64,000 bases of DNA, taken from the IMG/VR virus record IMGVR_UViG_3300009527_000006, positions 1 through 64,000 of that record; one strand, written 5' to 3'. Origin of the DNA: a virus. The notes under the pieces were generated by a model. The model saw nothing but the letters and a program-made list of their open reading frames with translations. It made no database searches and had not been told where the DNA came from. A program made the position numbers and the translations under genes. This document shows positions 1-64,000 of the stretch, piece by piece (position 1 is the first letter of the stretch; every line of letters starts with the position of its first letter).

Positions 1-171
1 AACTCAGCCACCTTCGCGACCACTGGCAACGGAGGCACCGACGCCATTATTTACACCTACAGCAACGGCAACACGCTTCGAGTGCAAAACAATGGTGAGG
101 TGAGAGTTGTAGATGGAGACGGCTTCATACAGGGCGCTACAGTCCAGCTCCAGCTAACCGCCGCCGTTTAA
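1..171 (+). CDS. C-terminal end of an unidentified structural-type protein (partial)
   Basis: The reading frame is open from the window edge to TAA at 169-171, giving the last 56 residues. The peptide is rich in Gly, Asn and Thr and ends in a hydrophobic beta-strand-like stretch (ATVQLQLTAAV), typical of fibre or decoration proteins, but I recognise no family. Its codons are visibly more G+C-rich than the genes that follow, so it may be a recently exchanged segment. A hairpin and a late promoter separate it from the next gene. The start lies outside the window. Confidence 0.6.
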   Translation, partial: NSATFATTGNGGTDAIIYTYSNGNTLRVQNNGEVRVVDGDGFIQGATVQLQLTAAV

Positions 172-192
172 TAGTCACTTCAAAAACCCGCT

Positions 193-214
193 AGCAGACC
201 GGGAATAGTCTGCT
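193..214. terminator. Hairpin between structural genes
   Basis: Inverted repeat AGCAGAC/GTCTGCT around an 8-nt loop, directly after the first gene. It is followed by A7 on the plus strand, and an A5 run lies further upstream. It may act as a terminator or processing site; the lack of a T-run on the plus strand makes this uncertain. Confidence 0.4.
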
Positions 215-231
215 AAAAAAACCGTAAAACT

Positions 232-239
232 TATAAATA
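232..239 (+). promoter_or_regulatory. T4-type late promoter
   Basis: Exact TATAAATA, 6 nt before the ATG at 246. This is the best match in the window to the T4 late-promoter consensus. Confidence 0.75.
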
Positions 240-245
240 ACTAAT

Positions 246-683
246 ATGCCCACACAAGCAACACAGGACATTATCAACGATCATTTAGATGCAGTTTCAG
301 ACGAATTAGCTGAAGCCACTGCACTAAGAAATAAAGTTAGCGTAGTTTCTGCCGCACAAGCATCATTGCAATCTGCATATGATACACTTGTTGCTGCATC
401 CACTGCCACACAAGAGCAACTCCAACTTGCACTAACAACTGCCCTTGCACAAAACACCACACTTGAAGGACAACTAACTCAACTAGGTATTGATCTATCA
501 ACCATCACTACTGAAGAAGGTGTAGAAGAAGCTGCTAGAATTGCTGCTGAGGCTGCTCTTGCTACTGCTAATGCAGACTTAGCTACTGCTAACGACGACC
601 TTGCTGCCGCATTAACGGCACTACAAGACGCTATTGCAGACCTTGCAAGTGACGACTCTGCAAATGCTGCGGCTGTTGCATAA
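246..683 (+). CDS. Alanine-rich coiled-coil protein, unknown function
   Basis: A 145-residue protein made almost wholly of Ala, Thr, Leu, Asp and Gln in heptad-like order, predicted to be one long helix or trimeric coiled coil. There is no signal peptide or catalytic motif. An exact late promoter ends 6 nt before its ATG and a strong hairpin follows, so it forms a single-gene late unit. Position among virion genes suggests a fibre shaft or tail accessory protein; this is inference. I do not recognise a named family. Confidence 0.7.
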   Translation: MPTQATQDIINDHLDAVSDELAEATALRNKVSVVSAAQASLQSAYDTLVAASTATQEQLQLALTTALAQNTTLEGQLTQLGIDLSTITTEEGVEEAARIAAEAALATANADLATANDDLAAALTALQDAIADLASDDSANAAAVA

Positions 684-710
684 TTGATATAAAGTAATCA
701 ATATATAAAA

Positions 711-742
711 AGAACCGTATAGAGAAATCTATACGGTTCTTT
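711..742. terminator. Bidirectional rho-independent terminator
   Basis: Perfect 12-bp stem (AGAACCGTATAG with CTATACGGTTCT), 6-nt loop, followed by a short T-run on the plus strand and preceded by A-rich sequence that gives T's on the other strand. Confidence 0.8.
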
Positions 743-750
743 CATAAATA
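743..750 (+). promoter_or_regulatory. Late promoter
   Basis: CATAAATA ending 5 nt before the ATG at 756, immediately after the terminator stem. Confidence 0.7.
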
Positions 751-755
751 ACTAC

Positions 756-1277
756 ATGGCTTTACTTTCCGATATTGATAATTGCTTTTCACCGATGGAC
801 GGGATTCGCAGACCTATAAATTTTTCCAGATGCTATGTAGATACTGCGACTAATGATCAGTATATACGTTTTTACTATGATAATGGACAGACTAGATATA
901 TTAACATCACGTCTGAACCTCCTATTGCATATGGACCTGAAAATGAGGATTTTCCCACCACTCTTGTAGAAGTGGATTGTAATGATGTAAATGATAATGT
1001 TGGAAACTGGACAGACAGTTCTGGGACATATAGCACTTCTGGAACACCGCTACAAATTGCAGCAGCATCAATAGGAAGAAAATATTTATTTTTCCAAAAA
1101 CACGGAACAGATACAGTATACCTCAATATAGGAGGTGTTGCTAGTGTAAGTTCAGGTTCTATAGTTTTAGATCAACCTAATCAGATAATTGCTTTTGTTC
1201 ATGATTTTGTTCCAGATGGAGCAATTTCTATTTTTTCGGCAACTGCACCTATCAACTATACTCTCAAAACAGCATAA
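756..1277 (+). CDS. Predicted beta-rich virion protein (fibre or decoration)
   Basis: A 173-residue protein with alternating hydrophobic/polar strands and no signal peptide. The last 70 residues (from about IAAASIGRKYLFFQKHG) resemble compact beta-sandwich domains found at the ends of phage adhesins and head fibres, but this is a fold impression rather than a family match. It is driven by its own late promoter and its stop codon overlaps the next start (TAATG), so the nuclease gene downstream is probably translationally coupled. Confidence 0.65.
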   Translation: MALLSDIDNCFSPMDGIRRPINFSRCYVDTATNDQYIRFYYDNGQTRYINITSEPPIAYGPENEDFPTTLVEVDCNDVNDNVGNWTDSSGTYSTSGTPLQIAAASIGRKYLFFQKHGTDTVYLNIGGVASVSSGSIVLDQPNQIIAFVHDFVPDGAISIFSATAPINYTLKTA

Positions 1278-1708
1278 TGAAAGAGCCTTTGTGGAAAAAT
1301 CTTCCTCCAGAAGAAGAAATATCTAATTATTTCGGATTTGTATATAAAATAACTCATCCAGAAACTGGGAAATATTATATAGGTAAAAAACAATTTTATA
1401 GAAATGTAAAATTACCTCCTACCAAAAAAATAAAAAGAAATAGGCGAGTTTCTAAAGAGAGTGATTGGAAGACATATTGGGGAAGTTCTAGAGAATTATT
1501 AGCTTTTATTGAAGAAAAAGGCATTGCTACATTTGAAAGAGAAATAATTCATTTAACAACCTGTAAATGGGAGAGTTCGTATTTAGAAGCAGTAGAACAA
1601 ATAAAGCATAATGTCCTATTAGATGATAAAAGTTTTAATGGTATACTCAATTTAAGAATAAACAAAGTTCCTAAAGCACTTAGAGACAAGTACATATTAA
1701 ATAAATAA
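1277..1708 (+). CDS. GIY-YIG family endonuclease
   Basis: A 143-residue protein whose first 45 residues hold a GIY-YIG signature: FVYKI near residue 16 and YYIGKK near residue 29. Later conserved-looking elements are SDWKTYWGSS, an ERE segment containing the likely metal-binding Glu, and a YLEAVEQ helix. Small stand-alone GIY-YIG proteins like this occur in T4-like phages of aquatic bacteria and presumably nick or cut DNA, for example during recombination or packaging. Its start overlaps the stop of the preceding gene by one base. There is no DNA-binding tail typical of large homing enzymes, so a resident phage role is more likely than intron homing. Confidence 0.75.
   Translation: MKEPLWKNLPPEEEISNYFGFVYKITHPETGKYYIGKKQFYRNVKLPPTKKIKRNRRVSKESDWKTYWGSSRELLAFIEEKGIATFEREIIHLTTCKWESSYLEAVEQIKHNVLLDDKSFNGILNLRINKVPKALRDKYILNK
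1701..1707 (+). promoter_or_regulatory. Late promoter
   Basis: ATAAATA overlapping the end of the nuclease gene, 7 nt before the ATG at 1715. Confidence 0.6.
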
Positions 1709-1714
1709 TTAACA

Positions 1715-2443
1715 ATGACTTCATTTCGAGATTATTTTTATTTCCTTCTAGAAAATAAACAAACTTCATTAGAATTATTAAAAAAATTATTTCCAAATGA
1801 TCACTCATTACAACAATCTATTTTTCAATTAGATGAAACACCTAGTAAAGGTGATATTTCAACAATAGTTAAATTATATTTTTCAGCAAATAGAGACTTA
1901 AATCAATTATCCAGTTATCTTAAAAAATACTATAAACTAAAAAGAAATAATATTAAATTTCAGCTTCCAACTGATTTTATTTCTTTTACTGAAAAAATAG
2001 ATCAATTAGAATATAAACAATCTCAAAAATTAAAACCAGTTGATAATTCTACAGTAAAAATAACTGAAGGTGAAGATGAAAATAAATTAGCAGAAGATCA
2101 ATATTTAATAATTTACAAAGCACATTCACAAAGAGCATGTGTGAAATATGGAGAAGGATATACTTTTTGTATTTCTCGTTCTGCTGGAGGTAATATGTAT
2201 AATAATTATAGATTATCTAAAGATTCTACATTTTATTTTATATTTTTCAAAAATGTTCCAAAAAGCAATCCTAAACATGTTTTGGTATTAGATAAAACTA
2301 GTGATGGGTGGGAATGGACATTTGCAGATAATGCTACTGAAAAAACTACATGGAATGAAGTAATTTCTACTTTTCCTTCTTTAGAAAAATATGAACATTT
2401 ATTTGTTAATAAACCTAAAACACCGGAGGAAAATAAAAAATAG
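1715..2443 (+). CDS. Unknown phage protein with Cys/Gly/Tyr motif domain
   Basis: A 242-residue protein. Residues 1-110 are helical and charged. Residues about 135-205 contain a compact motif set (RACVKYGEGYTFCIS, GGNMYNNYR, FYFIFFK) followed by VLD and WEWTFADN. This looks like a small enzyme-like or binding domain, and a similar Cys-Gly-Gly-Tyr arrangement appears in the 701-residue protein at 11318-13423. I recognise no named function. The repeat protein gene begins 6 nt downstream, so the two probably act together. Confidence 0.65.
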   Translation: MTSFRDYFYFLLENKQTSLELLKKLFPNDHSLQQSIFQLDETPSKGDISTIVKLYFSANRDLNQLSSYLKKYYKLKRNNIKFQLPTDFISFTEKIDQLEYKQSQKLKPVDNSTVKITEGEDENKLAEDQYLIIYKAHSQRACVKYGEGYTFCISRSAGGNMYNNYRLSKDSTFYFIFFKNVPKSNPKHVLVLDKTSDGWEWTFADNATEKTTWNEVISTFPSLEKYEHLFVNKPKTPEENKK

Positions 2444-2448
2444 TAGAT

Positions 2449-3474
2449 TTGAAGAAATTTGAATATAAACAATCATTAGAAATGTTCAAATCATTTGATG
2501 CTGATACGAGATTGGTAGTATTAACATCTGGAATTGCTATTATTGATGAAATTTATGACACATTAAATTTAGAATTGAAAAATGAATATGTTTCTCAAGG
2601 ACCGAATTTAACTGAAAACCAAGTAAATGATATTAGTAAAAATAGTAGTCTAAGAAAAAGATATGTTGAAAGACGGGATATTAGTTTTACGCAAATGGTA
2701 AATACTGGTAAATATGAATTTAATAATTTGGATTTAGAAGTAAAATCAATTCAAATTAAAATAGAAGAAGGAAGAAGTAAAGCACAGAAGATAGTAGATA
2801 GTTATTCTGGAGGAAATTTAAATTTAAGATATATGTGGTTAATAGAATTACCTGATATGTCTAAAATAGATGTGACTGGTGATTTTTTGTGCGCATATAA
2901 TGAACTTGCATCGTTGAAAGGTTGTCCTAGAAGTGTTGTTGGAAGTTTTCATTGTAGCAATAATCAATTATCAACATTAGAAGGTTCTCCTAGTAGAGTT
3001 GGAGGTGATTTTTATTGCAATTATAATAAATTAAAAACACTAGAAGGTGCTCCTAGTAGGGTTGGAGGTGATTTTGAGTGCAATTTTAATAATTTAATAA
3101 CATTAGAAGGTGCTCCTAGTAGTGTTGGAAGAGGTTTTTATTGTAATGATAATAAATTAACAACACTACTAGGTGCTCCTAGTAGTGTTGGAGGATTTTT
3201 TAATTGTAAGGTTAATAAATTAACAACACTACTAGGAGCACCTAGTAGTGTTGGAAGAAGTTTCTATTGCAATTATAATAAGCTAATAACATTAGAAGGT
3301 TCTCCTAGTAGTGTTGGAGGAAGTTTTGAGTGTGATACTAATTCTGATTTAATTTCATTAAAAGGTGCTCCGGCAAAAATAGGGGCAAGATTTCTTTACC
3401 CTGATAAATTTACAGAAGAAGACGCTGACACTGCAATGACAGAGCGGAGAAAGCAACTATCTATACAACAGTAG
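2449..3474 (+). CDS. Tandem-repeat (leucine-rich-like) protein
   Basis: A 341-residue protein with a helical N-terminal third and about eight near-identical 20-residue repeats from about residue 155 to 320, of the form F-x-C-x-x-N-x-L-x-x-L-x-G-x-P-x-x-V-G-G. Regular spacing of Leu, Asn and Cys implies a solenoid, as in leucine-rich repeats. The DNA repeats are also nearly identical 60-mers, so copy number may vary by recombination. The first in-frame start is TTG at 2449, with an ATG at 2482 as alternative; neither has a clear ribosome binding site. Likely a binding scaffold; the target is unknown. Confidence 0.65.
   Translation: MKKFEYKQSLEMFKSFDADTRLVVLTSGIAIIDEIYDTLNLELKNEYVSQGPNLTENQVNDISKNSSLRKRYVERRDISFTQMVNTGKYEFNNLDLEVKSIQIKIEEGRSKAQKIVDSYSGGNLNLRYMWLIELPDMSKIDVTGDFLCAYNELASLKGCPRSVVGSFHCSNNQLSTLEGSPSRVGGDFYCNYNKLKTLEGAPSRVGGDFECNFNNLITLEGAPSSVGRGFYCNDNKLTTLLGAPSSVGGFFNCKVNKLTTLLGAPSSVGRSFYCNYNKLITLEGSPSSVGGSFECDTNSDLISLKGAPAKIGARFLYPDKFTEEDADTAMTERRKQLSIQQ
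2930..3345 (+). repeat. Seven to eight tandem 60-bp coding repeats
   Basis: In-frame 60-nt units containing GGTGCTCCTAGTAGTGTTGG-like cores, differing by a few bases. They encode the solenoid of the 2449-3474 protein. Confidence 0.85.
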
Positions 3475-3483
3475 TTATATATC

Positions 3484-3789
3484 CTACATATTGTCTGTCT
3501 CTTTGTCCAATTTATAGTAAGCAATATTTATAAGAGATGCCACTCTTTCTAGTAGAAAGGAAACTATAGTTGAAGCCAGCGCAAATGGAAATACATATTC
3601 TTTAGTAAGATATATGGCAGATAGTAGCATACCAGACCAAAATCCGGTACACATTGAACACGAAAATAATTCTTTCAAAATAGAAATCTTTGACCATAAA
3701 GGTCTTAGCCCCATCTTATCCATAATAACACTGTCTACTATGATTATAGTCAAACCTGCGGATGCCAAAAGAAGAAAAAATACATTCAT
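3484..3789 (-). CDS. Small membrane protein with CxxCxGFW motif
   Basis: A 101-residue protein with hydrophobic segments near residues 2-20, 50-62 and 66-80. Between the first two lies CSMCTGFWSG, a Cys-x-x-Cys-x-Gly-Phe-Trp signature seen in small phage and bacterial membrane proteins of the DUF1360 type. It faces the repeat gene convergently, with 9 nt between the stops. Function unknown; inner-membrane location is predicted from the helices. Confidence 0.6.
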   Translation of the reverse strand: MNVFFLLLASAGLTIIIVDSVIMDKMGLRPLWSKISILKELFSCSMCTGFWSGMLLSAIYLTKEYVFPFALASTIVSFLLERVASLINIAYYKLDKETDNM

Positions 3790-3901
3790 ATGATCTAATT
3801 AGCGAAAAATTAGCGCATTTCATTAAAGTATTGTTTTTTATATACTTGTTATTAAATATTTCAATAAAAAAAAAATAGCATTTACTATAGTGTTAAATGG
3901 T

Positions 3902-4660
3902 ATGCCTTATATTAAAAAACAAGCGGAAATAATACCTAAAGTCTTTGATCACTGGTATATAGTAGAAGGATATTCGTTTCCTGTGAAAGATACTAGATGG
4001 TGTAGAAATATCAATACATCTCAATTTACTAAAAACTTACTATCTATAGATGGGACGACTGAATTTTTAGATTCGATAAAAAATGAGAACATAACAATAA
4101 TAAGAAAAAATGATGGATGGCAGGGAAAAGTTGAAATGTGCAATTCATTTGCTTCAGAGTTAGATGAGTGTATTTTGATGGAATTTGATGTTGATGAAAT
4201 ATGGAATGAAGGCGTTCTTAATCAAGTATTAAATTTTTCTGAAAATAATCCTATGTTTGATGCTATGCTATTCAATTGTAATTATTACGTAGGAACTAAT
4301 CATAAACTCATTGGTGAAAATTGTTATGGAAATAAAAAAGGCGAATGGCTGAGACTTTGGAACATTAAAAAGCCGTCCTATTGGATTTCACATGAGCCAC
4401 CTAGATTAAATACTACGCAAAAATATCTATCTAAAGAATTTACTAAAAACATGGGATGGATATTTGACCATTATGCTTATGTAACAGAGTCTCAACTAAA
4501 ATTTAAGGAAAATTATTATGGTTATCAAAATGCCGTAGAGCAGTGGAAAGCATTGCAACAAGTTAAAGATTTTCCAGTGAATTTGAAAGATTATTTTTCT
4601 TGGGTGTCGGATCATGCTCAAGTTGATTATGTGAAACAACTTCCTCATAATTTTGACTAG
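3902..4660 (+). CDS. Glycosyltransferase-like protein
   Basis: About 252 residues. The chain begins close to a typical fold start (PYIKKQAEIIPKVFDHWYIVEG), followed by a substrate loop (WQGKVEMCN) and the acidic metal-binding motif EFDVDEIW, as in family 2 or 92-like glycosyltransferases, then RLWN and a WISHEPPR segment. It would transfer a sugar to phage DNA, a virion protein or host glycan. A GTG at 3890 is an alternative start, but a TATAGT hexamer overlaps it, favouring the ATG at 3902. The N terminus is a little short compared with relatives. Its pathway is not indicated by its neighbours. Confidence 0.65.
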   Translation: MPYIKKQAEIIPKVFDHWYIVEGYSFPVKDTRWCRNINTSQFTKNLLSIDGTTEFLDSIKNENITIIRKNDGWQGKVEMCNSFASELDECILMEFDVDEIWNEGVLNQVLNFSENNPMFDAMLFNCNYYVGTNHKLIGENCYGNKKGEWLRLWNIKKPSYWISHEPPRLNTTQKYLSKEFTKNMGWIFDHYAYVTESQLKFKENYYGYQNAVEQWKALQQVKDFPVNLKDYFSWVSDHAQVDYVKQLPHNFD

Positions 4661-4678
4661 ATATTTTTTAATTACAGG

Positions 4679-4684
4679 TAAATA
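4679..4684 (+). promoter_or_regulatory. Late promoter
   Basis: TAAATA ending 5 nt before the ATG of the prohead protease gene. Confidence 0.55.
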
Positions 4685-4689
4685 ATACT

Positions 4690-5370
4690 ATGCCAATTAT
4701 CAGAAAACTTATTGTTGAACATCCTTGCTATGATGTTGAACCGTTGATGGAAAGAAAAAATTTAGATCAAGAACCTAGATATTATTTCACTGGTCAATAT
4801 CTAATGCTATCCAGAAAAAATAAGAATAATAGAATTTATGAAGAAAGTGAAATGCTTCCTGCTATTGACCGATATATCGCAGATTATGTCAAGCACAATC
4901 GCGGTGGAGGAGAATGTAATCACTCATTAGAGCCCGAAATGAAACTTGATAGATTGGCCCACAAAATTGTAGAATTGAAAAGAGATACATCTGAACCAGA
5001 TTTTTATATAGGAAAATCTGAAATTCTCACAGAAAATCCTCCCGGAAAAATACTAGCCGGACTTATTAAGCACAACGTAAATTGGGGTCTTAGTTCTAAA
5101 TGTCTGGGCCAGATAGAAGAGTCTGAAAGAGGTAATCTTGTAAAATCTCCTATCATTCTGGGAGTAGATGCAGTATGGGACGCATCTGCAAATACTAAGT
5201 TTATTAACGGAATATATGAAGAGCGTGAATGGATAATTGGTGATGACCAGAAAGTATACGAAGCATTTCAAGGATTTTCCAAGGCTCATACAAATTACAT
5301 TTCCAAACATCGTTCAGAGGTCAATGCTCACATCATAGAGCAATTATCTAAATTCTTAAAATCACTGTAA
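4690..5370 (+). CDS. 21: Prohead core protease (T4 gp21 type)
   Basis: A 226-residue serine protease that in T4-like phages sits in the prohead core and cleaves scaffold and capsid proteins before packaging. Visible family features are NRIYEESEML near residue 47, GGGECNHSLEP with the candidate catalytic His78, LDRLAHKI, and GLSSKCLG with the candidate nucleophile Ser135 or Ser136. Length fits gp21 (about 212). Order along the strand is protease, (unknown), small core protein, scaffold, major capsid, as in T4, but interrupted by a minus-strand block. A late promoter lies directly upstream. Confidence 0.88.
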   Translation: MPIIRKLIVEHPCYDVEPLMERKNLDQEPRYYFTGQYLMLSRKNKNNRIYEESEMLPAIDRYIADYVKHNRGGGECNHSLEPEMKLDRLAHKIVELKRDTSEPDFYIGKSEILTENPPGKILAGLIKHNVNWGLSSKCLGQIEESERGNLVKSPIILGVDAVWDASANTKFINGIYEEREWIIGDDQKVYEAFQGFSKAHTNYISKHRSEVNAHIIEQLSKFLKSL

Positions 5371-5374
5371 CTTT

Positions 5375-5914
5375 ATGACTGCAAAATTTGACAAAACATT
5401 AAAGGAAATGTTTCCTGATATTATTGATATGATCCCTGTAGGAGACATAACTGTGACAAAAGAGTATCCAGAAGATACTGAAGAAGAACCTATTGCGGAA
5501 GATATTTCAGAAACAGAAATTGCTACAAAGATAATAGAAAAAACTAAAAAATTGAGAAAAAAGATAGGTCAAGAATCTTACCACTATGCTAAGCAAATTA
5601 TAGACCTTGCAGAAAAATTATTAGATATTCATCCTCAAATAGAAATAGTTCAATTAGAAGAGTCTGTCAAAGATGATATTCTGATAGCATACAAAAGACT
5701 CTCTAGAAAGGGTTCTAGCACAACCGTCACTATTCCAGAATTAGCAGTTGAAGTAGGAATTCCATTAGACGATCTTAAAAAAGAACTTTTAGAAATCAAT
5801 GACACTAATTATGGAGGTTTATATCTTGAACCTCATGATAAACCTAATAGATTGAGTGACGGAGAAAAGCACTTTTTGATTAAAAATATATACTATGGAG
5901 TAGGGAGTTTCTAA
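5375..5914 (+). CDS. Unknown late protein downstream of prohead protease
   Basis: A 179-residue protein starting 4 nt after the protease stop, so co-transcribed. The N-terminal 50 residues are acidic (EDTEEEPIAEDISETE), the centre is helical, and residues about 120-150 (VTIPELAVEVGIPLDDLKKELLE) read like a winged-helix or HTH unit. It could be a head-assembly accessory factor by position only. A strong terminator follows. Confidence 0.6.
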   Translation: MTAKFDKTLKEMFPDIIDMIPVGDITVTKEYPEDTEEEPIAEDISETEIATKIIEKTKKLRKKIGQESYHYAKQIIDLAEKLLDIHPQIEIVQLEESVKDDILIAYKRLSRKGSSTTVTIPELAVEVGIPLDDLKKELLEINDTNYGGLYLEPHDKPNRLSDGEKHFLIKNIYYGVGSF

Positions 5915-5918
5915 AAAC

Positions 5919-5965
5919 AAAAATCCGATAAATCTTAAATTTATCGGATTTTTGTTTTTTTTTTT
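5919..5965. terminator. Strong terminator after the prohead protease unit
   Basis: AAATCCGATAAAT pairs with ATTTATCGGATTT around a short loop and is followed by TTTTTG and T12. It ends the plus-strand unit and also faces the convergent minus-strand genes. Confidence 0.85.
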
Positions 5966-6069
5966 ACTAAACACTGCTATTTGCTATTAGTAGCAACCTG
6001 AATGCTCTCAAGTAATAATAATTTCTGCCGCGTTTAGCAAAACAAAAATGTTTATTACATGGATACTTC

Positions 6070-6453
6070 TTACACAGATGAAATTTCAATGTCATGATTT
6101 TTAATAGGCTCTTCTTTTTCAGATGTTGTTATTACTGAATTTATAGATTTTTCTAATTCATCTTTCCAATCTTTCCTCGAAAGTTTAACTGATAAAATTT
6201 TATCTCTTTGAATATCACTTTTCAGAGATTTCAAATTTATTTTAAGAGAAATAAACATTTCAAAGGGGGTAGTTAACACTAGAGTAGAATGATGAACATT
6301 ATTTTCATCATAAATTTTGGCAGAAACACCTACAATAGTAGGGTCACTCACTGTTTCTTTGTTAATTTCTAAGAAATTGATCCATTGTTTCTTAATGAAA
6401 TTAGGAATAATAGATAAATCTACTTTAACGGTTTTGTCTAATTTATTAGTCAT
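6070..6453 (-). CDS. Unknown phage protein
   Basis: A 127-residue protein, mixed alpha/beta by hydrophobic pattern, no recognisable motif. Its start overlaps the end of the upstream minus-strand gene by 8 nt, which suggests translational coupling in the RNA-ligase operon. Confidence 0.6.
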   Translation of the reverse strand: MTNKLDKTVKVDLSIIPNFIKKQWINFLEINKETVSDPTIVGVSAKIYDENNVHHSTLVLTTPFEMFISLKINLKSLKSDIQRDKILSVKLSRKDWKDELEKSINSVITTSEKEEPIKNHDIEISSV

Positions 6454-6850
6454 CTTGTTCTATTAACCGTTTCAATTCTAAAAATTCAACAAAAATATCT
6501 GATGGTATTCCTTCTTCCTGAAATTGATCAGAATGTTTGATACTGTTAACTAAATCTATAGACTGTTCTTTAATTTTAATTAACCTAGAATATTCATTTG
6601 CCAAAAATAATACACGCTCAGAAATTTTCTCTACGGAATCCGGGATTTTCAAAATATCCCTCATCACATATGCTCTAATTTCAACAGAATTCATTTTTCT
6701 TGAAGGACAATGGCCTGATGGATAACTGTGATAGTGTTCCCATACAGAGCCATTAAATCTCCAATTAACTAATTCATCTCTTCCCGTAGCAGATGCAAGA
6801 ATTTTACCACAATCACAAATCCAGTACAAATCAGATTCATTCATTTGCAT
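6446..6850 (-). CDS. Unknown protein with Cys/His-rich N terminus
   Basis: A 134-residue protein. Residues about 10-50 contain CDCGK and a later HYHSYPSGHCPS, enough Cys and His for a small metal-binding knot, followed by a helical C-terminal half. It lies 5 nt downstream of the RNA ligase gene and overlaps the next gene, so it belongs to the same operon. An ATG at codon 3 is an alternative start. Function unknown. Confidence 0.6.
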   Translation of the reverse strand: MQMNESDLYWICDCGKILASATGRDELVNWRFNGSVWEHYHSYPSGHCPSRKMNSVEIRAYVMRDILKIPDSVEKISERVLFLANEYSRLIKIKEQSIDLVNSIKHSDQFQEEGIPSDIFVEFLELKRLIEQDD

Positions 6851-6855
6851 AGTAT

Positions 6856-8187
6856 TTAGCTCGCGTCCTCCACATCTATAAAATCTGATTTCAATTTTGC
6901 AATACCTTCCATGACACGGAACGGAAAGCTCTTGTATTTGTATAGGTCAGGACGTAATCCATAGTTATCCACTCGAACTACTACGCCTTCACAAATATGA
7001 GATGGATCATTATAATCCTCACACAGATTTTTTTCATTTTCTGCAAGAAATACTGCCTGTTGAAAAAGAGCATCTTTATTTCCATCATACACAAAAGTAT
7101 CTACAAGCGTCTTCACCACAGGAATGTTTCTTTTATTACACCAATCTACCATTTGAGAATGGCTCAGGTCCATTTCCACGCCATCAGGATTAGTATAAGA
7201 GATGCGGTATACGCAAATGTTAAATTCATCCTGCATACACCCATACTTGTAAACAACTTTTTTACCATACTTCTGAACAAAAGCATCATCTTTCAATTTA
7301 GTAACATCATGCGTTCCCATAACAGGAGCACCATTGACGTATCCAACAATCTCAAGATAGATGGTCATATTTTTTTCCAGATAGGGTTTTAAAGTTTGTA
7401 AAATATCATAACGATACTTTTCCGAGCCATGAAAACCTGTTTTATTCTCACCATCAGAACCAAGAACGACTCTACGAGTTCCAACTACATACTCATAATC
7501 AGTAACTGATTTTTTAATTTGCCGTGTTTTTTTAATGTTCCTCTTTAGTGAAGGAACGTAAATTTTATCTACAACAGTTTCAACCACTTCTTTTGCAACT
7601 GGAGTAAAGGAATAACGACCAGAAGTTCCGTGATTCTTAGAAGTTATAGTTACTAAAGAACCTTTTGGAATACTATCAATATAGTAAGATAACTGTTCAG
7701 TATCAAGATGTTCATGGAACAATGGAGTAGAATTTTTTTTCCTAGAAGTATTAGAATTTCTAGCACCAGCAGTTTTAGCATTATAAAACTTATTACATAT
7801 TTGATGTTCATTCAGTTCATCAAAAGAATCACCGAATTTAAAAACAGATATGTCATATCCGGTATACGATAGACTGTCTAGAGACATAAAAAGACCCTCA
7901 CTCTTAGTTTTTAAGAATTTCTGAACTTTAAGTTTTCTATTATCTTCTAAATAACCTTTTGCGTTCACATCAGAATTATATTCTGAATGACGGTATAGGT
8001 TATTCATCTTAGCATATTCGTCAGATAACTGAATATCAGTTGCTTCGAAAAATACTCCCAAATCACCTACTTGTACATTTTTAGATACGATAACATTAAA
8101 TCCGTATACTACAGCAGACTGAACAAAATCTGCACCGTCTATGGGGATTATTTTATCAACCTTTCCTATTCTTGCTAAATGTTTCAT
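6856..8187 (-). CDS. RNA ligase of the DRB0094 (Rnl5-like) type
   Basis: A 443-residue ATP-dependent ligase. Residues 1-50 form the N-terminal domain typical of this family (ARIGKV...GADFVQSAVVYGFNVIV...GDLGVFFEATD). The nucleotidyl-transfer motif is SKNHGTSGR with Lys184 as the expected AMP-accepting residue. Later motifs include YLEIVGYV, EGVVVRVDN and KYKSF. The family seals nicked RNA or RNA/DNA hybrids; phages commonly use such enzymes to repair cleaved tRNA during host defence, which is inference here. A sigma70-like promoter precedes it and two small genes follow in the same operon. Confidence 0.85.
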   Translation of the reverse strand: MKHLARIGKVDKIIPIDGADFVQSAVVYGFNVIVSKNVQVGDLGVFFEATDIQLSDEYAKMNNLYRHSEYNSDVNAKGYLEDNRKLKVQKFLKTKSEGLFMSLDSLSYTGYDISVFKFGDSFDELNEHQICNKFYNAKTAGARNSNTSRKKNSTPLFHEHLDTEQLSYYIDSIPKGSLVTITSKNHGTSGRYSFTPVAKEVVETVVDKIYVPSLKRNIKKTRQIKKSVTDYEYVVGTRRVVLGSDGENKTGFHGSEKYRYDILQTLKPYLEKNMTIYLEIVGYVNGAPVMGTHDVTKLKDDAFVQKYGKKVVYKYGCMQDEFNICVYRISYTNPDGVEMDLSHSQMVDWCNKRNIPVVKTLVDTFVYDGNKDALFQQAVFLAENEKNLCEDYNDPSHICEGVVVRVDNYGLRPDLYKYKSFPFRVMEGIAKLKSDFIDVEDAS

Positions 8188-8193
8188 GTTGCT

Positions 8194-8221
8194 AATGTAT
8201 CTGTTGTTGTGGGTATGTCAA
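8194..8221 (-). promoter_or_regulatory. Sigma70-like promoter for the RNA ligase operon
   Basis: On the minus strand TTGACA (8216-8221) and TACATT (8194-8199) are separated by 16 nt, with the start codon 6 nt beyond. Confidence 0.5.
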
Positions 8222-8228
8222 GTAAAAT

Positions 8229-8537
8229 TTATTTTTTAGAGTAAACATCAAAAGTGGTCTTAATAGTTTCTAGTGAAGTGCTGCCTGTAATACGTTTAAC
8301 CTCGATGCCATCTTTATAAAAGATAAAAATAGGAACGGACCTTATACCAAGTTCCTGCGCTAATTCAGGTTCTTCATCTACATCTAATGTTTTTATGGGA
8401 TAATTAGTTTCATCCCATCCTACCATATTTTTTGCCATAGCCTTACAAGGCCCGCACCAAGGAGCCTCTACCTTAATAATTAAGGAACTGTTTTCTGTTA
8501 ATGTCTGGTTATATGTGATTGTAGTAACTTTTTCCAT
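8229..8537 (-). CDS. Thioredoxin
   Basis: A 102-residue thioredoxin with the redox-active WCGPC motif at residues 27-31 and the cis-Pro region (GIRSVPIFIFY) near residue 70. It would reduce disulfides in the cytoplasm, for example to supply ribonucleotide reductase. The start at 8537 is chosen because the family begins about 20-25 residues before the active site; a longer frame runs 11 codons upstream. It sits upstream of the RNA ligase on the same strand. Confidence 0.9.
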   Translation of the reverse strand: MEKVTTITYNQTLTENSSLIIKVEAPWCGPCKAMAKNMVGWDETNYPIKTLDVDEEPELAQELGIRSVPIFIFYKDGIEVKRITGSTSLETIKTTFDVYSKK

Positions 8538-8577
8538 GTCACAAAGTAGCATATAAGTCAATATATGCAAGAAAAAA

Positions 8578-8584
8578 CTAAATA
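8578..8584 (+). promoter_or_regulatory. Late promoter
   Basis: CTAAATA ending 7 nt before the ATG at 8592. Confidence 0.65.
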
Positions 8585-8591
8585 ATTTTTT

Positions 8592-8759
8592 ATGACACCG
8601 AAAACAATTAAAAATGCAAGAGAATTTCTATATAACCTTGGCCGCGAGGATTATGCAAAAAGTAATATTAATTTAAGAAATATAGTAGATGAGAAATACC
8701 AACAAAGATTTAATGAAGCTATGACAAAAGTGGAAAATGCTTCTAAAAGAAAAGTTTAA
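8592..8759 (+). CDS. Small basic protein, probable prohead core component
   Basis: A 55-residue helical, basic protein (MTPKTIKNAREFLYNLGR at the N terminus) placed directly upstream of the scaffold gene and preceded by its own late promoter. T4 encodes small core proteins (gp67, gp68) near this position, and this one is a positional candidate; the sequence alone does not prove it. Confidence 0.6.
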   Translation: MTPKTIKNAREFLYNLGREDYAKSNINLRNIVDEKYQQRFNEAMTKVENASKRKV

Positions 8760-8769
8760 TATTTTTTCA

Positions 8770-8776
8770 ATAAATA
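8770..8776 (+). promoter_or_regulatory. Late promoter
   Basis: ATAAATA ending 7 nt before the scaffold ATG at 8784. Confidence 0.7.
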
Positions 8777-8783
8777 AATCATT

Positions 8784-9680
8784 ATGGGAATTCAAACAAT
8801 ACTAGAAAGTCTGGACGAGCAAATCTTTACTCCAGATCTTAAAGAAAATCTCAAGTCTGTCTTTGAAAGCACTATCAATCAAAAGGTGCAAGAAAGATTA
8901 GATCTGGAACTCTCCAGCATGGACGAATCACATGCTAATAAAATGAAGAGTGTTCTGGAAAGCATGGAAACTGCTTTTGAGCAATATAAAAAAGATGTAG
9001 ATGAAGATCATTCAAGTAAGCTTAAAACTGTTCTTGAGCATCTAAAAAACAAGCACAATAATGAATTAAAGATTGTAGCTGAAAGTTATGAAAAGGTGCT
9101 TAAAGACACCGCAGTCACTCATAGAGATGAACTAGTTCTCGCGGTAGAATCTTATATTGAAGAGTATCTTGGTGAAGCCATTCCAGTTAAACAAATTGAA
9201 GAAGCTGCTAAAAATACTTTTGCACTAAAGCAATTAGACGAGGCTAGAAAGGTCTTGGGAATAGATAAAACTATGATAAGTGAAAATCTTAAACAGGGCA
9301 TCTTAGAAGGAAAAAAAGAAATGGATCGTCTGTCTAAAGAAAATGCTGATAGGAAAAGAGCACTTGCTATCTCTGAGAGTAAAAGAGTTTTAACCGAAAA
9401 AACTGCAAATCTTCCAGTAGAAATGGCAAAATATGTTAGACAGCGCTTTGCTGGAAAAACCGCTAATTTCATTCAAGAAAATTTTTCTTATGTTGTAGAT
9501 ATGTATAATAAAAACGAAACTATAAATCGTTCAACACTCATAAAAGAACATAATAATATTCCACAAGTTGATCGCGCAAAATATATTGCAGATGAGAAAC
9601 AGAAAGCTAGCAAACCAGTCATTTCAGAATCCAACGATATCATGGATCAGTATGTAAGATTGCTAAGCACTTCTATGTAA
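8784..9680 (+). CDS. 22: Prohead scaffold protein (T4 gp22 type)
   Basis: A 298-residue, highly charged, almost wholly helical protein between the protease and the major capsid protein, as in T4. Residues about 20-125 are a continuous coiled coil. The C-terminal half has the conserved scaffold pattern (EAIPVKQIEEAAKN, MAKYVRQRFAGKTANFIQENF). The protein should form the prohead core and be degraded by gp21. Length is close to T4 gp22 (269). Its own late promoter precedes it. Confidence 0.85.
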   Translation: MGIQTILESLDEQIFTPDLKENLKSVFESTINQKVQERLDLELSSMDESHANKMKSVLESMETAFEQYKKDVDEDHSSKLKTVLEHLKNKHNNELKIVAESYEKVLKDTAVTHRDELVLAVESYIEEYLGEAIPVKQIEEAAKNTFALKQLDEARKVLGIDKTMISENLKQGILEGKKEMDRLSKENADRKRALAISESKRVLTEKTANLPVEMAKYVRQRFAGKTANFIQENFSYVVDMYNKNETINRSTLIKEHNNIPQVDRAKYIADEKQKASKPVISESNDIMDQYVRLLSTSM

Positions 9681-9713
9681 TAGGATTTCCTATTAGAAAA
9701 ATTAATCAAAACA

Positions 9714-9720
9714 CTAAATA
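9714..9720 (+). promoter_or_regulatory. Late promoter of the major capsid gene
   Basis: CTAAATA ending 6 nt before the ATG at 9727. Confidence 0.75.
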
Positions 9721-9726
9721 AAAAAT

Positions 9727-11244
9727 ATGAGACGTAATTTATACTCAGACACCGATCACCTCCTAGATGAGGATTATAGTAACCGCGTTCACGCACGTTG
9801 GGCAAAAGTGCTCAACTTTGATAAAAATGGCGTAAAGCCAGTTGAAGGAACTCATAAGCGTATCGCTACTGCTATGGTCCTTGAAAACCAATCACGCTGG
9901 ATGGAAAAAAATGGCTTAGGTCTTCTTCAAGAAGCTCCTATCACTGCTACTGGAAGCACCGGAAATGGCCCATGGGGAGCACATTCAACCGTCAACCATG
10001 GCGGAGGTCAAGACGGAAATCTAACTTCACAAGACTTTTATGCTTCTGGTGATGCTAGACTACCTACCACCATTATTCCTATGCTGCGCAGAACTTTCCC
10101 TGAGTTAATCACTCATGAGATCGTTGGTGTTCAGCCTATGTCTGCTCCTGTTGGACTTGCATTTGCTCTTCGTTATTTCTATGATAATGAGTCTCTGACT
10201 TGTGATCCATACAATGATAGTAATTGTGATAGAGACAAGACTTTCTATCAACCATTACCAGCTTCCCAAGTGGCATCGGCTGCCCAAGAAGCAGGTTATC
10301 GCAATCTTCATACTAATTATACTGGCGTAACTGCTGAAGGTCTTTCTGGTGGCGATTGTTTCCCATTTGTAACTGAAGACACTGGTATTGCTCAACTTAC
10401 CTCTCATTTTGAAGGAGCTTCAAACTTCCCAACAATGAGCCTGAGAATTGATAAGCGTGCCATCGAAGCAGGAACTCGTAGACTTGCAACTGGTTTCACA
10501 ACCGAAGTTGAACAAGACCTCAAAAACATGAACGGCATTGACATTGATACTGAGATGACCAACATGATGAGCTATGAAATTCAAGCTGAGATTGACCGTG
10601 AGATGATCATGAGAATGATTCAAATCTGTCTTGATACTGGCCTTGGTTCTGGTGTTTCTATCTGGAAGCCTAGTCTTGCCGATGGACGCTGGTATGCAGA
10701 GAAGAGTGTTAACTTCTACATCAAATTAGTAAATGAGTCTAACTTGCTTGCTATTAAGAACCGTAGGGGAGCTGCTAACTTTATCGTGGCAACACCGAAA
10801 GTTTGCACAATTCTTCAGTCTCTGAAAGAATTCCGTAACTATACCATTTCTTCTGATGTTCAAACCCATCCTAATGGTATCGCTCGCGTAGGAACTCTTG
10901 CTGGTCAATTCACCATTTATCGTGATACTCGTATGACTTCACAATATCTCAGTGGTTCTCGTTCCAGCACAGTAGAATATGCTCTTCTTGGTTACAAGGG
11001 TGCTGAATACTGGGATACTGGCCTGATCTATTGCCCATATATTCCTGTTATTGTTCAAAGAGCAATGACTCCCGGAACATTTGAGAGCAGAGTTGGTATG
11101 ATGACTCGCTATGCAATCATGGATAACCTTTTCGGAAGCGAAAATTATTATCACCTGATCATTGCTAAAGAACTGGATGCTGTTGGAATTGACTGCACCT
11201 CTGCTTGTGAGCCTACAGGTTGCCAAACTCGTTACATGATGTAA
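9727..11244 (+). CDS. 23: Major capsid protein (T4 gp23 type)
   Basis: A 505-residue T4-like capsid protein (T4: 521). Family landmarks include RRTFPELITHEIVGVQPMSAPVG near residue 118, SLRIDKRAIEAGTR in the middle and YAIMDNLFG near the C terminus. The N-terminal 69 residues look like the removable propeptide: GLLQE at 65-69 followed by Ala fits the gp21 consensus (Leu-x-Glu before the cut). Codon use is richer in C than in neighbouring genes, typical of a very highly expressed gene. It is a single late transcription unit closed by a strong terminator. Confidence 0.95.
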   Translation: MRRNLYSDTDHLLDEDYSNRVHARWAKVLNFDKNGVKPVEGTHKRIATAMVLENQSRWMEKNGLGLLQEAPITATGSTGNGPWGAHSTVNHGGGQDGNLTSQDFYASGDARLPTTIIPMLRRTFPELITHEIVGVQPMSAPVGLAFALRYFYDNESLTCDPYNDSNCDRDKTFYQPLPASQVASAAQEAGYRNLHTNYTGVTAEGLSGGDCFPFVTEDTGIAQLTSHFEGASNFPTMSLRIDKRAIEAGTRRLATGFTTEVEQDLKNMNGIDIDTEMTNMMSYEIQAEIDREMIMRMIQICLDTGLGSGVSIWKPSLADGRWYAEKSVNFYIKLVNESNLLAIKNRRGAANFIVATPKVCTILQSLKEFRNYTISSDVQTHPNGIARVGTLAGQFTIYRDTRMTSQYLSGSRSSTVEYALLGYKGAEYWDTGLIYCPYIPVIVQRAMTPGTFESRVGMMTRYAIMDNLFGSENYYHLIIAKELDAVGIDCTSACEPTGCQTRYMM

Positions 11245-11263
11245 TTTGAGACAGTAACATGTT

Positions 11264-11297
11264 AAAAGCCCGTATAGAGTTTCTATACGGGCTTTTT
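11264..11297. terminator. Terminator after major capsid gene
   Basis: Perfect 10-bp stem GCCCGTATAG/CTATACGGGC with a 5-nt loop and TTTTT; A4 before the stem allows use from both sides. Confidence 0.9.
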
Positions 11298-11317
11298 ATT
11301 TTCTTTTTATAAAATAA

Positions 11318-13423
11318 TTACATTACATAATCTACTACATCATTGAAAGTCATTTGGTCTTTTTCTGTAATGTCAATATTTTTGAATAATTGAATTATAA
11401 GTTCTGTGACATGCTCATCTTCGTCATATGAAAAAATATCTAAAAATTGGTTGAGCATTTTGTAATTACCTTTTTGTGCCATATGAATTAGAACTGCAAA
11501 TACATTTTCCCAAGATGCAGTAACATCTATTTTTAGATAATCTGGAGCATTATAACTAATAGGTCTATAGGTCATAGTATTACTACTATTGCTCTTAATT
11601 GAATAAAAATAGGATGGTATATGTTCATCATTAGACATATCAACAGTCCGTGCAAAATTTACATCCATATTAATCGGCAAAGTATAAGAAGGTATGATTT
11701 TTCTTGCTAATGCTTGTAAACCTAATGTGAATTGCGAGAGCATCTCACCTTCACCACGCTCCCTGCTATATTTATATTCTTTTATAAATTCTCTAACTAA
11801 AATTAGTGACTTACTTTCACCTATTTTTTTATCTATATCAAACATTTTAAGTAGGACTAGGCGATTCTCTTTGTTATTTGTTATAAAATCTGATAATATG
11901 CCAGAATCAACTAAAGATTCATCAGAATCTTTATCTGTTCTCAAAGATTCAATAAAAGTCAAACTATTTAATAGAGGTAGTGCCCAATAATCCTCATTTT
12001 CATAAACATCTGACTGATAAGCATAATCAATAGTGTTATTTTTTCCTCTCATAATAGTATACAACACTTCGTTTACTTGATCCGTTATATGTTGAATCAA
12101 TATATCTTCATCTATAGTCTCGTCTTCCTCATCTAAGATATATCTATCAACTCTTGTTGCGGGAATAGTTATGCGTAACATAGCTACATCAGGAGAATAA
12201 TCGGTTTCTAAAGTAAAATGATATTTTCTTTTATCATAAAGTCTGTCAACAGTAATATTATGAAAATTTTTCTGCATATAAGTTTTAGGTATAACTAATT
12301 TTACAACAGGAGCAAAGTTAATGTTATCTCTGTCACCTTCACTCATAGAGAGTCGTTTCACAAAAAAATATCTTTCTGCCAGTAAATCAAGCTTTTCGCT
12401 TATTGCATAATTTCCAACAAATTCATATATCTGATCTAAACAACGCTCTCTATGATGTTCTGAGTCTAATTCTTCATTATTTTCAGTATTATAAGAAACA
12501 TCTTTATTCCACAATTTTTCAACAATATTAGATATTTCATATCCATAATCCTCGTAACTGCCGCCTTTTAATGTCAAAGTATCATCCCAATTAAATTCAG
12601 TCACATCTTGTTTTTTAGCCCAACGAATAAACTGTTGTTGAAGATCATTATTCACAGAATACCCCGATTTTCCATAAATTTTGGTCACAGGAACTGCTAC
12701 AGTATTTCCATCAGAGTCTATTATACATCGTATTCGCATTCTCGCCAACGGCTGTATCCCATCAACATCACGGTCTGAATCTGAAAAAATCTCATCATCT
12801 TGTAGATGATCTTTTATTTTATCAAAATCATCATTAGTAATCAAATAAACTACGCCAGCATTTAGCATAGCATCCGCAATAGCGCAGTAATAATACTGTC
12901 CTCCCGGAGCATGGCAGCTTCTAGAAGTCCAATTAAAATCTCCCATACGTAATACATCAACAGGTGCTCTACTGTAAATTACAGTATATTGTGTTTTAGT
13001 GGCATTATCATATTGTTTTTTAAGATCCGGTATTTTGAGATATTTATCAATAGCCTCGATTCGTCTCATCACAGTATCAACATGTGATTGAGGAAGATCT
13101 GGGTTATCCTTTAGATGGGTCTCATATTCTCTTTTCTTATTGAAAAGTATCTTTCCTATTTTAATAGGATTCTTTTTATTAATATCCTTTTCTTTAACAC
13201 CTGTCCATGAAGGAAAATCCAGATTATATCCTGCCGTAACTGCTTGTAAATTATCAGCATATTCTTTTCCGCCTGCAAGAGGCTCTGCAATGCGAACTTT
13301 GTCTCCGAAAATATTATTAAATGGTAATTCTTTTTTATCTAGAAGAGATTTTACATCTGTGGTTATTTTAGAACTTTCTAATCTATGTTGTTCTATCTCT
13401 TGTATCAACTTATAATTTCTCAT
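11318..13423 (-). CDS. Large unknown late protein with SRSCHAPGG motif
   Basis: A 701-residue protein without transmembrane segments. Around residues 155-195 it has a striking conserved-looking block (FNWTSRSCHAPGGQYYYCAI) followed by hydrophobic strands and acidic residues, like an enzyme active-site region. The C-terminal half is mixed alpha/beta with acidic patches. A late promoter ends 6 nt upstream, so it is probably virion-associated or an injected protein. I cannot name its family. Confidence 0.65.
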   Translation of the reverse strand: MRNYKLIQEIEQHRLESSKITTDVKSLLDKKELPFNNIFGDKVRIAEPLAGGKEYADNLQAVTAGYNLDFPSWTGVKEKDINKKNPIKIGKILFNKKREYETHLKDNPDLPQSHVDTVMRRIEAIDKYLKIPDLKKQYDNATKTQYTVIYSRAPVDVLRMGDFNWTSRSCHAPGGQYYYCAIADAMLNAGVVYLITNDDFDKIKDHLQDDEIFSDSDRDVDGIQPLARMRIRCIIDSDGNTVAVPVTKIYGKSGYSVNNDLQQQFIRWAKKQDVTEFNWDDTLTLKGGSYEDYGYEISNIVEKLWNKDVSYNTENNEELDSEHHRERCLDQIYEFVGNYAISEKLDLLAERYFFVKRLSMSEGDRDNINFAPVVKLVIPKTYMQKNFHNITVDRLYDKRKYHFTLETDYSPDVAMLRITIPATRVDRYILDEEDETIDEDILIQHITDQVNEVLYTIMRGKNNTIDYAYQSDVYENEDYWALPLLNSLTFIESLRTDKDSDESLVDSGILSDFITNNKENRLVLLKMFDIDKKIGESKSLILVREFIKEYKYSRERGEGEMLSQFTLGLQALARKIIPSYTLPINMDVNFARTVDMSNDEHIPSYFYSIKSNSSNTMTYRPISYNAPDYLKIDVTASWENVFAVLIHMAQKGNYKMLNQFLDIFSYDEDEHVTELIIQLFKNIDITEKDQMTFNDVVDYVM

Positions 13424-13424
13424 T

Positions 13425-14039
13425 TTAGATATTTATTATTTCTGAACTTCCTGTAATATTATCTTCATGACTATTATCCTCTAAAATTCTTTGTCTTGCC
13501 TTTTCTTTTTCCAATGCATTTCCGCAAATAAAATCAAATATAGTTTCTCTGTTTGCAGATATAAAAGCATTGTTCTGTTGCAGAAGAACTGCATTTTTAT
13601 CATTTTTACTACCAGATATTGCTATTTTTTCGGATGCTATTTTTTCCTTTGAACTGATATTCATTTCTGTGAGAGTTTTTTTAAGTTCTTGCTCTTTTGT
13701 CTTCAGTTCAAGTTCTTTTTCTTTCAAGAATCTTTCTTGTTTAAGTTTCTCTTGCTCAGTAACTATCATAGATAGAACTTTAAGGTTCTCTGTATTAGCT
13801 TTAGAGACGCTAGAGAAGCTTTCTAAGTAACCCGCCTCACCAGTTGCCACAGCAAGAGCACGGGCCTCTTCTAGAGCCTTCTTATTATGAAGAATGTTGC
13901 CCACCAATTGTTCTATAGTGGCAAAAATAGGGTCTTTTTCAAACTTAGTCAAATCTGCGGTTTCATTTGTAGAATCTTCCTCTGAAGGCTTTCCAATATC
14001 ATCACGCAAAGCATTTAATAATCTATCTATATCACTCAT
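13425..14039 (-). CDS. Coiled-coil protein; small terminase is one possibility
   Basis: A 204-residue acidic protein. Residues about 85-140 are a Lys/Glu-rich coiled coil (KEKELELKTKEQELKK), flanked by helical ends. A central coiled coil with helical flanks is the layout of T4 gp16 small terminase subunits, and no other candidate small terminase is visible, but sequence support is weak. It ends 1 nt before the following minus-strand start region and has its own late promoter. Confidence 0.55.
   Translation of the reverse strand: MSDIDRLLNALRDDIGKPSEEDSTNETADLTKFEKDPIFATIEQLVGNILHNKKALEEARALAVATGEAGYLESFSSVSKANTENLKVLSMIVTEQEKLKQERFLKEKELELKTKEQELKKTLTEMNISSKEKIASEKIAISGSKNDKNAVLLQQNNAFISANRETIFDFICGNALEKEKARQRILEDNSHEDNITGSSEIINI
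13430..13436 (-). promoter_or_regulatory. Late promoter
   Basis: ATAAATA on the minus strand, 6 nt before the start codon at 13423. Confidence 0.65.
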
Positions 14040-14044
14040 ATTTT

Positions 14045-14051
14045 TATTTAG
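14045..14051 (-). promoter_or_regulatory. Late promoter
   Basis: CTAAATA on the minus strand, 5 nt before the start codon at 14039. Confidence 0.65.
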
Positions 14052-14072
14052 AAAACGACTATAATGTTACAA

Positions 14073-14939
14073 TTATTTCAACAAAGAAAGAATTTTATTC
14101 AATTTTTCTTGTTCAGTCTCTTCATTGCTATTCTTCAATAAAAGAATGTAATATTCTATAGATGTGTATATAGTTTTCAAAATTCGTTTTCTATTATATG
14201 AATTTCTATTAATGTATCTTGCATCATCTATAATATCTCTTTGAACATAATTCATAGTTCTTTTAATATCATGATTATGATGTATTTGATGAGACGTATA
14301 ATCAACACTTTTTATATACTTTCTAAGAAATTCCTGAATAACTGAATTTACTTCTGATTCAGCATTGTAATAACTATCATAATCCATTGCACTGTCTGTT
14401 TTATTTTTATCAACCTTCTTATATAACCTAGTAGTTACATCGTAGTAATCTAACAATGATTCTGTATCAGTTTTTTTATTTTGCGATTTGCTGTCCAATG
14501 GCTCAACTATCTCATGCAAATCCTCTTCAGCATGGGAAAATTCATGGTGAAGAATCTCTAATAGCTCATTAGGTATATATGACTTGAGTTCGTTGAATGA
14601 GTATGACTCATTAGGATCTGTATTTTTGAATATATTGTCAATAATAACATAAACCTTTTCTTGTTCGGAGGAATAAAAAGCAGTCAATTCATCTAAATCA
14701 CATGAATAGCCGTCACCACATTTGAACAGTTTTTTAATAGGATTTGTTATTTTTTTTACAAATTTAGTAACTATTTTATTTCCATTAAATTCTACTGCCA
14801 CTTCATGCCCAGAATATAGTCTATCAGAATTTTGAAAGGATTTTATAATTTCATCCACAATATCACTGAAAAGGATATAATTTTCTACAAAACTTTTTCT
14901 TTCTAATAATATCTTAAAGTGTTTAGAAAATGATAACAT
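14073..14939 (-). CDS. Predicted HExxH zinc metalloprotease
   Basis: A 288-residue protein with ILHHEFSHAEED at about residues 129-140, giving the zinc-binding HExxH motif (His-Glu-Phe-Ser-His) of gluzincin or metzincin-like proteases, followed by acidic residues that could supply the third ligand. The C-terminal third is helical and basic. The start at 14939 is chosen because an ATAAATA late promoter lies 8 nt upstream; a longer frame extends to 15065 but overlaps the lipoprotein gene. No signal peptide. It could process virion proteins or host envelope; the substrate is unknown. Confidence 0.6.
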   Translation of the reverse strand: MLSFSKHFKILLERKSFVENYILFSDIVDEIIKSFQNSDRLYSGHEVAVEFNGNKIVTKFVKKITNPIKKLFKCGDGYSCDLDELTAFYSSEQEKVYVIIDNIFKNTDPNESYSFNELKSYIPNELLEILHHEFSHAEEDLHEIVEPLDSKSQNKKTDTESLLDYYDVTTRLYKKVDKNKTDSAMDYDSYYNAESEVNSVIQEFLRKYIKSVDYTSHQIHHNHDIKRTMNYVQRDIIDDARYINRNSYNRKRILKTIYTSIEYYILLLKNSNEETEQEKLNKILSLLK

Positions 14940-15226
14940 ATAGTAAGTATTTATCTGTGAAAAACATATTGTTGTCTGTCTATTGTGGATTTGCGTTAAT
15001 TTCATGTAATTTGAAGGACACTGGTGCGCGTCCAGAAAATGATGAAATGAAAACTTACACATCATTTCCTAGTTTTCCTGAATTGAAAGAATATTCCAAA
15101 AAACCTATTATAGGAACCCAACAAGGAAATTTTATAGTTACTGATGAATTTTTAGGCAATTCTCTAAAATATAAAAATTACGCAGAACGCATTGAATTGT
15201 GGAAAGGTGCTAATGGAATTAAGTAA
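14930..15226 (+). CDS. Small lipoprotein
   Basis: A 98-residue protein with an N-terminal hydrophobic signal (VKNILLSVYCGFALISC) ending in a lipobox-like LISC, so it should be lipidated and exported. A GTG at 14957 would give a more usual signal-peptide length. The mature part is short and polar. Phage lipoproteins of this size often act as outer-membrane spanin subunits or superinfection-exclusion factors; neither can be chosen here. It diverges from, and slightly overlaps, the metalloprotease gene. Confidence 0.55.
   Translation: MITYSKYLSVKNILLSVYCGFALISCNLKDTGARPENDEMKTYTSFPSFPELKEYSKKPIIGTQQGNFIVTDEFLGNSLKYKNYAERIELWKGANGIK
14948..14954 (-). promoter_or_regulatory. Late promoter deciding the metalloprotease start
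   Basis: ATAAATA on the minus strand, 8 nt before the codon at 14939. Confidence 0.5.
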
Positions 15227-15512
15227 TAGGATGGATACTTTATATCGGCTAATAGCAGAAGCCACTAATAGCGCAGACAAAACGATTTCACAACAACTAG
15301 ATCATATGTCTAGATTGATACAAAATAGTAAAGCTATACTGACTCCGGTTCAAATAAAAGCATCTTCTATTATGAATGAAAAGGATATTCAAAATTTTCT
15401 TTACCATCTAAAAGAAAACTATTCTGCATTAGACAGAATGGAAATGATAATTGAAAAATATCGACAAAAAATAGCTATGCCAAATTATAGAGAAGAACAA
15501 TTTGAAGATTAA
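15213..15512 (+). CDS. Small helical protein, unknown
   Basis: About 99 residues, predicted all-helical (SADKTISQQLDHMSRLIQNS, ALDRMEMIIEKYRQ). Start choice is uncertain: ATG at 15213 overlaps the lipoprotein stop by 14 nt and ATG at 15231 lies just after it, preceded by AGG. It is in the same operon as the lipoprotein and ends at a terminator. No family recognised. Confidence 0.55.
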   Translation: MELSNRMDTLYRLIAEATNSADKTISQQLDHMSRLIQNSKAILTPVQIKASSIMNEKDIQNFLYHLKENYSALDRMEMIIEKYRQKIAMPNYREEQFED

Positions 15513-15513
15513 A

Positions 15514-15547
15514 AAAATCCCGTCCTTAATTAAGGACGGGATTTTTC
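15514..15547. terminator. Bidirectional terminator between convergent units
   Basis: Long palindrome AATCCCGTCCTTAATTAAGGACGGGATT with A-run before and TTTT after, between the plus-strand helical protein and the minus-strand sheath gene. Confidence 0.9.
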
Positions 15548-15559
15548 ATTTTATAGATT

Positions 15560-18500
15560 TTATTCTATGTTGTTAAGGGTCACTCCGCTACGCTCAATTT
15601 GAAGATTGATTAGGACATGCTTGACGGCACGTATCCATTGCACATAATCTGCGACATTGAGAACACCTCTATCAACCAAATCTGGTGGATTGTTGTCTCT
15701 ATCACACTTAACCAAGAAGTCTGCTAAACCGCCATTATCTTTGACAAATTCAAGAATACTAGAATGGTCATTTTTAAGACTAGTTCTAGTATTAATACTG
15801 TTGGGTTTTCCAACAAATCGTCTAGAAGAAGCAATAAGAGCTTTGCCTACCCATAACATACCTCTACGAATATATTCTTCAGAAAGAGCTGATGTTTCTT
15901 TCTGTAGAGTGTTGCTATCATATACAATATATCCTTCTGGGAATTTTACAATAGAATTGGCACCAGCAATAGATATTAAATCTCGGTCCTTTTGTGAAGG
16001 ATTGATTGCTAAATCAACTACATTGCTAAGTTTTCCATTTTCAATACCAAAGGCAGGAGTCCATGCAAAATTTGTAGAATCATTTCTGCAAAGATTTGCT
16101 GCTACAAATGCTGATGGTCCGTACCATCCAAAACTGTCCGTGCTACTATCATAAGTTTTGATCCAGTTTGCTTCAGTAGAAGCAAAATTAGAATTGATCT
16201 TAGACAGCAGATTTTTGAGAGGCGTGTAGATATTTCTTGAGAAAGTAGAATATCTGTTAGAAGGTTGACCTGTAACAGGATCTAAGACTAACTTTTTCTG
16301 TCTTCCTGAAACTTTATAATCTTTTCCATTGATAAAGATTTGACGAAGTGGATCTAGTTTAACTAATGATCCGGCATCTCCTGCGTTTTTGCGAGTATGC
16401 TGCCCAAAGTTAATTAGAACATTTGCCACTGTTGCCCATGCTTCAGCAATATTGCTGAACATATCTGTTCCATTAAAAGATGCCAAGCTATCAGTATCAA
16501 CAAAATAGGTATCATCGAAATAATAGCACACACTTGGGTCAGTTATACAGTCGTCCGCAACGACAGCTTGACGGGTTGACCATATAGTAGACAGTCCTGC
16601 ATCAACAACAATATCAACTGGGAAATCTAATGGGTTTTCTACGCCCATGAGTGCTCTTTCAAGCTTGAGGGGAAGATTTCCAATATCTTTAGTTTTGCAC
16701 AGTTCAAGGGCAACATCCTTACAATGACTATTATAATTGCCTACTCCATACAGTTTATCGCCATAATTTTTAAGAGCCTGCTGAGTATCAAAATTATCAA
16801 ATACTGTTGCGGTTTTTTCTCTATACATTCTTACAGTTTTTTGCGGAACGCCATCTGCTGAATTCCAACAATTATTTTTAGAAAGGTACGGATTTACAAA
16901 CATCTTAACTTTACGAGAAGCATTTACTGCATCTTCAATAAAGACAGAACGAGGAGCACCGCCATATTCGTCAAATACCTTTCTTCCACTATTAAGACTT
17001 CCTATATATTTTTCTACTAATACAGCATCTAATTTATTGATTGTTTCAGTTAAACGTGAAGGACGTAATTTGAAGAGACTGACTGATAGAGAATCATTAT
17101 ATTCTTTATTAGCAAAATTAGGGCCAGACGTTTTTTCAACTATTTCAGAAATGCTATTACGAGTTCCTTGGAAAGTCTCAGAAACTTTAAAATTCCAACG
17201 ATTTTCAGGAACATCTACCCATTCACCAGTAACTCCGGGGCAAAGAGTATCATAATATCCTGCCACAGCAGTTAAATCATTAAAGTCTGTTGCAGGATTG
17301 ACATTTAAGTTATCATTGACTGCAAGGTAGTATCCGCTAAAATCTTCTAGCTGTGCTGCTTTAATTTTATTGACTACTACGATACCTGCTCTTACATCAT
17401 TTTCAACTACATCCAATTCAGGATCTACGTTTGCAAAAGTTCCGCACTTCCAATTAAATTGACCATTTTCTAATAATTCGTATTCTGCTTCTGATAAACT
17501 TCTCGCTACTGGTTCTCCAATAACATAAAAATTAGCATCATTAAGCTGAGCTTCGCCTTCAAGAGGATAAAAGGTATAACGATCTTTTTCAGGAACTTTT
17601 AATCCAAGTTCTTCTACAGTTTGACAAGAAAGACCTACTACTACAGGTGTAGCACAAAAACTGATAAGGCTGTCTTGAGTAGTAGCTGCTAATGCGGAGA
17701 TTTCAACAGAGAAAGTTTCTCCTATTTGGAAATCTCCTAAAGAAGTCAGTCCAGTGTTGTACGTATTAGCAACAGCAGGATCTGCATCAAAGTATTTCAA
17801 AACACCTCCGTCAGAATATGTCCCAAAAATATCTCCAGCACTAACAGGAATACCTGATAGAGTTTGGCCAGTTAAAAATCCTTCAGTGACAGTGAATGAT
17901 GTAGCATAAGGACTGCTTGCAAGATCTACAATCAATCTCTTACCGTCATTAGACAGATTAGATTGATCTTCATCCATAGTAGCATATACGTTACTAAGTT
18001 CGATATAATTGACTACTTCATATGAAATGTTATCTCCGCTAGTTGTAGGGCGAAGTTGCACAACAACTAATTCTTCTTGAGTAGAGTCAGAATCTACTAC
18101 AAATTTGAATCCTGTCAATATAGAATCATAAGAAACAGGGTGATTATGAACATAAAGAGTATTTCCTACTTCATTTTTAGACGAAAGAGGACAATCTAAA
18201 TTTGCACTTCCATAACACAGAGAAGACTTTTTATAATGAACATTGTATAGCTCAGGAAATTCTGTTCTACAAGTATCCTCGTCAATATCACGGAAATAAT
18301 CACATGCAGATGTTTCTACAGCAGAAACACCGATGATAGGATATACTAATGCAGAATAATTATCAGAATAAGAAAATCCTCCACCAGAGCCGAATGGCAT
18401 ACGTGTGAATAACACGTTGCCCGGAGATGTGGTTAGAATTTGTTTAACTGCATTGTGCGAATATCTAGTAGCAGGACACGTAGGTAAACCGAAAGTTTCC

Positions 18501-18667
18501 TCATACTGTTCCATGTTACTTACGAAAGTTGGTTCTTCGGATGGACCTTGTTCAGTAAATCCTGCGATCAAGACAGTTGTTCCGATAGGAGTAGTAATAA
18601 CCTCAGAATTGTCTGTCTCACGCAGTTCTACCGATGGTGAATAATGTATTGGTAAAAATGTTGCCAT
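15560..18667 (-). CDS. 18: Contractile tail sheath protein (T4 gp18 type)
   Basis: A 1035-residue sheath protein, longer than T4 gp18 (659) because of large inserted beta-rich domains in the first two-thirds. Landmarks are the N-terminal beta hairpin region with PIGTTVLIAGFTEQGP near residue 27, FTRMPFG near 86, and the conserved C-terminal domain (RRGMLWVGKALIASSRRFVG, NTRTSL, and the final SGVTLNN strand) that handshakes with neighbouring subunits. It polymerises around the tail tube and contracts on infection. A late promoter precedes it. Confidence 0.92.
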   Translation of the reverse strand: MATFLPIHYSPSVELRETDNSEVITTPIGTTVLIAGFTEQGPSEEPTFVSNMEQYEETFGLPTCPATRYSHNAVKQILTTSPGNVLFTRMPFGSGGGFSYSDNYSALVYPIIGVSAVETSACDYFRDIDEDTCRTEFPELYNVHYKKSSLCYGSANLDCPLSSKNEVGNTLYVHNHPVSYDSILTGFKFVVDSDSTQEELVVVQLRPTTSGDNISYEVVNYIELSNVYATMDEDQSNLSNDGKRLIVDLASSPYATSFTVTEGFLTGQTLSGIPVSAGDIFGTYSDGGVLKYFDADPAVANTYNTGLTSLGDFQIGETFSVEISALAATTQDSLISFCATPVVVGLSCQTVEELGLKVPEKDRYTFYPLEGEAQLNDANFYVIGEPVARSLSEAEYELLENGQFNWKCGTFANVDPELDVVENDVRAGIVVVNKIKAAQLEDFSGYYLAVNDNLNVNPATDFNDLTAVAGYYDTLCPGVTGEWVDVPENRWNFKVSETFQGTRNSISEIVEKTSGPNFANKEYNDSLSVSLFKLRPSRLTETINKLDAVLVEKYIGSLNSGRKVFDEYGGAPRSVFIEDAVNASRKVKMFVNPYLSKNNCWNSADGVPQKTVRMYREKTATVFDNFDTQQALKNYGDKLYGVGNYNSHCKDVALELCKTKDIGNLPLKLERALMGVENPLDFPVDIVVDAGLSTIWSTRQAVVADDCITDPSVCYYFDDTYFVDTDSLASFNGTDMFSNIAEAWATVANVLINFGQHTRKNAGDAGSLVKLDPLRQIFINGKDYKVSGRQKKLVLDPVTGQPSNRYSTFSRNIYTPLKNLLSKINSNFASTEANWIKTYDSSTDSFGWYGPSAFVAANLCRNDSTNFAWTPAFGIENGKLSNVVDLAINPSQKDRDLISIAGANSIVKFPEGYIVYDSNTLQKETSALSEEYIRRGMLWVGKALIASSRRFVGKPNSINTRTSLKNDHSSILEFVKDNGGLADFLVKCDRDNNPPDLVDRGVLNVADYVQWIRAVKHVLINLQIERSGVTLNNIE

Positions 18668-18673
18668 AAATCA

Positions 18674-18680
18674 TATTTAG
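18674..18680 (-). promoter_or_regulatory. Late promoter of the sheath gene
   Basis: CTAAATA on the minus strand, 6 nt before the start at 18667. Confidence 0.7.
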
Positions 18681-18719
18681 ATAATTTCGGCAAAATAAAC
18701 TGTTTAATAAATAGCAAAG

Positions 18720-19028
18720 CTAATTAGTAACTGATTTAGTGATGTATTTTCCTAGAGAAGAAACATACTTTCCTACGTATCTCCACCTAGATACGTCATG
18801 TGCAACCGTAACGGTTTTATCGAAAGATTTAGTATTATCTCTAGAATCTACTATAAGAACTCTATCGGCATTTATAGTAGAACCGTTAATATTTAGGCTT
18901 ACATTTCCTGTGGCCGCAATATAGCCTTCGGTTTTGCTTCCTAAATCTACATCTTTTCCAAAGGGAGTATTGGTGTAACTGCAAGAAAATAATGCCATGC
19001 TTAAAGTTAATAAAAAATAAATTTTCAT
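18720..19028 (-). CDS. Small lipoprotein
   Basis: A 102-residue protein with a signal peptide (MKIYFLLTLSMALFSCS) ending in the lipobox ALFSC, so Cys16 should be lipidated. The mature part has beta-like strands and repeated Thr/Ser/Val. It lies 2 nt downstream of the tail tube gene, so it is expressed late. Roles such as spanin or envelope modification are possible but not shown. Confidence 0.65.
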   Translation of the reverse strand: MKIYFLLTLSMALFSCSYTNTPFGKDVDLGSKTEGYIAATGNVSLNINGSTINADRVLIVDSRDNTKSFDKTVTVAHDVSRWRYVGKYVSSLGKYITKSVTN

Positions 19029-19030
19029 AA

Positions 19031-19642
19031 TTATATTGTTTTGTTCATTTCTACTGAATTGAATTTGAAAGAAAAGTCAGTTTCTATCTGGTCAGTTTCT
19101 TTCTGAGATATATTTAGACTGCCTAGCTTGTTAATAAAACAATCATTAAAGACCCATTCCATAACAGGCCGTTCTCTTTCAAAATTATCCATAGCAATAA
19201 TATTAATTTTACATGAATAATCTCCTATATTCTTAGAATAATTGTAATTTCCATCATTTAATAACTTCAGCCATTCCCATAAGATATAATAGTTATTGTA
19301 TCTATTATCTACTACAAAATTCACTGTTACAGGTGAATATGTCGAACGACCGTGTGAAGATATTGCTAGTGGTGTTCCACGATATTTAAAATCTAATTCT
19401 TGGATAGTTGTCTCTGGAACAGAATAAGCATTTATAGTAAAAATAAACCGATCTTCATCTGCATTTATACATTTTTTCTCAACTAATCTCCTTTTAAGTC
19501 CACAAGGAAGAGTTAATACCAATTCAAAGTTATCCTTCCTAGCATAATTGGTATAACTTTCAGTATCAGATGAATAAGATTGCTGTGGTTCAATGACCTG
19601 ACAAGACTTGTCAAAAACCGGAATTTCTGGAAAAGAACTCAT
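19031..19642 (-). CDS. 19: Tail tube protein (T4 gp19 type)
   Basis: A 203-residue protein with the tail-tube fold signature: YSVPETTIQELDFKYRG in the centre (the strand that forms the inner tube wall) and VNFVVDNRYNNYYILWEWLK after it. It would stack as hexameric rings inside the sheath. Position upstream of the sheath gene is the reverse of T4 order but the pair is still adjacent. A TAAGTA-type late element precedes it. The baseplate protein at 27627 shares the same general fold. Confidence 0.75.
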   Translation of the reverse strand: MSSFPEIPVFDKSCQVIEPQQSYSSDTESYTNYARKDNFELVLTLPCGLKRRLVEKKCINADEDRFIFTINAYSVPETTIQELDFKYRGTPLAISSHGRSTYSPVTVNFVVDNRYNNYYILWEWLKLLNDGNYNYSKNIGDYSCKINIIAMDNFERERPVMEWVFNDCFINKLGSLNISQKETDQIETDFSFKFNSVEMNKTI

Positions 19643-19671
19643 TTTATCATACTTAATTGGTAATTATATAT

Positions 19672-21840
19672 ATGAGTAAAAAGAAGAAAGATGTTTATAT
19701 TAAAAACAATAAAGATTTGCCAGTAGATGTTACTGGTGAATACAATGTAGAAATGATGAGTGAGATGCAGAAATGTAAAGACGATATTTTCTATTTTGCA
19801 GAAAAATATTTTACCATTGTTCATCCAGACAGAGGCAAAGAAATCATGCAACTATATGCACCTCAAAAAAGAGCAATAGATAAGATAGTTAAAAATCGCA
19901 GAACTATTATTTGTGCTTCTCGTCAAATAGGCAAACGACTATGTTTGAATACACCTGTTCCGACTCCTGATGGATGGAGCACTATGGGAGAATTAAGAGA
20001 TGGTGATACTATATTTGATTGGAACGGAGCACCTACTAAAATAGTGAAAGCGCATGATATAGTAGAAAATACGGATGCTTATGAGATAACCTTTAGTAAT
20101 GGAGATAAAATTAAAGCGGATGCAGAACATGAATGGTTTACACAGCACAAATCTGAAACTAAGGCAAAATATTCAGGATCTGTGAAGACTACAAAGGAAA
20201 TATATGAGTCTCTGTATTATGGAATAAAAAATAAACGGCCTGCTCATAGAATCCCTCTACATAAACCAGAAAAATCTAAAAAAAGAAACAAATACGTCTA
20301 CATAAAAAATATAGAAAAAATAGACAGTGTTCCTATGAGATGCATTACTGTAGATAATGATGATCAGATGTATTTAGTAGGAAAAACATGCATACCTACG
20401 CATAATACATCACTGATGACAGTAGTGTGTTTGTGGTATACTCTTTTTAATAAAAATTACAATATTGCTATTCTGGCCAACCAAGAAAAAATGGCTCTTG
20501 AAATTCTATCTAGAATAAAAACTGCATATAAAAATCTTCCCACGTGGTTGAAATCTGGCGTCCCTGTTTGGTCACAAGGTCAAGTAACTTTCTCAAATGA
20601 AAGTAATATATTTGCATCTACTACATCAGAAAACTCTATACGTGGACAGACGACAAATCTAATATTTCTGGACGAGTTTGCATTCGTTCCCCCAGAAATT
20701 GCAGAATCGTTTTATACTGCGGTATCCCCTGCCCTCTCCGCTTCAAAAACCTCAAAAATAGTCATTGTATCTACACCAAATGGAGTCTCTAACAAGTACT
20801 ATGAAATATTCCAAAATGCTGAACGAGGTGATAAAGGTTGGGCATATGAAAAAATGTATTGGTGGGAAATACCGGATCGTGATGAAGCATGGAAAGAGGA
20901 TCAATTGAAATTATTGAATTATGACCGTGATAAATGGGATCAAGAATATGATTTAGTATTTCTAACTTCAGGGTCTACTGCATTGAATAAAAATCTAATG
21001 GATAGATTAGAAAAACAATGCTATATTCCTGATGTAACTTTTGATGACGGAGATTATCTTGTTTACGACACTCCTAAAAAAGGGCATGTATATTCTATAG
21101 GGGTAGACGTGTCTGAAGGAATAGGCCAAGACTATTCAGTTGCGCAAATACTAGACGTTACTGATCCTAAAAACATATCTCAAGTAGGAGTATATTCTAC
21201 AAACAGTTCTCTCCCTTATGTATTTGCAGAGAGGCTTTATCAAATAGCATGTTCATGGGGTAAACCCTTTTTATGCATAGAAAGAAATGGTCCGGGAGGT
21301 CAAGTAATTGATGCATTGAAAAATGTTTATGAGTATGACAATATCGTAACTGCGTCAAAGGTAAATGATTCTTCTGGAAGATATAATAATCAGCTAGGAA
21401 TTGTCAATCATCAGAACACTAAACTTGCAGGAAATAATAATATGAGATACTATCTAGAAACTAAAGAGTGTCTTGAATTATATGATGGCAAAACTGTCGC
21501 TGAATTTAGGACTTATGTAAGAAAGGCGAATCGTTCTTGGGGCGCTCTAAAAGGCAAAACTGATGACCATGTTATGGCTCTTATATGGGGAACATTTATT
21601 TTAGAAAAAACTGTTGCTGAAAAATATTTAGAAATACTTGATATTGATGAAAATGGTAGAGTGGAATCTATTAAAGATCCTATGCAATTTGAAAAAGATA
21701 CTCTTATTGAAAAAATCAAAAGTAATCCTAATTTTCGTATAAAAAATTCCAATTTTCCTACTGCGTTTGTTCAAAGAGGAAATGTTTTTTCTACAGTTGA
21801 TATTCCTACTAATAATGGAAGTATAAAATTTATACTATAA
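19672..21840 (+). CDS. 17: Large terminase subunit (T4 gp17 type) with intein
   Basis: The DNA-packaging motor. The precursor is 722 residues; removing a 157-residue intein leaves about 565 (T4: 610). The N-terminal ATPase has a Walker A (SRQIGK joined after splicing to TSLM) and Walker B LIFLDEFAF (Asp334, Glu335). The C-terminal nuclease has GVDVSEGIGQDYS with the first catalytic Asp (about 479) and a late DDHVMALIWG. The ATG at 19672 is preferred to an earlier in-frame ATG at 19657 because gp17-like proteins begin with a basic stretch such as MSKKKKD. Without splicing, Walker A would be destroyed. Confidence 0.93.
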   Translation: MSKKKKDVYIKNNKDLPVDVTGEYNVEMMSEMQKCKDDIFYFAEKYFTIVHPDRGKEIMQLYAPQKRAIDKIVKNRRTIICASRQIGKRLCLNTPVPTPDGWSTMGELRDGDTIFDWNGAPTKIVKAHDIVENTDAYEITFSNGDKIKADAEHEWFTQHKSETKAKYSGSVKTTKEIYESLYYGIKNKRPAHRIPLHKPEKSKKRNKYVYIKNIEKIDSVPMRCITVDNDDQMYLVGKTCIPTHNTSLMTVVCLWYTLFNKNYNIAILANQEKMALEILSRIKTAYKNLPTWLKSGVPVWSQGQVTFSNESNIFASTTSENSIRGQTTNLIFLDEFAFVPPEIAESFYTAVSPALSASKTSKIVIVSTPNGVSNKYYEIFQNAERGDKGWAYEKMYWWEIPDRDEAWKEDQLKLLNYDRDKWDQEYDLVFLTSGSTALNKNLMDRLEKQCYIPDVTFDDGDYLVYDTPKKGHVYSIGVDVSEGIGQDYSVAQILDVTDPKNISQVGVYSTNSSLPYVFAERLYQIACSWGKPFLCIERNGPGGQVIDALKNVYEYDNIVTASKVNDSSGRYNNQLGIVNHQNTKLAGNNNMRYYLETKECLELYDGKTVAEFRTYVRKANRSWGALKGKTDDHVMALIWGTFILEKTVAEKYLEILDIDENGRVESIKDPMQFEKDTLIEKIKSNPNFRIKNSNFPTAFVQRGNVFSTVDIPTNNGSIKFIL
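19936..20406 (+). other. Class 3 mini-intein in the terminase Walker A loop
   Basis: A 157-residue in-frame insertion between GK and T of the Walker A motif. Block A starts RLCLNTPVPTPDGW, so residue 1 is Arg rather than Cys or Ser. The class 3 signature is complete: Trp67 after the block B His65 (AEHEW), Cys136 in block F (MRCITVD), and Thr155 before the terminal His156-Asn157; the +1 extein residue is Thr. There is no homing endonuclease domain. Cutting exactly here restores SRQIGKTSLM, matching T4-like terminases. Confidence 0.9.
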
Positions 21841-21856
21841 ACTTTTTGAAAATTTG

Positions 21857-21863
21857 CTAAATA
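21857..21863 (+). promoter_or_regulatory. Late promoter
   Basis: CTAAATA, 6 nt before the ATG at 21870. Confidence 0.7.
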
Positions 21864-21869
21864 AACAAT

Positions 21870-22625
21870 ATGGAACAAAATATTACCTTACAAAGCCTTT
21901 GCAGACAAACTGTTCTAGGCGAATATACCAAGCCTATCAATGAATCCGTAAATGATACTAAAGTTTTGGAGGAGAAGAAAAAGGCTAAAAAGGCCGCGAA
22001 GCCAGCTAAAAGATCTGCTTACTGTGATGAAGTGGATAGCTACTCAGAGTCTGTCTCTACTAAAAATGTTTTTAGTGACATTATGAAAACTCTTAAAGAA
22101 GAGTATGGTATGGGCGAAAACGATGACACATTTGCATACGATGCTGCCAGTGAAGATGAATTTGATCAGAATGAAGGTGAATCTATGGAAGGAGATACTG
22201 TCAGTGTTTCTCGCGCAGAATTACAACAAATTCAAGATATTGTAACTCGTCTATTAGGTGGAGGATTTGAAGAAGAGGGATTTGAGGACGAAAGTTTTGA
22301 AGACGAATTAAATGCAGAATCTTATGCTTTTGGATCTACTTCTAATCATATCGGTGGACAAGGTGATGATTCTAAAAAAGCATCTCCTCTTCCAGAGACT
22401 GACTTAGTTGATAGCCAAGGAAATACCCGCAGAGATAAAGCTAAAGTAGCAAATACTAAGCCAAAGAGGAAGCCTAGCAAAACAGGTGAAATTGGAAGCC
22501 AAGGAAACTACGACAGTAAGGCACGTAGCGCGTCTCCCACTAATCATGTAAAGTCTAATGGAGATGTCAATTTCGGAACCAATAAAACTGGTTACGGAAG
22601 AGGTAAGGGCGAAGACATTTACTAA
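21870..22625 (+). CDS. Acidic low-complexity late protein, possible internal head protein
   Basis: A 251-residue protein with a Lys/Ala-rich stretch (residues 35-48), a strongly acidic central region (FEEEGFEDESFEDELNAES) and a Gly/Asn/Lys-rich tail. It has a dedicated late promoter and terminator, so it is made in quantity late. Composition suits a prohead core or internal protein, and several Leu-x-Glu-like sites could be cut by the gp21 protease, but no family is recognisable. Confidence 0.6.
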   Translation: MEQNITLQSLCRQTVLGEYTKPINESVNDTKVLEEKKKAKKAAKPAKRSAYCDEVDSYSESVSTKNVFSDIMKTLKEEYGMGENDDTFAYDAASEDEFDQNEGESMEGDTVSVSRAELQQIQDIVTRLLGGGFEEEGFEDESFEDELNAESYAFGSTSNHIGGQGDDSKKASPLPETDLVDSQGNTRRDKAKVANTKPKRKPSKTGEIGSQGNYDSKARSASPTNHVKSNGDVNFGTNKTGYGRGKGEDIY

Positions 22626-22642
22626 TACTATAAAATAAAGAC

Positions 22643-22680
22643 AAAACCGCATCTCTTCAGAAGAGATGCGGTTTTTATTT
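22643..22680 (+). terminator. Rho-independent terminator
   Basis: Stem AACCGCATCTCTT/AAGAGATGCGGTT with a 4-nt loop (CAGA-like) followed by TTTATTT. Confidence 0.9.
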
Positions 22681-22693
22681 GTAAGTATAGTAA

Positions 22694-23290
22694 ATGTATT
22701 ACTTTGAAGAATTGATTGATAAAACTAAATGTTTAGGAAATACCCTATCTACAATCAACTATGATCTTTCATCATTAGATTCTAACTTATACTCTCTATC
22801 TTCTGATTATGAAGATTTTGTAATTTTCACAGAGACTAGATTTGAAGCGGTTTCATCTGAAATATCATCACTCTATGGAGAATTGACTTCTCTTTCATCT
22901 GAAGTATATGATGGATTTGCAGATTTAGAAACCCAAATAGATACATTATCTGCAAATACAGTATATTTTACCAGAAATACATTATCACATGACTTGTCTG
23001 GCAATATAGAATACGATTTCGGTCTTAATGGTCCGCATGTATATTATATTTTTACTGACGGAGATCAACGTCATTTCAATAATATATCAGACATGACTAG
23101 TATGGAAGATGGACAATTTGGCAAAATAATCATCGAACCGCAATTCGGCGGAAGCATCTCAAGCTGGGGAGGAGATTGGAAGTTCTCTAATGATGCCTCT
23201 GCGTTCAGTCATCCTACTGGAGGAATGGATATTGTAGATTTCTATAAACAGGGAGCATACTTATATGCTAGTGTCAAAAGATTCTTCTAG
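22694..23290 (+). CDS. Fibre-like protein with C-terminal tip domain
   Basis: A 198-residue protein. Residues 10-95 are a Ser/Leu-rich coiled coil (SLSSDYEDF, ISSLYGELTSLSSEV) and the rest is beta-rich, ending in a WKFSNDASAFSHPTGGMDIV / DFYKQGAYLYASVKRFF tip typical of phage tail-fibre C termini. This would make it a short fibre or fibre tip that contacts the host. A TAAGTA variant of the late promoter lies 6 nt upstream. The convergent gene overlaps its last 30 nt. Confidence 0.65.
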   Translation: MYYFEELIDKTKCLGNTLSTINYDLSSLDSNLYSLSSDYEDFVIFTETRFEAVSSEISSLYGELTSLSSEVYDGFADLETQIDTLSANTVYFTRNTLSHDLSGNIEYDFGLNGPHVYYIFTDGDQRHFNNISDMTSMEDGQFGKIIIEPQFGGSISSWGGDWKFSNDASAFSHPTGGMDIVDFYKQGAYLYASVKRFF

Positions 23291-23617
23291 GATTTCTTCA
23301 AAAGGCTCGTCCTTCATTTTATTGACATATTGACTTGCAATTTTCATTGCAAAAATTACCAATTCGTCTTTAGTGACTTGTGATGGTAATTTATTACCGG
23401 GAAATTTCGTATATGCAATAGTTGTGAGAACACCGCTATTAGAATCGTAGCTGGATAAAACTATTAAACTTTCGTTGTCAAAAGTTTCTTCCATTTCAGC
23501 CTTTAAACAAGTAATTTTCTCTCTAAAAAAATCAACATAAATTCTATAATAATTTTGTTTACTGTCTTTCTTAGAAAAGAAAAATCCTGTTATTTTAGGT
23601 ATTTCCATAAGCGTCAT
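23261..23617 (-). CDS. Unknown phage protein
   Basis: A 118-residue alpha/beta protein, no recognised motif. Start at 23617 overlaps the previous minus-strand stop by 4 nt (an ATG at 23608 is an alternative), implying translational coupling with the 23614-23964 gene. Confidence 0.6.
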   Translation of the reverse strand: MTLMEIPKITGFFFSKKDSKQNYYRIYVDFFREKITCLKAEMEETFDNESLIVLSSYDSNSGVLTTIAYTKFPGNKLPSQVTKDELVIFAMKIASQYVNKMKDEPFEEILEESFDTSI

Positions 23618-23964
23618 TCAAATTGAATTTCTAATATTTTATTGTAAAAGATGCTTTTGTTTTCCTGTAATTCATCTGCTGCTTGTGCCAGCTCTATCAG
23701 AGAATTCTTATTAGTCCATGTGGATATACGATAGTCTAGGTATATCAATCCTTCATCTTCATAATCTTCTATATCGTATGGATAAGGTATTCGATAAGTG
23801 ATAAGTTTATCTTTTTTCTGCAAAGTAAATTCATAAAAATATGTATTAGTATTTTCACAATCTTTATACAAAATAAATTTACCGTTTTTAACTAAAATAC
23901 CATCAATATAAAATTTTACATCTTTTTGAAAATATTTTTTAAGAATCGTGCCCAATTTAGTCAT
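23614..23964 (-). CDS. Unknown phage protein
   Basis: A 116-residue protein with many aromatic residues and alternating strands (KFYIDGILVKNGKFILYKD), suggesting a compact beta sheet. A CTAAATA element lies 9 nt upstream of the start, so probably late. No family recognised. Confidence 0.6.
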   Translation of the reverse strand: MTKLGTILKKYFQKDVKFYIDGILVKNGKFILYKDCENTNTYFYEFTLQKKDKLITYRIPYPYDIEDYEDEGLIYLDYRISTWTNKNSLIELAQAADELQENKSIFYNKILEIQFE

Positions 23965-23998
23965 CTGTATTATTATTTAGAAATTACAAAAAGACAAT

Positions 23999-24589
23999 CT
24001 ATGTTTTTTTTCTGTTTAAGAAAGATTTTGCTCTATTGGCAAAATCTGAAACAGATTTATTAATACGATTAATAATAGTTTTTGGATATTTTGTAATAGC
24101 ACTCATTACATTTTTCCAACGATTTATCGCTGTAGGAGAGCTAGGAATATTGTTGTTTGCAGGTCCACTGGAAGTAGAAGATGCTTGTTGCTCCATGGTA
24201 ATATAACCCATAAATGCTAATCTTTTTTCTTGTGATAGGTTTATAATATAATCATAGAAATACTTCTGAAAAGCCTCTCGTTCTTCTGGAGTAGAAACTG
24301 GCCATTTTCGGTGCCATGTTATCATTTCACTACCAAAAACTCGGTATTCTTGTCTAAAGATGTCCCAAACTACACATAATCCTTTTGATTTGTAATCATA
24401 TCCCATACCATCACCAGTAGGAGGCATAAATCGTAAAACCTGAAAACCAAATTCGCTATTTAGCAGTTCAAAATTAGTGGTGCCGAATAATCCTCTTATA
24501 TCAGACCACCCTAATTTAGGATGTCTTCTAGTAAATTCTAATTCAACTACATGCGTCCCTAGAATTTGCTGCAAAGAATGGTTATTCAT
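23999..24589 (-). CDS. Conserved T4-like phage protein of unknown role
   Basis: A 196-residue protein. Residues 1-110 contain VVELEFTRRHPKLG, FMPPTGDGMGYDYK and VVWDIFRQEYRVF, an arrangement I associate with conserved hypothetical proteins of T4-like phages from aquatic bacteria. The C terminus is Ser/Asn-rich then basic and helical. It has its own late promoter, so a structural or assembly role is plausible. Confidence 0.6.
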   Translation of the reverse strand: MNNHSLQQILGTHVVELEFTRRHPKLGWSDIRGLFGTTNFELLNSEFGFQVLRFMPPTGDGMGYDYKSKGLCVVWDIFRQEYRVFGSEMITWHRKWPVSTPEEREAFQKYFYDYIINLSQEKRLAFMGYITMEQQASSTSSGPANNNIPSSPTAINRWKNVMSAITKYPKTIINRINKSVSDFANRAKSFLNRKKT

Positions 24590-24595
24590 TTACCG

Positions 24596-24602
24596 TATTT
24601 AT
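24596..24602 (-). promoter_or_regulatory. Late promoter
   Basis: ATAAATA on the minus strand, 6 nt before the start at 24589. Confidence 0.65.
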
Positions 24603-24980
24603 TCAATTTTCAAAATATAGAAAATAAATATTGTTATCTATTTCTAACCATTCTTCCATTTCAGAGACACTTTTTTTGAGCAAATTGGCTAGTTTTTGTG
24701 CATGATTGACAGTTTTTACTGCGGGTTCTTTATCCTTTTTAATCCATTTATGATAGCCTTTAGATTTAGGAACCACCATTTTTACAAAATCTAAAAACAT
24801 CTGAGAATCCATTCCTCGATAAAAAATATTAGAGGTTTCTGCTAAAAATTCTGCATTTTGTTCATCTACCATTGATACTCCTTTTTGAAGAAGAAAGGCA
24901 CTAAATTGGTCATCTGGCTTAATGAGATAAGGACGTTTATTACTACAAGCTTCTTTAACAAAATCTACTGGATTTTTCAT
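24603..24980 (-). CDS. Unknown phage protein
   Basis: A 125-residue helical, basic protein with an aromatic C terminus. It overlaps the end of the upstream glycosyltransferase gene by 4 nt (ATGA), so the two are coupled. The late promoter of the next minus-strand gene overlaps its stop codon. Confidence 0.6.
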   Translation of the reverse strand: MKNPVDFVKEACSNKRPYLIKPDDQFSAFLLQKGVSMVDEQNAEFLAETSNIFYRGMDSQMFLDFVKMVVPKSKGYHKWIKKDKEPAVKTVNHAQKLANLLKKSVSEMEEWLEIDNNIYFLYFEN

Positions 24981-25663
24981 TGTCTAGGCAATACTTTGTA
25001 TTTGAAAATTTTATCGCTTTGCTGCCAGCTAGGAGTTTCAAATTCTCCGAGCCCATGGTGAACTACTAAAATAGGCCATACTCCTATTTTAAGACCGATT
25101 TTATTTGCATCATAGCATGTCTTCAGATCGTAATGATGAAACTTAAAGTCTTTATCAAACATAAATTGTTTCTCTCTGCATTTAGATACATTGAAAGCCA
25201 TAAAAAGCCCATCAATGACTGCAACGGCACTAGGACTTTTACCGAATGAAGAACAAGTTACTGCTGGTCCAGAATTATTCATATTTTCAAAATAATGAGC
25301 AACAAATCCTCTTAAATTTTCTCTATCAGTAGAACGATGCCAAAGAGAGGGTTTTTCATTGTTATAGGTCTGTTTTGTTGCCCCGGCTAATCCGACAATA
25401 TCAAAATATTGCATAGCCTTCAAAAGTTTTTGCTTCAATCTAATATCATACAATTCTACATCATCATGAATAAAAACAAGAATATCTGAGGTGGTTTTAT
25501 TCATTTGTTCTTGCATAATTTCACAAAGTCCCCTTGAGTTATTTGCCACTACAGTCAGTAGTATATCACTATGTTCACATACTTCTTTCATAAGACTTCC
25601 GAAATTTCCTTGGAGATAGTCACTTTCAGTCTTTATAGTAGGGACAACGATTTCAATTTGCAT
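24977..25663 (-). CDS. Glycosyltransferase family 2-like protein
   Basis: A 228-residue protein with a GT-A style start (IEIVVPTIKTE), then LLTVVANNSRG and the metal-binding motif LVFIHDDVELYD near residue 85. A later FDKDFKFHHYD resembles the acceptor region of hyaluronan-type family 2 enzymes. It would transfer a sugar from a nucleotide donor in the cytoplasm; acceptor unknown. It is one of three glycosyltransferase-like genes in the window. Confidence 0.7.
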   Translation of the reverse strand: MQIEIVVPTIKTESDYLQGNFGSLMKEVCEHSDILLTVVANNSRGLCEIMQEQMNKTTSDILVFIHDDVELYDIRLKQKLLKAMQYFDIVGLAGATKQTYNNEKPSLWHRSTDRENLRGFVAHYFENMNNSGPAVTCSSFGKSPSAVAVIDGLFMAFNVSKCREKQFMFDKDFKFHHYDLKTCYDANKIGLKIGVWPILVVHHGLGEFETPSWQQSDKIFKYKVLPRQ

Positions 25664-25717
25664 CTTTTATATTAACATAATAGAAACTCCCAGTCAAGTT
25701 TAATAAATAAGTAAATA

Positions 25718-26248
25718 ATGAAAAAAAATTCTTTCAATAAATTATGGGAAAGCGTTCTGCTAGAAAATCCATATCTTCCCGGACCAGACGGAAAAGGGAC
25801 AGAACAAGGTGTATCAGATTTCGCTGACCCAGATACTGACCCTAATGATTTTTATATAAAAGGTATAAATGATAATAAAAGTAAAATTGTTTCTGGGTTT
25901 ATGCGTAAAATTCAATCATTTGCAGAAAATTTAGATACCGAATCTCTAAACCAAATGACTTTCGGCCAAATCAAAAAAACAGTAACTGAAATTCATAACG
26001 AGATTGAGAAAGTTAATACTTTTGCTAAAGCAAAAATTGATCAGCTAAATAATGATCCTGCTGCTATTATTGCAATGACTATTGCAACTGATGCTGTTAA
26101 AAAGAGCGCATTTGATACGCTCTTCAAAACTATCTCAAATTTCAATAGCCAAATTGAAGACCTTGAAGGAGAATTCTCAACACTCAAGTCTAAAGTAGAT
26201 AATTTTACTAAAAGTGAAACTAAAACAGTAGAATCACAGCCGCAATAA
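25718..26248 (+). CDS. Unknown late helical protein
   Basis: A 176-residue protein, mostly helical after residue 55, with a terminal coiled coil (FNSQIEDLEGEFSTLKSKV). ATAAATA/TAAATA elements directly precede the ATG. Its 3' end overlaps the convergent primase gene by 15 nt. Probably a virion or assembly protein; no family recognised. Confidence 0.6.
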   Translation: MKKNSFNKLWESVLLENPYLPGPDGKGTEQGVSDFADPDTDPNDFYIKGINDNKSKIVSGFMRKIQSFAENLDTESLNQMTFGQIKKTVTEIHNEIEKVNTFAKAKIDQLNNDPAAIIAMTIATDAVKKSAFDTLFKTISNFNSQIEDLEGEFSTLKSKVDNFTKSETKTVESQPQ

Positions 26249-27229
26249 TCCTTTGCCTTTAGTATAAACATGTTTCAGAACAGAATCTGGGTCTATATGA
26301 TCCAGATTCTTTTTTACACAATAATCATTGAAATCTTTATATTCAGAATATTCATTTTCCCATATAAAAACATCTTCCCCAGCTTTTAAGGTTTCTACTA
26401 TTTTTTTCTTAACATGATCGGATTCTTTTTTATAATTATCAAAAACCCACACTTTTTTATGAAAAGGGTGCTTCGCTTGAAGTTTATCAAATTGATAATC
26501 AGTAAAATTCAATCCTCCTATAGCAATAGAATTTTTAAGAAACATGGCATCTATTTCTCCTTCTAAAATAAAAACATATGGAAGAGAAATGTCTAATTTA
26601 TTAAGATTGAATATTTCTCTTTCCGCATTAAATTTTGCTAGATATTTAGGTCTATCATCCTTTGGTAAAAATGTTCTACTTGTATAAAATATTATTTTAT
26701 TTTTGTCATCTGTATATGGTATCAACAATCTGTTACTATGGTAACGATCATTTACACAATAGTAAAGGCTATTGGGTGAGTATGTAGCGGTGTCTATTTT
26801 TCTATTTTTAATATATGATGCCAATCTAATTAAGTTTCGGTCTTCACTATAATAGGATAATTGCGTCTCATTTGATAAATTGACCGTCTCTCCGGGTAGA
26901 TCTGGAACAGTCGGGACAAATTTTTCACAGTCAGCAGTTAAATCTAAAAATGTCTGAGTAGTATATCCATTATTATGAATGTCCTCTAGTATTTCATTAT
27001 ATGTTAAACCACAAACCTGTTTTATCCAAAAATAAGGTGTCCAAGATCTAGAACAATTATGACAATAAAAATAATCTTCTTTCAATAAATAGAACATTCT
27101 CTTTTTCTTCCCCCACGAATTTCCTTCTCGACATACCGGACAGCATCCATTAATACTATCACGATTAATAGTAACATTACACGAATAGGTGAAAATCTTG
27201 CTTTCGATATATTTTTGAGGAATATCCAT
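26234..27229 (-). CDS. 61: DNA primase (T4 gp61 type)
   Basis: A 331-residue primase (T4 gp61: 342). A zinc ribbon is formed by CPVC (Cys30, Cys33) and CHNC (Cys56, Cys59). The catalytic TOPRIM region has FILEGEIDAMFL near residue 215 and the acidic VFDNYKKESD segment about 45 residues later. It makes RNA primers for lagging-strand synthesis with the gp41-like helicase encoded at 55135-56490. Unusually it sits alone among virion genes, about 28 kb from the other replication genes. Confidence 0.85.
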   Translation of the reverse strand: MDIPQKYIESKIFTYSCNVTINRDSINGCCPVCREGNSWGKKKRMFYLLKEDYFYCHNCSRSWTPYFWIKQVCGLTYNEILEDIHNNGYTTQTFLDLTADCEKFVPTVPDLPGETVNLSNETQLSYYSEDRNLIRLASYIKNRKIDTATYSPNSLYYCVNDRYHSNRLLIPYTDDKNKIIFYTSRTFLPKDDRPKYLAKFNAEREIFNLNKLDISLPYVFILEGEIDAMFLKNSIAIGGLNFTDYQFDKLQAKHPFHKKVWVFDNYKKESDHVKKKIVETLKAGEDVFIWENEYSEYKDFNDYCVKKNLDHIDPDSVLKHVYTKGKGLLRL

Positions 27230-27231
27230 TC

Positions 27232-27239
27232 AATAAATA
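27232..27239 (+). promoter_or_regulatory. Late promoter
   Basis: AATAAATA, 5 nt before the ATG at 27245; it selects this start over an earlier in-frame ATG at 27215. Confidence 0.65.
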
Positions 27240-27244
27240 AGAAT

Positions 27245-27637
27245 ATGACAGAAAAGTTTGATAGGCTTATACTAGAAATACTAGAACAAAGACGTAAATC
27301 TAAATCAAGATACGACAACAAAAGCGGTCTTTCAAGTGATCCTAGAAATTTTCGCGGAATGAGTCAATTTTCTCCAAGCCAAAGAACAAAATTAGGAAAT
27401 ACCCAGTATATAGGAAATACAATTCAGCCAAGAACCAATACTTCTAAAAAAAGTTCTGATGAAATTCATATCGCTAGAGGAATAGGTAGTTATGTAAATC
27501 TTGACCAAGATTCTAATAGAGCAGAGGGATCTAAAATAAATTCTAAACAAAATACAGAAATACAAAGAAATTTCGGAAATGGGAGATATAGAATAGGACC
27601 GAAAAACAAATATAAAATAGAACGAGATGAGCATTAG
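27245..27637 (+). CDS. Unknown basic late protein
   Basis: A 130-residue, basic, Asn/Ser/Arg-rich protein, probably partly disordered, with a helical N terminus (MTEKFDRLILEILEQRRKSK). It overlaps the next gene by 11 nt and begins the baseplate operon. No family recognised. Confidence 0.6.
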   Translation: MTEKFDRLILEILEQRRKSKSRYDNKSGLSSDPRNFRGMSQFSPSQRTKLGNTQYIGNTIQPRTNTSKKSSDEIHIARGIGSYVNLDQDSNRAEGSKINSKQNTEIQRNFGNGRYRIGPKNKYKIERDEH

Positions 27638-28385
27638 TATTAACATTCCTACAAATTGCGGAAATATTGGCCAGAAATTCTTTTCTAGACCAGAAATACC
27701 ATCATGCCCTGCTGACATTACTCACGGTCATATTCCATTTGTTCATCGTTTATTTTGTGAATGGTCATATACTCCACTGTTAGATTTCTCTTGGGTAATT
27801 GTTATAGAGGCACATAATAAAGATTATCTTCTTGGGAGGCTTAATTCTTCTATGAAAAAATTAGAAGGGTCAGAATGGGGAATAGGAAGAATAGTAACTG
27901 ATACTTGGACCGAACAAACGCAAGAAACTGTTGGTTGCATATTTGCACAAGCTGTAGAAATACCCGGAGAAAAAGCGGACATAGATTATGCCGGAATTTC
28001 TACAGGAGGTAAAAGAGGATTTATTAATGCACCATTTTCAAAGGGAAGACAGAATTTTTCTAACTTACAAATAATGTTTTTAGATACTAATCAATCCTTT
28101 ACTGATGGTGTTTTGCGTCCATGGACAATATTAGCAATGCATGAAGGTCTATTAGCTAGACCGAAAGATAAATCTATTAAGGCTGATATTCATGTATATC
28201 AATTAGCAAAAGCAGGAACCACTACTCCAAATGTAATTACTAAATCGTGGACTTATAGAAATTGTGTTCCTGTTGAAATATCCAAAGATGATCTTAAATA
28301 TGATGGAACCTCTATAATAAAAAGACAGGCATATTTTACCTATACAACATATGACCTTAACCAAGAGCCTCAATCATCTTGTTAA
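27627..28385 (+). CDS. Baseplate tube-like protein (gp54-like candidate)
   Basis: A 252-residue protein whose second half has strand patterns of the tail-tube fold (IMFLDTNQSFTDGVLRPW, then DIHVYQLAKAG and WTYRNCVPVEIS). T4 gp54 starts tube assembly on the baseplate and shares this fold with gp19. Position immediately before two gp26-like genes and the rest of the baseplate set fits. Another tube-fold hub protein is possible. Its stop overlaps the next start (TAATG). Confidence 0.55.
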   Translation: MSISINIPTNCGNIGQKFFSRPEIPSCPADITHGHIPFVHRLFCEWSYTPLLDFSWVIVIEAHNKDYLLGRLNSSMKKLEGSEWGIGRIVTDTWTEQTQETVGCIFAQAVEIPGEKADIDYAGISTGGKRGFINAPFSKGRQNFSNLQIMFLDTNQSFTDGVLRPWTILAMHEGLLARPKDKSIKADIHVYQLAKAGTTTPNVITKSWTYRNCVPVEISKDDLKYDGTSIIKRQAYFTYTTYDLNQEPQSSC

Positions 28386-29332
28386 TGAAAAAAAGTAACT
28401 ACCCTATATGGATACCTTCTCTTCAAAAAGAACTCTATTTTAAAGAAGTAGATAGCGACCAACATAGACGCATTCTTAAAATAATAAATGATCTTAGAGA
28501 CAACGAATTTTCAGACTTATTAAACGAAATAATAAAAGAAAATATAGAAGATGATAAATTCTATAAAAATTTGACAGTACTAGACCGATTTATCATAATT
28601 TTATATTCTAGAATGTATAGCTTTGGAGATAAGATACGATTAGAAAAGACTTGTCAGAAATGTGGCGGAAAGCATGTCATTCAAATAGAACTTCCTAAAA
28701 TAATAGATTCTCTTACACCATACATAGATCGTAAATTCAATAAAACCTTGTATATAGACGATTGTTATACTATAGAAGCAGACCTTCCTAATATACGTCA
28801 TTCAGATACAATTAAGAAAGGTTTTTCTAACATATCCCAACATATAGACGTTAACCAAAATAGATTTTACAGCTCATTTATCAAAAATATAAAAATTCAT
28901 GATAAAATTTTTGAATCACTATCATTAAGATTGGATGAAATGACAGAAGTGATGAACTGCTTACCATCTGCTGTAGCGGATAATTTATATAAAAATTTTA
29001 TAAAAGATATTACAAATTTATTTTCAGAATTGGTTATTGTTGATGCTGCATGTCCTACTACATCATGTGCCGAAAAATATCAAGTATCTATGAGATTGGA
29101 CGATCTTAATACTGTATGTAGAATACTTTTTTCGGACGATAATCTAGAAACCTTTTTCATGAATATCTACAACCTATCATCAGCAGCTCACATACCACCA
29201 AATTTTCTACTAAATCTATCTCCATTAGAAGTCAGTATGTTTACTAATTTTCTGAGACAGGAAAATAAACAAAGACATAAGAATGCCGGACATGATAAGA
29301 ATTTATTTGAAGGTCCGTCAGAATTTTCTTAA
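28385..29332 (+). CDS. Baseplate hub assembly protein, gp26-like
   Basis: A 315-residue protein with the pattern of T4-like gp26 and relatives: a short N-terminal strand region, YFKEVDSDQHRRILK near residue 20, LDRFIIILYSRMYSFGDKI near 65 and a CQKCGG pair near 90 that could bind zinc. These proteins help assemble the baseplate hub. ATG at 28385 overlaps the previous stop. The next gene appears to be a diverged paralogue. Confidence 0.6.
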   Translation: MKKSNYPIWIPSLQKELYFKEVDSDQHRRILKIINDLRDNEFSDLLNEIIKENIEDDKFYKNLTVLDRFIIILYSRMYSFGDKIRLEKTCQKCGGKHVIQIELPKIIDSLTPYIDRKFNKTLYIDDCYTIEADLPNIRHSDTIKKGFSNISQHIDVNQNRFYSSFIKNIKIHDKIFESLSLRLDEMTEVMNCLPSAVADNLYKNFIKDITNLFSELVIVDAACPTTSCAEKYQVSMRLDDLNTVCRILFSDDNLETFFMNIYNLSSAAHIPPNFLLNLSPLEVSMFTNFLRQENKQRHKNAGHDKNLFEGPSEFS

Positions 29333-29341
29333 ATATCACAA

Positions 29342-30157
29342 ATGGACGAACCTATTACTAATATAAATGAAGTATTGAATTTAATTCATATAGCTAATAA
29401 AAAGCTAGAGCAAGAATTTACAGTTCCTAGCACCGGGGAAAAAATATTACTGAAACCATTAACTGCTCTTCACACCAAAGATATTACAAAAAGTTCGGTA
29501 GATGGGAATTTTATTCAAAATCAATTTAATATAGAATTTTTCAAAATACTGCACAATATAATCGTAGGAGATAAAGAAGTAGTGCATAGAATTAATACTG
29601 TCGATAAGATTGCTTTGATCTTATTTTTGCGTATGCATAATATCAGTAAAAGAATAAAGGTAAGTTATAGTTCAGACAATTCTGACGAAAATCAAGAAAC
29701 TTTTGAAATGGATATTGAGAAAATTCTTTCAAAATTCTATAAAAATAAAAAAGAGTTCAAATCAATACTAACCAATGATGATTATTCTATAGTATTAGAT
29801 TTGCCTACAGTATCCGAAGAATATATTTTTGATACTAGCTTACACGCTAACCATATTAGTAAATTTGATCGAAACAAGCAGGATAATGCAAAAAATATGA
29901 TAGGAACATTATTTTTATACACATTAGCGTCTTATATCAAAGAATTACTTCTTCCCACTTCGCATGTTCCTCTTAAACAGATGTCGGTCGATTCTCGTAT
30001 CAAAATAGTGGAGAATTTGAGTGCAGATAAAATAACTAAAGTATTAGAAACTATTGATAAAGATTATGGAGAGAGAATTTCTGAATTATTAACTGTTGAA
30101 ACAAAGAATAAAAAAGGAAAAATAGAAATAACTCCTTTACTACTTCTTGCAAGTTAA
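29342..30157 (+). CDS. Second gp26-like baseplate hub protein (paralogue)
   Basis: A 271-residue protein with the same layout as its neighbour: LLKPLTALHTKDITK, then VDKIALILFLRMHNISKRIK aligned with LDRFIIILYSRMYSFGDKI, but without the Cys pair. Gene duplication followed by divergence is the simplest reading. It ends the operon at a strong terminator. Confidence 0.55.
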   Translation: MDEPITNINEVLNLIHIANKKLEQEFTVPSTGEKILLKPLTALHTKDITKSSVDGNFIQNQFNIEFFKILHNIIVGDKEVVHRINTVDKIALILFLRMHNISKRIKVSYSSDNSDENQETFEMDIEKILSKFYKNKKEFKSILTNDDYSIVLDLPTVSEEYIFDTSLHANHISKFDRNKQDNAKNMIGTLFLYTLASYIKELLLPTSHVPLKQMSVDSRIKIVENLSADKITKVLETIDKDYGERISELLTVETKNKKGKIEITPLLLLAS

Positions 30158-30166
30158 TTTGAAACA

Positions 30167-30200
30167 TAAAAAACCCGGATAATTATCCGGGTTTTTTATA
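30167..30200. terminator. Bidirectional terminator
   Basis: AAAAAACCCGGATAATTATCCGGGTTTTTT, a near-perfect palindrome between convergent units. Confidence 0.9.
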
Positions 30201-30208
30201 AAACATTG

Positions 30209-31111
30209 TTATCTAGTCATAATGTAAACTTTTGCTACAGAAGAATATAAATCGTCAATATCATTTGTACGAGAAGTATTATCACCGTCTAAATCTTCAT
30301 TGTCTGACATAAACATTGCATTACCATAACGTCCTTCAATTCTTTTGATAAAATGGTCTACTTTACGTTCTTCCTCATCAGTTAATCCACTATAATCACC
30401 ATCTATTAAAGCAGATAGTGCCCATGTAGGAACTGTGAAATCTACTGTCGAGGAATCAGTGTCCTCTGGTTCATGAGATTCTTGGACAGGCTGATTTTGT
30501 TGAGGTTGCTGCTGATTTTGTTGCGACTGTTGAGCGGTATTAGCACTATTACCAGCCATATCATATATAAATTGTTTAATTTTTGCAGTAATATCTTGTG
30601 GATTGGCAAATGGCATACCCAACTTAGTAAAATCATTTACAATAGTTTGTGAAACAGAGTTAATGTAGCTCTCAATTTTAGCATTATTCGGCATTGTTTT
30701 AGCTTGTTGTATTTTTTGATTACCTTGCTGCTGTAATGCTTGGCCTCTTTGAGAGAGCGTATTGTTAGAGCCATCTATATTTGTTCCATATACAGAATTA
30801 GCCGCATTAGCAGCTTTATTTGCCAGATTACCAGCAGCATTATAAGCACTGCCTTTCAATTTATCTACCATTCCCCCGGCTGCTTGTTTTGCACCCTGAT
30901 ATGCCCCCTTTGCTTGGCCAAATCGGGATTTCATTCGATCAAACATTCCTTCCTCAACCAATCTTTTTTTAGTAATAGAGTCACAGCTCTCAAGCAATTT
31001 AAGCACTTCGGCAAAATCTCCGCGTTTTTCTGCAAGAGCTATTTTATCATAATTGGTAGAAAATTTAGCGGTACTTTCTACGCACAACATAGTTAATTCA
31101 TCGTATCTCAT
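30209..31111 (-). CDS. Unknown late protein with Gln-rich linker
   Basis: A 300-residue protein. Residues 55-110 are Ala/Gly/Lys-rich helices (GAYQGAKQAAGG), residues about 195-215 are a Gln/Asn linker, and the C-terminal 90 residues are acidic (TDEEERKVDHFIKRIEGRYG). It has its own late promoter and is divergent from the tape-measure candidate. Virion-associated by context; no family recognised. Confidence 0.6.
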   Translation of the reverse strand: MRYDELTMLCVESTAKFSTNYDKIALAEKRGDFAEVLKLLESCDSITKKRLVEEGMFDRMKSRFGQAKGAYQGAKQAAGGMVDKLKGSAYNAAGNLANKAANAANSVYGTNIDGSNNTLSQRGQALQQQGNQKIQQAKTMPNNAKIESYINSVSQTIVNDFTKLGMPFANPQDITAKIKQFIYDMAGNSANTAQQSQQNQQQPQQNQPVQESHEPEDTDSSTVDFTVPTWALSALIDGDYSGLTDEEERKVDHFIKRIEGRYGNAMFMSDNEDLDGDNTSRTNDIDDLYSSVAKVYIMTR

Positions 31112-31117
31112 TTATAT

Positions 31118-31124
31118 TATTTAG
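31118..31124 (-). promoter_or_regulatory. Late promoter, minus strand of a divergent pair
   Basis: CTAAATA on the minus strand, 6 nt before the start at 31111; only 4 nt from the plus-strand late promoter. Confidence 0.7.
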
Positions 31125-31128
31125 CATA

Positions 31129-31135
31129 ATAAATA
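31129..31135 (+). promoter_or_regulatory. Late promoter, plus strand of a divergent pair
   Basis: ATAAATA, 6 nt before the ATG at 31142. Confidence 0.7.
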
Positions 31136-31141
31136 ATATAA

Positions 31142-33475
31142 ATGGCTTCCTCATTCAAAGACTTCTTTATTGCAGTAGACAAATATCTTCAATCTAACGG
31201 AAAGGGAAGTGGAGGTAATACTATTGCACAGAAAATAAACAATCTTTTTGATAATACTAAATCACCTTTGTCTCTGAAAAGCGGCAGTGTTTTAGAAAAA
31301 CTTTATCTTAATATGAATAGCTTTGCTGATAGCATAGCATTAAATGAAATAATAATAAATGATTTGGGAAAAGATATTATTAATACTGGAGTTTCTAAAA
31401 ACTTCACAAAAATTAATACAGGAATAGGTAAATTTATCAGGAGTATGGATGCCATGTCTTCTGCGGCAGGCAATGTTACTTCTAAATTATCAGCATTTAA
31501 AATAAAAGGTCTTAATACCAGACCTGCAATTTCTGGAGCAGGAATAGCAGATGCATTTTCTAGCAGATTTACATCAACCAGAATAGATACTAATACTCGT
31601 AATGGGGTTCGTTACAGTCGTGCATTAGATGTAAATTTAAGTAAAAATAGCATAACAAACTTTCTTAATGAATGGACTATACGAAGCATCTATATCGGTA
31701 AAAATATTCCAATGCAAGTATCTATTCATAATATAGATGAAATTATTGCTCGCTGGACTAATCGACTTTCAACAGAAAAACTGCAAACACAGAACCCTAA
31801 TGGAACTTTAGATACTAAAAATCTTTTGAATGTAAGAATAATGGGATTGTCAGATGAAGTATCAAAATCAATCCGTCAATTATCTGGAAAATCTAACAAA
31901 GACTCTGAAAATTCAGGGGGATTGTTTGGCAGAATTTTCGGAACATTTGCTAGCGGAATCGCACTGTTTGGAACTCTGGCAGGATTAAATTATCTACTCA
32001 ATAATACTCCAGTAGGAGGGATGATTAAAAATTTCTTATGGGCAGGAATAGATTTGGTATGGGAAAATAGAGAACCTATTGGTGAATTTTTATATGAGCA
32101 AATAAATGGAGTATATAATTTAGTTACAGGTTACTTCAAAAATCTTTTCAATTTATTAGGTCTTAAAGACAGATTAGGAAAAGAAGGTGAAGGAACTGCG
32201 GTTTTTTTGACTAGATTAGCCCATAAAATCATAGGATTCTTTGATACTAAATTTCTTGGAGGATTGGGAGGAAAAATAGCTAATTCTGTAAAAAGTATAG
32301 CAAAATTACCCGAAACTATTCTTCAGAAAATTGGAGGATTTTTAATGGGGGACCAGATTAAACAAGGTCTGGATACTGTAATGAAAGAATTTTCTAAATC
32401 TTGGAATGTTAAAAATTTAATAACAGGAACAAAAACTCTGTTCAAAGGCGCTGGACTCACCAAAATAGCCGGATATGCCCTATCTCTTGTGGGAAAAGTG
32501 ACAAAGTTATTAAAATTTATACCCGGATTAGGAGCTATTATATCATTTTATTCAGCTTATCAAAGATTTTCAGCAGGTGATTATGTAGGAGGGCTTATTG
32601 AGCTTGGAGGAGCTATTCCGGTAGTCGGCTGGGGATTCATGGCTCTTAATATGTATCTTGATGCCGCAAAGAGTGAAGAAAAAAAATCTTGGAATGCTTC
32701 AATAGGCGATTTCTTAGGAAAGGCTGGTGATTGGATCATGAAAAACGTCAAAAATATTCCATTAATAGGGGGTTTAGTTGACATAGGAGTAGGAATTTAT
32801 GATATAATTAAGGGAGATTATAAGAAAGGTTTTGAAGAAATTTTCAACGGACTTTTCAGAATAACTCCTTTTGGATGGATAGCAGAAGCATATTCTGCTA
32901 TCACCGCTATTACAGAAAATTCCGATGATTCTTCTTCAAAAAACATACTTCCTAACAAAGGAAATTCTATTCCTATAGTTCAATCTATTATGGAATTTTT
33001 TACAAAACCAATTGATGCCTTTGTAGGATTTATAAAAGAATTATCTAATTCGGTTATAGGAAAACTAGCATCTATGGGAAAATCTGGTATTTTAGATACT
33101 CTTTGGAATTTCTCTATGCCGGGAATGGCATATAATGCGGTCAAAAAAAATTCTAATTCTACTTCTTTAGACGTAAAATCTAAAGAACTAATTAGAGGCG
33201 TTGCTGCTACTTCTGAAAAAACTGCTGCGGTTAAAGAGGATAGCAACAATATAATATATGCAGAACTAGAGAAAACAAGAAGTAGTATTGACGAAATGAA
33301 AGTTTTATTAGAGATGTATCTAAAAACTTCTATAGAGGGGATAGCAGGCATGGTAGATGCGTCTCTCAGAGGCTCACAATTAGTATCAGATACAATAGTA
33401 AAGACTACCCAAAATAATCAAAGACCTGTTGATACGAGCATATCAGAATTCCGTAGAAATATAGATCGTAAATAA
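31142..33475 (+). CDS. Tail tape-measure-like protein
   Basis: A 777-residue protein with a helical N terminus, several Gly-rich hydrophobic stretches in the middle (GRIFGTFASGIALFGTLAG, LLKFIPGLGAIISFYSAYQ, GLIELGGAIPVVGWGF) and a helical C terminus. Membrane-active segments within a long helical tail protein are typical of tape measures such as T4 gp29 (590 residues). Position between hub genes and the gp48-like gene matches T4 order (29-48). It would set tail length and help DNA cross the host membrane. Confidence 0.6.
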   Translation: MASSFKDFFIAVDKYLQSNGKGSGGNTIAQKINNLFDNTKSPLSLKSGSVLEKLYLNMNSFADSIALNEIIINDLGKDIINTGVSKNFTKINTGIGKFIRSMDAMSSAAGNVTSKLSAFKIKGLNTRPAISGAGIADAFSSRFTSTRIDTNTRNGVRYSRALDVNLSKNSITNFLNEWTIRSIYIGKNIPMQVSIHNIDEIIARWTNRLSTEKLQTQNPNGTLDTKNLLNVRIMGLSDEVSKSIRQLSGKSNKDSENSGGLFGRIFGTFASGIALFGTLAGLNYLLNNTPVGGMIKNFLWAGIDLVWENREPIGEFLYEQINGVYNLVTGYFKNLFNLLGLKDRLGKEGEGTAVFLTRLAHKIIGFFDTKFLGGLGGKIANSVKSIAKLPETILQKIGGFLMGDQIKQGLDTVMKEFSKSWNVKNLITGTKTLFKGAGLTKIAGYALSLVGKVTKLLKFIPGLGAIISFYSAYQRFSAGDYVGGLIELGGAIPVVGWGFMALNMYLDAAKSEEKKSWNASIGDFLGKAGDWIMKNVKNIPLIGGLVDIGVGIYDIIKGDYKKGFEEIFNGLFRITPFGWIAEAYSAITAITENSDDSSSKNILPNKGNSIPIVQSIMEFFTKPIDAFVGFIKELSNSVIGKLASMGKSGILDTLWNFSMPGMAYNAVKKNSNSTSLDVKSKELIRGVAATSEKTAAVKEDSNNIIYAELEKTRSSIDEMKVLLEMYLKTSIEGIAGMVDASLRGSQLVSDTIVKTTQNNQRPVDTSISEFRRNIDRK
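33469..33474 (+). promoter_or_regulatory. Late promoter
   Basis: TAAATA at the end of the preceding gene, 6 nt before the ATG at 33481. Confidence 0.5.
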
Positions 33476-33480
33476 TATAA

Positions 33481-34551
33481 ATGACTGTTAGATATAAAAT
33501 TTCGGACAAATCTTCTAAATTTCTAATTCCTGATAGTAATGGAGGAAATATAGATGTCACTCAAATGGCATGGACTGTCACGCCAAAGAGCGGTAGAACT
33601 GAAATACCCAGCGCAACACTGATAGAGTATCAACAATCCGCAGGACAACTAATTTCATCTATAGCAAATTATACCAAAGCCGGAATAGACTTTTTTGCCG
33701 GAACATCTGAAGATAGTAGAAACAATGCTTATCTACACAAATACTTCGCAAATCCTACTGGGTTTGTTTATAAAATTCCATTCTTTTCTGAAACAAAATA
33801 TTCTAAAACAAATGATTTTGGTGGAGATGATAAAGATAGCATATCATCTATACTGAGTGGAATAACTGGCACAGGCGGTTCGTCTAATAAATATTCAAAT
33901 ATTTTATCTACTCTATCAGTTGCAAAAACAATAGTGCAGTCATCCATGGCTTCAAAATTAAATTTTGAAAATCCGCAACATTGGACATCATCATCAGTTC
34001 CATCAATAAAAATTACTTGGGATTTGCATAATACAGGTTCGGTGGAAGATATAGTCAATAACAGAAATCTAGCATATATTCTTAACTATCAAAATAGTCC
34101 GTCAAGAAAAAATGCCATTTTAATGGACCCTCCAGTAATATATACTCTTCACATTCCTGATTGCGTTCACATGCCTGCATGTTTTGTAGATTCATTGGAA
34201 ATAACTAATTTAGGAAATACCTGGGAAAAGGTTCTTCCTAATTCTGGAAGTAATGAAAAAAGAATAATTCCCGAAGCATACCGTTTTAATATAAGTTTCA
34301 AGTCTTTACTAATGGATACTAGAAATATGCAAACTGGCATGGATGATGGCAAATTTCCTTCAGCAATAACAGATTCAAAATTACTAGAAGATTTCGCAAA
34401 TGTTTTATCCGAATTAGAAGCTACTAAGAACGAAGATATTAAAAATAGGGCACTATCTTTAGCAAATAGATTATCATCAGAATTAGGTTTTCCATTAACC
34501 CCTCTAATCAACACTGTCAATCAGACCGCAGTAAATCAACCGACTCCATAA
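33481..34551 (+). CDS. 48: Baseplate tube cap protein (T4 gp48 type)
   Basis: A 356-residue protein immediately after the tape-measure candidate, as gp48 in T4 (364 residues). GFVYKIPFFSE near residue 95, an IKITWDLHNTG strand near 175 and the ending YTLHIPDCVHMPACFVDSLEI are compatible with gp48-like baseplate proteins, which cap the hub and start tube growth. The call leans on length and order as well as sequence. Confidence 0.55.
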   Translation: MTVRYKISDKSSKFLIPDSNGGNIDVTQMAWTVTPKSGRTEIPSATLIEYQQSAGQLISSIANYTKAGIDFFAGTSEDSRNNAYLHKYFANPTGFVYKIPFFSETKYSKTNDFGGDDKDSISSILSGITGTGGSSNKYSNILSTLSVAKTIVQSSMASKLNFENPQHWTSSSVPSIKITWDLHNTGSVEDIVNNRNLAYILNYQNSPSRKNAILMDPPVIYTLHIPDCVHMPACFVDSLEITNLGNTWEKVLPNSGSNEKRIIPEAYRFNISFKSLLMDTRNMQTGMDDGKFPSAITDSKLLEDFANVLSELEATKNEDIKNRALSLANRLSSELGFPLTPLINTVNQTAVNQPTP

Positions 34552-34555
34552 ATTT

Positions 34556-34870
34556 ATGCAAAAACTTCCAACAGATTACTCTAAATTATTTGATATTCAT
34601 ACTGATTCAAACGGATTAGGATTTTTGAATTTATATGATTCTATAATAATAGGTGATAATATTAATCCTGATTTTTACTCCGATTATTATTTTTCTGATG
34701 GTGATGATTTCTATTCTCTTGCTAATAAATTCTACGAAAATCATAGATTGTGGTGGATAATTCTTCTAGTGAATAGAATAGACAATCCTTTTGAATTTAC
34801 AGGTGGACTTATTAAAATTCCTAACCAATCTCTCATAAACATCATATTAGATGCCTTAAATAATAAATAA
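34556..34870 (+). CDS. 53: Baseplate wedge protein, gp53-like
   Basis: A 104-residue protein with the LysM-like core seen in T4 gp53: DDFYSLANKFYENHRLWWIILLVN followed by NPF and a Gly-rich turn leading to an IPN strand. gp53 links the baseplate wedges to the hub. It is about half the T4 length (196) and keeps only this core. Its last base overlaps the next start codon. Confidence 0.7.
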   Translation: MQKLPTDYSKLFDIHTDSNGLGFLNLYDSIIIGDNINPDFYSDYYFSDGDDFYSLANKFYENHRLWWIILLVNRIDNPFEFTGGLIKIPNQSLINIILDALNNK

Positions 34871-36420
34871 TGTCAGATTTTCCATATAATTTTAATAGAA
34901 CTGATTACATTTTTTCAATAAAACTACTCAATGGAACGCATGAAGTTGAGCTGAAACCCGGAGTATGGGACTATCTAACATTACATGAAGATATTTTTCG
35001 TTGGTGGACAGTAGGTTCTATAGAAATAAATTCATCCAATGAATCTTTAGAAAGAGGTTCAGATTATTTTGGCGTAGTTGGCATTGATGAGAAACAGGTA
35101 AATTATAAATTTAGAAATGATGGAAGAGACACTATTTTTATAAAAATACGGCCCAAAGATGAAAATTTATCAATTTCAGATGCTTCTTTTGATGAAAAAA
35201 GATGGCATATAGAATTAGATTGCGTAATATATCAAGTTGAGGATTTGGCTCATAGTTCTTTAGGCGACAAGAGAAAAAAATTATTCTTCCATGAAAAAAC
35301 TTATCAGTTGATGCTAGAAAAAAATACAACTTTTTCGACATCTACAGTAGGCGAAAATGCTAAAAAGGAAAAGATATACAAACTCACTAATGAAGAAAGA
35401 AGTCTTCCTTCTGGAGAGGCTATTAAAGAACTGCTCAAAAATGACCCAGACTTTTCTAAACATGCCGAAAATACAGATAATACAGAATTATGGGACTTAG
35501 GTAGTAAGGATAACAAGATATTTTATAATTCGCCTAGCAATTATAAATTTATAGATGACCTATATTATCTTTTAGAAAATCACATTTCTTCTGAAGAGAA
35601 CAATTACATGCCCTGTTTGCTGAAGTTTGAACGAAATGGTGAAAACAAACCTAAACAATTTTCACTAATATCATTCAAAAAATTATTTGAAAAAGCTGGA
35701 AAATCGGTTCCCGGAGAATATCAATTAGAACACATATTTTTAGAAGAAAATTCAGAAAATCATAATAAAGATCAAATCTTAATTAAAAAGGCACCTTTGA
35801 ATAAAGATAGTTCTGTGAATGGAGAATTAAAAGCAACGCACTTCACTGATGCACCTCGTTATCAATTAATTGATATGAGCGGAATGGACTATTCTACAAA
35901 ATTGTTCAATAGAAATGTAGTGGCATATAACAGTAAAGATGGGCAATGGAATATAGAAATGGAGGAAAATAAAGCAGAAAAATTCAAAGACTTTTTCAAA
36001 AACGCCATTTCTCAGAATGTGATGACAAATCTTAAAGAAGATCGGTTGCCTATAACACGTTTCTTAAAAGACGGCTACAATACTGAAGACGTATATAGTA
36101 TTCATCCAAGTGATAAATTGCGTTTAGCCGACGGAAGAAATGCTATTATTAAAAATTATCTCTTCCAAAATTTAGCAATAAGTTTAGATTTAAGAGGTCT
36201 TACACAAAGACAGCCCGGAAGATTTTTTGGATTATCTAAATCTACCGAAAATACTCAAGAACATGATAATAAACTCGAAGGTCAATACTTAACAGTAAAC
36301 GTCATTCACCTTTTTAGCACGTCATCTCATTCTTATTCCAATAAAATAATAGGAATAAAAACGCACACGTATCAAGAAAAATTTGCTCTTGTGGATGATG
36401 ATGTAATAACGACTTCTTAA
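34870..36420 (+). CDS. Baseplate hub protein, gp27-like candidate
   Basis: A 516-residue protein. The C-terminal region (LDLRGLTQRQPGRFFGL, then QYLTVNVIHLFSTS and KIIGIKTH) has the pattern of hub proteins such as gp27 or gpD, in which a small beta domain carries P-G-x-x-x-x-L and a hydrophobic VxHxF strand. The N-terminal half is beta-rich with a long charged insertion. It would form the ring carrying the central spike encoded two genes downstream. Confidence 0.6.
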   Translation: MSDFPYNFNRTDYIFSIKLLNGTHEVELKPGVWDYLTLHEDIFRWWTVGSIEINSSNESLERGSDYFGVVGIDEKQVNYKFRNDGRDTIFIKIRPKDENLSISDASFDEKRWHIELDCVIYQVEDLAHSSLGDKRKKLFFHEKTYQLMLEKNTTFSTSTVGENAKKEKIYKLTNEERSLPSGEAIKELLKNDPDFSKHAENTDNTELWDLGSKDNKIFYNSPSNYKFIDDLYYLLENHISSEENNYMPCLLKFERNGENKPKQFSLISFKKLFEKAGKSVPGEYQLEHIFLEENSENHNKDQILIKKAPLNKDSSVNGELKATHFTDAPRYQLIDMSGMDYSTKLFNRNVVAYNSKDGQWNIEMEENKAEKFKDFFKNAISQNVMTNLKEDRLPITRFLKDGYNTEDVYSIHPSDKLRLADGRNAIIKNYLFQNLAISLDLRGLTQRQPGRFFGLSKSTENTQEHDNKLEGQYLTVNVIHLFSTSSHSYSNKIIGIKTHTYQEKFALVDDDVITTS

Positions 36421-36431
36421 ATAATATTATT

Positions 36432-37400
36432 ATGATAGTAACCGAAACATTTACAAAGAATCTTACTGCAAATCCTTCTGGTAAAAGAAAAGAGTCGCCT
36501 ACTATTTTTGATGAACTCAGATGGGCAATGCAACATAGTGAGGATCCACTGAGACAAACTATGCAGTTGATTTCTGAAATACACGGTCCTTGGACTGGAA
36601 TGACCGAAGACGTTTTAGGATTACTTAATTTAATACTATCATTATATAATAGCAAATCATCTAAAATAAACATCAATGCAAAGGCGGCAGTAGGAGCACT
36701 GGGTAAATTAGTTGCCCCTAGTAGTAATATTGGAAGGCTCTCTTCTATTACTGCAAATGATATGAACCCTGCCTTTCTTAGAGAATTTGTAAGGCGTTCT
36801 CAAAATATAAACCCAGCAGTATTCACTTTTATCCAGCACAATATCGGAAAATATCCATATTTCCAACAAGTTTCTGAACAAGTAGGAAGCCTTGGCCAAG
36901 CAATATTGACCAAACGCGATGTTAAATTAGAAGATCGCGTAAAAACTAATGGGAAAAATTCATGGCAAACCTCATATCCAGTAAGAAGAAATTCTGATAT
37001 AAAGATATTTTCGCAAATATCATCTAATATAGATATAAGTGATGCTTTTTTAGATGTATGTTTTCTTAGATGTTTAAGCAGCAGCAATAATGGTGCAATA
37101 CTAGAAAAATCTGATACTTCTATTTCGCATGGATTTGATTTATCACCTGATATTCTTAACAAAGACCGTGTTAAAAAATCATCTGCCCCGTGCTTAGCAG
37201 AAGCCGTTAATCGTTTCGGGCCGACAATTAAATTATTAGATACTTTCTTTCCAGTAAAATATGAAGTTAAACCCGTTCCAGAGTTTAAAACTATAAAAAC
37301 TGAAATTGGCTCGGTCATGGTAGACCAATTAGCAAGACCTGTTAAAAACGATCCTGCATTACCTGTTGCTAAACAAGAATACAAGAAAAACAATTCTTAA
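36432..37400 (+). CDS. Unknown baseplate-cluster protein
   Basis: A 322-residue protein, mixed helix and loop, lying between the hub and the spike genes. Features are a helical pair near residues 30-75 and a Cys-containing stretch (DVCFLRCLSSS). A TAAATA element lies 8 nt upstream. Baseplate role is inferred from position only. Confidence 0.55.
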   Translation: MIVTETFTKNLTANPSGKRKESPTIFDELRWAMQHSEDPLRQTMQLISEIHGPWTGMTEDVLGLLNLILSLYNSKSSKININAKAAVGALGKLVAPSSNIGRLSSITANDMNPAFLREFVRRSQNINPAVFTFIQHNIGKYPYFQQVSEQVGSLGQAILTKRDVKLEDRVKTNGKNSWQTSYPVRRNSDIKIFSQISSNIDISDAFLDVCFLRCLSSSNNGAILEKSDTSISHGFDLSPDILNKDRVKKSSAPCLAEAVNRFGPTIKLLDTFFPVKYEVKPVPEFKTIKTEIGSVMVDQLARPVKNDPALPVAKQEYKKNNS

Positions 37401-37403
37401 ATA
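37397..37403 (+). promoter_or_regulatory. Late promoter
   Basis: TTAAATA overlapping the previous stop codon, 5 nt before the ATG at 37409. Confidence 0.6.
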
Positions 37404-37408
37404 AACAT

Positions 37409-39046
37409 ATGGATTATAATAGAAATTATCGCGGAATCATTGTGCAAAATGATGATCCTGAAGAAATGGGACGTGTCAAAGTTTTCGTTCCATCGGTAAA
37501 CATGACTTTATATGAAAATTGGAACAAAGAAAAGAAGGATAAAAAATTTACCAAATTTGGTGCAAATCTAAACGAAGAAGGAGACGGAATAACACCAGAA
37601 ATTATGTCAAAGTTGGCAGATTCTCTTCCTTGGGCAATAGTTCAACAACCGATATTTGGAGGAGGTAATGCAGTTAATTTCCATAGAGATATTGATTATT
37701 CTGAAAAAAGCAATGATTCGGATAATTCTATTCAGCACACTTTCACAAATAAAGAACTTCCTCCAAACAATAATACTGATAAACCTTCTTTAGAAGATAG
37801 ATTAGCACATGAAAATGCCATTCCATCAGAAAATTCTTCAGAAAAATCCGAAGATTCATCAAATGATTGGATAAAAAACATAGTTTCATCTGATGAAGCT
37901 ACTAAAACGAGTAATAATGCTGCGGCAGAAGAAGAGGCAGAAACCTCTAATGTCGGAGGTATTACTATAACTCATATTTCAAAAAATATTCAAAATTTGA
38001 GAGGCCGAAAGTTTTTCTCAACTTCTAGTATAGAAACAGGAAACCAAAAATTCAACCAATACTATGATATTACCAACAATAGAATGAGAAATTCTTATAT
38101 TGGCATTGATGGTAATATAGTAAATGTTCCTCCTCTTTTGACATATTCAAATCCTAATCAAAGTAATGTACCAGACTTCACAGAGTTTGTTAGAATATCC
38201 CCTCAAGGAGTAGATCGTTATAAAATAAACTCAGAGCTGCTCCTAATGAATAATGGTAAGATTGTGGCAAAAGACGAATTAGATGCTACTGGCAAAAAAA
38301 GAAGTAATAGCTTTTCTATAAATGTAGAGGACATAGTTGAAATAAATGTAGTCCCCACAAATAGTCTGCCTATAAATTTAATCAATGGCACGTTTAATTT
38401 TATAGCAAATTTAATACAGCCCGCATTAGTTCCAATCACTCCATCTAAAAATCCTGTATTGCCGCCTTTTCCTGTGCCGTTCCCTATGCACAATGCGGGC
38501 GGTGGAGGTGCCGATATGAACACACTCACATCTTCAGACCTACTTCCCACAAATGCCTTGAAAAACAGCCTCTCTGGAGGAAGTAACCCAAATTCAGTAT
38601 CACGTCAAAATCAAGGAACCGAACCAGACAAACAGACCGATCCTAATAAAACTAAACATCCTAATACTAATCATCCAGATAAGAATAAACATCCATTGCG
38701 TTCAAGCACACAAGGAAATAAAGTTAAAGGAATGGTCAGTATTCCTGCGGTAGGAACAAATGTAAATGTATTTTTTGAACAGGGAAATATTAACTATCCT
38801 ATAGTAACAGGCTACTATTTCACAAAAGAAGATTTAAGAGGTATTCATGATTCCAGCACTGAAAAAGAGAGAGAAAACAGTATTAGTGAAAAAGGAATGT
38901 TTGATAAAATAGTAGAAGCAGCGACAGAGGCAAATACTGATATAGCGCATAGTATTACTACTAAATTATCAAAATTGATTTATGGAGATTGGACAAAACC
39001 ATTTACAGAAGAACAATTAAAATCATTTACACAGAAAGAGCCTTAA
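37409..39046 (+). CDS. Central spike protein with gp5-type OB domain
   Basis: A 545-residue protein. The N terminus (YRGIIVQNDDPEEMGRVKVFVPSV, then LPWAIVQQP) is the OB-fold start of gp5/VgrG spike proteins, and the matching closing strands (MVSIPAVGTNVNVFFEQGN / YPIVTGYYF) appear only near residue 450. A Ser/Asn/Pro-rich, poorly ordered insertion of about 350 residues separates them. No lysozyme domain like that of T4 gp5 is visible; a chitosanase-like lysin gene nearby may fill that role. Confidence 0.7.
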   Translation: MDYNRNYRGIIVQNDDPEEMGRVKVFVPSVNMTLYENWNKEKKDKKFTKFGANLNEEGDGITPEIMSKLADSLPWAIVQQPIFGGGNAVNFHRDIDYSEKSNDSDNSIQHTFTNKELPPNNNTDKPSLEDRLAHENAIPSENSSEKSEDSSNDWIKNIVSSDEATKTSNNAAAEEEAETSNVGGITITHISKNIQNLRGRKFFSTSSIETGNQKFNQYYDITNNRMRNSYIGIDGNIVNVPPLLTYSNPNQSNVPDFTEFVRISPQGVDRYKINSELLLMNNGKIVAKDELDATGKKRSNSFSINVEDIVEINVVPTNSLPINLINGTFNFIANLIQPALVPITPSKNPVLPPFPVPFPMHNAGGGGADMNTLTSSDLLPTNALKNSLSGGSNPNSVSRQNQGTEPDKQTDPNKTKHPNTNHPDKNKHPLRSSTQGNKVKGMVSIPAVGTNVNVFFEQGNINYPIVTGYYFTKEDLRGIHDSSTEKERENSISEKGMFDKIVEAATEANTDIAHSITTKLSKLIYGDWTKPFTEEQLKSFTQKEP

Positions 39047-39057
39047 TATTATTGAAT

Positions 39058-39555
39058 TCAATCCCATAGATTACGAAAATATTTTCCTAGAAGAACAAAT
39101 CCTTCATCAATCCGTGTCTCATGTTCTTTCACAGGTGTCCAATCAATAGATTTTTGCATTTCGTCGCTCATGGTATATTTTCCATCAGCAGTCTTAATCA
39201 TATTGAAGAATGACATTTCATCATAATTTTGCGGATAAATGGGTTTCACAAATTCTTCATGATGCTCCATAGACCATATAATTTTGTCCAAAATATCATT
39301 CCATTCTTGCTCTGTCAAAGTTGCAGGATGGCCACTTAAATTATTTCTATAATGTTTAAGCCTCGGAAGTATCCATGCACAGGTGTAACTATACAAATCC
39401 CAAGATTCTTTTTCATGAAAACCGTTTTTGATACGAAAAATACAACGCTTGACACTCTTACAAATATCATATTTGAATTCTTTGATCATAAATTTAAGGT
39501 GTGAAAATGACCAAAATCCTTCATCTAAATCATCATATATAGCAAATCTTCTCAT
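39058..39555 (-). CDS. Conserved phage protein of unknown function
   Basis: A 165-residue protein with RIKNGFHEKESWDLYSYTCA, WILPRLKHYRNN and TLTEQEWNDILDKIIWSMEHH. The order 'Arg-rich, SWDLY, ILPRL, EEW..IL' recurs in conserved hypothetical proteins of many phages, and I know no proven function. A textbook sigma70 promoter precedes it, so it is probably an early gene embedded in the late region. Confidence 0.65.
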   Translation of the reverse strand: MRRFAIYDDLDEGFWSFSHLKFMIKEFKYDICKSVKRCIFRIKNGFHEKESWDLYSYTCAWILPRLKHYRNNLSGHPATLTEQEWNDILDKIIWSMEHHEEFVKPIYPQNYDEMSFFNMIKTADGKYTMSDEMQKSIDWTPVKEHETRIDEGFVLLGKYFRNLWD

Positions 39556-39560
39556 TTCTC

Positions 39561-39589
39561 ACTATAACATAGACTCCTAATATTGTCAA
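39561..39589 (-). promoter_or_regulatory. Sigma70 promoter (early type)
   Basis: Minus strand: TTGACA, 17-nt spacer, TATAGT with a TG two bases upstream; the start codon follows 5 nt after the -10 hexamer. Confidence 0.8.
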
Positions 39590-39590
39590 A

Positions 39591-39597
39591 TTAAATA
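39591..39597 (+). promoter_or_regulatory. Late promoter
   Basis: TTAAATA, 5 nt before the ATG at 39603, back to back with an early promoter on the other strand. Confidence 0.65.
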
Positions 39598-39602
39598 AAT
39601 AT

Positions 39603-41663
39603 ATGGCATCAACAACTTATCCCGGAGTCAGAGAAAATGACCCCGAAAGTAATCAATATCCTAGCAGAGATTTATCAGTTATAAATCAACCTGCTGGAGC
39701 AATAGAATTTATAAACACTAAAGATGAAGAAGTGTTAATGATTTCTTATAAAGATGGTTCTTTTGAAAAATATAATAAGTTTTCTAAAGATGAGCTATGT
39801 GTAAATGATAGGAGATTATACGTTCAAGGCGATTCTATTTCACAATTTAATTCAAATAAAATTGAAGTGGTTGATGGTGATACTGATGAGGTGATTTACG
39901 GCGATTCGTTGAAAAAAATTGGTGATGTTTCTAAATGGTTTCCGATATACCAAAAAATTAAAGCCAAATTACGTCCTTTACATGAGCTAAAAAGACTTTT
40001 TGAAATAAAGAGGACAAAAAAACATAATTCTATAGATCAAGGAGGGCAACAAACTAAAATAGGTTCGTATGCAGAATCACCTGCTGACAGCCAAAGCAAT
40101 AAAGTATTAATTTCCTCATCTGCAACAAAATATATTCCTGCTACTAAAGGCGGACCCGGAAGAAAAATATTTGAAATAGAAGACCCTGAAGAATCTTATA
40201 CTACTACATCTGCTGGAGAGGGCTCTTTCGGAGACTTCACATCATATGGAACCGGACATTCTCCGTCTACTCAAGATGGAATATGGGAACCTGAAAGTAA
40301 AAAATTAGATATAGAGAAAACAAGAATATCTATTCAAAAGGATTTATTGGAACTAGAGAAAGAACTTGGTCAAAATAAACATCCTAGCGGCGGGTCAGAA
40401 ATATCTACAATTTCTAAAGATAAAATAGAAATTGTAGGTCTAGAGTTCAATGACATGGAATCTTACAGAAAAGACCCATTTGGAAAACTAGTTCCGGCAG
40501 GCGTGAAAATAGATCCTTCAGGTAAAAGTGTTTACACTCAATATAAACCTAGTGATCTGGTTGAGCTAGTATCTGTAGATTCTCTTCCGGGAGGAAAGTA
40601 CGTGCTAAAGGTGGGCGATGAATACAAATTACTAGTCGGAGCAAATGGCATAGACATGAAAACGGTAGGTCCAATAGAAATGTATGGTTCGACTATACAA
40701 TCTGCTTCGCAATATATGGAATTTAATTCTGCTACTGATTTTAATGTAAAGGCAAAAAGAATAGATCTCAATGCGGATATTATCAGCATCAGACCTAATG
40801 AACACACTGATGATTTAGGAGTAGATAAAACTCTCCCTCTTAATAAAAAAGACAAAACTGAAATAGAAAAACAACTGCTATTAGATTGTAATGTAGGAAT
40901 AACCGGGAACGCTATTATAAAAGGCGGTTTGCATACAGAAGGAAACATAACATATCATTCACAAACTGCTCCCGCTGAATATCATATTTCAGAGACAGAT
41001 TTTGAATTTGTTAAAGAAAAATATTCTATTGAGCCTAGTAATGCAGGATGTGCAGGCAAAACCGATGAAATGGATGAGACTGTTGATAAAGATTATGTAT
41101 GTGCGTCACCTGTTAAAGATGCAACCCGCGCAGATTTATTGGGCGGTTATTTAATAGGCTACTGCCATGTATCCTGTGGTGAATGTGAAGGCTGCTTTCC
41201 AGTTTACTCTGTTCTTTCACCGAACTGTATAATGGTTCATGCACACCATCATTATTATAAAATGCCTCCTACTAAATTTATAGAAACTGACACACCCTTC
41301 AATATTCAAGTAGGCGATAATATTCAAGGACTGCCTTTATCAACACATGATGCAATTCGTGCTATCGGAAGCCGAAACAACTACGTTGAACCAGTTCTTC
41401 CTTTTCCTACAGTGCATGATTTGACTAATTATACCTCTGTTGAAAAATTTGGAGGAAGTACAATTATCAAAGATTGTGAACCTATTGAGATTGTAAATGG
41501 TAGTATGTTAGTTGAAAATCAAAAAGAAATTGTTCCTGATGGCAGTGGTATTCGCCAAAAGGAACAAGAACTTGATTTTTTAATTGAAAAAGCTAAAGAT
41601 TGGGAATCTAAGATGGAAAAAGCATATCTAGAATTACAAGAAAAACTAAAAAATATTAAATAA
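39603..41663 (+). CDS. Spike or baseplate protein with Cys/His-rich tip-like segment
   Basis: A 686-residue protein. Residues 1-330 are mixed and charged; residues about 340-450 have short repeating beta strands (GIDMKTVGPIEMYGSTIQSA, MEFNSATDFNVKAKRIDLNA) like the trimeric beta-helix of gp5 and VgrG spikes. Then comes a Cys/His block (ATRADLLGGYLIGYCHVSC, GECEGC and MVHAHHHYYKMPP) that could bind a metal ion. The last 60 residues are a coiled coil. It may be the needle portion split from the OB protein upstream. Confidence 0.6.
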   Translation: MASTTYPGVRENDPESNQYPSRDLSVINQPAGAIEFINTKDEEVLMISYKDGSFEKYNKFSKDELCVNDRRLYVQGDSISQFNSNKIEVVDGDTDEVIYGDSLKKIGDVSKWFPIYQKIKAKLRPLHELKRLFEIKRTKKHNSIDQGGQQTKIGSYAESPADSQSNKVLISSSATKYIPATKGGPGRKIFEIEDPEESYTTTSAGEGSFGDFTSYGTGHSPSTQDGIWEPESKKLDIEKTRISIQKDLLELEKELGQNKHPSGGSEISTISKDKIEIVGLEFNDMESYRKDPFGKLVPAGVKIDPSGKSVYTQYKPSDLVELVSVDSLPGGKYVLKVGDEYKLLVGANGIDMKTVGPIEMYGSTIQSASQYMEFNSATDFNVKAKRIDLNADIISIRPNEHTDDLGVDKTLPLNKKDKTEIEKQLLLDCNVGITGNAIIKGGLHTEGNITYHSQTAPAEYHISETDFEFVKEKYSIEPSNAGCAGKTDEMDETVDKDYVCASPVKDATRADLLGGYLIGYCHVSCGECEGCFPVYSVLSPNCIMVHAHHHYYKMPPTKFIETDTPFNIQVGDNIQGLPLSTHDAIRAIGSRNNYVEPVLPFPTVHDLTNYTSVEKFGGSTIIKDCEPIEIVNGSMLVENQKEIVPDGSGIRQKEQELDFLIEKAKDWESKMEKAYLELQEKLKNIK

Positions 41664-42330
41664 CGCTGCAACCATTATCAGTTTTTATAACACCTAATAA
41701 ATCCCAATTATTATTATTGATGATTTTCAAATAAGATTGTGTTCTGTATGCAGAATTTCTGACTGCGCGGTTAGAATGTGTTTTGAGCCATTGTTGCCTT
41801 GCAATGATATATTCAGTAATCCATTTCTTTTCATCACCCCCATTTCTAGGAGTTTTTTCAGAAAATCGGTTTCTTAAAAAACCGAATATTTGACCTGATT
41901 GCAAAAACGAATCAAATATACATAAAATAGCTAGATTAGTCTTAAATCCTTCTGTATGAGCCCACTTCATAGCAGGAGTAAAATACTTCTCTTCAAAAAT
42001 AGTATCCTGACAATCCATCATTATACCATCTTTTTTAGAAGCAATCTTGAGAAGTTCAACGAAAGAAGCATCATTTACTAGTGGAATTTTTCCGATTTTA
42101 TCAACAAAAGGAGACAATTTATCTGCATAAATTCCCTTTTTATTGACATACAACTGAACCACTTTCTTCAAATTTCCGCCAAATTCTGTGAAACCTACGC
42201 CAAGAGTTATTTGCCGAATTCCTTTAGGACCATCAGGCAGAATAGTTATCATATCATATTTCATGTAAGGCGTTCCAGTTTCCATACATGAAAGCAAATT
42301 CCACATTTTCTTTTTTATAGAATGATTCAT
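41656..42330 (-). CDS. Chitosanase-like (GH46-type) lysin
   Basis: A 224-residue protein with the layout of family 46 chitosanases: METGT with Glu17 as the likely acid, then YDMITILPDG and QITLGVGFTEFGG, a middle MMDCQDTIFEEKYFTPAMKW, and the C-terminal DEKKWITEYIIARQQWL and AYRTQSYLKIINNNNWDL. The fold is related to T4 lysozyme, and phages use it to cut peptidoglycan or other beta-1,4 glycans. No signal peptide, so release would need a holin or tail delivery. Its end overlaps the spike gene by 8 nt. Confidence 0.75.
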   Translation of the reverse strand: MNHSIKKKMWNLLSCMETGTPYMKYDMITILPDGPKGIRQITLGVGFTEFGGNLKKVVQLYVNKKGIYADKLSPFVDKIGKIPLVNDASFVELLKIASKKDGIMMDCQDTIFEEKYFTPAMKWAHTEGFKTNLAILCIFDSFLQSGQIFGFLRNRFSEKTPRNGGDEKKWITEYIIARQQWLKTHSNRAVRNSAYRTQSYLKIINNNNWDLLGVIKTDNGCSVI

Positions 42331-42348
42331 GACATTATTTAATGTGTA

Positions 42349-42666
42349 TTATTCATTGTCCTCTGAACCAGAAGATTGTTCTGCATACAGTAGATTATTA
42401 GAAACCTTTTCTAAAAGCCGCATCGTCGCCTCATGTTGCATAGGAGATTCACTGTGCATAAATCCTACATGATTTTCATTAACATCATAACCTATAATGA
42501 CGAAAGAAGACATATACTCTTTAAGAGTAGACGTTAAACTTTGCATAAATCGACTTCTTTGTGACTTGCTGCTGATTTTTCGCTTTTTAGGCATTTTTAC
42601 AACATCAGGAACCTGACTTAAAAGTTCATCTGCTATTTCATCATCCGTCTTTTCTTTCTTAGCCAT
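42349..42666 (-). CDS. Unknown late protein
   Basis: A 105-residue protein: basic central segment (KMPKKRKISSKSQRSRFMQS) then an alpha/beta C-terminal half ending in an acidic tail. The start at 42666 is chosen because an exact TATAAATA ends 5 nt upstream; a further ATG at 42672 lies inside that promoter. No family recognised. Confidence 0.6.
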   Translation of the reverse strand: MAKKEKTDDEIADELLSQVPDVVKMPKKRKISSKSQRSRFMQSLTSTLKEYMSSFVIIGYDVNENHVGFMHSESPMQHEATMRLLEKVSNNLLYAEQSSGSEDNE

Positions 42667-42671
42667 GCACA

Positions 42672-42679
42672 TATTTATA
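42672..42679 (-). promoter_or_regulatory. Late promoter (exact consensus)
   Basis: TATAAATA on the minus strand, 5 nt before the start at 42666. Confidence 0.75.
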
Positions 42680-42728
42680 TTTTACTTGTCAAAGGTTATA
42701 TTATTTCGGTTTGGTATAATTATATAAT

Positions 42729-42776
42729 AAAGAATCTATGCATAGATATGTCACATAACCATTACATAGATTCTTT
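42729..42776 (-). terminator. Long hairpin between minus-strand genes
   Basis: AAAGAATCTATG pairs with CATAGATTCTTT over 12 bp around a 24-nt loop that itself contains CATAGATATG. It lies just after the 42786-43103 gene and may terminate or process that transcript. Confidence 0.5.
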
Positions 42777-42785
42777 ATCAATTTA

Positions 42786-43103
42786 CTAGACAGACTCGTT
42801 AAACTGTTTTCCGTAACTCCAGTGTTTGCTGAAAATGTGATAGCTGTTAAGAATATCAACCAAGACTTCTACAGAATCTGCGGAATACCGCAGTTTATGA
42901 AATGATTTACCTCCATCGTTAAAGTGAAAGTATCCATCCTTATAGCATGTTATAATAATAGAATGATAACCGTTATCCATTAAAATAGAGTATTTTCTCT
43001 TATCTTCGGGAGAATATTTAATATCTAATTTATCTACAGTATAACCGCTATCTTTAAGTCGTTTTACTAAATAAGAGCGTGTTGTAATATTATTGGTGGC
43101 CAT
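42786..43103 (-). CDS. Unknown small protein, tandem paralogue A
   Basis: A 105-residue protein sharing its core with the next gene: VDKLDIKYSPEDKR here against VNKLEIKYAKYDSR there, followed by strands ending SIIITCYKDG and NIIINYHINK. Tandem duplication is likely. It lies 2 nt downstream of the paralogue, in an operon with the clamp candidate. Function unknown. Confidence 0.65.
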   Translation of the reverse strand: MATNNITTRSYLVKRLKDSGYTVDKLDIKYSPEDKRKYSILMDNGYHSIIITCYKDGYFHFNDGGKSFHKLRYSADSVEVLVDILNSYHIFSKHWSYGKQFNESV

Positions 43104-43105
43104 AA

Positions 43106-43453
43106 TTATATAATTTTCTGATTAAGTTCTAAGAGTGATTCTAAATCCACTTTCTCTGGAGATGCTATTGCAACTATAGTATCTATAACAGAATCTAAAT
43201 CCAAATCATATACTATTCTATTAGAAGCAAAAACATCAAAGGTTTCTTGATCTAGTTCCTCTTTATTGATATGATAATTAATTATAATATTATCCATATT
43301 AGGATTAACTACCGCAGTCCATACTCTAGAATCATATTTTGCATATTTAATTTCTAGTTTATTAACTATAATAGAAGCATCATCTAGTTTTTTACTAAAT
43401 TCTTCCACAGTCATTGCCCATTTTTTAGGCTTTTTGTTTATATATTTTTTCAT
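43106..43453 (-). CDS. Unknown small protein, tandem paralogue B
   Basis: A 115-residue protein, paralogue of the preceding entry, with a basic N terminus (MKKYINKKPKKWAMTVEEF). It starts 2 nt after the clamp candidate stop. The operon arrangement suggests a role in replication or late transcription, but nothing in the sequence shows which. Confidence 0.65.
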   Translation of the reverse strand: MKKYINKKPKKWAMTVEEFSKKLDDASIIVNKLEIKYAKYDSRVWTAVVNPNMDNIIINYHINKEELDQETFDVFASNRIVYDLDLDSVIDTIVAIASPEKVDLESLLELNQKII

Positions 43454-43455
43454 TA

Positions 43456-44184
43456 TTACTTGTTTTTTGAAGTACAGTAAATGGTTGTGTTTGTTTTGTT
43501 AGATGCTATTATTGAGCCTATATCTAGAATTTTTATATTGACTCCTTCTTTAACGGAAAGAATTCTATCTAAAAAATCTAACCGATATACATGTTCTTTG
43601 ATAGCAAAAGAGTTATTGGACGAAATTAAAATTTTCATTCCATCTAGATGATTTTGTTTTTTATCACCGAAGAATAGATATAAATTAGAATTTTCAGTCT
43701 CTAAACCAAATTTCTTATGCTCGGATGAAAAGGAAAGTCCTTTTTTAAGTATCTGATACTGTTTCTCGTCAAGAGAAAACTCAGCTTGAATCTTTTTATA
43801 CGCAAGTAAAGAAAAGGGATTGAATGCTGGAGGAGCAACACTTGCATCAGTCAATAATCTTATTCTAAAAGAGTGATCTGCCCCACAATAAGTCAAAAAT
43901 GAAAAATTGTTAATAGTTTCTACTCGAAGAACTACCAAATCATCTGCTATACATTCCAGTGCCTGACGAAGTTTAGAAATATCTAAATTTATTTTTTCCA
44001 GACCATCTGCAAATTCTTCTAATGTGAACGTAGAGTAAAAATGAACTTCATCTATTACAGATGAATAAATGGTATATACTTGATCATTTTTGAAGAAAAG
44101 TGTTCCCATTCCGTTTCTATTGATGGCTAATAGGGGATTTATAAACTCTGTAATAGCGCGTTTTCTATTGATCTTGAATGTCAT
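43456..44184 (-). CDS. Sliding clamp candidate (T4 gp45-like)
   Basis: A 242-residue protein, close in length to T4 gp45 (228), with the alternating strands of a PCNA-type half-ring repeat: INLDISKLRQALECIADDLV near residue 65 is the usual clamp helix, followed by LRVETINNFSFLTY and DHSFRIRLL strands, repeated in weaker form in the second half. It lies next to the single-strand binding protein gene. In T4 the clamp also activates late promoters, which abound here. Sequence identity to gp45 is not obvious, so this is a fold-level call. Confidence 0.5.
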   Translation of the reverse strand: MTFKINRKRAITEFINPLLAINRNGMGTLFFKNDQVYTIYSSVIDEVHFYSTFTLEEFADGLEKINLDISKLRQALECIADDLVVLRVETINNFSFLTYCGADHSFRIRLLTDASVAPPAFNPFSLLAYKKIQAEFSLDEKQYQILKKGLSFSSEHKKFGLETENSNLYLFFGDKKQNHLDGMKILISSNNSFAIKEHVYRLDFLDRILSVKEGVNIKILDIGSIIASNKTNTTIYCTSKNK

Positions 44185-44752
44185 TTTCGCTGTTGGTAGA
44201 AGGTTCTACTTCTTTAGTTAGTTTAGCATCTCTCACTTCCTCAAGCAACTCTTTAATCATCTTTTTTATTGCCCTAAGCTCAGACAGCATACTTTTTTCA
44301 TAATCAGTGTTTTTTTCCTTTTTAGTAGAAGATGACTTATCTTGGGATGCCTCAAATCTATTATATTGAGGCATTGTGAAAGTAGCACCGCCTGAAGGAA
44401 TATTAGGATTTTGTAAAGGATTATTATACTGAGGAGGAGCATAATTCACCGGAGCATTATGATCTACAATCATATTTCCTTTTTCATCTATTCCTACTGG
44501 AACGGGAATAAAAGTTGGGGGGGTTTGCTCAATATTAACATTAAAATTTCCTACAGGATGTGACTGTATTTGCGGAATATGTGCCTGTTGAGGAATATTT
44601 CTATTAGAGCTTATAAATTTTTTCGGTGACACGTCATGGGTTCCCATAATATTATTAAGTTCACTTCTACGACTATTACTAAACAGTCTTTTCATTTCTT
44701 GTGAAGTAGAATGTGCTAATTTAGCCAAATCCATCATATCATCAGTTTGCAT
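44165..44752 (-). CDS. Pro/Asn-rich protein with C-terminal coiled coil
   Basis: A 195-residue protein: helical N terminus, a long Pro/Asn/Gln-rich linker in the middle (VNYAPPQYNNPLQNPNIPSG), and a C-terminal helix (MLSELRAIKKMIKELLEEV). Its end overlaps the clamp candidate by 20 nt and an exact late promoter precedes it. Such a linker-plus-helix design suits an adaptor protein. No family recognised. Confidence 0.6.
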   Translation of the reverse strand: MQTDDMMDLAKLAHSTSQEMKRLFSNSRRSELNNIMGTHDVSPKKFISSNRNIPQQAHIPQIQSHPVGNFNVNIEQTPPTFIPVPVGIDEKGNMIVDHNAPVNYAPPQYNNPLQNPNIPSGGATFTMPQYNRFEASQDKSSSTKKEKNTDYEKSMLSELRAIKKMIKELLEEVRDAKLTKEVEPSTNSENDIQDQ

Positions 44753-44758
44753 GGAGAT

Positions 44759-44766
44759 TATTTATA
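44759..44766 (-). promoter_or_regulatory. Late promoter (exact consensus)
   Basis: TATAAATA on the minus strand, 6 nt before the start at 44752, overlapping the region just downstream of the gp32 terminator. Confidence 0.75.
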
Positions 44767-44780
44767 AGTTAATATTAATA

Positions 44781-44818
44781 TAAAAAGGGGGAAGACGTAG
44801 GTCTTCCCCCTTTTTTAA
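44781..44818 (-). terminator. Strong terminator after gp32-type gene
   Basis: AAAAAGGGGGAAGAC pairs with GTCTTCCCCCTTTTTT around a short loop; T-runs on both strands. Confidence 0.92.
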
Positions 44819-44825
44819 TATCTAA

Positions 44826-45779
44826 TTAGATATTAACATCGTCATCATCATCATCATCCAAAATAAAGTCATTAAGACCATCGTCATCACCATCATCATT
44901 ATCAACAACTCTATTCTGTGTTTGAGAGCGAGAATTTGTCGAGCTATTAACAGATTCATTGGCAATAGGACCATCCTCCCCAAACCAATACTGGTCAATG
45001 AGAGATTTGAGTTCGTCTTCAGACTTTACCGCAGGAACTAATTCCAAAAGATTGTGAACTGAATTTTCAATCCTCTCGTAATCAGAAGGTGACAAATTAT
45101 CAACTGCTTTACTGTCAGCAAATTTTGAAGTAGAATAATTATTCCAATCAGCCTTTGTAGTAACACGGACAATCAGCGACCTTCCTTTAGGTGAAAGATC
45201 AAATGCCTTAATTCCTACATCATCTCCACCTAAAACTTCTTCATCAATAAGTTTCGCTAAATCACTCTTAATTTCACCAGTTTTCTTGTCTATACCAGCA
45301 GAATATTTAAGGACAACTACTGTTCCTATTTTTTGTTGTGCATCAGGATCATCGCCTTCCACTTTGTGCAAGAAGGCATTTACCAATTCATGACGCTGTG
45401 GAATCAATTTGTAACTACGCTTCATAGCATCTTCATCACCACTCTTTTTGGCTTCACTAAAAAGCTTCCATTGTAGTTTGTTGATGTAATCATTTTTTGC
45501 TTGAGTAGGATCTGCATCTGATAGAGATCTTCCTAGATAAATGTATTCAGAAGGAGTTGTCAACGTCTCAAACCCAATATCTTTATAGTTTACAAAAGTT
45601 TGATCATTTCCATCTGAATCTGTGGAACGCAAAAGTCTTACATAGTATTTGCAATTTTTCTTGAATTTCAAGATTCTTGGATCAGAATTTCCAGACCCTC
45701 CACTTTTTTCCTTTTTAAGCTTTTCTGCTTTTGAATTTCTAATTTTTTCTAATGTTTCTTCTAATGTTGGTTTTCTCAT
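44826..45779 (-). CDS. 32: Single-stranded DNA-binding protein (T4 gp32 type)
   Basis: A 317-residue protein (T4 gp32: 301). The basic N-terminal domain (KIRNSKAEKLKKEKSGG) would support cooperative binding, the OB core contains FKKNCKYYVRLLRS, and the C-terminal tail is a run of Asp/Glu (DDDDDDDVNI) used to contact replication partners. A CxxH/C zinc site like that of T4 gp32 is not evident. It coats single-stranded DNA during replication and recombination. It is followed by a strong terminator. Confidence 0.85.
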   Translation of the reverse strand: MRKPTLEETLEKIRNSKAEKLKKEKSGGSGNSDPRILKFKKNCKYYVRLLRSTDSDGNDQTFVNYKDIGFETLTTPSEYIYLGRSLSDADPTQAKNDYINKLQWKLFSEAKKSGDEDAMKRSYKLIPQRHELVNAFLHKVEGDDPDAQQKIGTVVVLKYSAGIDKKTGEIKSDLAKLIDEEVLGGDDVGIKAFDLSPKGRSLIVRVTTKADWNNYSTSKFADSKAVDNLSPSDYERIENSVHNLLELVPAVKSEDELKSLIDQYWFGEDGPIANESVNSSTNSRSQTQNRVVDNDDGDDDGLNDFILDDDDDDDVNI

Positions 45780-45835
45780 AATATATTATTGTTCTTATTG
45801 TTCTTATTCTAGATAGAATATCTATCCGAAAGTAT

Positions 45836-46459
45836 TTATAGTTTATTTGCCAGTATAACCTGATTTATAGTTTTTTTAAGCAATTTACTGGCAGAATATT
45901 TTGTATGTAAAAAATTTAATTGATCTTTCGTATCACCAAGATAAAGCTCATATTCTTCTGGTGGAAGATTAAGAAGTTTGGCAAAACCCTCTAGATAGAA
46001 AACGGTATATAGGTTAGTGCTTTTATTTTTAAGATGAAGAAGATAATCTGGCTGATGAACAGTAGCATAGTTTAGGTAGTCTGTCAACTTTATTTTCTTT
46101 TCTTTACAGAAATCCAGCACAAATTTTACGCATTCTGTAGTATATCTAATATTATCAGGATGATCGGTATTTTCAGATACTAGTAAGTTTACATAGCTAG
46201 AACATACTAGCATACACTTAACTGTAGAAAAATAATTCAAAGAAAAAAACTTTTTATCTTTATAAATTTTATAGGGTGCGATAAAATATGTTCTTGACAT
46301 TAGGTGAGGATGTTTTTGAAAAAACTTTTCAAGTTTTTCAAGAGCACCCTTTTTAGAATCATCTAATTTTTCATATTTTAGCAAACTTTTACATGGGCGA
46401 TCATTTGCTTCAGCAAGAGCCTCTAGGAAAAGATTGTAAATTTTTAATTTATTGTCCAT
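45836..46459 (-). CDS. Unknown early-type protein
   Basis: A 207-residue helical protein with several Cys and Tyr residues (MLVCSSYVNLLVSENTDHPD). The start at 46459 is chosen because a well-spaced sigma70-like promoter lies just upstream; its first codons overlap the end of the 46449-46931 gene by 11 nt. No family recognised. Confidence 0.6.
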   Translation of the reverse strand: MDNKLKIYNLFLEALAEANDRPCKSLLKYEKLDDSKKGALEKLEKFFQKHPHLMSRTYFIAPYKIYKDKKFFSLNYFSTVKCMLVCSSYVNLLVSENTDHPDNIRYTTECVKFVLDFCKEKKIKLTDYLNYATVHQPDYLLHLKNKSTNLYTVFYLEGFAKLLNLPPEEYELYLGDTKDQLNFLHTKYSASKLLKKTINQVILANKL

Positions 46460-46931
46460 TGTTGCGACTATACAGAAATTTATCAATATTATCAAGACTT
46501 TCAGGACCAACTAGTTCTCCACTTATAGCGATAGAATGGCCGTCTTTGAGCAAAGTTACTAATGACTCAACCACATCACTTGATAAAAAATCAAATTTAG
46601 CTCCTAGAAAAAATAAATATATTTGTTCTAAAGTTACAAGACCGTCTTTCCATTTAATATAATAAGAACAGAAATCAGTATATTTTACGAGAATATCTAG
46701 ATAAGAATAAGCATTACTGTCGTTGTCTAAAATATTACTACAATCTATATGATCCTGATTTAAAAATTTTTCTTTACTAGAAAGGTAAGTTCCGCAATAA
46801 TAAACAATTTCAGTATCTTTTGACACCGTATTTGTAAAAAATTGTAGCGTTAGTGCAAATGATTCTAACCAAGTATCAAAATCGTAGTCAGGGCAGAGAG
46901 TTTTAATTTTCATAATAATAGAATACAGCAC
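46449..46931 (-). CDS. Unknown protein flanking the cassette array
   Basis: A 160-residue (154 from the alternative start at 46913) helical protein with aromatic and Cys residues. It is the last ordinary phage gene on the left of the cassette array; its start lies 68 nt from the first recombination site. Similar composition to the downstream gene suggests relatedness, but I see no clear alignment. Confidence 0.6.
   Translation of the reverse strand: MLYSIIMKIKTLCPDYDFDTWLESFALTLQFFTNTVSKDTEIVYYCGTYLSSKEKFLNQDHIDCSNILDNDSNAYSYLDILVKYTDFCSYYIKWKDGLVTLEQIYLFFLGAKFDFLSSDVVESLVTLLKDGHSIAISGELVGPESLDNIDKFLYSRNNGQ
46467..46495 (-). promoter_or_regulatory. Sigma70-like promoter
   Basis: Minus strand: TTGATA, 17-nt spacer, TATAGT, 7 nt before the start at 46459; located inside the end of the upstream gene. 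Confidence 0.65.
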
Positions 46932-46998
46932 ATAATTCAGAAGTCAAGCGCTAAATTCAATCATTTAGATATTTTGAAGACACTACTAAATCACAAGA

Positions 46999-47087
46999 GG
47001 CGAACAAAACGGATGCAGACAACGCTCTATAAGTTGTTTGTCACATTCATAGTCTTTTATTCGCGTGTCTGATCCGAAGCGTTCGGG
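46999..47087 (+). repeat. attC-like site 1
   Basis: R'' GGCGAAC (46999-47005) and R' GTTCGGG (47081-47087). Inner stem: CGGAT[G]CAGACA[A]CGC (47010-47024) pairs with GCGTGTCTGATCCG (47063-47076); bracketed G and A are unpaired. Central region is nearly identical to sites 3 and 6. Confidence 0.85.
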
Positions 47088-47113
47088 CAATACGCATCCA
47101 CACAAAATCACGC

Positions 47114-47554
47114 ATGTATAATAGACCGTCTAATTCTGAAGTTGCGGAAATTACTGGATACAATCTTCCTATAGAAGAAATCTCAGAATTTCCCACAGCT
47201 AAACAGCAACAAGAAGGAGGTTATATTTTGAAGTATATTGGCCGCATCTCAGATACTTGTGATACCTTCTTGAAAACTGCACATGGTAAGGTAGTTGCTA
47301 TAATATTGCTTATCCATGGAATCATCGGATTTGCTAGAGATGCATTTGATGGTGCAACATACATCTATAATGCATCTGCTCCTATGCTTGAAAGGATTGA
47401 GACTTTTGTATTTTCTCATAAGAACCAAGAAGTCTCTCCCGAATACCTAGTATTGATCCCAAAAGAAACGCACCTGACACTGCCCGTAAAAGATTGGGCT
47501 GATTTTCCGGCAGGAACCCAATTTGCGCCAGCCAGTAGCATAGATTACACATAG
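47114..47554 (+). CDS. Cassette 1 plus-strand gene, single-helix membrane protein
   Basis: A 146-residue protein starting 33 nt after R' of site 1. One predicted transmembrane helix (VVAIILLIHGIIGFA, about residues 61-75) with polar flanks and a C-terminal beta-like region. The leader is A/C-rich without a ribosome-binding site. It overlaps the minus-strand gene of the same cassette by 173 nt, so one of the two may be shorter than drawn. No family recognised. Confidence 0.55.
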   Translation: MYNRPSNSEVAEITGYNLPIEEISEFPTAKQQQEGGYILKYIGRISDTCDTFLKTAHGKVVAIILLIHGIIGFARDAFDGATYIYNASAPMLERIETFVFSHKNQEVSPEYLVLIPKETHLTLPVKDWADFPAGTQFAPASSIDYT

Positions 47555-47633
47555 CCAACGATCCAAAATATATAAATGCAAATATTTCACAACAAACCCA
47601 TACTTTATTCAAATAATTATATTTATTAGACAT
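47382..47633 (-). CDS. Cassette 1 minus-strand gene, small membrane protein
   Basis: An 83-residue protein with a long hydrophobic stretch (ending FAFIYFGSLAMCNLCYWLA) and a second one (LLRAVSGAFLLGSILGI). I keep it despite the overlap because an exact TATAAATA late promoter lies 6 nt before its ATG, and its start is 37 nt from the next attC, the same position as minus-strand genes in cassettes 2, 4 and 5. Confidence 0.5.
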   Translation of the reverse strand: MSNKYNYLNKVWVCCEIFAFIYFGSLAMCNLCYWLAQIGFLPENQPNLLRAVSGAFLLGSILGIRERLLGSYEKIQKSQSFQA

Positions 47634-47639
47634 TTTACC

Positions 47640-47647
47640 TATTTATA
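47640..47647 (-). promoter_or_regulatory. Late promoter inside cassette 1
   Basis: Exact TATAAATA on the minus strand between the gene start at 47633 and attC site 2. Confidence 0.7.
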
Positions 47648-47669
47648 AAGACTTTAGACTAAAACAAGA

Positions 47670-47759
47670 CCCGAACAAAGAAACTGGAGACAACAGCTCA
47701 GCATAGTTATTCTCCTATATTAGTTCTGTGTTCGCTGTGTCTCAGTTTAGACGTTCGCC
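47670..47759 (+). repeat. attC-like site 2
   Basis: R'' CCCGAAC (47670-47676), R' GTTCGCC (47753-47759). Inner stem AAACT[G]GAGACA[A]CAGC pairs with GCTGTGTCTCAGTTT; same two unpaired bases as site 1 although the paired bases differ, so the stem covaries. Nearly identical to site 5. Confidence 0.85.
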
Positions 47760-47783
47760 TAACAACACACAGCCTCTACTACA

Positions 47784-48056
47784 ATGTATAAAACTCAGCC
47801 TAAATATCGGGCCATCATTCGTTTCTCCTTGGATAAGGATGAGAGTTCAAAGTTTCGCAACTCTGTTATTAGAAAACTTAGAAAAGCTAAATTCACCAAC
47901 ACAAATAAGACTGGTTCTTGGGAGACTCCATCCGCAGATTTATCTATTATTCAGTCATTAGTCTGCACCGTTATGAACGAACTAGGTAAAGTAACGAATG
48001 ACGACGGAAAGCCCGTAACATTGGACCATATGTGGATGTGCATAGATAAAGTTTAA
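47784..48056 (+). CDS. Cassette 2 plus-strand gene, small basic protein
   Basis: A 90-residue protein starting 24 nt after R' of site 2, leader A/C-rich. Basic first half (SSKFRNSVIRKLRKAKFT) and a helical acidic end. Its stop overlaps the stop of the convergent gene by 4 nt. No family recognised; a nucleic-acid-binding role is possible from charge only. Confidence 0.65.
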   Translation: MYKTQPKYRAIIRFSLDKDESSKFRNSVIRKLRKAKFTNTNKTGSWETPSADLSIIQSLVCTVMNELGKVTNDDGKPVTLDHMWMCIDKV

Positions 48057-48223
48057 TCTTCTTCGTTCCACCTAGGGTCATCATCTGACCATTCATTCCA
48101 TCCAGATTCGATTTCGTCTGAGTCTGAATTGATAACTATTTTTGTTTTAGATTCAGTATGACACCCACAGTTGCCACATACGCCGCTAATAACGACTTCT
48201 ATAGGTTGAGAATTATTTTTCAT
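48053..48223 (-). CDS. Cassette 2 minus-strand gene, Cys-cluster microprotein
   Basis: A 56-residue protein. SGVCGNCGCHTESK near residues 13-26 has three Cys and a His, enough for a metal knot, followed by an acidic, Trp-rich tail (SGWNEWSDDDPRWNEED). ATAAATA lies 7 nt before the ATG, and the start is 39 nt from attC site 3. Convergent with, and 4-nt overlapping, the plus-strand gene. Confidence 0.65.
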   Translation of the reverse strand: MKNNSQPIEVVISGVCGNCGCHTESKTKIVINSDSDEIESGWNEWSDDDPRWNEED

Positions 48224-48230
48224 AATCAGC

Positions 48231-48237
48231 TATTTAT
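48231..48237 (-). promoter_or_regulatory. Late promoter inside cassette 2
   Basis: ATAAATA on the minus strand, 7 nt before the start at 48223. Confidence 0.6.
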
Positions 48238-48261
48238 TGGCAGCTCTTGCTATAAACAAGA

Positions 48262-48350
48262 GGCGAACAAAACGGATGCAGACAACGCTCTATAAGTTTT
48301 ATGTCACATTCAGAGTTTAGTATTCGCGTGTCTGATCCGAGACGTTCGTC
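48262..48350 (+). repeat. attC-like site 3
   Basis: R'' GGCGAAC (48262-48268), R' GTTCGTC (48344-48350); inner stem identical to site 1 with unpaired G and A. The end of the methyltransferase reading frame runs into this site. Confidence 0.85.
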
Positions 48351-48937
48351 TTATGAAATGCCACCCAGTGAGTCTGCGCTTTCTTGCCGCTACGGTGGCC
48401 GTAGAGCGGGCGTTCTGGCGTGAGTGCCAGCACTTCGCGGAGCGGGATTTCAGCCTCGCACCATTTGAAGATCATCGTTCCATTCACTTTCAGGACACGG
48501 AAGCATTCAGCGAATCCCGCCCGCAGGTCGTCGCGCCATGTCGCATCCAGAAGCCCGAAGTCGAAGGCGATGCGTCCCGTTGCCCCGGCTCCTTTATGGA
48601 AGTGCGGCGGATCGAATACCACATGCCAGAACGACTCATCAGGGAACGGCATGTTTCGGAAGTCCACCACCATATCAGGCGCGACGGTTTTCGGGGTGCG
48701 CCCGATGGTTCCCGGCGTTCCCACGTCGATGATTCGCGTGCCTTGGCGTTTGTCCACATACAGGGCGCGGTCATCCTGTTTATCGAACCAGAACATTCTG
48801 GTTGAGCAGCACGCATCCAATACCGGAGGCAAAGACGAACAAGTCGCTGCATGCAACCCGCTTTCTGCGTGCTGTTGGCGCGTTAATGTGAAGAGGTCAT
48901 CCATAGGTGTATCGGTGTATTGTGTCAGCGGGTGCAT
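48317..48937 (-). CDS. Cassette 3 gene, SAM-dependent methyltransferase (G+C-rich)
   Basis: A 206-residue class I methyltransferase. The SAM-binding region is PPVLDACCSTRMFWFDK (residues 37-53), VDFRNMPFPDESFWHVVFDPPHF gives the catalytic-type DPPHF at 109-113, and FRVLKVNGTMIFKW and GHRSGKKAQTHWVAFHK follow. Relatives occur in enterobacterial prophages and plasmids and probably methylate nucleic acid. It runs opposite to the cassette orientation, starts inside site 4 and ends inside site 3; ATG at 48904 is an alternative start. Its base composition is far richer in G+C than anything around it, a clear sign of transfer. Confidence 0.8.
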   Translation of the reverse strand: MHPLTQYTDTPMDDLFTLTRQQHAESGLHAATCSSLPPVLDACCSTRMFWFDKQDDRALYVDKRQGTRIIDVGTPGTIGRTPKTVAPDMVVDFRNMPFPDESFWHVVFDPPHFHKGAGATGRIAFDFGLLDATWRDDLRAGFAECFRVLKVNGTMIFKWCEAEIPLREVLALTPERPLYGHRSGKKAQTHWVAFHKTNVSDQTREY

Positions 48938-48953
48938 GAGCTAGGCGTTCGCC
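48834..48953 (+). repeat. attC-like site 4 (divergent)
   Basis: R'' GACGAAC (48834-48840) matches R' GTTCGTC of site 3 at the other end of its cassette; its own R' is GTTCGCC (48947-48953). Inner stem GCT[G]CATGCA[A]CCCGCT pairs with AGCGGGTGCATGAGC. A different sequence and a longer central region (120 bp site), yet the same unpaired G and A six pairs apart. Confidence 0.85.
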
Positions 48954-48962
48954 TAAAAACCA

Positions 48963-49217
48963 ATGCACTCATCACAAACTAATTCGCAGATGATAATCGC
49001 GCACATGCTAGCCAATGATAACGGAGCCATTTTTCATTTTGAGGACTATAGATTCAATGTTCGTCCTGAAGATCGAGTCACTTCCAGCAATTGGCCTAGT
49101 GGTATAACATTGCACATTAGACTTTCTAGCACAGGGCTGAGCGCAGCTTCTTACGAGAACGAGACAGTGCTCGGTGAATATGTGGATGAAAGAGGAACTC
49201 CCATTTTGCCTTATTAG
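48963..49217 (+). CDS. Cassette 4 plus-strand gene, unknown
   Basis: An 84-residue protein starting 9 nt after R' of site 4. Strand-rich (GAIFHFEDYRFNVRPED, GITLHIRLSSTG), with acidic C terminus. Its stop overlaps the convergent stop by 4 nt. No family recognised. Confidence 0.6.
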   Translation: MHSSQTNSQMIIAHMLANDNGAIFHFEDYRFNVRPEDRVTSSNWPSGITLHIRLSSTGLSAASYENETVLGEYVDERGTPILPY

Positions 49218-49453
49218 GAATTATTACTTGGATCATTCGGAATTGCATGGCCGAATCTCAGCACTTCACCATTGTCATATAGATAGGCCATTCCACGAAT
49301 TCCAAAAGGACCATTATACTTACCTTTCTCATTCTGTATTTTTATGTTCTCGTGCATAGTCCATCTTCGCCAGATTCCAATAGCTTCATCATACGGAAGT
49401 GCCTCTGGATCTGGGTATTTGGTTAAGTCTATTGGGTTGTCTAAATTTAACAT
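49214..49453 (-). CDS. Cassette 4 minus-strand gene, unknown
   Basis: A 79-residue protein with DPEALPYDEAIGIWRRWTMH and FGIRGMAYLYDNGEVLRFG, consistent with a small beta-sheet domain. The ATG at 49453 is preferred to an in-frame TTG two codons earlier. ATAAGTA, a weaker late-type element, lies 9 nt upstream; the start is 41 nt from attC site 5. Confidence 0.6.
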   Translation of the reverse strand: MLNLDNPIDLTKYPDPEALPYDEAIGIWRRWTMHENIKIQNEKGKYNGPFGIRGMAYLYDNGEVLRFGHAIPNDPSNNS

Positions 49454-49462
49454 ATTCAAAGC

Positions 49463-49469
49463 TACTTAT
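49463..49469 (-). promoter_or_regulatory. Late-type promoter variant inside cassette 4
   Basis: ATAAGTA on the minus strand, 9 nt before the start at 49453. One mismatch to ATAAATA. Confidence 0.4.
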
Positions 49470-49493
49470 TCGTAGTCAAATGCTAAAACAAGA

Positions 49494-49583
49494 GGCGAAC
49501 AAAGAAACTGGAGACAACAGCTCAGCATAGCTATTCTCCTATATTAGTTCTGTGTTCGCTGTGTCTCAGTTTAGATGTTCGCC
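49494..49583 (+). repeat. attC-like site 5
   Basis: R'' GGCGAAC (49494-49500), R' GTTCGCC (49577-49583). Inner stem as site 2, with the same unpaired G and A; the whole site differs from site 2 at only a few bases. Confidence 0.85.
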
Positions 49584-49598
49584 CAACCTCACCACACC

Positions 49599-49784
49599 AT
49601 GTCTATTATAAAGAAACCTAGTTCGTGCGTATTTTGCAGATCTGCACTGATTAAAGGTCCGATTAAGAGAGATCGTAATTTAAATGAAACTATTGAAATG
49701 AAGAGTGTCGTTTATATTTGTGAGCAATGTAATTTTGTTCACGAATTTAATATTCATACTACTAAAAAATCTAAGATGAAGTAG
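49599..49784 (+). CDS. Cassette 5 plus-strand gene, zinc-ribbon protein
   Basis: A 61-residue protein with two Cys pairs, SSCVFCRS near residue 10 and YICEQCNFVH near residue 42, a classic small zinc ribbon with basic ends. The ATG at 49599 lies 15 nt after R' of site 5; an earlier in-frame ATG lies inside the site. It could bind nucleic acid or a protein partner. Convergent overlap with the next gene is 14 nt. Confidence 0.65.
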   Translation: MSIIKKPSSCVFCRSALIKGPIKRDRNLNETIEMKSVVYICEQCNFVHEFNIHTTKKSKMK

Positions 49785-49935
49785 TAGACACGAAACATGC
49801 AAGCCCATCACATTGAGCATTCCACATTTCATCCAGAATTCTATCATTATTTTCCTGTTCTTCTTTGGAAAGTCTCATCCAATGACACTGCTCCACTTCT
49901 AACCATTCACGTATCTTTGCTTTTATCCATTGCAT
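49771..49935 (-). CDS. Cassette 5 minus-strand gene, small acidic helical protein
   Basis: A 54-residue protein (MQWIKAKIREWLEVEQCHW at the N terminus), amphipathic helix rich in Trp and Glu, then LDEMWNAQCDGLACF. ATAAGTA lies 9 nt upstream and the start is 40 nt from attC site 6. No family recognised. Confidence 0.6.
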   Translation of the reverse strand: MQWIKAKIREWLEVEQCHWMRLSKEEQENNDRILDEMWNAQCDGLACFVSTTSS

Positions 49936-49944
49936 AGTAGTCAA

Positions 49945-49951
49945 TACTTAT
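49945..49951 (-). promoter_or_regulatory. Late-type promoter variant inside cassette 5
   Basis: ATAAGTA on the minus strand, 9 nt before the start at 49935. Confidence 0.4.
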
Positions 49952-49974
49952 GAAGCTAATAAACAGAAACAAGA

Positions 49975-50063
49975 GGCGAACAAAACGGATGCAGACAACG
50001 CTCTATAAGTTTTATGTCACATTCATAATTTTATATTCGCGTGTCTGATCCGAGACGTTCGGG
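49975..50063 (+). repeat. attC-like site 6
   Basis: R'' GGCGAAC (49975-49981), R' GTTCGGG (50057-50063); inner stem identical to sites 1 and 3. The R' triplet GGG is matched by CCC of site 7, more than 4.3 kb away, the two ends of one enlarged cassette. Confidence 0.85.
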
Positions 50064-50086
50064 TAAAACAGAACATAAACACCACA

Positions 50087-50257
50087 ATGAATGAATCTAC
50101 GTTAGTTGATTGCGCTAAATGGTTATATGAAAAGCAGCAAGAGAACCTAAAAGCCGGAAAGAATCTACTTTGGCAGCCACATATAATAACCGTTCTTTTA
50201 AACTTACAAAAATCTAAAGTCATACTTTTAAGATATAAACTCTCGATTTTTTGTTAA
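50087..50257 (+). pseudogene. Cassette 6 gene, probably interrupted by the IS607-like element
   Basis: Begins 23 nt after R' of site 6 with the A/C-rich leader typical of the array (CACCACAATG). Residues 1-45 read as a normal helical protein (STLVDCAKWLYEKQQENLKA); the frame then runs into the end of tnpB and stops after 56 codons. The simplest view is that a cassette gene was cut by insertion near 50,215-50,225; its 3' part may be the fragment at 54156-54350. Confidence 0.5.
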
Positions 50258-51446
50258 ATTCCTGCTTCACAGACGGGCTAACCAAAGTCGTTTCCGACAA
50301 TGGTGAACTCCCATCTCCACAGGCTTGAATTCCCGAAGAACTTTCGGTATAAATTTGTTTCAGATTCAAACTCGCATTTAAATCTCTATCTATTTTCATA
50401 TCACACATTTTACATTCAAATACTCGGTCTGTCAACTTCAAATCTGAATTTTTCCATCCGCAACATGAACATAATTTAGAACTGGCGTAGAAAGTATCTG
50501 CGAAGACAACTTTTCTATTATTCCATTTCGCTTTATATTCAATTTGGCGACGAAATTCATAAAGTCCTACGTCACTGATAGCCTGAGCCAAACAGTGATT
50601 TTTCAACATATTGCTTACTTTCAAATCTTCCAACACAATTACATTGTTTTTCTGTATTATGTTAGAAGTGATTCTATGTAAGCAATCTTTACGAATATTT
50701 GATATGTGATAATGTAATTTTGCTAACTTTTGTTTTGCTTTTCCATAATTTTTACTTCCTTTTTTCTTTCTTGATAATTGTTTTTGTTTGCGTTTTAGTC
50801 TCTTGAGATTTTTCTTTAATGCTTTTGGATTTTCATAAGTTGTCCCATCTGAGCAAGTAGCTAAAGTTTTAATACCTAAATCAATTCCTACTACCTCATT
50901 CTTGGCGTTAGAATGCTCTCTGTCAGGTGTCTCTACTTGAACTGATACAAACCACTTACCCGCACGTTTCGAGACTGTAGCAGACAGTATTTTACAATCT
51001 GTTGGGATGTAATCTTTCTCGGATAATTTGAGTTTGTCGATTCGTGGTAGCTTAATGTAATCAGATTCAACTGAAATCGCGCCGTCTAGTCTGAAGGATT
51101 GCTTTTCGTTTTTCTTAGATTTAAATTTTGGAAATCCTTTCTTACCTTTAACTTTCTTTTTACAACGAGTGAAGAAATTTTGAAATGCTTTATCACAATC
51201 TCTTAACGCATTTTGTGGAGAAGTCTTGCTTGAATTATACATCCAAGGAACATCTGTCTGTTTTAGCTTGTTTAATTCTCTATGAATCTCAATAGCATTT
51301 TGAATTTTCTCTTTCTTATCAAATTGTTCTTTCTTTTTAGCTAATGCCCAATTATATGCCCATCTAGCGCAACCAATATGCTGTAATAACAAGGTTTGTT
51401 GCTTGTTATTTACATCTAGCTGAACTTTATAGGCGCGGAGAATCAT
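50220..51446 (-). CDS. tnpB: TnpB RNA-guided nuclease-type transposon protein
   Basis: A 408-residue TnpB. The start at 51446 (MILRAYKVQLD) matches the usual family start; the codons upstream belong to the methyltransferase overlap. RuvC residues are intact: Asp189 (GIDLGIKTLAT), Glu273 (VLEDLKV) and Asp355 (DRDLNASLNL). A zinc ribbon (CSCCGWKN ... FECKMC) lies between the last two. TnpB proteins cut DNA with a guide RNA made from the 3' end of their gene, so such an RNA is expected across roughly 50,200-50,400. Its ATG overlaps the methyltransferase stop (ATGA). Confidence 0.9.
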   Translation of the reverse strand: MILRAYKVQLDVNNKQQTLLLQHIGCARWAYNWALAKKKEQFDKKEKIQNAIEIHRELNKLKQTDVPWMYNSSKTSPQNALRDCDKAFQNFFTRCKKKVKGKKGFPKFKSKKNEKQSFRLDGAISVESDYIKLPRIDKLKLSEKDYIPTDCKILSATVSKRAGKWFVSVQVETPDREHSNAKNEVVGIDLGIKTLATCSDGTTYENPKALKKNLKRLKRKQKQLSRKKKGSKNYGKAKQKLAKLHYHISNIRKDCLHRITSNIIQKNNVIVLEDLKVSNMLKNHCLAQAISDVGLYEFRRQIEYKAKWNNRKVVFADTFYASSKLCSCCGWKNSDLKLTDRVFECKMCDMKIDRDLNASLNLKQIYTESSSGIQACGDGSSPLSETTLVSPSVKQEFNKKSRVYILKV

Positions 51447-52308
51447 TTTAATCTTTCTAAACAAATATCATAATACTCTTTTTCTTTTTCGATGCCGATA
51501 AACTGACGATTGAGATTTTTGGCGGCAACCAGAGTTGTTCCCGAACCAGCAAAAGGATCGAACACCAAATCCTCTTTATTTGAGATAGACTTCACCAAGT
51601 CTTCCATCATATTCAACGGTTTTTCACATGGATGTTTGTCTTTTCTTTGCGAGACTATTTCATATTCAATTACATCTTCAAATGAAGATAGCGATAACGA
51701 ATCAAATTTTCGTTTGGATAATTTAATACCTAAATCTCCTCTAATTTGGGAAGAAATTTTGGAGATGGAAAGCATCTACCACATTCCCAATTTGATACTT
51801 GACCACCATTATTAACGTTTCCATAAGCACCCAATATTTCAGTAAGCTCTTTTACCGATACCCCCTTAGAAATGCGGGCATTCTTAATGTCATTTGGATA
51901 AGAATCTTGTGAAAAATAAATTATTCTTTCTGATGCTGGATATGGTCGTCTAAGGGAATTTTTATTACACTTATTTTTCCAACCCTCACTCCCCTTATTT
52001 GGAAAAGTTTTCTTCCACACAATTTCAGATTGGAAATTGAAATATTGATTTATCAGGACGGCTAAAAATGGAGCCAATGATGGCTTACAAAAAACGTAAC
52101 CACTACAAGTATTTTTCATCTTCGGTTTAAGAATTTTGAAAAAATAATCAAACCATTTTAAAAATTCAGTATCGTTATCATGTTCATTGTCCCAAGTGTG
52201 CTTTTTAACATTGTGATAAGGTGGATCGGTGACAAGGATATCCACGCTTCCATCTGGAATGTCCTTCATCAATTCTAAACAGTCGCCATGCCAAATTTCT
52301 TGTTTCAT
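51443..52308 (-). pseudogene. DNA methyltransferase (beta class), broken by a one-base frameshift
   Basis: The N-terminal frame (52308-51730) has GDCLELMKDIPDGSVDILV then TDPPYHN (residues 27-33), a target-recognition region and an HTH-like insert (KELTEILGAYGNVNN). The C-terminal frame (to 51443) has HPCEKP and FDPFAGSGTTLVAAKNL. Motif IV before motif I marks the beta class of N6-adenine or N4-cytosine enzymes. The frames join at LEEI/LGIKL, near 51,731-51,740, where one extra T in a T3 run restores a continuous protein. Either a real mutation or a homopolymer error. Confidence 0.8.
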
Positions 52309-53336
52309 TCCATCGCCTCCTTTTCTTTCTTTTTACGATTCTGTGAGCTAATCATACCCAATCCTTCTCTAATTAGATACAGGCGACCAGTCGAAGTTTT
52401 TAACTCTTTTGCTACGCCTCTCCAAGTTTGATGTTTATCAAACAAATCGTGCAGTTGTTTTACTGTAATATCTGAACGCTTTTTCCGTAAAATTTGCTGA
52501 GATAGACACTCTAAATATAATTCATACTTTCTATCCAAATACACTTTAGCGTTTGAGTATATTGGTCTTAATATGTTTTGAACTAACTCGACCCCCGCCG
52601 AAGATATGCAGCAAGTTTCTGAATCTCCCTCTCCATATTTTGATAGGATTTTTGCGCGACATTTGCTATACGAAAGAATATACTCTTGAAATTTCTCAAT
52701 AACAAGCCTATTTCCAACAAGATTAATTGTCCACACCCAAGATTTTTTATATTTGGGTTCAAGCGTTTTAGAAATGCAGCCATCACCGTCAAATATGCCT
52801 CGCCAAAAATGACAGTGTAAATCCTTTGGAATTAAATTTAACGGAGGAATAAAGCTAAAAGATTTTCTCGGTAAAATACCAAATTTAGCCAAATCATTGC
52901 ATATTTTTCTGTTACCAATTACAATTCGACACGACTCAAATATTTTACTATTATCACCCCCTTCAAAAGAGGGCGAACTTCTACATATTTTAATTGGATG
53001 CGCCGAACGGCAAAATTTCTTAAATTTTTCTAAGTGCAACAAATCTGACTTTTTTAAACCTATATTCAATCCTCCATAATCGGTTACGTTGCCGTCGGCG
53101 GCAATGAATCCAAGCCAATAAGCCTTATCTTCTGTGTCAATTTTTTCAAAAATAGAATCGTCAATAGTATATTTAGAGTTATTTTTAATTTTGATACCCC
53201 TTTTTTTGGCTTCTCTGGTGCAGCATTCGCTACTTAATCCGTAAACAGCCGCCGCCCTTTGTGCAGAATCCCCGTTTACATATAGATTAATCATTCCGTC
53301 CTTTTCTTCTTGTGTAATAGTGCGTCTCATATACAT
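52305..53336 (-). CDS. LAGLIDADG homing endonuclease
   Basis: A 343-residue protein with two LAGLIDADG helices: WLGFIAADG (residues 74-82) and FWRGIFDGDG (177-186), each ending in the catalytic Asp. The N-terminal 50 residues (RRTITQEEKDGMINLYVNG) and C-terminal 50 (VKQLHDLFDKHQTWRGVAKELK) look like HTH DNA-binding units. It would make a staggered cut at a long target. It overlaps the methyltransferase start by 4 nt and lies 16 nt after the recombinase stop. ATG at codon 3 is an alternative start. Confidence 0.88.
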   Translation of the reverse strand: MYMRRTITQEEKDGMINLYVNGDSAQRAAAVYGLSSECCTREAKKRGIKIKNNSKYTIDDSIFEKIDTEDKAYWLGFIAADGNVTDYGGLNIGLKKSDLLHLEKFKKFCRSAHPIKICRSSPSFEGGDNSKIFESCRIVIGNRKICNDLAKFGILPRKSFSFIPPLNLIPKDLHCHFWRGIFDGDGCISKTLEPKYKKSWVWTINLVGNRLVIEKFQEYILSYSKCRAKILSKYGEGDSETCCISSAGVELVQNILRPIYSNAKVYLDRKYELYLECLSQQILRKKRSDITVKQLHDLFDKHQTWRGVAKELKTSTGRLYLIREGLGMISSQNRKKKEKEAME

Positions 53337-53352
53337 ATATTTACACTAAAAA

Positions 53353-53913
53353 TCACTCTTTTTCACAAAAATCTGATAAAACTTCATCATCGGGATAGAT
53401 TTCTGTAGTCACCTCTTCCACCTTTTCAATTCTAACTCCATAGGAATTAAAATAAGACAAAAGATAATTAAAACAAAATCTTGATAATCTATCTTTATGC
53501 TCAATTAAGACTACATCAATTTCTTTCTTTTCTACTAACTCAAAAAGTTTCTGCAATTTCTTGCGATTGTCGTTCATTCCTGAACCAACTTCATCAAAAA
53601 CAGCAACAATAGAATAACCACGCTTCAATGCCTCTGTAGTCATTCTGCCGACTTGTCTTTCTAAATCACCTTTAGTCTTCTGTTCATGTGAACTAACGCG
53701 ACAATAGATAGCCACACGCTTACCATCTGTTACTTTAACAGGTTCTACATAGATTCCCGCCAATTTCTCAATATCGGCTCTGTAATAGCGTCTATGACCA
53801 CCTTTTGTATGGAATGGCGTTAATTTGCCTTCTCGCTCCCAATTTCTAAGAGTTTCGTCGGAAACGCCTAAAATGGACGCAGCATCACTAATTGATAGAA
53901 TCTTTTTATCCAT
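53353..53913 (-). CDS. tnpA: IS607-type serine recombinase (TnpA) with MerR HTH
   Basis: A 186-residue protein. Residues 5-50 form a MerR-like helix-turn-helix (SISDAASILGVSDETLRNWE, HRRYYRAD). The resolvase domain has AIYCRVSSHEQ with catalytic Ser74 (or 75), VFDEVGSGMNDNRKKLQKL and IEHKDRLSRF. It should cut and rejoin circular transposon DNA. The C terminus ends shortly after the RLSRF block and seems to lack the final helix of many relatives, next to the inserted endonuclease gene, so activity is not certain. Confidence 0.85.
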   Translation of the reverse strand: MDKKILSISDAASILGVSDETLRNWEREGKLTPFHTKGGHRRYYRADIEKLAGIYVEPVKVTDGKRVAIYCRVSSHEQKTKGDLERQVGRMTTEALKRGYSIVAVFDEVGSGMNDNRKKLQKLFELVEKKEIDVVLIEHKDRLSRFCFNYLLSYFNSYGVRIEKVEEVTTEIYPDDEVLSDFCEKE

Positions 53914-54082
53914 TTTTGTCTATCAATCCTTTCTGTTGAAACAACCTAAACCATTCGTCATAGATTCGTTGAAATTCCTCTACGGTTGGAACTTCATCTA
54001 ATTCAAACGGAATATCATGGATAACTCCATCATCGGTTTCAAATTCTGTTGCTGTAACTCTTGTAATCATTTTTGGCTTCAT
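53906..54082 (-). CDS. Small accessory protein upstream of tnpA
   Basis: A 58-residue acidic protein (PFELDEVPTVEEFQRIYDEW) whose stop overlaps the tnpA start by 8 nt, so it is translationally coupled. I have an impression of similar small genes beside IS607 recombinases elsewhere but cannot name a function. TTTTAGTGTAAATATAT lies immediately upstream, the same 17-mer as before the endonuclease gene. Confidence 0.65.
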   Translation of the reverse strand: MKPKMITRVTATEFETDDGVIHDIPFELDEVPTVEEFQRIYDEWFRLFQQKGLIDKNG

Positions 54083-54155
54083 ATATATTTACACTAAAAG
54101 TTTAGATTTTCTACGAAAAAAGTGAAAATATTTTAACTTTCTTTAGATATTTTAG

Positions 54156-54350
54156 ATTATCGGGCAACTGTTGTCAACCCTCGGAAAGTTGTGGTTACTA
54201 TTTGTTTCCTGTTTTGCGATATTATCCACTGCTCTGATCACCGAGTTTATAAAACAAGATGGGTATAAGTTGTTTAAGTCCAGCCTAAATAATGAACACA
54301 CAAAAGCATCGGAACCACCCCCATCACAAACAACAAAACACATAAAATAA
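54156..54350 (+). pseudogene. Orphan 3' fragment of a cassette 6 membrane protein
   Basis: An open plus-strand frame with no ATG, encoding 64 residues: a hydrophobic helix (LWLLFVSCFAILSTALITEF) followed by a basic then Pro-rich tail ending TTKHIK. It ends 59 nt before R'' of site 7, where plus-strand cassette genes normally end. It may be the 3' half of the gene interrupted at about 50,220. Two antisense frames overlap it and seem less likely. Confidence 0.4.
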
Positions 54351-54408
54351 TCAACCATCCTAATGCCATGAAGAGGCATTCTACAAAAGCCTTAAACTCA
54401 CCATCAAA

Positions 54409-54501
54409 CCCGAACAAAACGGATGCAGGCAACACCTCTGGGCTGTCTGTCGTATTATTCATAGTATTTTCGTTCGGTGTGCCTGATCCGAGACGTTCGC
54501 C
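54409..54501 (+). repeat. attC-like site 7
   Basis: R'' CCCGAAC (54409-54415), R' GTTCGCC (54495-54501). Inner stem CGGAT[G]CAGGCA[A]CAC pairs with GTGTGCCTGATCCG: compared with site 1, an A-to-G change on one arm is matched by T-to-C on the other, keeping the unpaired G and A. Confidence 0.85.
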
Positions 54502-54580
54502 TTCTGCTAATTTAGTTTGTTTTTTCATCAAAAGCTATTTATGAAATAATATTATTAATTCAACCAGCATAATAATAACC

Positions 54581-54658
54581 ATGTTTAACTACCTAAAGAC
54601 TAGCTTGTGTCAATTTTGTAAAGGAACCACTGACCCATCCACAAAGAAAGAGATTTAA
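54581..54658 (+). CDS. Possible 25-residue peptide in the decayed last cassette
   Basis: ATG at 54581, 79 nt after R' of site 7; peptide MFNYLKTSLCQFCKGTTDPS plus five residues contains one CxxC pair. It could be a truncated zinc-ribbon gene. Its length and the decayed surroundings make it doubtful. Confidence 0.25.
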   Translation: MFNYLKTSLCQFCKGTTDPSTKKEI

Positions 54659-54692
54659 ACTCTTCATTTGAGATAAAGTGTGTTATTTATAT

Positions 54693-54788
54693 TTTTGAGG
54701 CTCTATAAGTTTTATGTCACATTCATAGCTTAGAACTCACTATGTCTCAGCGTAAACTTACCATTCATGTCTGCGCTAGGCGTTTGCC
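54693..54788 (+). repeat. Decayed attC-like remnant (site 8)
   Basis: GCTCTATAAGTTTTATGTCA matches the centre of sites 1, 3 and 6; CTATGTCTCAGCGT resembles the right stem of sites 2 and 5; GCGCTAGGCGTTTGCC resembles the end of site 4. No R'' box or clean inner stem is left. It marks the right edge of the array. Confidence 0.55.
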
Positions 54789-54807
54789 TTAACTGCATAA
54801 TGTTCAA

Positions 54808-55089
54808 CTACAGTGGAACCAAATCTTCAAATTTTATTTTCTTACTTTTATGAAGAATTGGATATTTATTAGAAAGAATTTCTACTATCTCAAACCAAGA
54901 AAGATTTGTCATATCTATGAAAATATCACGTAAATTTTGGCTTTTTTCAAGAGTTAAATATAAATGAATACATGATACAGGTTTATCATATACAGTCGTC
55001 AAAAACCCTCCTAAACACCTAAATTGATGGTCTAGTTCTTCTCGGTCAATGAGTTCAAATGCAGTAGGCTGCTCAAGATTTTTAATCAT
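54808..55089 (-). CDS. Unknown phage protein
   Basis: A 93-residue mixed alpha/beta protein (HQFRCLGGFLTTVYDKPVSC). It is the first ordinary phage gene right of the cassette array and lies downstream of the helicase gene on the same strand. No family recognised. Confidence 0.6.
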   Translation of the reverse strand: MIKNLEQPTAFELIDREELDHQFRCLGGFLTTVYDKPVSCIHLYLTLEKSQNLRDIFIDMTNLSWFEIVEILSNKYPILHKSKKIKFEDLVPL

Positions 55090-55134
55090 ATTTTTACTTA
55101 AAAAAATAAAAATCTATTGCAATAATTTACTGTT

Positions 55135-56490
55135 TTAGGTTGTCATAAATTCTTCCATCGAGAATTTCTTTTTCAATATACTTGACCTAGAATCTTCATA
55201 TGATTGCTCAGTATCTTCTTCTTCAAAAAATCTCAGTGTGCTATAATCAATATTCAAGTATCCCCCGCCATTGAGAGCACCGTCTCTAGATTTCTTACCC
55301 TTAACTAATACTCTGTTAAGTTCACGGTCTTCATCTGTTTGTGACATGACTGTAAGATTATCAAAATCGCCTAGCATTGAATATGAACCAGCCATATTAT
55401 CCAAGTCAGCAGAATTATTTCGATGTCCGTCTCTATTGAGTTGTGCAGGAGTTAATAGAGGGCATTCAAAAATATAACTGAGCCCTCTTACTTCTTGAGT
55501 AATATACTGAAATTCGTCGTGCTTAGGAACATTGCTTTTTGTAGATTTACATAGAGTAATATAATCCAGTATTATCACCGATGGTTTGAAATTTTTCTTT
55601 CTTTCTAATTTTTTAATAAAGGATTTAATGTTAGTAGGAGTCACTGATTTAGCCGCGAACTCTTTGATTACTAATCTAGAAGTTTTATCAGAAATAAAAT
55701 CATCCACATACTCTCTATACTCTAATAGCCTGTCTCCTATTTCTCCTAGAGCAATACCCGTTAACATACCAGAAATTCTACGAGCATATCTTTTTTCACT
55801 CATTTCTAAAGTTATAATTACTACATCCTCATTCTGTCTGAGAATGTTAGTTCCAATGTTTCCCACCAAAAGTGATTTTCCGACATTAGTGGAGCCAGCT
55901 ACGCCATATATTGCTCGCCCTTCTTTAAACATTCCTCCACCAAATGCTTCATCCACTATCTTATATCCGGTGCTTAGAAAAACATCCTTTTCAGTTAAAA
56001 TAGATTCTACCCTACTTCTTTCGGCAAAATATTCCAACCCTAGATTATCTACTAATGAAATATTAGATATAGTTTCTTGTTCAGTTTGAAAATCATCTAA
56101 ATCTATTTCTTGTTTTTCTGTCTTATCATCAATAGCCTTTTCTAGAAGATTTTCTGTTTTTCTCTGCTTTATAAAATACTCTGCATTAGCAAGCAATTCG
56201 TCTTCATTACATTCATCCGCAATATTTTCATTTTTTATAAGATCAATCGCTTTTTTAAGATGTTCTTTATTTTTAGTAGTATTAAACCGGGTTTTTAATT
56301 CTGTAAAATTAGGAACTGCGGACCTTTCTACATAAAAATCTTTAATAGTCTGTGCTATTGCAGAGAAGTTTTCGTTTTTGAAAATATCTGCTCCAATATA
56401 TTCTATGCAAGAACCTAGTAATATTCCATCTTTTTTGAGAAGATTCTTCATAAGAATCTTCTCAAAAAAATCTAAATCAATTTTGCTCAT
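55135..56490 (-). CDS. 41: Replicative DNA helicase (T4 gp41 / DnaB type)
   Basis: A 451-residue helicase (T4 gp41: 475). The N-terminal 130 residues are the helical primase-contact domain. The RecA-like motor has Walker A GSTNVGKS (199-206), VVIITLEMSEKRYARRI, and Walker B-like SVIILDYITLC, then AQLNRDGHRN and SMLGDFDNLTVMSQ. It unwinds the fork as a hexamer with the gp61-type primase. It ends a minus-strand replication operon that begins with the UvsX gene or further upstream. Confidence 0.92.
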   Translation of the reverse strand: MSKIDLDFFEKILMKNLLKKDGILLGSCIEYIGADIFKNENFSAIAQTIKDFYVERSAVPNFTELKTRFNTTKNKEHLKKAIDLIKNENIADECNEDELLANAEYFIKQRKTENLLEKAIDDKTEKQEIDLDDFQTEQETISNISLVDNLGLEYFAERSRVESILTEKDVFLSTGYKIVDEAFGGGMFKEGRAIYGVAGSTNVGKSLLVGNIGTNILRQNEDVVIITLEMSEKRYARRISGMLTGIALGEIGDRLLEYREYVDDFISDKTSRLVIKEFAAKSVTPTNIKSFIKKLERKKNFKPSVIILDYITLCKSTKSNVPKHDEFQYITQEVRGLSYIFECPLLTPAQLNRDGHRNNSADLDNMAGSYSMLGDFDNLTVMSQTDEDRELNRVLVKGKKSRDGALNGGGYLNIDYSTLRFFEEEDTEQSYEDSRSSILKKKFSMEEFMTT

Positions 56491-56499
56491 ATGTATTTG

Positions 56500-56793
56500 C
56501 TAGACTATAGCATATGTAACCTCTAACAGTCTAGAAGAATCTTTAGATAGGTATTTCATTTCTACCCATTTTTCAAAATAATCTCCGGTAACTTGATCTT
56601 CCAGTTCGGTAGGCTGGTCAGTATAAAAATTACCGCTTTTATATAATTTATATAATTGTCCAGCAGTGACTACTAATTTTGCCCCATTAGCATCTACTGT
56701 TTCTATAGCAGGGGTAGATTCATCAATATGAAAATATTGAATCTTAGGTTTGTCTACAAACATCGAAGTCTTTTTTATTGTGACACGAATCAT
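56500..56793 (-). CDS. Unknown small protein between uvsX and helicase genes
   Basis: A 97-residue beta-rich protein (MIRVTIKKTSMFVDKPKIQY). It overlaps the UvsX stop by 4 nt and precedes the helicase by 9 nt, so it is co-translated with recombination and replication proteins. No family recognised. Confidence 0.65.
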   Translation of the reverse strand: MIRVTIKKTSMFVDKPKIQYFHIDESTPAIETVDANGAKLVVTAGQLYKLYKSGNFYTDQPTELEDQVTGDYFEKWVEMKYLSKDSSRLLEVTYAIV

Positions 56794-57809
56794 ACGTTAT
56801 CTGGATTTAATGCAAACATCTTATTGCACATAGTTTTGAAAGACGCATCTTCTACTAGTGATTGCATAAGATTATCAGTTTCTTCTAGCTCTTTGCGTCT
56901 AAAAACTTTGTCATTGCCAATGAGTTTATACCATCCTTGCTTTTCTGAATAGATATGTTTAGTTTCAAGTGCAAGGTCAAATATTCCAGAGTATTTAGAA
57001 ATTCCATCATCAAAACTAACGGTTACTGGAAAATCGGATTTTTCTCTGACATATCTAGAAAATTTTGATTTCAATACAAAATCAAATCCAGTCAATTCAG
57101 AATCAACCTTCTTTTGTCGTTTTCCAATATTCCACAACGTATGTCCAGCATATTCTGCCCCTCTTCCTCCAGAAGCCTTTTCTTCAGGAAACATGTCCAT
57201 TGTTTGGTAGCTATGATTAATTACTATACAAGTAATGCCCTTGAAATTTATCTGTCCATTAGCAATTCGGAATACAGATTTCAACGCCTTTGCTCTAGTG
57301 AAATCAGCTTTATCATTTTCGTTCTTTGCATCCTCTACTTCTTTCGCACTGGCTAACATACCAATACTATCGACGCAAATAAGAACCTTATCACCGACTT
57401 CTATATCAGTAACTAAATTAGCCAAATCACTCTTCCACTGTTCTACAGTAAAAATAGGTCTTCTGTCAAAATTTTCACCCGGACGAATATCTATTCCTAC
57501 TCCTTCAAAATATGAATTAGGTGAGCCGAACTCCGAATCATAAAAAATGATGAGATTATCTTGGTCCTTATACTTCCTTTGGAACGACTTCATTGCTTGA
57601 ATCATTAGATTAGTTTTGAAGTGCTTTGGTGGAGCAGCAATCATAACTATCCCAGCCGGAAGACCTTTATCGAAAGATCCTGATATTGCTAAATTAAGAA
57701 TAGGAACATCAAAAGGTATAAAATTTTCAGATTCCCAATAATTAGATTTCTCTAATATTTTTTTATCAATTACAGTATTGGCACGAAGTTTATCAAAAAG
57801 TTTTGACAT
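56790..57809 (-). CDS. uvsX: UvsX recombinase (RecA-like)
   Basis: A 339-residue UvsX. Residues 36-55 give the family start (PILNLAISGSFDKGLPAGIV); the P-loop is APPKHFKT (59-66), a UvsX-style variant of Walker A; Walker B is VLICVDSIGML; loop 2 is near ASGGRGAEYAGHTLWN. It pairs homologous DNA for recombination-dependent replication and repair. A sigma70-like promoter lies just upstream. Confidence 0.92.
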   Translation of the reverse strand: MSKLFDKLRANTVIDKKILEKSNYWESENFIPFDVPILNLAISGSFDKGLPAGIVMIAAPPKHFKTNLMIQAMKSFQRKYKDQDNLIIFYDSEFGSPNSYFEGVGIDIRPGENFDRRPIFTVEQWKSDLANLVTDIEVGDKVLICVDSIGMLASAKEVEDAKNENDKADFTRAKALKSVFRIANGQINFKGITCIVINHSYQTMDMFPEEKASGGRGAEYAGHTLWNIGKRQKKVDSELTGFDFVLKSKFSRYVREKSDFPVTVSFDDGISKYSGIFDLALETKHIYSEKQGWYKLIGNDKVFRRKELEETDNLMQSLVEDASFKTMCNKMFALNPDNV

Positions 57810-57815
57810 ATATTA

Positions 57816-57844
57816 ACTATAGCACATCAAATTGACAGTTTCAA
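57816..57844 (-). promoter_or_regulatory. Sigma70-like promoter of uvsX
   Basis: Minus strand: TTGAAA, 17-nt spacer, TATAGT with TG three bases upstream, 6 nt before the start codon. Confidence 0.7.
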
Positions 57845-57847
57845 GTT

Positions 57848-58213
57848 TTAGTATAAATTAAATTCTGGAACATCTTCTTTAGGAAGAAATCTTTTCACAA
57901 ATTTTTCATTTTTATAACCATTTATTAATTCAGGAGAAAGTTGTAAATTGTCCATGAGAAGACTTTTTTTATGAAGTTTAATATAGTATTCATTAAAATC
58001 TGTATCTGGACTTAAAATAGCCTTCAGAGAAACTGGAACAGGTTCTAATGAAAGTAAATCAATTGGAGGAAATTGAACTTGATAATCTCCGGGCTTAGAT
58101 GATTTAACCGACACCACTGCGGCTGCTTTTAAGTAGATAAATTCTTCATCTTCTTTATAAAGTAATCCTATAATTGTTTCTGAAATGTTTCTATAAACTG
58201 CTCTAACTTCCAT
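57848..58213 (-). CDS. Unknown protein in replication operon
   Basis: A 121-residue protein; first half strand-rich with alternating hydrophobics (EEFIYLKAAAVVSVKSS), second half helical and basic. Lies between the polymerase and uvsX genes. No family recognised. Confidence 0.6.
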   Translation of the reverse strand: MEVRAVYRNISETIIGLLYKEDEEFIYLKAAAVVSVKSSKPGDYQVQFPPIDLLSLEPVPVSLKAILSPDTDFNEYYIKLHKKSLLMDNLQLSPELINGYKNEKFVKRFLPKEDVPEFNLY

Positions 58214-58239
58214 TATATTATTGATAACGAATATTACGT

Positions 58240-58545
58240 TTATGCAAGAAAATAATCTTCTTTCTTTAGAGAATCTTGTCTATCATACTCTTGCCTAACA
58301 CCTATTTTGAAATTCATTACTAAATTATCTTTTTCAAATTGCTCTCTTTGAACTGCTTTTATAAGTTTAGTAACATCATTAGAATACAATCTATACAATT
58401 CTTGCTTAGAAATCCACCGACCCTCAGAAAAATCATCAGATATAATTTCTATATCACGATTTTCAAAAACACTCTGATACGATCTATATAATTCAGCAGA
58501 GTATTTGTTTTTAATACTTAAAAATTTCTGATATAGGTGCTTCAT
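58240..58545 (-). CDS. Unknown protein overlapping the polymerase gene
   Basis: A 101-residue helical protein (YQKFLSIKNKYSAELYRSYQ). Its start overlaps the end of the DNA polymerase gene by 35 nt; an internal start is possible but would still be coupled. Function unknown; perhaps a polymerase partner by position. Confidence 0.55.
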   Translation of the reverse strand: MKHLYQKFLSIKNKYSAELYRSYQSVFENRDIEIISDDFSEGRWISKQELYRLYSNDVTKLIKAVQREQFEKDNLVMNFKIGVRQEYDRQDSLKKEDYFLA

Positions 58546-61069
58546 ATTGAAAATCTGGATCTGGTAATTCCCAATTTATTGCTTCATAAATAGGCTTCAG
58601 ACAGCTATTTACAGATTTATCAAACATAGTTCTATAATCTATAGATAAATTAAATTCTACTGGAAATTTGTCAATAAAAGCAATACCTTCAATACCATAT
58701 CCATTCTTCTCAACATGAATAAGTTTTATTTTTTGCCCGTCCTCAATTTTTGCATAAACATTCTGTAAACCATTTTTATCAATAAGAGCATTATAATGCA
58801 GTGACCATTTTGCATGTCTTTGGCATCCTAATTCAGTATATATACCATCAGAATGTTTCCATTTATGTAAAATTTTCATACTGCTCCTAAGAGCAATTTT
58901 ATCTATGGCCATACTTTGATAATTATTATAAGCATCTACATAAAGCATATCACATTCATTTTTAGAATATCCTGACATGATATTCTTAACAATATTCTTT
59001 GCAATGTCCTTAACTTCATCAGAATATATAGATTTGACCAAAGCTATTCCAGAGTATTTTATTTTATTAGTCTTTTTCCCTTCGTTGTTTATTACGTTCA
59101 ATATATAATGTTTCTTTTTAAGCCATATCGCTCTTGTGCAGATGGCCTCTCTCTTAAACTCAATTCTAGGATCTTTGGAATTGAGTTTATTGCGCATCAA
59201 CTCGCTCAAACGTCCATTCACTGTAGTAACAATTTGTTTTTCGAATTTAGAAAAATCTTCTGTAAGATTTCCTTCAGAATCAGCTATTTTTAAGTTAGTC
59301 AATTTAATAACTTTATCTAAAGAGATATACTGGCTATCAGTATCTCCAGCAATAATATGGTCATCATTAGAATTGCAATATTGATTAAGAACCTCATTTA
59401 TTATTCGTTCACTATTCTTTATGATAAACTGACCTGTGGTAGTTATAGAACTGGCACAATCAATATCATACAAGCAGAAAAATCTATTAGCAAAAACACC
59501 ATAGGTAGAATTTAATAGAATTTTATACAAATACTGTTCAGTGTCTAATCTAGCAATAAGGTCATATTCTTTACTTCCACTAGTTTCTAGCTCTAACATT
59601 GTGCCCTTAACAAATTTTCTCTTTTGGTATAAGTCATCAATAAATTTAGAACAAATACTTTTTTCTTTCTGATCAAAAAGAACTCCGCACGATGATATAG
59701 ACCACCCCTTTTTCGATACGTATTCTAACAACTGGTCATCTTCCAATTTAATAGTCCTTTCAGAACCATGTAAAAGATGAACTATAGAATGTCCATCATC
59801 TGTTTTAGTGACCTGTCCGCGTTTACTCTCTGGAGATATATTAAGGGTGATAATAATATTAGGATATAGGCTGTTAATGTCTAAGCTCATGACATTGTCA
59901 TACATGCCCGGAACAGGGACTTTCACATAACCTCCTGCTATTTTTTCTTTTTCAACATCATCGTCAAATCTTGTTAAAAGTATTTTATTTTCTAGATATG
60001 CTTGTTTAGCCAATACTCCTGTAATAATAGGAACTTTGCTCATTGCTCGGTCAACATTACAGAAACCATAAAATGCAGAGAATTTGGCCACGTCTAAGTA
60101 TCTTCTTTTATTATCTATAAGAAGCAGCAGGTGCGTATCCCAAATGTTATAATTAATAAACTTGTTCCAGTTTTTTTCCGAAAGAGATTGCAGAGATTCA
60201 CCAGAATAGTCTAATTTTCCTTGACCTACTTCTAACTTAGAAATAAAATCAAGTGCAAAGCTCTCTTTTTCACCCGGATTATATGTCTTATACAATTGCA
60301 TATAATCAATGTGTGAAAATCCGCCAAAAGTGTATTCTTTATACCTTTTCTGAAAGCTGTCCACTACATCTCTTGCATATATGTTATCTACTGGGGATAG
60401 TTTTGCAGAAAGACCTTCTTTGAGTTTTTCCAATCTTCCTACAATATAAGGAACATCAAAGCTAGCAGAGTTCCATCCAACTAAAACATCTGGATAGTTT
60501 CGTCTCCAGAACTTGACGAAACTTTTCAGCAACAACAATTCAGTAGGACAGTAATAGTATTCTATCTTCTCAGAATCTACACCTTTAATATCATCAAATG
60601 CGGTCCATTTATCATAAGGTTTTATTCCCCATACATAATATTTTTCAGTTTTTGAATCATATATAGTAATGGATGTTATCGGAAATTTACTAGTAATAGG
60701 GTCTGGAAATTCATCTGCAATGACCTCTATGTCAAAATAGAATATACGAAGTTTGTTTTTGGTCAATTCATCTATGCTAGAAGAATGGTATTTCTCTAAT
60801 AAAAATTGCTGTGTTGGAGGAAGATTTAGATAAACCTCCCCACGATAAGATTTTACAAAATTTTTACGCTCTTTTTCGTTGAAGAATTCTCTACGCACCA
60901 AACCCTGACCATCAATGCCAAATGCTTCATCATTTTTACCTTTAGGTGTCTTAATATACAAGAAAGGTCTGAAATTATATTCATATTTTGCAGATTCCTC
61001 ATTTTCATCATATGCCCATAGATGAATTTTGCTATTTTTATGATCGTAGTAACAATTACGGTAAGCCAT
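58511..61069 (-). CDS. 43: DNA polymerase, family B (T4 gp43 type)
   Basis: An 852-residue polymerase (T4 gp43: 898). The exonuclease has Exo I IFYFDIEVIADE (Asp113, Glu115), Exo II VLVGWNSASFDVPYI and a later YNIWDTHL. The polymerase has motif A MSLDINSLYPNIII, motif B ILLNSTYGVFANRFF and motif C IIAGDTDSQYISL; all catalytic acids are present. No intein or intron interrupts it. The C-terminal residues (YEAPISEIFKY) could be the clamp-binding tail. Confidence 0.95.
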   Translation of the reverse strand: MAYRNCYYDHKNSKIHLWAYDENEESAKYEYNFRPFLYIKTPKGKNDEAFGIDGQGLVRREFFNEKERKNFVKSYRGEVYLNLPPTQQFLLEKYHSSSIDELTKNKLRIFYFDIEVIADEFPDPITSKFPITSITIYDSKTEKYYVWGIKPYDKWTAFDDIKGVDSEKIEYYYCPTELLLLKSFVKFWRRNYPDVLVGWNSASFDVPYIVGRLEKLKEGLSAKLSPVDNIYARDVVDSFQKRYKEYTFGGFSHIDYMQLYKTYNPGEKESFALDFISKLEVGQGKLDYSGESLQSLSEKNWNKFINYNIWDTHLLLLIDNKRRYLDVAKFSAFYGFCNVDRAMSKVPIITGVLAKQAYLENKILLTRFDDDVEKEKIAGGYVKVPVPGMYDNVMSLDINSLYPNIIITLNISPESKRGQVTKTDDGHSIVHLLHGSERTIKLEDDQLLEYVSKKGWSISSCGVLFDQKEKSICSKFIDDLYQKRKFVKGTMLELETSGSKEYDLIARLDTEQYLYKILLNSTYGVFANRFFCLYDIDCASSITTTGQFIIKNSERIINEVLNQYCNSNDDHIIAGDTDSQYISLDKVIKLTNLKIADSEGNLTEDFSKFEKQIVTTVNGRLSELMRNKLNSKDPRIEFKREAICTRAIWLKKKHYILNVINNEGKKTNKIKYSGIALVKSIYSDEVKDIAKNIVKNIMSGYSKNECDMLYVDAYNNYQSMAIDKIALRSSMKILHKWKHSDGIYTELGCQRHAKWSLHYNALIDKNGLQNVYAKIEDGQKIKLIHVEKNGYGIEGIAFIDKFPVEFNLSIDYRTMFDKSVNSCLKPIYEAINWELPDPDFQYEAPISEIFKY

Positions 61070-61102
61070 TTATATCTAACATAACACTGCTACAGTCTGC
61101 TA

Positions 61103-62452
61103 TCAAGCAAACTGTTTTTCATTTCGTGAATAAAAATCTGAGAAAGATTTTCTAGAAGAGTCTCCATAAGGAGTAAGATAAACAGACAGATATTCATCAA
61201 TATGGTCTTCAAGCCAATATCTTGATACATAACTAGCAGCATTTTCAAGTGACTGTCTATAAGATTTGGTAGAAGATGTTATGTTTGCTAGATGCTCCAT
61301 CATCTGTTCACCCGTATCAAATAAATAATTCCATCCATCACTATTATAACAGGATAAATTCTGTGCAATGCATGGTATTCCCATAGCAGCAGCTTCTGTA
61401 ATTTTTATGTTAGCCTTTGCATGATTAAACGGATTATCTGCAAGAGGAGCAATAGCAACATCAGCCCCTATAGAACTGTAGACCGAAGCATAATTAAGAA
61501 TATCGGTCCAAGGATAATATTCTACCAAACCCTTTTCCACATATTTGGCCAGCTCAACAGGATGTCCTCCAAAAAAACACCATTGGTATTTCTTATCCTT
61601 TTCAATATCATTTACTATATGCTGAATAACATGAGTAAAGTCATCTCTTCTATTATTTAGATTTGCCATGTCAATATGAGTAGCACTCCCGGCAAATAAA
61701 ACTCTTGGTTTTTTATTTTTAGACATGCTACTAATTCTTCCCTCTATATCACATCTGAAGTCGAATAAGTAACGAGGAACATAATTGGGTATGATTGAAA
61801 TTCTGGGCATACCTAAATACTTTGAATAATGATCAGCCATATATTGGCTAGGGACAATCATCTCATCTATGTTGCGCATTATACTTCTCATATTAGTTTC
61901 AATGCTAGGATCTAGGAAGCCGCTTTTTGCCACATTATAATTGTTTATAAAACTGGATGGAGCGATAATATCATCAATTTCATATAAAATCTTAAATCCA
62001 CTTTCACCTTTGGTTTTTTGAACATCTGAAACATTTTTCAGAAATTCAACATAGCGTTTTTGCTCATCCGAACATTGTCTCTGGAGTTTGATCGCATTAA
62101 CTCCGTTAAAGGTATCAGGATGAGTAGTTATTCTATACATTCCATCAACCATTGCCTTTTTCTTAGACATTATTATTTGTTGTGGAAAGTGCATACGCCA
62201 AAAAGAACAACCTCCTTGATCTGCATATTGATGTATCAAACGAGGCATATCACTAGGATTCTGTTTTACAGAAACTCTTCTAGACCTAGCCTCGTCCATT
62301 TTTTTAGCAATATTATTATCAACAAAAGAATTTTTTGACCACGGACTCTTAAAAGAATTTTTCAGATTATAATTTTTTTCAAGTATGCCATTATCAGTTC
62401 GATAATTATTAGTTCGATAAGTTTGGTTTCCTCTGCTAGAAGAATTGTGCAT
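61103..62452 (-). CDS. Glycosyltransferase, GT-B (family 4-like)
   Basis: A 449-residue protein. The first 60 residues are basic and probably disordered. The GT-B core starts near DQGGCSFWRMHFPQQII; the C-terminal domain has KPRVLFAGSATHID, a WCFFGGHPVELA strand, and the nucleotide-sugar binding block FNHAKANIKITEAAAMGIPCIA. Placed between the polymerase and gp46-type genes, it may glycosylate modified phage DNA or a structural protein; there is no direct evidence for either. Confidence 0.75.
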   Translation of the reverse strand: MHNSSSRGNQTYRTNNYRTDNGILEKNYNLKNSFKSPWSKNSFVDNNIAKKMDEARSRRVSVKQNPSDMPRLIHQYADQGGCSFWRMHFPQQIIMSKKKAMVDGMYRITTHPDTFNGVNAIKLQRQCSDEQKRYVEFLKNVSDVQKTKGESGFKILYEIDDIIAPSSFINNYNVAKSGFLDPSIETNMRSIMRNIDEMIVPSQYMADHYSKYLGMPRISIIPNYVPRYLFDFRCDIEGRISSMSKNKKPRVLFAGSATHIDMANLNNRRDDFTHVIQHIVNDIEKDKKYQWCFFGGHPVELAKYVEKGLVEYYPWTDILNYASVYSSIGADVAIAPLADNPFNHAKANIKITEAAAMGIPCIAQNLSCYNSDGWNYLFDTGEQMMEHLANITSSTKSYRQSLENAASYVSRYWLEDHIDEYLSVYLTPYGDSSRKSFSDFYSRNEKQFA

Positions 62453-62481
62453 CTATTATTGATACATATTCAGTTATAATA

Positions 62482-64000
62482 TCAAATAGTATTTTCTATA
62501 AAAGTTACATCATCCTTTTTACGCAATTTTAAGTAAGTCGCATCTGAAGGAATTGCATCTGGTCTGTGAGTCACAATATAAAAACAATCGTCATTTTCTT
62601 CCGCCATCTCTTTGAGCATACTTTGTATTTCTTCTTGACCTTTAGAGTCTATGGCAGAATCAAATAGTTCATCAAATACAGATATATTAAGAGAAATTCC
62701 ACTTTGCATTTTCCTAATATCTCTGAATGCAAACATAAGAGCAAAATCTATCCTAACCGCTTCTCCTCCTGAAGCATTTCCATAAGACACTTCATCACCC
62801 CTAGAATCTGTGATTTTTTCTTCAAAAAATTCATCAAAAATACAAGAATACGGAGATTCTAACCTATTAAGATAATATGCTAATCTGTCATTCAATGTGC
62901 CCAGTATCTTATCAACTATAACAGTTTTAACTCCTTGTGAAGATGCTACAAATTTAACAGCTTCACAAATTAAATCTTCTTCAACTGCTGCATCAAATGA
63001 TATTTTATACTCGTCTATATCATTTTTGTGTTTCTCAATTTTGCCAAAGAACGTATTAGGTTTATTCAAACATTGTTCATATTCTTCTTGTTTTAAACGT
63101 AGGATTTGCTGTTGTAAATTAGCATCGGATAAATCTGCTTCTAATTTCTTTAGTTTTGATTCATCAGTCTTTATATCTGAGGAGTGGCGAGACAATTTAG
63201 TTTCTGCCTTTCTAATTTTAGAAATGAATAAATCGTATTCATTTTTCTTCTCTAATAGTTCTTGCTTAACTATATTTTTTTCATTCTCTATCTCAGCCTT
63301 ATCATGTTCGTTTAGAGGACGTTTACAAGAAGGACATATTTTATTTTTCTCAGTCAAATCTTTTAATTTATTCTCTAAAGAAAGCACTATAGATTGAAAT
63401 TTGACCTTCTTATTATTGGCCTTTATGATTTTATCAGATAACTCTCTTTGCTCAGTGATTCTATTTTTAATAGAATCTTTAATCTTAGTCATCTCATCTA
63501 AAATATCAGAAACTATAAATGTAGAATTTCTTCTATTATCTATATCTCGTTGAATTTTATTCAATTCTATTTTACGAGCCTGTTCTTCTTCATCAGCATA
63601 ATTCTGCAAATTCTGCAAATTTTTAATAGCACTATTGTAAATTGTTTCTTTTTTAACTAAATCCTTAGATGCCGAAGATGCTTGTTCTTTAGCGGATGAA
63701 AATATATCTGAAAAACATTCTAGTGACAATATTCCCTCAATAAATTTGGTCTTTAAATCTTTGCTCTGTGAGATAAAAGAATTTTTAGAATTATTTGTCA
63801 TTACTAAAGTATGATTAAAAATACTCTGAGACACCCCTAATACCTTTTGTATTTCTTTTTCGGTTTCATTTATAGTTTTAGACAAATCTTCGTTATTTTT
63901 ATAAAATAACAACTTATTAGGTTTCAGAGTTCTAATTACTTTATAGTAATCTTTTTCTATAGAAAATTCCAATTCTACTTCACATGGCCCTTTGCTGCGT
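62482..64000 (-). CDS. 46: Recombination nuclease large subunit (T4 gp46 / Rad50-SbcC type), partial
   Basis: At least 506 residues; the frame is open at the window edge, and the N-terminal Walker A region lies outside. Long coiled-coil arms flank the zinc hook CPSCKRPL. The C-terminal ATPase lobe has the signature SGGEAVRIDFALMFAFRD, Walker B ISVFDELFD and a final CFYIVTHRPD. With gp47 it resects DNA ends for recombination-dependent replication. The gp47 partner would be expected just beyond the window. Confidence 0.9.
   Translation of the reverse strand, partial: RSKGPCEVELEFSIEKDYYKVIRTLKPNKLLFYKNNEDLSKTINETEKEIQKVLGVSQSIFNHTLVMTNNSKNSFISQSKDLKTKFIEGILSLECFSDIFSSAKEQASSASKDLVKKETIYNSAIKNLQNLQNYADEEEQARKIELNKIQRDIDNRRNSTFIVSDILDEMTKIKDSIKNRITEQRELSDKIIKANNKKVKFQSIVLSLENKLKDLTEKNKICPSCKRPLNEHDKAEIENEKNIVKQELLEKKNEYDLFISKIRKAETKLSRHSSDIKTDESKLKKLEADLSDANLQQQILRLKQEEYEQCLNKPNTFFGKIEKHKNDIDEYKISFDAAVEEDLICEAVKFVASSQGVKTVIVDKILGTLNDRLAYYLNRLESPYSCIFDEFFEEKITDSRGDEVSYGNASGGEAVRIDFALMFAFRDIRKMQSGISLNISVFDELFDSAIDSKGQEEIQSMLKEMAEENDDCFYIVTHRPDAIPSDATYLKLRKKDDVTFIENTI

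Follow-up and report, generated by a model that had tools for sequence, protein, structure and literature searches.

The large terminase subunit gene (terL) in the viral DNA analysed here very probably carries a cis-splicing class 3 intein, located at the classic P-loop site of T4-type phage TerL proteins and descended from a full-length LAGLIDADG intein through an in-frame deletion of the nuclease. The window, i.e. the whole stretch of 64,000 nucleotides under study, comprises positions 1 to 64,000 of a viral IMG/VR record of 92,025 bp (IMGVR_UViG_3300009527_000006).

Terminase gene, intein boundaries, and class assignment

The terL precursor (Table 1), for which an in-frame TTG at position 19657 offers an alternative start adding five residues, matched Terminase_6N of Pfam (E = 1.1e-12) as well as phrog_36964 (E = 4e-64) and phrog_2 (E = 2.5e-39) of PHROG. 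Genes coding for tail sheath, tail tube, major head, UvsX-like, PolB, and DnaB-like proteins were retrieved around it; the setting is therefore that of a contractile-tailed phage. Sheath homology of the tail sheath protein (15560 - 18667, minus strand; 1035 residues) was confined to the last ~210 residues, the first 800 residues being without a family match. Elsewhere in the window, an ORF (2449 - 3474) contained a 63-bp tandem repeat in six and a half copies (2918 - 3327).

Table 1. Positions of the terminase gene, its intein, and the residues discussed (window numbering; conservation refers to the 61 aligned class 3 inteins)
Feature	Position	Strand	Remarks
terL precursor (T4 gp17-type terminase large subunit)	19672..21837	+	722 residues from ATG; stop 21838-21840
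N-extein	19672..19935	+	88 residues; ends with first part of Walker A (SRQIGK); empty-site relatives aligned
Class 3 mini-intein	19936..20406	+	157 residues, Arg1 to Asn157
Arg1, non-nucleophilic first residue	19936..19938	+	Ala in 52/61; Arg also in L017
Cys3	19942..19944	+	Unique to the window intein among 61
Ala48	20077..20079	+	Cys in 57/61
Block B His65 (B:10) and Trp67 (B:12)	20128..20136	+	Both invariant (61/61)
Linker (~residues 108-117), probable deletion scar at the LAGLIDADG position of relatives	20257..20286	+	~183 residues shorter than L017
Block F Cys136 (F:4), predicted initiating nucleophile	20341..20343	+	Invariant (61/61); role from PMC5222942
Cys152	20389..20391	+	Shared with three others of 61
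Block G Thr155-His156-Asn157	20398..20406	+	Thr and Asn invariant; penultimate His in 53/61
C-extein	20407..21837	+	477 residues; first residue is the P-loop Thr, predicted +1 nucleophile

The intein forms an in-frame insert of 471 bp between the codon for Lys88 and that for the P-loop threonine. Its translation (RLCLNTPVPTP...IPTHN) is in one frame with the preceding ASRQIGK and the following TSLMTVV, and the reading frame of 722 codons contains no stop, insert included. A preliminary description of this DNA had placed an intein of 157 residues at this Lys-Thr junction of Walker A (19936 - 20406), which proved exact, and had called for a search of related terminases for the empty site. Such sites were indeed found (e.g. 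L184, L178, L181, and L199), and taking out the insert restores the Walker A motif SRQIGK-T/S of these intein-free relatives.

The signature residues were compared among 61 distinct, aligned inteins that had been collected by similarity to this class 3 intein family. Position 1 is variable among them (Ala in 52, Arg in two, other residues in the remainder). In the window intein, His156 and Asn157 are followed by Thr+1, i.e. both the C-terminal asparagine and the Ser or Thr at +1 are present, the latter being given together with the class 3 signature in PMC5222942; the signature is also described in PMC7891396. The residues read before (no Cys or Ser at position 1, Trp67, Cys136, Thr155, and a terminal His-Asn followed by Thr+1) were all recovered, residue 1 being Arg, and, as described before, no LAGLIDADG or other endonuclease motif was found inside the 157 residues. 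Position 13 of block F is occupied by Gln144 instead of His, a histidine that is also missing in most relatives; neither this residue nor Ala48 figured in the preliminary description.

Among solved structures, the best phmmer matches of the intein were the class 3 mycobacterial DnaB inteins (6rix and 6riy, E = 1.7e-25 and 8e-25; 6bs8, E = 1e-24), which aligned without gaps from residue 2 to residue 79 and again over the C-terminal 36 - 37 residues. Similarly, an AlphaFold model built with 30 aligned relatives (pLDDT 88.1, pTM 0.83) had 6riy, 6rix, and 6bs8 as its best PDB matches (Z 20.5 - 20.8; rmsd 1.2 - 1.5 Å over 127 - 130 residues, with 1.4 Å at Z 20.8), followed by gp41-1 (Z 17.2) and other inteins, with Z values of at most 17.2 for class 1 inteins. 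A HINT fold is supported in that these best matches are all inteins. In addition, residue 1 and the final asparagine of the model superpose on those of 6rix, and both junctions are therefore fixed. Signature residues, phmmer matches, and predicted fold thus all agree with the class 3 mini-intein proposed in the preliminary description, an assignment borne out by each of the testable criteria of sequence and fold. The Pfam and NCBIfam intein models scored below their cut-offs, so that standard annotation would miss the intein and list a terminase with an unexplained insert of 157 residues.

Nearest relatives, probable loss of the nuclease, and homing

A search for relatives with the precursor alone yielded one locus and family profiles were needed for more; the profile search of IMG/VR retrieved dozens more inteins at the Lys-Thr site of terminases. 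In the nearest relative, L017, SRQIGK is followed by an Arg1 intein of 340 residues (RLHVDTPVPSPNGW...) and then by Thr. This intein contains an intact LAGLIDADG nuclease (blocks LFGYWLGDG and LLQGLMDSDG), and its splicing domain is 67% identical to that of the window intein. The window, L017, and L015/L016 formed one clade in the intein tree (support 96/98) and, together with L029, one clade in the terminase tree (SH-aLRT 100); topology tests of alternative intein clades gave p-AU values of 0.24 - 0.49. The window intein retains the pre-nuclease segment of its relatives (GSVKTTKEIYESL...HRIPL) and picks up again at RNKYVYIKN. Because the nearest relative carries, at this site, an intein that likewise begins with Arg1 and has an intact nuclease, the window copy is most likely the nuclease-deleted descendant of a full-length intein, the nuclease having been deleted in place. 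As the exteins of the window are only ~50% identical to those of its nearest relatives, this deletion is deduced from L017 rather than seen between near-identical genomes. The earlier proposal, by which an intein of this kind could only be passed on vertically or be moved in trans, was hence too narrow, as it omitted arrival with an own LAGLIDADG nuclease, of the type present in L017, followed by its loss in place. Short inteins also occur within the clade of the window, as a second such form, in L015/L016 (Pro1 mini-inteins of 148 residues), and elsewhere in the wider clade, by a separate nuclease loss, in L013 (151 residues).

Several terminases displayed further inserts or deviating residues. 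The terminase of L015/L016 holds two inteins, namely the class 3 mini-intein, here at a Lys-Ser junction, and a second, class 1-like insert in the region of the ISTP coupling motif, which starts with Cys1 and ends with His-Gln before Thr. The class 3 inteins of L030/L180 and L215, at the same site, have Ser instead of His as the penultimate residue (PTSN). In the terminase of L058/L002, a class 3 intein is present, and a second insert, with Cys1, begins behind SIRGDTLN, where the contig ends. L143 uses another intein site: close to where the nuclease domain of its terminase ends, DDLVM is followed by a long insert that begins with Cys and has His-Asn as its last residues, before Cys.

A search with the C-extein only, which is blind to the intein, retrieved 80 loci, 69 of which had a readable site. 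Sixty of these sites were scored empty and seven were occupied, all seven by nuclease-bearing inteins; L220 was empty but cut by the contig end, and L226 was intein-free with an altered P-loop. The empty L184 and the occupied L017 share 95% extein identity and 94% DNA identity in the flanks, and differ by an insert of exactly 1020 bp. Similarly, the empty L176 shares 93% extein identity with L029. Furthermore, the intein DNA of L044 and L049 is 99.7% identical over 1041 bp, whereas the flanks are 91.6% and 80.7% identical. The terminase-intein family homes horizontally, and has done so recently, since near-identical phages with empty sites occur and since inteins that are 99.7% identical reside in terminases that are 81 - 92% identical. 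Intein and extein identities, compared for the pairs that include the window, revealed no outlier, and hence no evidence of a recent move by the window copy itself, which would no longer be able to home by itself. Such patchiness and horizontal movement are in line with a selfish element, and the window intein most likely belongs, with nothing unusual as to its kind, to a widespread family of mobile elements, its DNA-cutting part having been lost. Rare, as the preliminary description put it, applies insofar as the class is uncommon; it is nevertheless well populated, a 2020 survey having counted 1701 class 3 inteins in nr, 82.5% of them with LAGLIDADG (PMC7891396).

Proposed splicing, position 48, and alternative readings

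The window copy would be expected to splice, most likely by the class 3 route. In line with its family, the His65/Thr155 arrangement would activate Cys136 for attack on the bond between Lys(-1) and Arg1, after which the N-extein would move via a thioester to Thr+1, Asn157 would cyclise, and an acyl shift would produce a seamless terminase with SRQIGKT restored; its 565 residues (722 minus 157) equal the mature length calculated before. With the P-loop split before splicing, unspliced TerL should be inactive as an ATPase, by analogy with published cases: inactivation by a split P-loop until splicing was argued in PMC5050341, and the P-loop intein analogy was cited in PMC6195587. Since the insert separates GK from T, packaging should depend on splicing.

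It is unlikely that this dependence has made the nuclease-free intein a domesticated control element, kept because splicing gates packaging in response to a redox or other signal. The P-loop site, the three cysteines in the splicing domain (positions 3, 136, and 152), and the redox-paused splicing known from the class 3 intein Msm DnaBi1 (PMC6195587) would suit such a role. However, most of the close relatives lack an intein (60 empty and seven occupied among the 69 readable sites), the full-length forms home actively, Cys48, the only redox partner known for class 3, is missing, and nothing points to regulation, so that a control function, considered possible in the preliminary description, finds no support.

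Only at position 48 does the finding depart from the ordinary. Under oxidation, Cys48 of Msm DnaBi1 and the catalytic cysteine become linked by a disulfide, and all seven substitutions made at Cys48 (C48A/S/T/M/E/D/H) abolished splicing (PMC6195587). That study termed Cys48 non-conserved, whereas it was near-universal in the present set (57/61). The window intein, with Ala48, lacks the cysteine for a redox disulfide of the Msm DnaBi1 type with the block F cysteine. Because Ala48 replaces a cysteine that is immutable in Msm DnaBi1, the window intein could be slow or impaired in splicing. Carried further, this would mean a decayed intein that lost splicing after loss of the nuclease, in a dead or weakly functional terminase gene or phage, for which the near-universality of Cys48 and the fatal outcome of every substitution in Msm DnaBi1 may be adduced. 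Such decay is quite improbable, given the fully open frame of 722 codons, the retention of all catalytic residues of blocks B, F, and G, and the essential nature of TerL, which should make decay lethal. It is further opposed by the TerL of RaK2 (L005), whose class 3 intein, likewise located at this site, contains Met48. As RaK2 is a cultured phage, Cys48 is probably not needed in every member, and its loss is probably tolerated. An equally doubtful reading is that the intein splices without Cys48 through a rewired core, in which Cys3 and/or Cys152 would take over its structural or redox role as a relocated cysteine switch gating DNA packaging. The Ala48 intein is nevertheless a naturally occurring variant with which to test whether other class 3 inteins can do without Cys48, which was reported to be indispensable in one of them.

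Mobilisation of the mini-intein in trans by a nuclease of the same phage is very unlikely. A free-standing LAGLIDADG gene, the only one found in the record, is indeed present (P0003; 52305 - 53336, minus strand; PF14528, 26.8 bits; phrog_4645, E = 2e-50), but its product did not significantly resemble the nucleases of the terminase inteins (best E = 0.24). It lies 32 kb from terL within a serine-recombinase/TnpB module, whereas in the collaborative homing described the nuclease gene adjoins its intron (PMC10448857). Neither GIY-YIG nor HNH_3 nucleases, nor a second intein of the class 3 terminase kind, were found in the 92-kb record. The block around the LAGLIDADG gene (50220 - 53913, minus strand) resembles a mobile element, apparently of the IS607 type with cargo, and further encodes a MerR/serine recombinase (53353 - 53913), TnpB/OrfB (50220 - 51464), and a DNA methylase that is apparently broken, as it is split into two pieces that overlap (51730 - 52308 and 51443 - 51775) and match the N- and C-terminal parts of N6_N4_Mtase.

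Lastly, class 1 splicing from Cys3, with Arg-Leu belonging to the extein, is hardly credible: a cysteine does sit two residues from the predicted start, but the mature P-loop would read GKRLTS and destroy Walker A, the sister intein of L017 has His at that position (RLHVDT), the register of the empty sites contradicts it, and class 3 inteins align without gaps from residue 2, the fold pairing residue 1 with residue 1 of 6rix.

Comparison with known inteins

The preferred reading, a class 3 intein that has lost its nuclease, places the window copy in a kind that is already known, as class 3 inteins occur at this site in many phage terminases and a terminase intein at the P-loop Lys-Thr junction has been published. 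Msm DnaBi1 (6bs8) and Mch DnaB1 (6rix/6riy) share with it the class 3 signature, the numbering through block B (His65 and Trp67), the fold, and the lack of a nuclease, and DnaBi1 is likewise inserted in a P-loop. However, the host protein of these mycobacterial inteins is a helicase instead of a terminase, their identity to the window intein is ~40%, and Msm DnaBi1 has Cys48, in contrast with the Ala48, Cys3, and Cys152 of the window intein. The mycobacteriophage TerL1-a inteins (PMC5050341) reside in another terminase family (TerL1). The TerL inteins of four cultured phages of the T4 type, namely Synechococcus phage B23, Escherichia phage FL15, Klebsiella phage RaK2, and Alishewanella phage Slicko01, belong to class 3 and occupy the Lys-Thr junction too, but they start with Ala1, comprise 330 - 342 residues with LAGLIDADG, and their terminases are ~29 - 33% identical to that of the window when aligned. 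Conversely, the TerL mini-inteins of Ackermannviridae (Kuja, Salmonella phage vB_CECAV_050, and Klebsiella phage P01), with 159 - 173 residues, are nuclease-free and located at the same junction but belong to class 1 (Cys1, no block F cysteine). Terminase clade and insertion site are shared with L017 and L015/L016 of IMG/VR; of these, L017 also has Arg1 but is full-length with a nuclease, and the Pro1 inteins of L015/L016 lie in a TerL with a second, class 1-like intein. The window intein leaves the general knowledge of terminase inteins unchanged, but adds a clear late stage of the homing cycle, as empty sites, full-length nuclease-bearing class 3 inteins, and probable nuclease-deleted remnants occur at the same codon junction within one terminase clade.

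Follow-up and report, generated by a model that had tools for sequence, protein, structure and literature searches.

Work on integrons has treated them as gene libraries of bacteria, with anti-phage genes among their contents. Integrons and CALINs, that is, clusters of attC sites without an integrase, were described in phages in 2023 by Qi et al. (PMC9892861), and hence phage attC clusters as such are not new. The CALINs reported there, from both virulent and temperate phages, resemble the locus considered here in combining attC clusters that lack an integrase with DNA methyltransferase cassettes. However, the main text of that paper names neither T4-like nor Verrucomicrobial phages, and this array is distinguished from theirs by seven sites in one orientation and six of six coherent cassettes. 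MW202573, the Myoviridae example of the same study (PMC9892861), was considered as a relative and ruled out: it has a P22-type coat and portal, and no match to the attC covariance model R1 introduced below.

The chromosomal integrons of the Verrucomicrobiota (L173, L176, L094 and others) have the same attC classes, GTTCG boxes and cassette coherence as the phage, and hold a relative of its methyltransferase cassette. There are two differences. The Verrucomicrobiota arrays adjoin IntI, whereas the phage array does not, and the phage sites S1, S3 and S6 use a CAGACA...TGTCTG subtype which, save for one near variant, is absent from the 289 and 384 sampled Verrucomicrobiota genomes. A more distant comparison is the aadA2 attC site of class 1 integrons. 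It shares the geometry, with unpaired bases of the bottom strand 6 nt apart and R and L stems, and differs from the phage sites in having a shorter loop, GTTAG boxes and T-N6-G instead of T-N6-C.

The window, that is, the whole stretch of 64,000 bases analysed here, covers bases 1-64000 of a 92,025-base IMG/VR virus record, itself a linear fragment of a larger genome. The T4 replication and structural core genes are present (matches to gp43, UvsX, gp41, gp32 and the tail sheath), which makes the phage T4-like, with 30-33% identity between its gp43 and that of T4-like (Kyanoviridae) phages. The array is flanked on its left by gp32 and on its right by gp41, UvsX and gp43, all replication genes of the T4 type (Table 1). 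In one relative (L217), gp41, a homologue of ORF45836 and gp32 lie within about 3 kb and the array is absent; in another (L216), a homologue of ORF54808 comes after gp41. Hence the array between gp41 and gp32 is an island in an ordinary T4-like module, missing from a T4-like relative. A profile search with gp43 yielded distant relatives only, with attC sites in none of 30, and searches with the single gp41 and gp32 proteins gave no useful close relatives. Further, a blastn search of phage and plasmid records with the array produced nothing beyond methyltransferase matches, and no related phage turned up in which the cassettes stand in another order. It may also be that a chimeric assembly joined the array to the phage genes.

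Table 1. Features of the attC array and its flanks (positions in the window; E, E-value; R1, covariance model of bacterial attC sites)
Feature	Position	Strand	Details
T4 gp32-like single-strand DNA-binding protein	44826..45779	-	phrog_224 E 2e-8; left flank of island
attC S1	47001..47085	+	CGGAT/CAGACA stem, R'' CGAAC to R' GTTCG, T-N6-C; R1 E 2.3e-13
Cassette 1 ORF, 146 aa	47114..47554	+	starts about 30 nt after S1 R' box
attC S2	47672..47757	+	AAACT/GAGACA stem, T-N6-C; R1 E 3.3e-11
Cassette 2 ORF, 90 aa	47784..48056	+	
Cassette 2 convergent ORF, 56 aa	48053-48223	-	
attC S3	48264..48348	+	CGGAT/CAGACA stem, T-N6-C; R1 E 2.5e-13
Cassette 3 DNA methyltransferase	48317..48937	-	phrog_954 E 7.7e-61; PADLOC MTase_II E 2.5e-58
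attC S4	48836..48951	+	GCT/CATGCA stem, T-N6-C; R1 E 1.4e-7; overlaps methyltransferase gene start
Cassette 4 ORF, 84 aa	48963..49217	+	
Cassette 4 convergent ORF	49214-49459	-	
attC S5	49496..49581	+	AAACT/GAGACA stem, T-N6-C; R1 E 1.1e-10; fold z -4.6
Cassette 5 ORF, 61-69 aa	49575..49784	+	cysteine pairs
Cassette 5 convergent ORF	49771-49944	-	
attC S6	49977..50061	+	CGGAT/CAGACA stem, T-N6-C; R1 E 3.4e-13; fold z -5.0
Cassette 6 ORF, 56 aa	50087..50257	+	followed by inserted IS607-like element
IS607-like element inside cassette 6	50220..53913	-	Pfam PF01385, PF07282, PF01555, PF14528, PF00239, PF00376
IS607-like element: TnpB	50220-51464	-	
IS607-like element: split N6/N4 methyltransferase	51443-52308	-	
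IS607-like element: LAGLIDADG endonuclease	52305-53336	-	
IS607-like element: serine resolvase with MerR domain	53353-53913	-	
attC S7	54411..54499	+	CGGAT/CAGGCA stem, T-N6-C; R1 E 7.1e-16; nearest to bacterial consensus
Degenerate eighth attC	about 54700..54790	+	S1-type loop kept, left arm missing; fold z -0.1
T4 gp41-like replicative helicase	55135..56490	-	phrog_19 E 1.7e-56; right flank of island

An attC site is defined as a palindrome of 57-141 bp that runs from an inverse core ending in AAC to a core beginning with GTT; S1-S7 are 85-116 nt long between CGAAC and GTTCG. The outer boxes, the spacers and the unpaired G and A six base pairs apart, noted in a sequence-only reading of this DNA, are indeed present in all seven palindromes. 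Between its boxes each site has spacers of 4-5 unpaired nt, then 3-5 bp of stem, a G without partner, a further 6 bp of stem, an A without partner and, last, the inner stem. Read in the 5' to 3' direction, the bottom strand shows an unpaired T, six nucleotides and an unpaired C (T-N6-C) in seven of seven sites, in agreement with the two extrahelical bases, usually 6 nt apart, expected on one side of a folded attC bottom strand. The strict core consensus RYYYAAC / GTTRRRY does not hold, as core position 4 is C (GTTCG); since GTTCG is also found in most Verrucomicrobiota integron sites, the formal consensus is narrower than the attC family. Moreover, GTTCG is the commonest box in those Verrucomicrobiota arrays whose genomes carry IntI. 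Being usual in the chromosomal integrons of this phylum, it does not point to an unfamiliar integrase, as had been proposed.

A strict structural scan of the window gave exactly seven matches, namely S1-S7; in 200 dinucleotide shuffles the mean was 0.25 matches and the maximum 3. At the 16 model pairs, pairing is standard in 100% of cases across the seven sites, and seven pairs have changed on both sides; the covariation is 0.381 against 0.135, and none of 500 shuffles reached the observed value. Thus the structure is kept while the sequence differs, as the sequence-only reading had it, and the folding exceeds that of shuffled sequence. The folding energy of single sites is only modestly better than in shuffles (z -1.5 to -5.0), which is to be expected of sites whose centre is long and unpaired. 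Five of the seven sites belong to two homogeneous families. The degenerate eighth site contains the direct repeat D3 at 54700-54738, and the R1 covariance search gave no match at 54700-54790.

The integrase IntI cuts within R'. Hence the R' box after site k and the R'' box of site k+1 belong to one cassette. In all six phage cassettes, the R' box of one site and the R'' box of the next are complementary over 7 nt or more, whereas R'' and R' inside the same site pair to this extent in one case of seven. In the control, seven Verrucomicrobiota arrays, such pairing is seen across 29 of 33 cassettes and within 15 of 40 sites. The six R' boxes can be ordered in 720 ways, of which only 12 match all six cassettes. 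This agreement across cassettes is the strongest evidence for a recombination history by integron rules, and, as a check beyond those that the sequence-only reading had suggested, it further backs the interpretation of the sites as a cassette array. An ORF on the plus strand starts soon after the R' box in five of six cassettes, cassette 3 being the one with an antisense gene.

The DNA pattern of S1, scanned against bacterial and archaeal genomes, found more than 114 stretches with near-identical attC sites, and among the titles listed every one belongs to the Verrucomicrobiota. Many of them hold two to five copies, spaced by several hundred bases to about 2.5 kb. The covariance model R1 was built from 20 Verrucomicrobiota chromosomal attC sites, bacterial sites only. 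In the 92-kb record its matches are S1-S7 (E 7e-16 to 1.4e-7) and no other sequence; the class 1 integron aadA2 attC, used as a control, is matched too (E 1.5e-5). The proposal of seven integron-type attC sites forming a cassette array in a T4-like phage, for which a covariance search had been suggested as a check, is thus upheld by a bacterial model and by the T4-type genes. The description of the stem sequences as unrelated does not stand, since both CGGAT-type and GCT-type attC sites are present in Verrucomicrobiota arrays. Close counterparts of the S4 stem, of the GCT type, are found there, which explains in part the other stem classes noted in the sequence-only reading.

As regards the integrase, the search suggested along with these claims succeeded in likely hosts and failed in the phage. 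IntI (TIGR02249) scores above the curated cut-off in 8 of 12 genomes with S1-pattern sites, and in both L173 and L176 intI directly precedes the attC array and points away from it. In the 92-kb record, neither PF00589 nor TIGR02249 gives a match and there is no tyrosine recombinase, so that a complete integron, with intI and attI beside the array, is not seen in this incomplete record. A CALIN being defined by two or more attC sites with no integrase close by, the seven sites in a record without integrase form one. As the record represents only part of a larger genome, IntI could be encoded in the remainder.

In our view, the locus is very probably a CALIN in a T4-like phage with a likely Verrucomicrobiota host, whose IntI acts in trans on the phage attC sites. 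A Verrucomicrobiota bacterium is the most likely host. During infection, T4-type replication would expose single strands of the phage attC sites, and the host IntI would bind their folded bottom strands in trans. It could then insert cassettes of the host integron into the phage array at R', and excise or reorder those already there, so that the phage would sample the host cassette pool. The insertions presumably took place in the phage itself and not in a bacterium before pick-up of the whole array, which may still be active. T-N6-C attC sites belong to those most efficiently excised by IntI1 (PMC3053210), and IntI1 recombined five of six virulent-phage attC sites with attI1 (PMC9892861).

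Cassette 3 encodes a DNA methyltransferase. The gene is antisense to the array and both its ends run into the neighbouring sites, S3 and S4. The GC content of this cassette is 58%, against 35-41% in its neighbours. In the Verrucomicrobiales contig L106, a methyltransferase 49% identical to that of cassette 3 over 201 residues is situated between two attC sites, and is also antisense and also runs into an attC arm. As in L106, relatives in the viral contig L130 and the phage contig G036 are antisense between attC sites. These cassette-borne relatives came from loci chosen for their attC sites, and a protein search found relatives in 9 of 289 Verrucomicrobiota genomes, none of them next to attC sites. 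A methyltransferase gained from a host integron would serve the phage if it blocks restriction, and protection of phage DNA is its putative role. The small proteins of cassettes 1, 2, 4 and 5 have no informative Pfam, PHROG or PADLOC family match. Cassette 6 is enlarged by the insertion of an IS607-like element.

The main rival explanation, which we consider less likely, is that the phage captured the whole array, by homologous or illegitimate recombination, from the bacterial chromosomal integron in which it had arisen, and holds it as a passive relic. The two homogeneous families that account for five of the seven sites are what is seen in a single chromosomal integron; the decay of the eighth site and of the cassette before it, as well as the IS607-like invasion of cassette 6, agree with a relic, and whole capture was suggested by Qi et al. 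for other phage CALINs (PMC9892861). However, the difference in GC content between cassette 3 and its neighbours suggests stepwise gain, all seven stems are still fully paired with compensatory differences, and the array is not accompanied by an integrase, attI or a bacterial flanking gene.

A complete integron, with an integrase gene of the phage's own in the part of its genome beyond the 92 kb, is improbable. The record is incomplete, and an IntI gene is found in four other attC-bearing virus records, three of them independent (G019/G020, G033 and G051), but the 92 kb at hand contain none, and the array is situated between gp32 and gp41 with no adjoining IntI, while the bacterial IntI is adjacent to the array in the opposite orientation. 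That the palindromes are RNA-level elements such as terminators or regulatory hairpins, unrelated to integrons, is hardly credible: they do lie between small genes, and attC sites can act as weak terminators, but an Rfam search gave no match, a model trained on bacterial attC sites matches them strongly, the same sites adjoin IntI in bacteria, and this explanation is contradicted by the R'/R'' pairing across cassettes but not within sites.

Sites matching R1 are carried by 39 of the 40 virus (IMG/VR) records examined. Clear phages among them are at least G029, with 14 sites, terminase, helicase and integrase; G041, with six sites, DNA polymerase, primase and terminase; G036; and G049. The contig L306, where an S1-type site lies near the terminase, is clearly a phage too. 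The S1-type CAGACA subtype is also found in other virus contigs, of 52-60% GC, and drift inside this phage was for that reason discarded as its origin. Nine pattern matches to S2-type sites in virus contigs had no covariance match and look like chance occurrences inside other sequence.

The survey suggests that attC arrays in phages recur in one bacterial phylum. No report of Verrucomicrobial attC arrays in phages was found in the literature searched, and the sharing of arrays of this type by several unrelated phages appears to be new to that literature. Tentatively, and with a probability not far short of even, we propose that Verrucomicrobiota phages repeatedly use host IntI in trans. Unrelated lineages would keep attC arrays of their own, among them a CAGACA...TGTCTG subtype so far seen in virus contigs alone, and would trade cassettes, such as the antisense methyltransferase, with host integrons and with each other. 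With the coherent array, and with relatives of its methyltransferase known both from a bacterium and from viral contigs, one can test whether counter-defence of phages comes from the same library that holds anti-phage genes, and likewise whether phages carry cassettes between bacteria. One of the other phage arrays, that of G041, has the same signature: its boxes are coherent across five of five cassettes and within none of its six sites.

In the IMG/VR record G029 (loci L190 and L191), 14 attC sites follow one another on a single strand. The run lies within the genome of this 46.6 kb phage contig, which also encodes a terminase, a helicase and a tyrosine integrase. Several virus contigs (L298, L301, L303, L306 and L307) carry an attC subtype with a CAGACA...TGTCTG stem and a CTCTATGGG-type loop, resembling S1, S3 and S6 of the array in the window. 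Apart from one near variant, this subtype was found in none of the 384 sampled Verrucomicrobiota genomes of the inferred host class.

Further attC-bearing virus contigs encode an integron integrase, and in G033 and G051 terminase and portal genes are present as well. G019/G020, G033 and G051 represent either complete integrons borne by phage or prophages adjoining a host integron.

Features of the window and of attC-bearing virus contigs
Feature	Position	Sequence	Basis
Integron integrase	9.7-10.7 kb	G019/G020	TIGR02249, above cut-off
Integron integrase	36.0-37.0 kb	G033	TIGR02249, above cut-off
Integron integrase	27.5-28.4 kb	G051	TIGR02249, above cut-off
Run of attC sites	18505-24492	G029	
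N6/N4 DNA methyltransferase	51443-52308	window	
Inverted repeat	56431-56469	window	

In the window, the methyltransferase gene within the IS607-like element is broken into two reading frames that overlap, and it adjoins a LAGLIDADG endonuclease gene. The genes of the gp41 and UvsX region are separated by a perfect inverted repeat of 18 nt with a 3 nt loop, probably a two-way terminator.

Follow-up and report, generated by a model that had tools for sequence, protein, structure and literature searches.

The origin of integron cassettes and of their attC sites is a general question on which cassettes carried by phages bear. CALINs are known in phages (Qi et al. 2023, PMC9892861), and that study describes attC arrays without an integrase in virulent-type phages, a methyltransferase cassette, a myovirus whose attC sites enclose several ORFs, and phage attC sites that were used by IntI1 when assayed. 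Besides attC clusters in virulent phages, promoter-bearing bacterial cassettes are already known: Vibrionaceae superintegrons include cassettes with their own promoter, some of them antisense to the array, and in Vibrio cholerae an antisense cassette promoter silences an upstream gene (PMC11014356). The array described here shares the lack of an integrase and the methyltransferase cassette with the phage CALINs, attC families A and B and the layout and leader of the plus-strand gene with the chromosomal integrons of the Verrucomicrobiaceae family, and a TATAAATA-type box without a -35 element, a gp55 homologue and use of both strands with the gp55/gp33/gp45 late promoters of T4 (PMC2988020, PMC7892883). 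It differs from all of these systems. No phage promoter class, fixed promoter-attC spacing or convergent minus-strand genes were found in the available part of PMC9892861, and a probable Verrucomicrobiaceae-like host distinguishes the present phage from the phages covered there. The Vibrionaceae promoter cassettes are gene-less and carry bacterial promoters (PMC11014356), whereas the promoters described here are of the phage late type and are predicted to drive a gene of the same cassette. Verrucomicrobiaceae-family cassettes mostly consist of a single plus-strand gene, have 53% G+C and contain no late box near attC. In T4 the late box mostly lies 24-28 nt upstream of the start codon together with a Shine-Dalgarno (SD) sequence, whereas here the consensus is reduced to TAARTA, the boxes lie inside mobile cassettes, and the distance to the start codon is 5-9 nt, which predicts near-leaderless mRNAs; a late promoter at the start codon is a departure from T4. 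The open-licence papers searched contained no description of cassettes with late promoters of phage type or of a constant distance between promoter and attC.

The stretch of DNA that was analyzed (the window, 64,000 nt) is part of a virus record of 92,025 nt. The phage is a T4-type myovirus: PHROG profiles identified a T4-type gene set (gp23, gp18, gp19, gp21, gp17, gp43, gp41, uvsX, uvsY, and gp32) with structural and packaging genes (major head protein, terminase, sheath, tube, and head protease) and genes for replication and related functions (DNA polymerase, DnaB-like helicase, primase, UvsX, UvsY, and single-strand binding protein), and gave further matches to Dda, an SbcD-like nuclease and a late sigma factor. 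The latter is a gp55-like homologue encoded at positions 71716-72453 (phrog_234, E 3e-16). A search for relatives of the phage via gp32, the major capsid protein and UvsX returned a single weak match for gp32, one contig identical to the left end of the window, and none for UvsX. The phage recurs in the IMG/VR collection as this 19.5-kb contig, which is 100% identical to positions 1-19282 of the window and ends short of the array. A cluster of ten tRNA genes is located on the minus strand at 1780-3844.

The array contains six attC sites, all of which display complementary R''/R' ends and a GTT cleavage core. The left boundary is formed by attC0 (46999-47087, R'' GGCGAAC and R' GTTCGGG, an L''/L' stem with an extra base in L'', fold z -3.0), followed by attC1 (47670-47759), attC2 (48262-48350), attC3 (48834-48953), attC4 (49494-49583), and attC5 (49975-50063, bottom-strand fold z -4.9). 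The ends are GGCGAAC-like and GTTCGSS-like, and pairing of the inner arms leaves one additional base in L'', from which the orientation of the array is taken to be the plus strand. The bottom strands fold into stems with extrahelical single bases in five out of six sites (z -2.2 to -4.9); the fold of attC3, a member of a different and longer family, is weaker (z only -1.2). Sites 0, 2, and 5 belong to family A and sites 1 and 4 to family B (attC4 is 94% identical to attC1 over 110 nt); the cassette bodies differ nonetheless. These are genuine attC sites, and their recombination by an integron integrase is predicted. The 92-kb record, which may be incomplete, contains no tyrosine recombinase (no PF00589 match) and the array is thus an attC cluster without an integrase; no intI gene adjoining the array, as in a complete integron, was found in the record. 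An Rfam search gave no match in the array.

The original prediction stated that in cassettes 1, 2, 4, and 5 a minus-strand gene starts shortly before the next attC site with a T4-type late box 6-9 nt upstream, and this arrangement was confirmed. On the minus strand, the box of cassette 1 (TATAAATA, 47640-47647) is separated by 6 nt from the ATG at 47633, that of cassette 2 (AATAAATA, 48231-48238, with TAAATA at 48231-48236) by 7 nt from the ATG at 48223, that of cassette 4 (AATAAGTA, 49463-49470, with TAAGTA at 49463-49468) by 9 nt from the ATG at 49453, and that of cassette 5 (CATAAGTA, 49945-49952, with TAAGTA at 49945-49950) by 9 nt from the ATG at 49935. The gap between start codon and attC is 36, 38, 40, and 39 nt, respectively, and the late box begins 24, 25, 25, and 24 nt from the outer border of R'' in attC, a regularity that the original prediction does not mention. 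The exact T4 8-mer is present, as predicted, in cassette 1 and in no other cassette. The variant TAAGTA is a minority form that makes up 14% of the other late boxes of the phage, including that of the tail tube gene.

With 8 copies in the window against an expectation of 12.5, the 8-mer TATAAATA on its own shows no enrichment, and the signal is therefore one of position and not of frequency. The comparison with random A+T-rich sequence proposed alongside the prediction was made with a first-order Markov model of the same cassettes, in which the combined box and ATG pattern was scored within 70 nt. The pattern is expected by chance with P 0.007-0.010 per cassette if it may lie anywhere in the 70 nt and with P 0.0004-0.001 at an offset of 23-26 nt. 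The box occupies its fixed place in all four A+T-rich cassettes, and the pattern is absent from cassette 3 and, in all five cassettes, from the plus strand. Cassettes 2 and 4 differ in attC family and in their genes, yet their promoter segments can be aligned (P 0.0005), which suggests that a promoter-attC unit was reused; the remaining pairs are not alignable (P 0.12 or more).

The same box marks late genes throughout the phage. It was found 5-9 nt upstream of the first ATG in 39 out of 118 ORFs and at 1 out of 484 internal ATGs, and it is almost absent 13-45 nt upstream of the first ATGs of these 118 ORFs. In the whole genome, the pattern TAARTA-N5..9-ATG was counted 45 times at the start of an ORF and six times at other places. 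The box precedes four out of five annotated structural or packaging genes, compared with none out of 11 genes of the replication or early class (Fisher P 0.003), and the boxed genes include those for the major capsid protein, head protease, sheath, and tube. No -35 element was seen at the 42 other late boxes, and T4 late promoters lack this element as well (PMC2988020). Together with the gp55-like sigma factor, these data bear out the predicted T4-late type of the boxes and support the view that the cassettes carry the phage's own late-gene start signal. Several unboxed genes (e.g., uvsX) have instead a TTGAAA-type -35 and a TATAGT -10 element that ends 2-11 nt from the ATG. The sigma70-type -10 element and the box thus occupy the same place, which argues that the box acts like a class of promoter and not like a signal for ribosomes, and that short leaders look to be general in this phage. 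With the 8-base T4 box numbered from -13 (PMC2988020), a box 5-9 nt from the ATG implies that the late mRNAs should be nearly leaderless, with a leader of about 0-4 nt. Elements of the -10 type directly before the start codon were noted in late and several early genes (at 246 and 9727, and on the minus strand at 18667, 57809, and 39555), a placement that predicts leaderless or nearly leaderless mRNAs, unlike in T4 and the Prochlorococcus phage P-HM2. The same analysis of a 40-kb stretch of T4 placed most boxes at a distance of 24-28 nt from the start codon and gave SD-like motifs at 24 out of 37 genes, compared with 5 out of 118 ORFs in the present phage, and in P-HM2 most boxes lie 20-50 nt from the start codon.

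Cassettes 1, 2, 4, and 5 each contain a plus-strand and a minus-strand ORF. In cassette 1, the codon usage of the plus ORF (47114-47554, 146 aa) supports coding (wrong-frame P 0.003), and the ORF has no Pfam match and no relative among phages. The minus ORF (47382-47633, 83 aa) overlaps it by 173 nt and displays no coding signal in the codon-usage test; it is doubtful and may not be a gene, and the predicted minus-strand genes are therefore supported by codon usage in cassettes 2, 4, and 5 but not in cassette 1. In cassette 2, the plus ORF (47784-48056, 90 aa; neither phages nor 68 host-family genomes gave a relative) converges with a minus ORF (48053-48223, 56 aa) that contains a CxxC motif and has phage-like codon usage (wrong-frame P 0.0003), and the 3' ends overlap by 4 nt. 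Cassette 4 is organized alike, with a plus ORF (48963-49217, 84 aa) and a minus ORF (49214-49453, 79 aa, wrong-frame P 0.005; no relative in phage records) that overlap by 4 nt at their stops. Cassette 5 contains a plus ORF with two CxxC motifs (49602-49784, 60 aa), recognized from the ORF list and codon usage, and a minus ORF (49771-49935, 54 aa, wrong-frame P 0.009). Phage-like codon usage characterizes the minus ORFs of cassettes 2, 4, and 5 and their plus ORFs less so. None of the minus ORFs has a Pfam match above the cut-off. Searches for homologues of cassette proteins gave none in phages (three proteins) and none that was convincing in the 68 host-family genomes (two proteins).

Cassette 3 carries a phage-type methyltransferase gene on the minus strand (48317-48937, 206 aa) that starts inside attC3 and ends inside attC2. 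At the DNA level it is about 67-73% similar to methyltransferase genes from phages of Gordonia and Corynebacterium. The gene has 57% G+C and the cassette 58%; the cassette looks like a recent arrival without a late box of its own.

Among 68 genomes of a single Verrucomicrobiaceae-type family, 40 contain the family A attC sequence. Across the phylum it was found in only five out of 387 genomes, including three members of that family. Judging from this attC family match, the hosts of the phage are probably Verrucomicrobiaceae-like bacteria. An IntI above the cut-off is encoded in 24 out of the 68 host-family genomes. A total of 56 cassettes were read in host-family arrays for comparison. The plus gene of phage cassettes 1, 2, 4, and 5 directly follows the preceding attC, as in the host layout, but the distance from the plus stop to attC is 115-276 nt in these four cassettes compared with a median of 22 nt in the host cassettes (n = 56, P 0.005), most of which have one plus-strand gene. 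The extra 3' space is filled by the convergent minus ORF and the box. The four phage cassettes have 35-40% G+C and the host cassettes 47-57% (P 0.0004). None of the 56 host cassettes has a late box near attC (a single late-like pattern lies 250 nt from attC), and the extra 3' gene, the box and the phage-like composition are missing from nearly all of them.

The promoter belongs, as predicted, to the mobile cassette, where it lies between the minus gene and the attC of that cassette; host cassettes lack it. Two further parts of the original prediction hold in a narrower form. The claim that the cassettes evolved in phages is supported, indirectly, as adaptation in the phage by the lower G+C content, the three minus ORFs with phage-like codon usage and the near-identical attC sites on unrelated cassette bodies. 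The claim that bacterial cassettes usually lack promoters has to be narrowed in view of the promoter-bearing cassettes, antisense ones included, of the Vibrionaceae (PMC11014356). Overall, the earlier interpretation is partly supported.

The most probable explanation is that host-type cassettes have been adapted to, and partly built in, the phage, each with its own late promoter from which expression is predicted. Cassettes of the Verrucomicrobiaceae type would have entered the lineage of a T4-type phage, where they now form an attC cluster without an integrase, and would then have been remodelled. Four of them would have gained a minus gene, putatively of phage origin, and a gp55-class promoter (TAARTA) beside their own attC, with the box about one helical turn from the start and a minus mRNA that is predicted to be near-leaderless, with a leader of 1-4 nt. 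Two cleavage points flank the box, minus gene and attC, which would move together under a host integrase; with all three in one excisable unit, the predicted mobilization by a host IntI would transfer the cassette without uncoupling the gene from its promoter. The plus gene, with its host-type layout and no phage promoter, would have to return to a bacterial integron before it could be expressed from Pc, and the predicted late transcription of the minus strand would oppose it. If this is correct, the expression of a cassette would be independent of its position in the array, host integrases could shuffle phage late genes, and a phage that joins its own promoter class to attC would be a site of cassette formation or refitting.

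The main role of the minus promoters might alternatively be antisense silencing of the plus genes, with the small minus ORFs being incidental. Each minus promoter faces its convergent plus ORF, silencing of a neighbour by an antisense cassette promoter is known (PMC11014356), and a coding signal is lacking in the minus ORF of cassette 1, but the phage-like codon usage of the other three minus ORFs and the two that end exactly at the plus stop with a 4-nt overlap make this explanation rather unlikely. It is also unlikely that the minus genes use ordinary host-type sigma70 promoters, in which the conserved TCTTGTTT beside attC would act as the -35 element and the AT box as the -10 element. A TTGTTT does lie 14-16 nt from a -10-like hexamer in all four cassettes, and bacterial cassettes with antisense promoters are on record (PMC11014356). 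However, the matches are poor (3/6 to TTGACA and 4-5/6 to TATAAT, compared with 9-11/12 at the phage's own sigma70-type sites), a scan gave no qualifying sigma70 site at the four places, CAAGAG adjoins only 3 out of 64 host attC sites, and the AT box is missing from host cassettes.

The position of the box directly at the start codon would also fit a start-codon context or ribosome signal, rather than a promoter, in a host without strong Shine-Dalgarno pairing. The scarcity of SD-like motifs in the phage and the weak SD of the one host-family genome sampled agree with such a signal. In a check for leaderless usage, that genome also showed a mild TANNNT excess 7-10 nt from the ATG. Replication genes also need ribosomes, yet they lack the box and several carry a sigma70 -10 element in its position, and the box corresponds to the core of the gp55 consensus in a phage that encodes a gp55 homologue; a translational role is accordingly considered quite improbable. 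The least credible possibility is that the phage passively took over part of a host integron and that the boxes arose by chance in A+T-rich DNA. The attC families match those of the host and cassette 3 is host-like in G+C, but the probability of a box by chance is about 1% per cassette, and far less with the fixed offset, and nearly all 56 host cassettes lack the composition, the extra 3' gene and the box.

The adaptation of host-type cassettes in the phage, which remains the preferred reading, is based on a promoter-attC arrangement seen in one phage. A search of IMG/VR for other phage arrays with the same promoter-attC spacing, which had been suggested as a check, found none with the patterns used: a 14-mer attC-arm pattern gave random matches and full-arm patterns gave none. 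A broader attC pattern returned many single attC sites, mostly on G+C-rich contigs, with no late box in the cassettes that were read; 20 attC-bearing records were checked for a T4-type capsid gene and none had one. Sites of the same broad type are present on about twenty contigs of IMG/VR, most of them rich in G+C, which may in part be phages whose hosts have integrons and in part chromosomal sequence that was misclassified. It is conceivable, although on balance doubtful, that T4-type phages of integron-rich bacteria keep a cassette pool of their own, based on a composite of attC and late promoter with fixed spacing that would render any gene joined to it mobile by way of the host integrase and late-expressed, the plus gene serving the host integron and the minus gene the phage.

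Two observations concern the flanks of the array. The predicted minus-strand late promoters of the array are directed into a gp32-like gene cluster (44826-46931), and read-through from these promoters could lead to late transcription of the cluster. On the other side, the start of a sixth cassette (plus-strand ORF at 50087-50257) adjoins a TnpB ORF (50220-51446), and the cassette is apparently interrupted by a TnpB-bearing insertion. The region 50220-53913 encodes on the minus strand, in series, TnpB (OrfB_IS605), a DNA methyltransferase, an endonuclease-like ORF and, identified by eye, an IS607-type serine recombinase, and looks like a transposon with cargo that inserted into the sixth cassette.

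Follow-up and report, generated by a model that had tools for sequence, protein, structure and literature searches.

In the usual picture, an integron gene cassette consists of a gene and, after it, an attC site that is for the most part non-coding. Passages of Qi et al., 2023 (PMC9892861) describe phage attC arrays with and without an integrase (CALINs), five cassette methyltransferases including Methyltransf_11 matches, and recombination of five of six tested sites by IntI1. In ORF-11 of attI1, as described in part of PMC8876359, a short frame crosses the crossover, is given its stop by the inserted cassette and aids the translation of the next gene. In the open-access literature we found no description of attC acting as a translated start module for genes that lack a stop.

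Here we analyzed the first 64,000 bases (hereafter the window) of a 92,025-base IMG/VR phage record, in which an earlier note had described a foreign methyltransferase cassette in an attC array. The array is like those in the passages of PMC9892861 in being phage-borne and carrying a methyltransferase cassette. In contrast, the junctions given there read G|TTRRRY, unlike GTTCG in the window, and those passages describe no translated attC leader, stopless cassettes, fixed junction phase or Verrucomicrobiota sites. As in ORF-11 according to the same part of PMC8876359, the stop is supplied by the adjoining cassette; however, ORF-11 is an 11-aa leader peptide in attI, whereas here a whole enzyme gene starts in attC and ends at the crossover codon. 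The enzyme belongs to the same family as the phage DNA methyltransferases of phrog_954, which outside these cassettes begin directly with the catalytic domain and bring a stop of their own. The same GTTC-type sites are found in Verrucomicrobiota integron arrays (L087 and L146-L153). Our reading of the sequence, to which we assign a probability of about 70%, is that a T4-like phage holds an integron-type, inverted and stopless cassette from a Verrucomicrobiota/phage pool, with an attC-encoded leader, an integrase acting in trans and an anti-restriction product.

An array of attC-type sites in a T4-like phage record

The record encodes a T4-type head protein (phrog_138) and a T4-like polymerase ~31% identical to those of T4-like phages of Methylophilales, Pelagibacter and cyanobacteria; MAG and IMG/VR labels were accepted as given throughout. 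A terminase-like gene with an intein-like insertion was recognized by eye at 19657-21840. On the plus strand of the window, a strict finder detected seven attC-like sites, six within 46,997-50,063 and the seventh at 54,407-54,501:

46997..47087, plus strand, AAC at 47003: attC-type site 1 (type A), strict finder
47668..47759, plus strand, AAC at 47674: attC-type site 2 (type B), strict finder
48260..48350, plus strand, AAC at 48266: attC-type site 3 (type A), giving the methyltransferase frame its last codons and stop
48831..48953, plus strand, AAC at 48838: attC-type site 4, finder score 17, overlapping the first 35 methyltransferase codons
49492..49583, plus strand, AAC at 49498: attC-type site 5 (type B), strict finder
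49973..50063, plus strand, AAC at 49979: attC-type site 6 (type A), strict finder
54407..54501, plus strand, AAC at 54413: attC-type site 7 (type A), nearest to the Verrucomicrobiota form

The sites share one anatomy: AAC, a spacer, ~5 bp, an unpaired g, 5 bp, an unpaired a and at least 4 bp, then a 36-64-nt loop, the complementary arm, a second spacer and, at the 3′ end, GTTCG. Both unpaired bases are on the 5′ arm, g and then a, 5 bp apart, and each site has outer R arms. The R″/R′ and L″/L′ arms of an attC site are therefore all present, together with unpaired L″-arm bases, unpaired spacers and the crossover GTT, but the R′ box reads GTTCGNN in 7/7 sites and does not match GTTRRRY. The first unpaired base of a classical attC is c, whereas in the window sites it is g on the plus strand. 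Since the GTTC box also occurs beside integron integrases in two virus records (G599 and G011, see below), we regard the array sites as a variant form rather than the classical one.

The strict finder gave no match in 969 kb of dinucleotide-shuffled sequence. One further match in the window (7953-8001), with a 3-nt loop and GTTATTC, was not counted as a site, and the finder, which degenerate sites escape, detected no attC-type site in the 28 kb of the record beyond the window. In the type-A sites 95.6% of cells are paired, but covariation is weak, as a single pair has changes on both sides. An Rfam scan of the array had no match, and promoter and terminator scans were at chance level. In a loose scan for attC sites, the strongest false matches were the DNA repeats of 2449-3474, which encode one protein with repeated 'GAPSSVGG.F.C..N.L' units. 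A decayed copy of the array repeat, with type-A loop sequence and no intact arms, lies at 54690-54797.

The 92-kb record had no match to PF00589 or TIGR02249 and no tyrosine integrase. With at least two attC sites (seven) and no integrase in 92 kb of a record that may be a fragment, the array has the composition of a CALIN; intI, as expected of a complete integron, was not found beside the array in the record.

The type-A half site CGAACAANNCGGATGCAGRCAAC occurs at 19 places in 6/288 genomes of the phylum to which a Verrucomicrobia MAG belongs, and its reversed pattern in none of those 288. It was found in 0/289 genomes of the phylum of Edwardsiella, which was the sole control phylum, and 6/288 is itself a small number. 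Whole type-A sites align over their full length with sites in Verrucomicrobiota genomes, and window site 7 shares part of the loop as well. No exact 23-mer of the array was found in IMG/VR, and a looser half-site pattern was present in 14 viral contigs. By sequence, the main site type of the array matches Verrucomicrobiota integron attCs. Verrucomicrobiota are the putative host of this T4-like phage.

Cassette 3 carries a reversed methyltransferase gene

The cassettes of the array and their genes are as follows:

47114..47554, plus strand: cassette 1 gene, usual polarity, starting 30 nt past site 1
47784..48056, plus strand: cassette 2 gene, usual polarity, with a convergent second ORF at 48053-48223 (minus strand)
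48345..48947, no strand assigned: cassette 3, 603 bp, between the G^TT crossovers of sites 3 and 4
48317..48937, minus strand: gene for a SAM-dependent methyltransferase, 206 aa, motif DPPHF, phrog_954 E 7.7e-61
48963..49217, plus strand: cassette 4 gene, usual polarity, with a convergent second ORF at 49214-49459 (minus strand)
49599..49784, plus strand: cassette 5 gene, usual polarity, with a convergent second ORF at 49771-49944 (minus strand)
54274..54462, minus strand: reversed ORF, 62 aa, with its start codon inside site 7 and overlapping a stop (ATGA)

Cassette 3 is bounded by crossover GTTs at 48344-48346 and 48947-48949. The earlier note had placed it at 48317-48953; the cassette is real, but the G^TT crossovers set its bounds at 48345-48947, and the array has one more site, at 54413. 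The note was right that the cassette is much richer in G+C than the window: 57.2% (0.572) vs 33.2% (0.332), the highest value among 1244 other 598-bp windows being 0.46. Likewise, GC3 of its gene is 0.657, vs 0.25-0.41 in 13 other genes measured.

As the note had also stated, the methyltransferase frame starts and ends inside two attC sites, with its ATG (48937) 9 nt inside site 4 and its stop (48317) inside site 3. Residues 1-35 are site 4 sequence, and the tail after HKTN, VSDQTREY and the stop, is site 3 sequence. The junction of the cassette reads AAC GCC TAG CTC ATG. The note had the cassette inserted against the array; the gene is indeed opposed to the attC orientation, but the attC itself is not inverted.

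Cassettes 1, 2, 4 and 5 each contain two convergent small ORFs, the ends of which overlap by a few bases in cassettes 2, 4 and 5. Because these cassettes combine a gene of usual polarity with a convergent ORF, the inverted arrangement is not the norm for this phage. The ORF at 54274..54462 is possibly a second gene of the inverted kind.

The predicted structure of the methyltransferase has a class I methyltransferase fold over residues 34-199, and this fold and the profile match (E 7.7e-61) together place the protein in phrog_954. The pLDDT of the model is mostly ~90 in the core and <50 at residues 12-33 and 202-204; the leader and the tail are thus predicted to be disordered. The match to Pfam Methyltransf_11 was below the cut-off, and no NCBIfam match was obtained.

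The same cassette occurs in other phages

The nearest protein relatives are encoded by two high-G+C phage contigs, L007 (93% identity) and L008 (94%), of which the former has a terminase-like gene and the latter terminase and portal genes. None of the methyltransferase matches in 233 phage records and 32 plasmids reaches 60% identity, and those in enterobacterial genomes are 43-48% identical; the proposed likeness to the methyltransferases of enterobacterial prophages and plasmids is therefore not borne out. In DNA alignments the window, L007 and L008 are alike through ...CATAAGACGAAC and unrelated beyond it, and this point is the crossover (the AAC of site 3). The cassette is thus found elsewhere with crossover boundaries. 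Single insertions into gene 3′ ends, considered for L007-L009, were ruled out for L007 and L008, both of which are arrays by the strict finder.

Over a 500-bp core, DNA identity is 91.0% between the window and L007, 92.4% between the window and L008 and 93.2% between L007 and L008. The differences fall almost entirely on third codon positions (41/45, 33/38 and 31/34, respectively), and therefore the methyltransferase gene has been kept functional. As the G+C content of the core is nearly the same in the window, L007 and L008 (58.0, 58.4 and 59.4%), the window copy is neither ameliorated nor an outlier. Copies with 91-92% DNA identity, exact crossover ends and a core of 58-59% G+C support the foreign origin of the cassette. 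The earlier note would have given up this origin if the same gene with the same flanks were spread throughout related phages with ameliorated composition; such a distribution was not seen, and no close relative of the window phage useful for comparison emerged from scans with its gp32-like and polymerase genes.

Site 4, which had been called the only divergent attC, is unlike the other window sites in sequence but has the same anatomy, including the bulged g and a, and its site family is also present in L007, L008 and a third contig, L174. In L007 and L008 its stem is retained with different bases, and its loop is 31 nt, as compared with 64 nt in the window.

These comparisons bear on the alternative that the repeats are not attC but another mobile or structural repeat, and that the methyltransferase moved by homologous recombination between repeats. 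The R′ box departing from GTTRRRY and the window record having no integrase would both agree with it. However, the flanking sites are unrelated in sequence between the phages, and yet the identity stops at the crossover base; moreover, the same anatomy stands beside integron integrases in G599 and G011. We consider this alternative very improbable. Because anatomy, exact boundaries and the neighbouring integrases in relatives agree, although the GTTCG R′ box does not fit, we take cassette 3 to be an integron gene cassette of variant form.

Two virus records have integron integrases beside such sites and reversed genes

G599 is a phage record with a terminase (E 6e-112), a portal and tail fibres. 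It contains six sites of the same anatomy with reversed genes, including a methylase and Mom (PF25680, E 5.8e-24, at 1089-1778 of its locus L176), and downstream of them an integron integrase that scores 281 bits against TIGR02249 (cut-off 265). In G011, an integron integrase above the TIGR02249 cut-off lies just downstream of the first cassette gene, a reversed methyltransferase gene whose TAA directly abuts the intI ATG. The viral status of G011 rests on IMG/VR and on a Mu Gam-like protein, the one PHROG match among its 10 long ORFs. In two integrase scans, TIGR02249 matched at E ≤1e-10 in 6/31 distinct virus records, above the cut-off in G011, G599, G608 and G610 and below it in G609 and G611.

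attC sequences as putative N-terminal leaders of different genes

We compared the starts and ends of 32 proteins, picked from ~100 methyltransferase loci for readable frames and spread. Family members outside these cassettes begin at VLDACC and end near FIK, whereas cassette members have a leader of 25-40 residues and end with K-x-N followed by a variable tail. The N of K-x-N is the AAC of the crossover.

A search with the methyltransferase of the Verrucomicrobiota array L087 yielded eight contigs that matched over residues 1-30 or 1-36 only. The bodies that follow the shared leader, MTARP...GQSLGAMPCS, are a DPPHI methyltransferase, Dam, N6_N4 methylases and a 93-aa protein: the same attC stands in frame before Dam (PF05869) in L171, before N6_N4 methylases in L174 and L176, and before the 93-aa protein in L175. 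By eye, L172 is like L171, and L177 like L174 and L176; L173 and L178 are near copies among the eight. Similarly, a different Dam in L174 follows the leader of the site 4 family (MDAD...AFHA.PCS in L007 and L008).

Reversed frames cross nearly all junctions in one phase

With the strict finder, 7/7 family genes that start inside a GTTC-type site are opposed to the attC: those of the window, L007, L008, L009 and L026 and two in L087, which represent several phages and a bacterium. The earlier note had taken the reversed orientation as a sign of recent capture, but reversal is evidently common to this set. Its second argument for recent capture, the missing late promoter, fails as well, since the window contains no more copies of TATAAATA than expected (8 vs 12.5). 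L015, a contig of 32% G+C with a GTTAGGC site read by eye, has the usual polarity, and L014, with a GTTA box, is reversed; there the box itself gives a TAA stop to the crossing gene. The Verrucomicrobia MAG locus L087 has three reversed methyltransferase genes of two families (2392-2970, 4926-5555 and 7807-8445), but most of its other cassette genes have the usual polarity.

A reversed frame of 60 codons or more runs through 27 of the 43 distinct GTTC-type sites. AAC is read in phase (phase 0) in 26/27 of these frames, among which are several families of methylases as well as other genes; the exception is L175. The binomial probability, if phases were equal and independent, is 7e-12, a value that overstates certainty because of chance long ORFs in G+C-rich DNA and because the cassettes are related and not independent. 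Duplicates of contigs or of longer loci were left out of this count, and L121, L130 and L131 were dropped with no other copy present; L121 has one GTTC site and no reversed gene through it. The first phase-0 stop of an upstream gene lies between an ATGA overlap and 6 nt before the ATG in 18/21 sites with a reversed ATG frame, the other three having no such contact, as compared with 3/21 and 1/21 in the other two phases. When sites were collapsed by leader start, the contact was seen in 15/18, vs 3 and 1; L185, L189, L192 and L193 were also dropped as copies from the stop-start count. The lengths of the cassettes are not all multiples of 3, as expected because each gene has its own start.

Backward genes are known in integron cassettes, and cassette 3 might be an ordinary cassette of this kind, in which tight packing has made attC and frame overlap by accident and the start codon actually used is past the attC. 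Indeed, family members outside such cassettes start at VLDACC and the leader is predicted to be disordered. The actual start codons may be situated past the leader. An accident of packing would not, however, readily explain phase 0 in 26/27 frames and stop-start contact in 18/21 sites, nor the same leader in frame before unrelated bodies. In addition, the loop of site 4 differs by 33 nt between the window and L007/L008, and therefore the frame is kept. We judge a packing accident unlikely and favour translation of the attC as a leader.

A putative coupled operon of DNA modification genes

On the reading that we prefer, the T4-like phage carries cassette 3 in an attC array with no integrase within 92 kb, and the cassette would have been drawn from a pool common to Verrucomicrobiota and phages with the same sites. 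Along the gene, a stop for the upstream gene would come just past the crossover, followed by the start codon in the L′ arm; the attC would be translated as a disordered N-terminal leader, and the folded methyltransferase would follow. The gene would then run stopless into the next crossover and end at its Asn codon (AAC), where the neighbouring site would give a tail and a stop. With a start codon and a stop for the upstream gene in each cassette, any two such cassettes placed side by side may form a translationally coupled operon. An integron integrase provided in trans, by the host or a co-infecting phage, would move the cassettes.

The product most likely modifies phage DNA and would blunt host restriction, as suggested by its association with Dam, N6/N4 methylases and Mom. 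Alternatively, the cassette may be as described but its enzyme may act on RNA or protein. The best structural match has Z 11.9 (132 residues, 3.5 A), the top matches include the tRNA/rRNA methyltransferases Trm11 and RsmC, and a PDB sequence search gave no meaningful match and hence no solved close relative; the predicted fold itself does not separate DNA from RNA as the substrate. On the other hand, the PHROG label, which is an annotation, is DNA methyltransferase, and neighbouring cassettes in relatives encode Dam, N6_N4 methylases and Mom. An RNA or protein substrate thus appears the less likely option, and we prefer DNA.

More broadly, it seems fairly probable that phages with Verrucomicrobiota-type sites harbor an inverted integron, characterized by a translated attC start module, stopless genes, a fixed AAC phase, stop-start contact and genes directed towards intI, in which shuffling would generate coupled DNA-modification operons (methylases, Dam and Mom) with no dedicated cassette promoter. 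If this is true, attC would be coding and would at the same time serve as the standard joint that links genes. This would account for the expression of shuffled cassettes inside a phage operon and offer phages a route to trade restriction-evasion genes with host integrons. The design predicts leader peptides, variable C-terminal tails and phase-0 junctions, and it provides a simple signature for finding more such cassettes.

An IS607-like pair, apparently in the last cassette

An IS607-like pair is found at 50220-53913, seemingly within the last cassette of the array. It consists of a TnpB-like ORF (50220-51464, by eye) and a MerR/serine-recombinase TnpA-like ORF (53353-53913, phrog_6620), between which lie genes for a DNA methylase (51730-52308) and an endonuclease (52305-53336, phrog_4645). 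At 51443-52308, an N6/N4 methylase gene adjoining the endonuclease gene is seemingly split into overlapping minus-strand frames (51730-52308 and 51443-51775).
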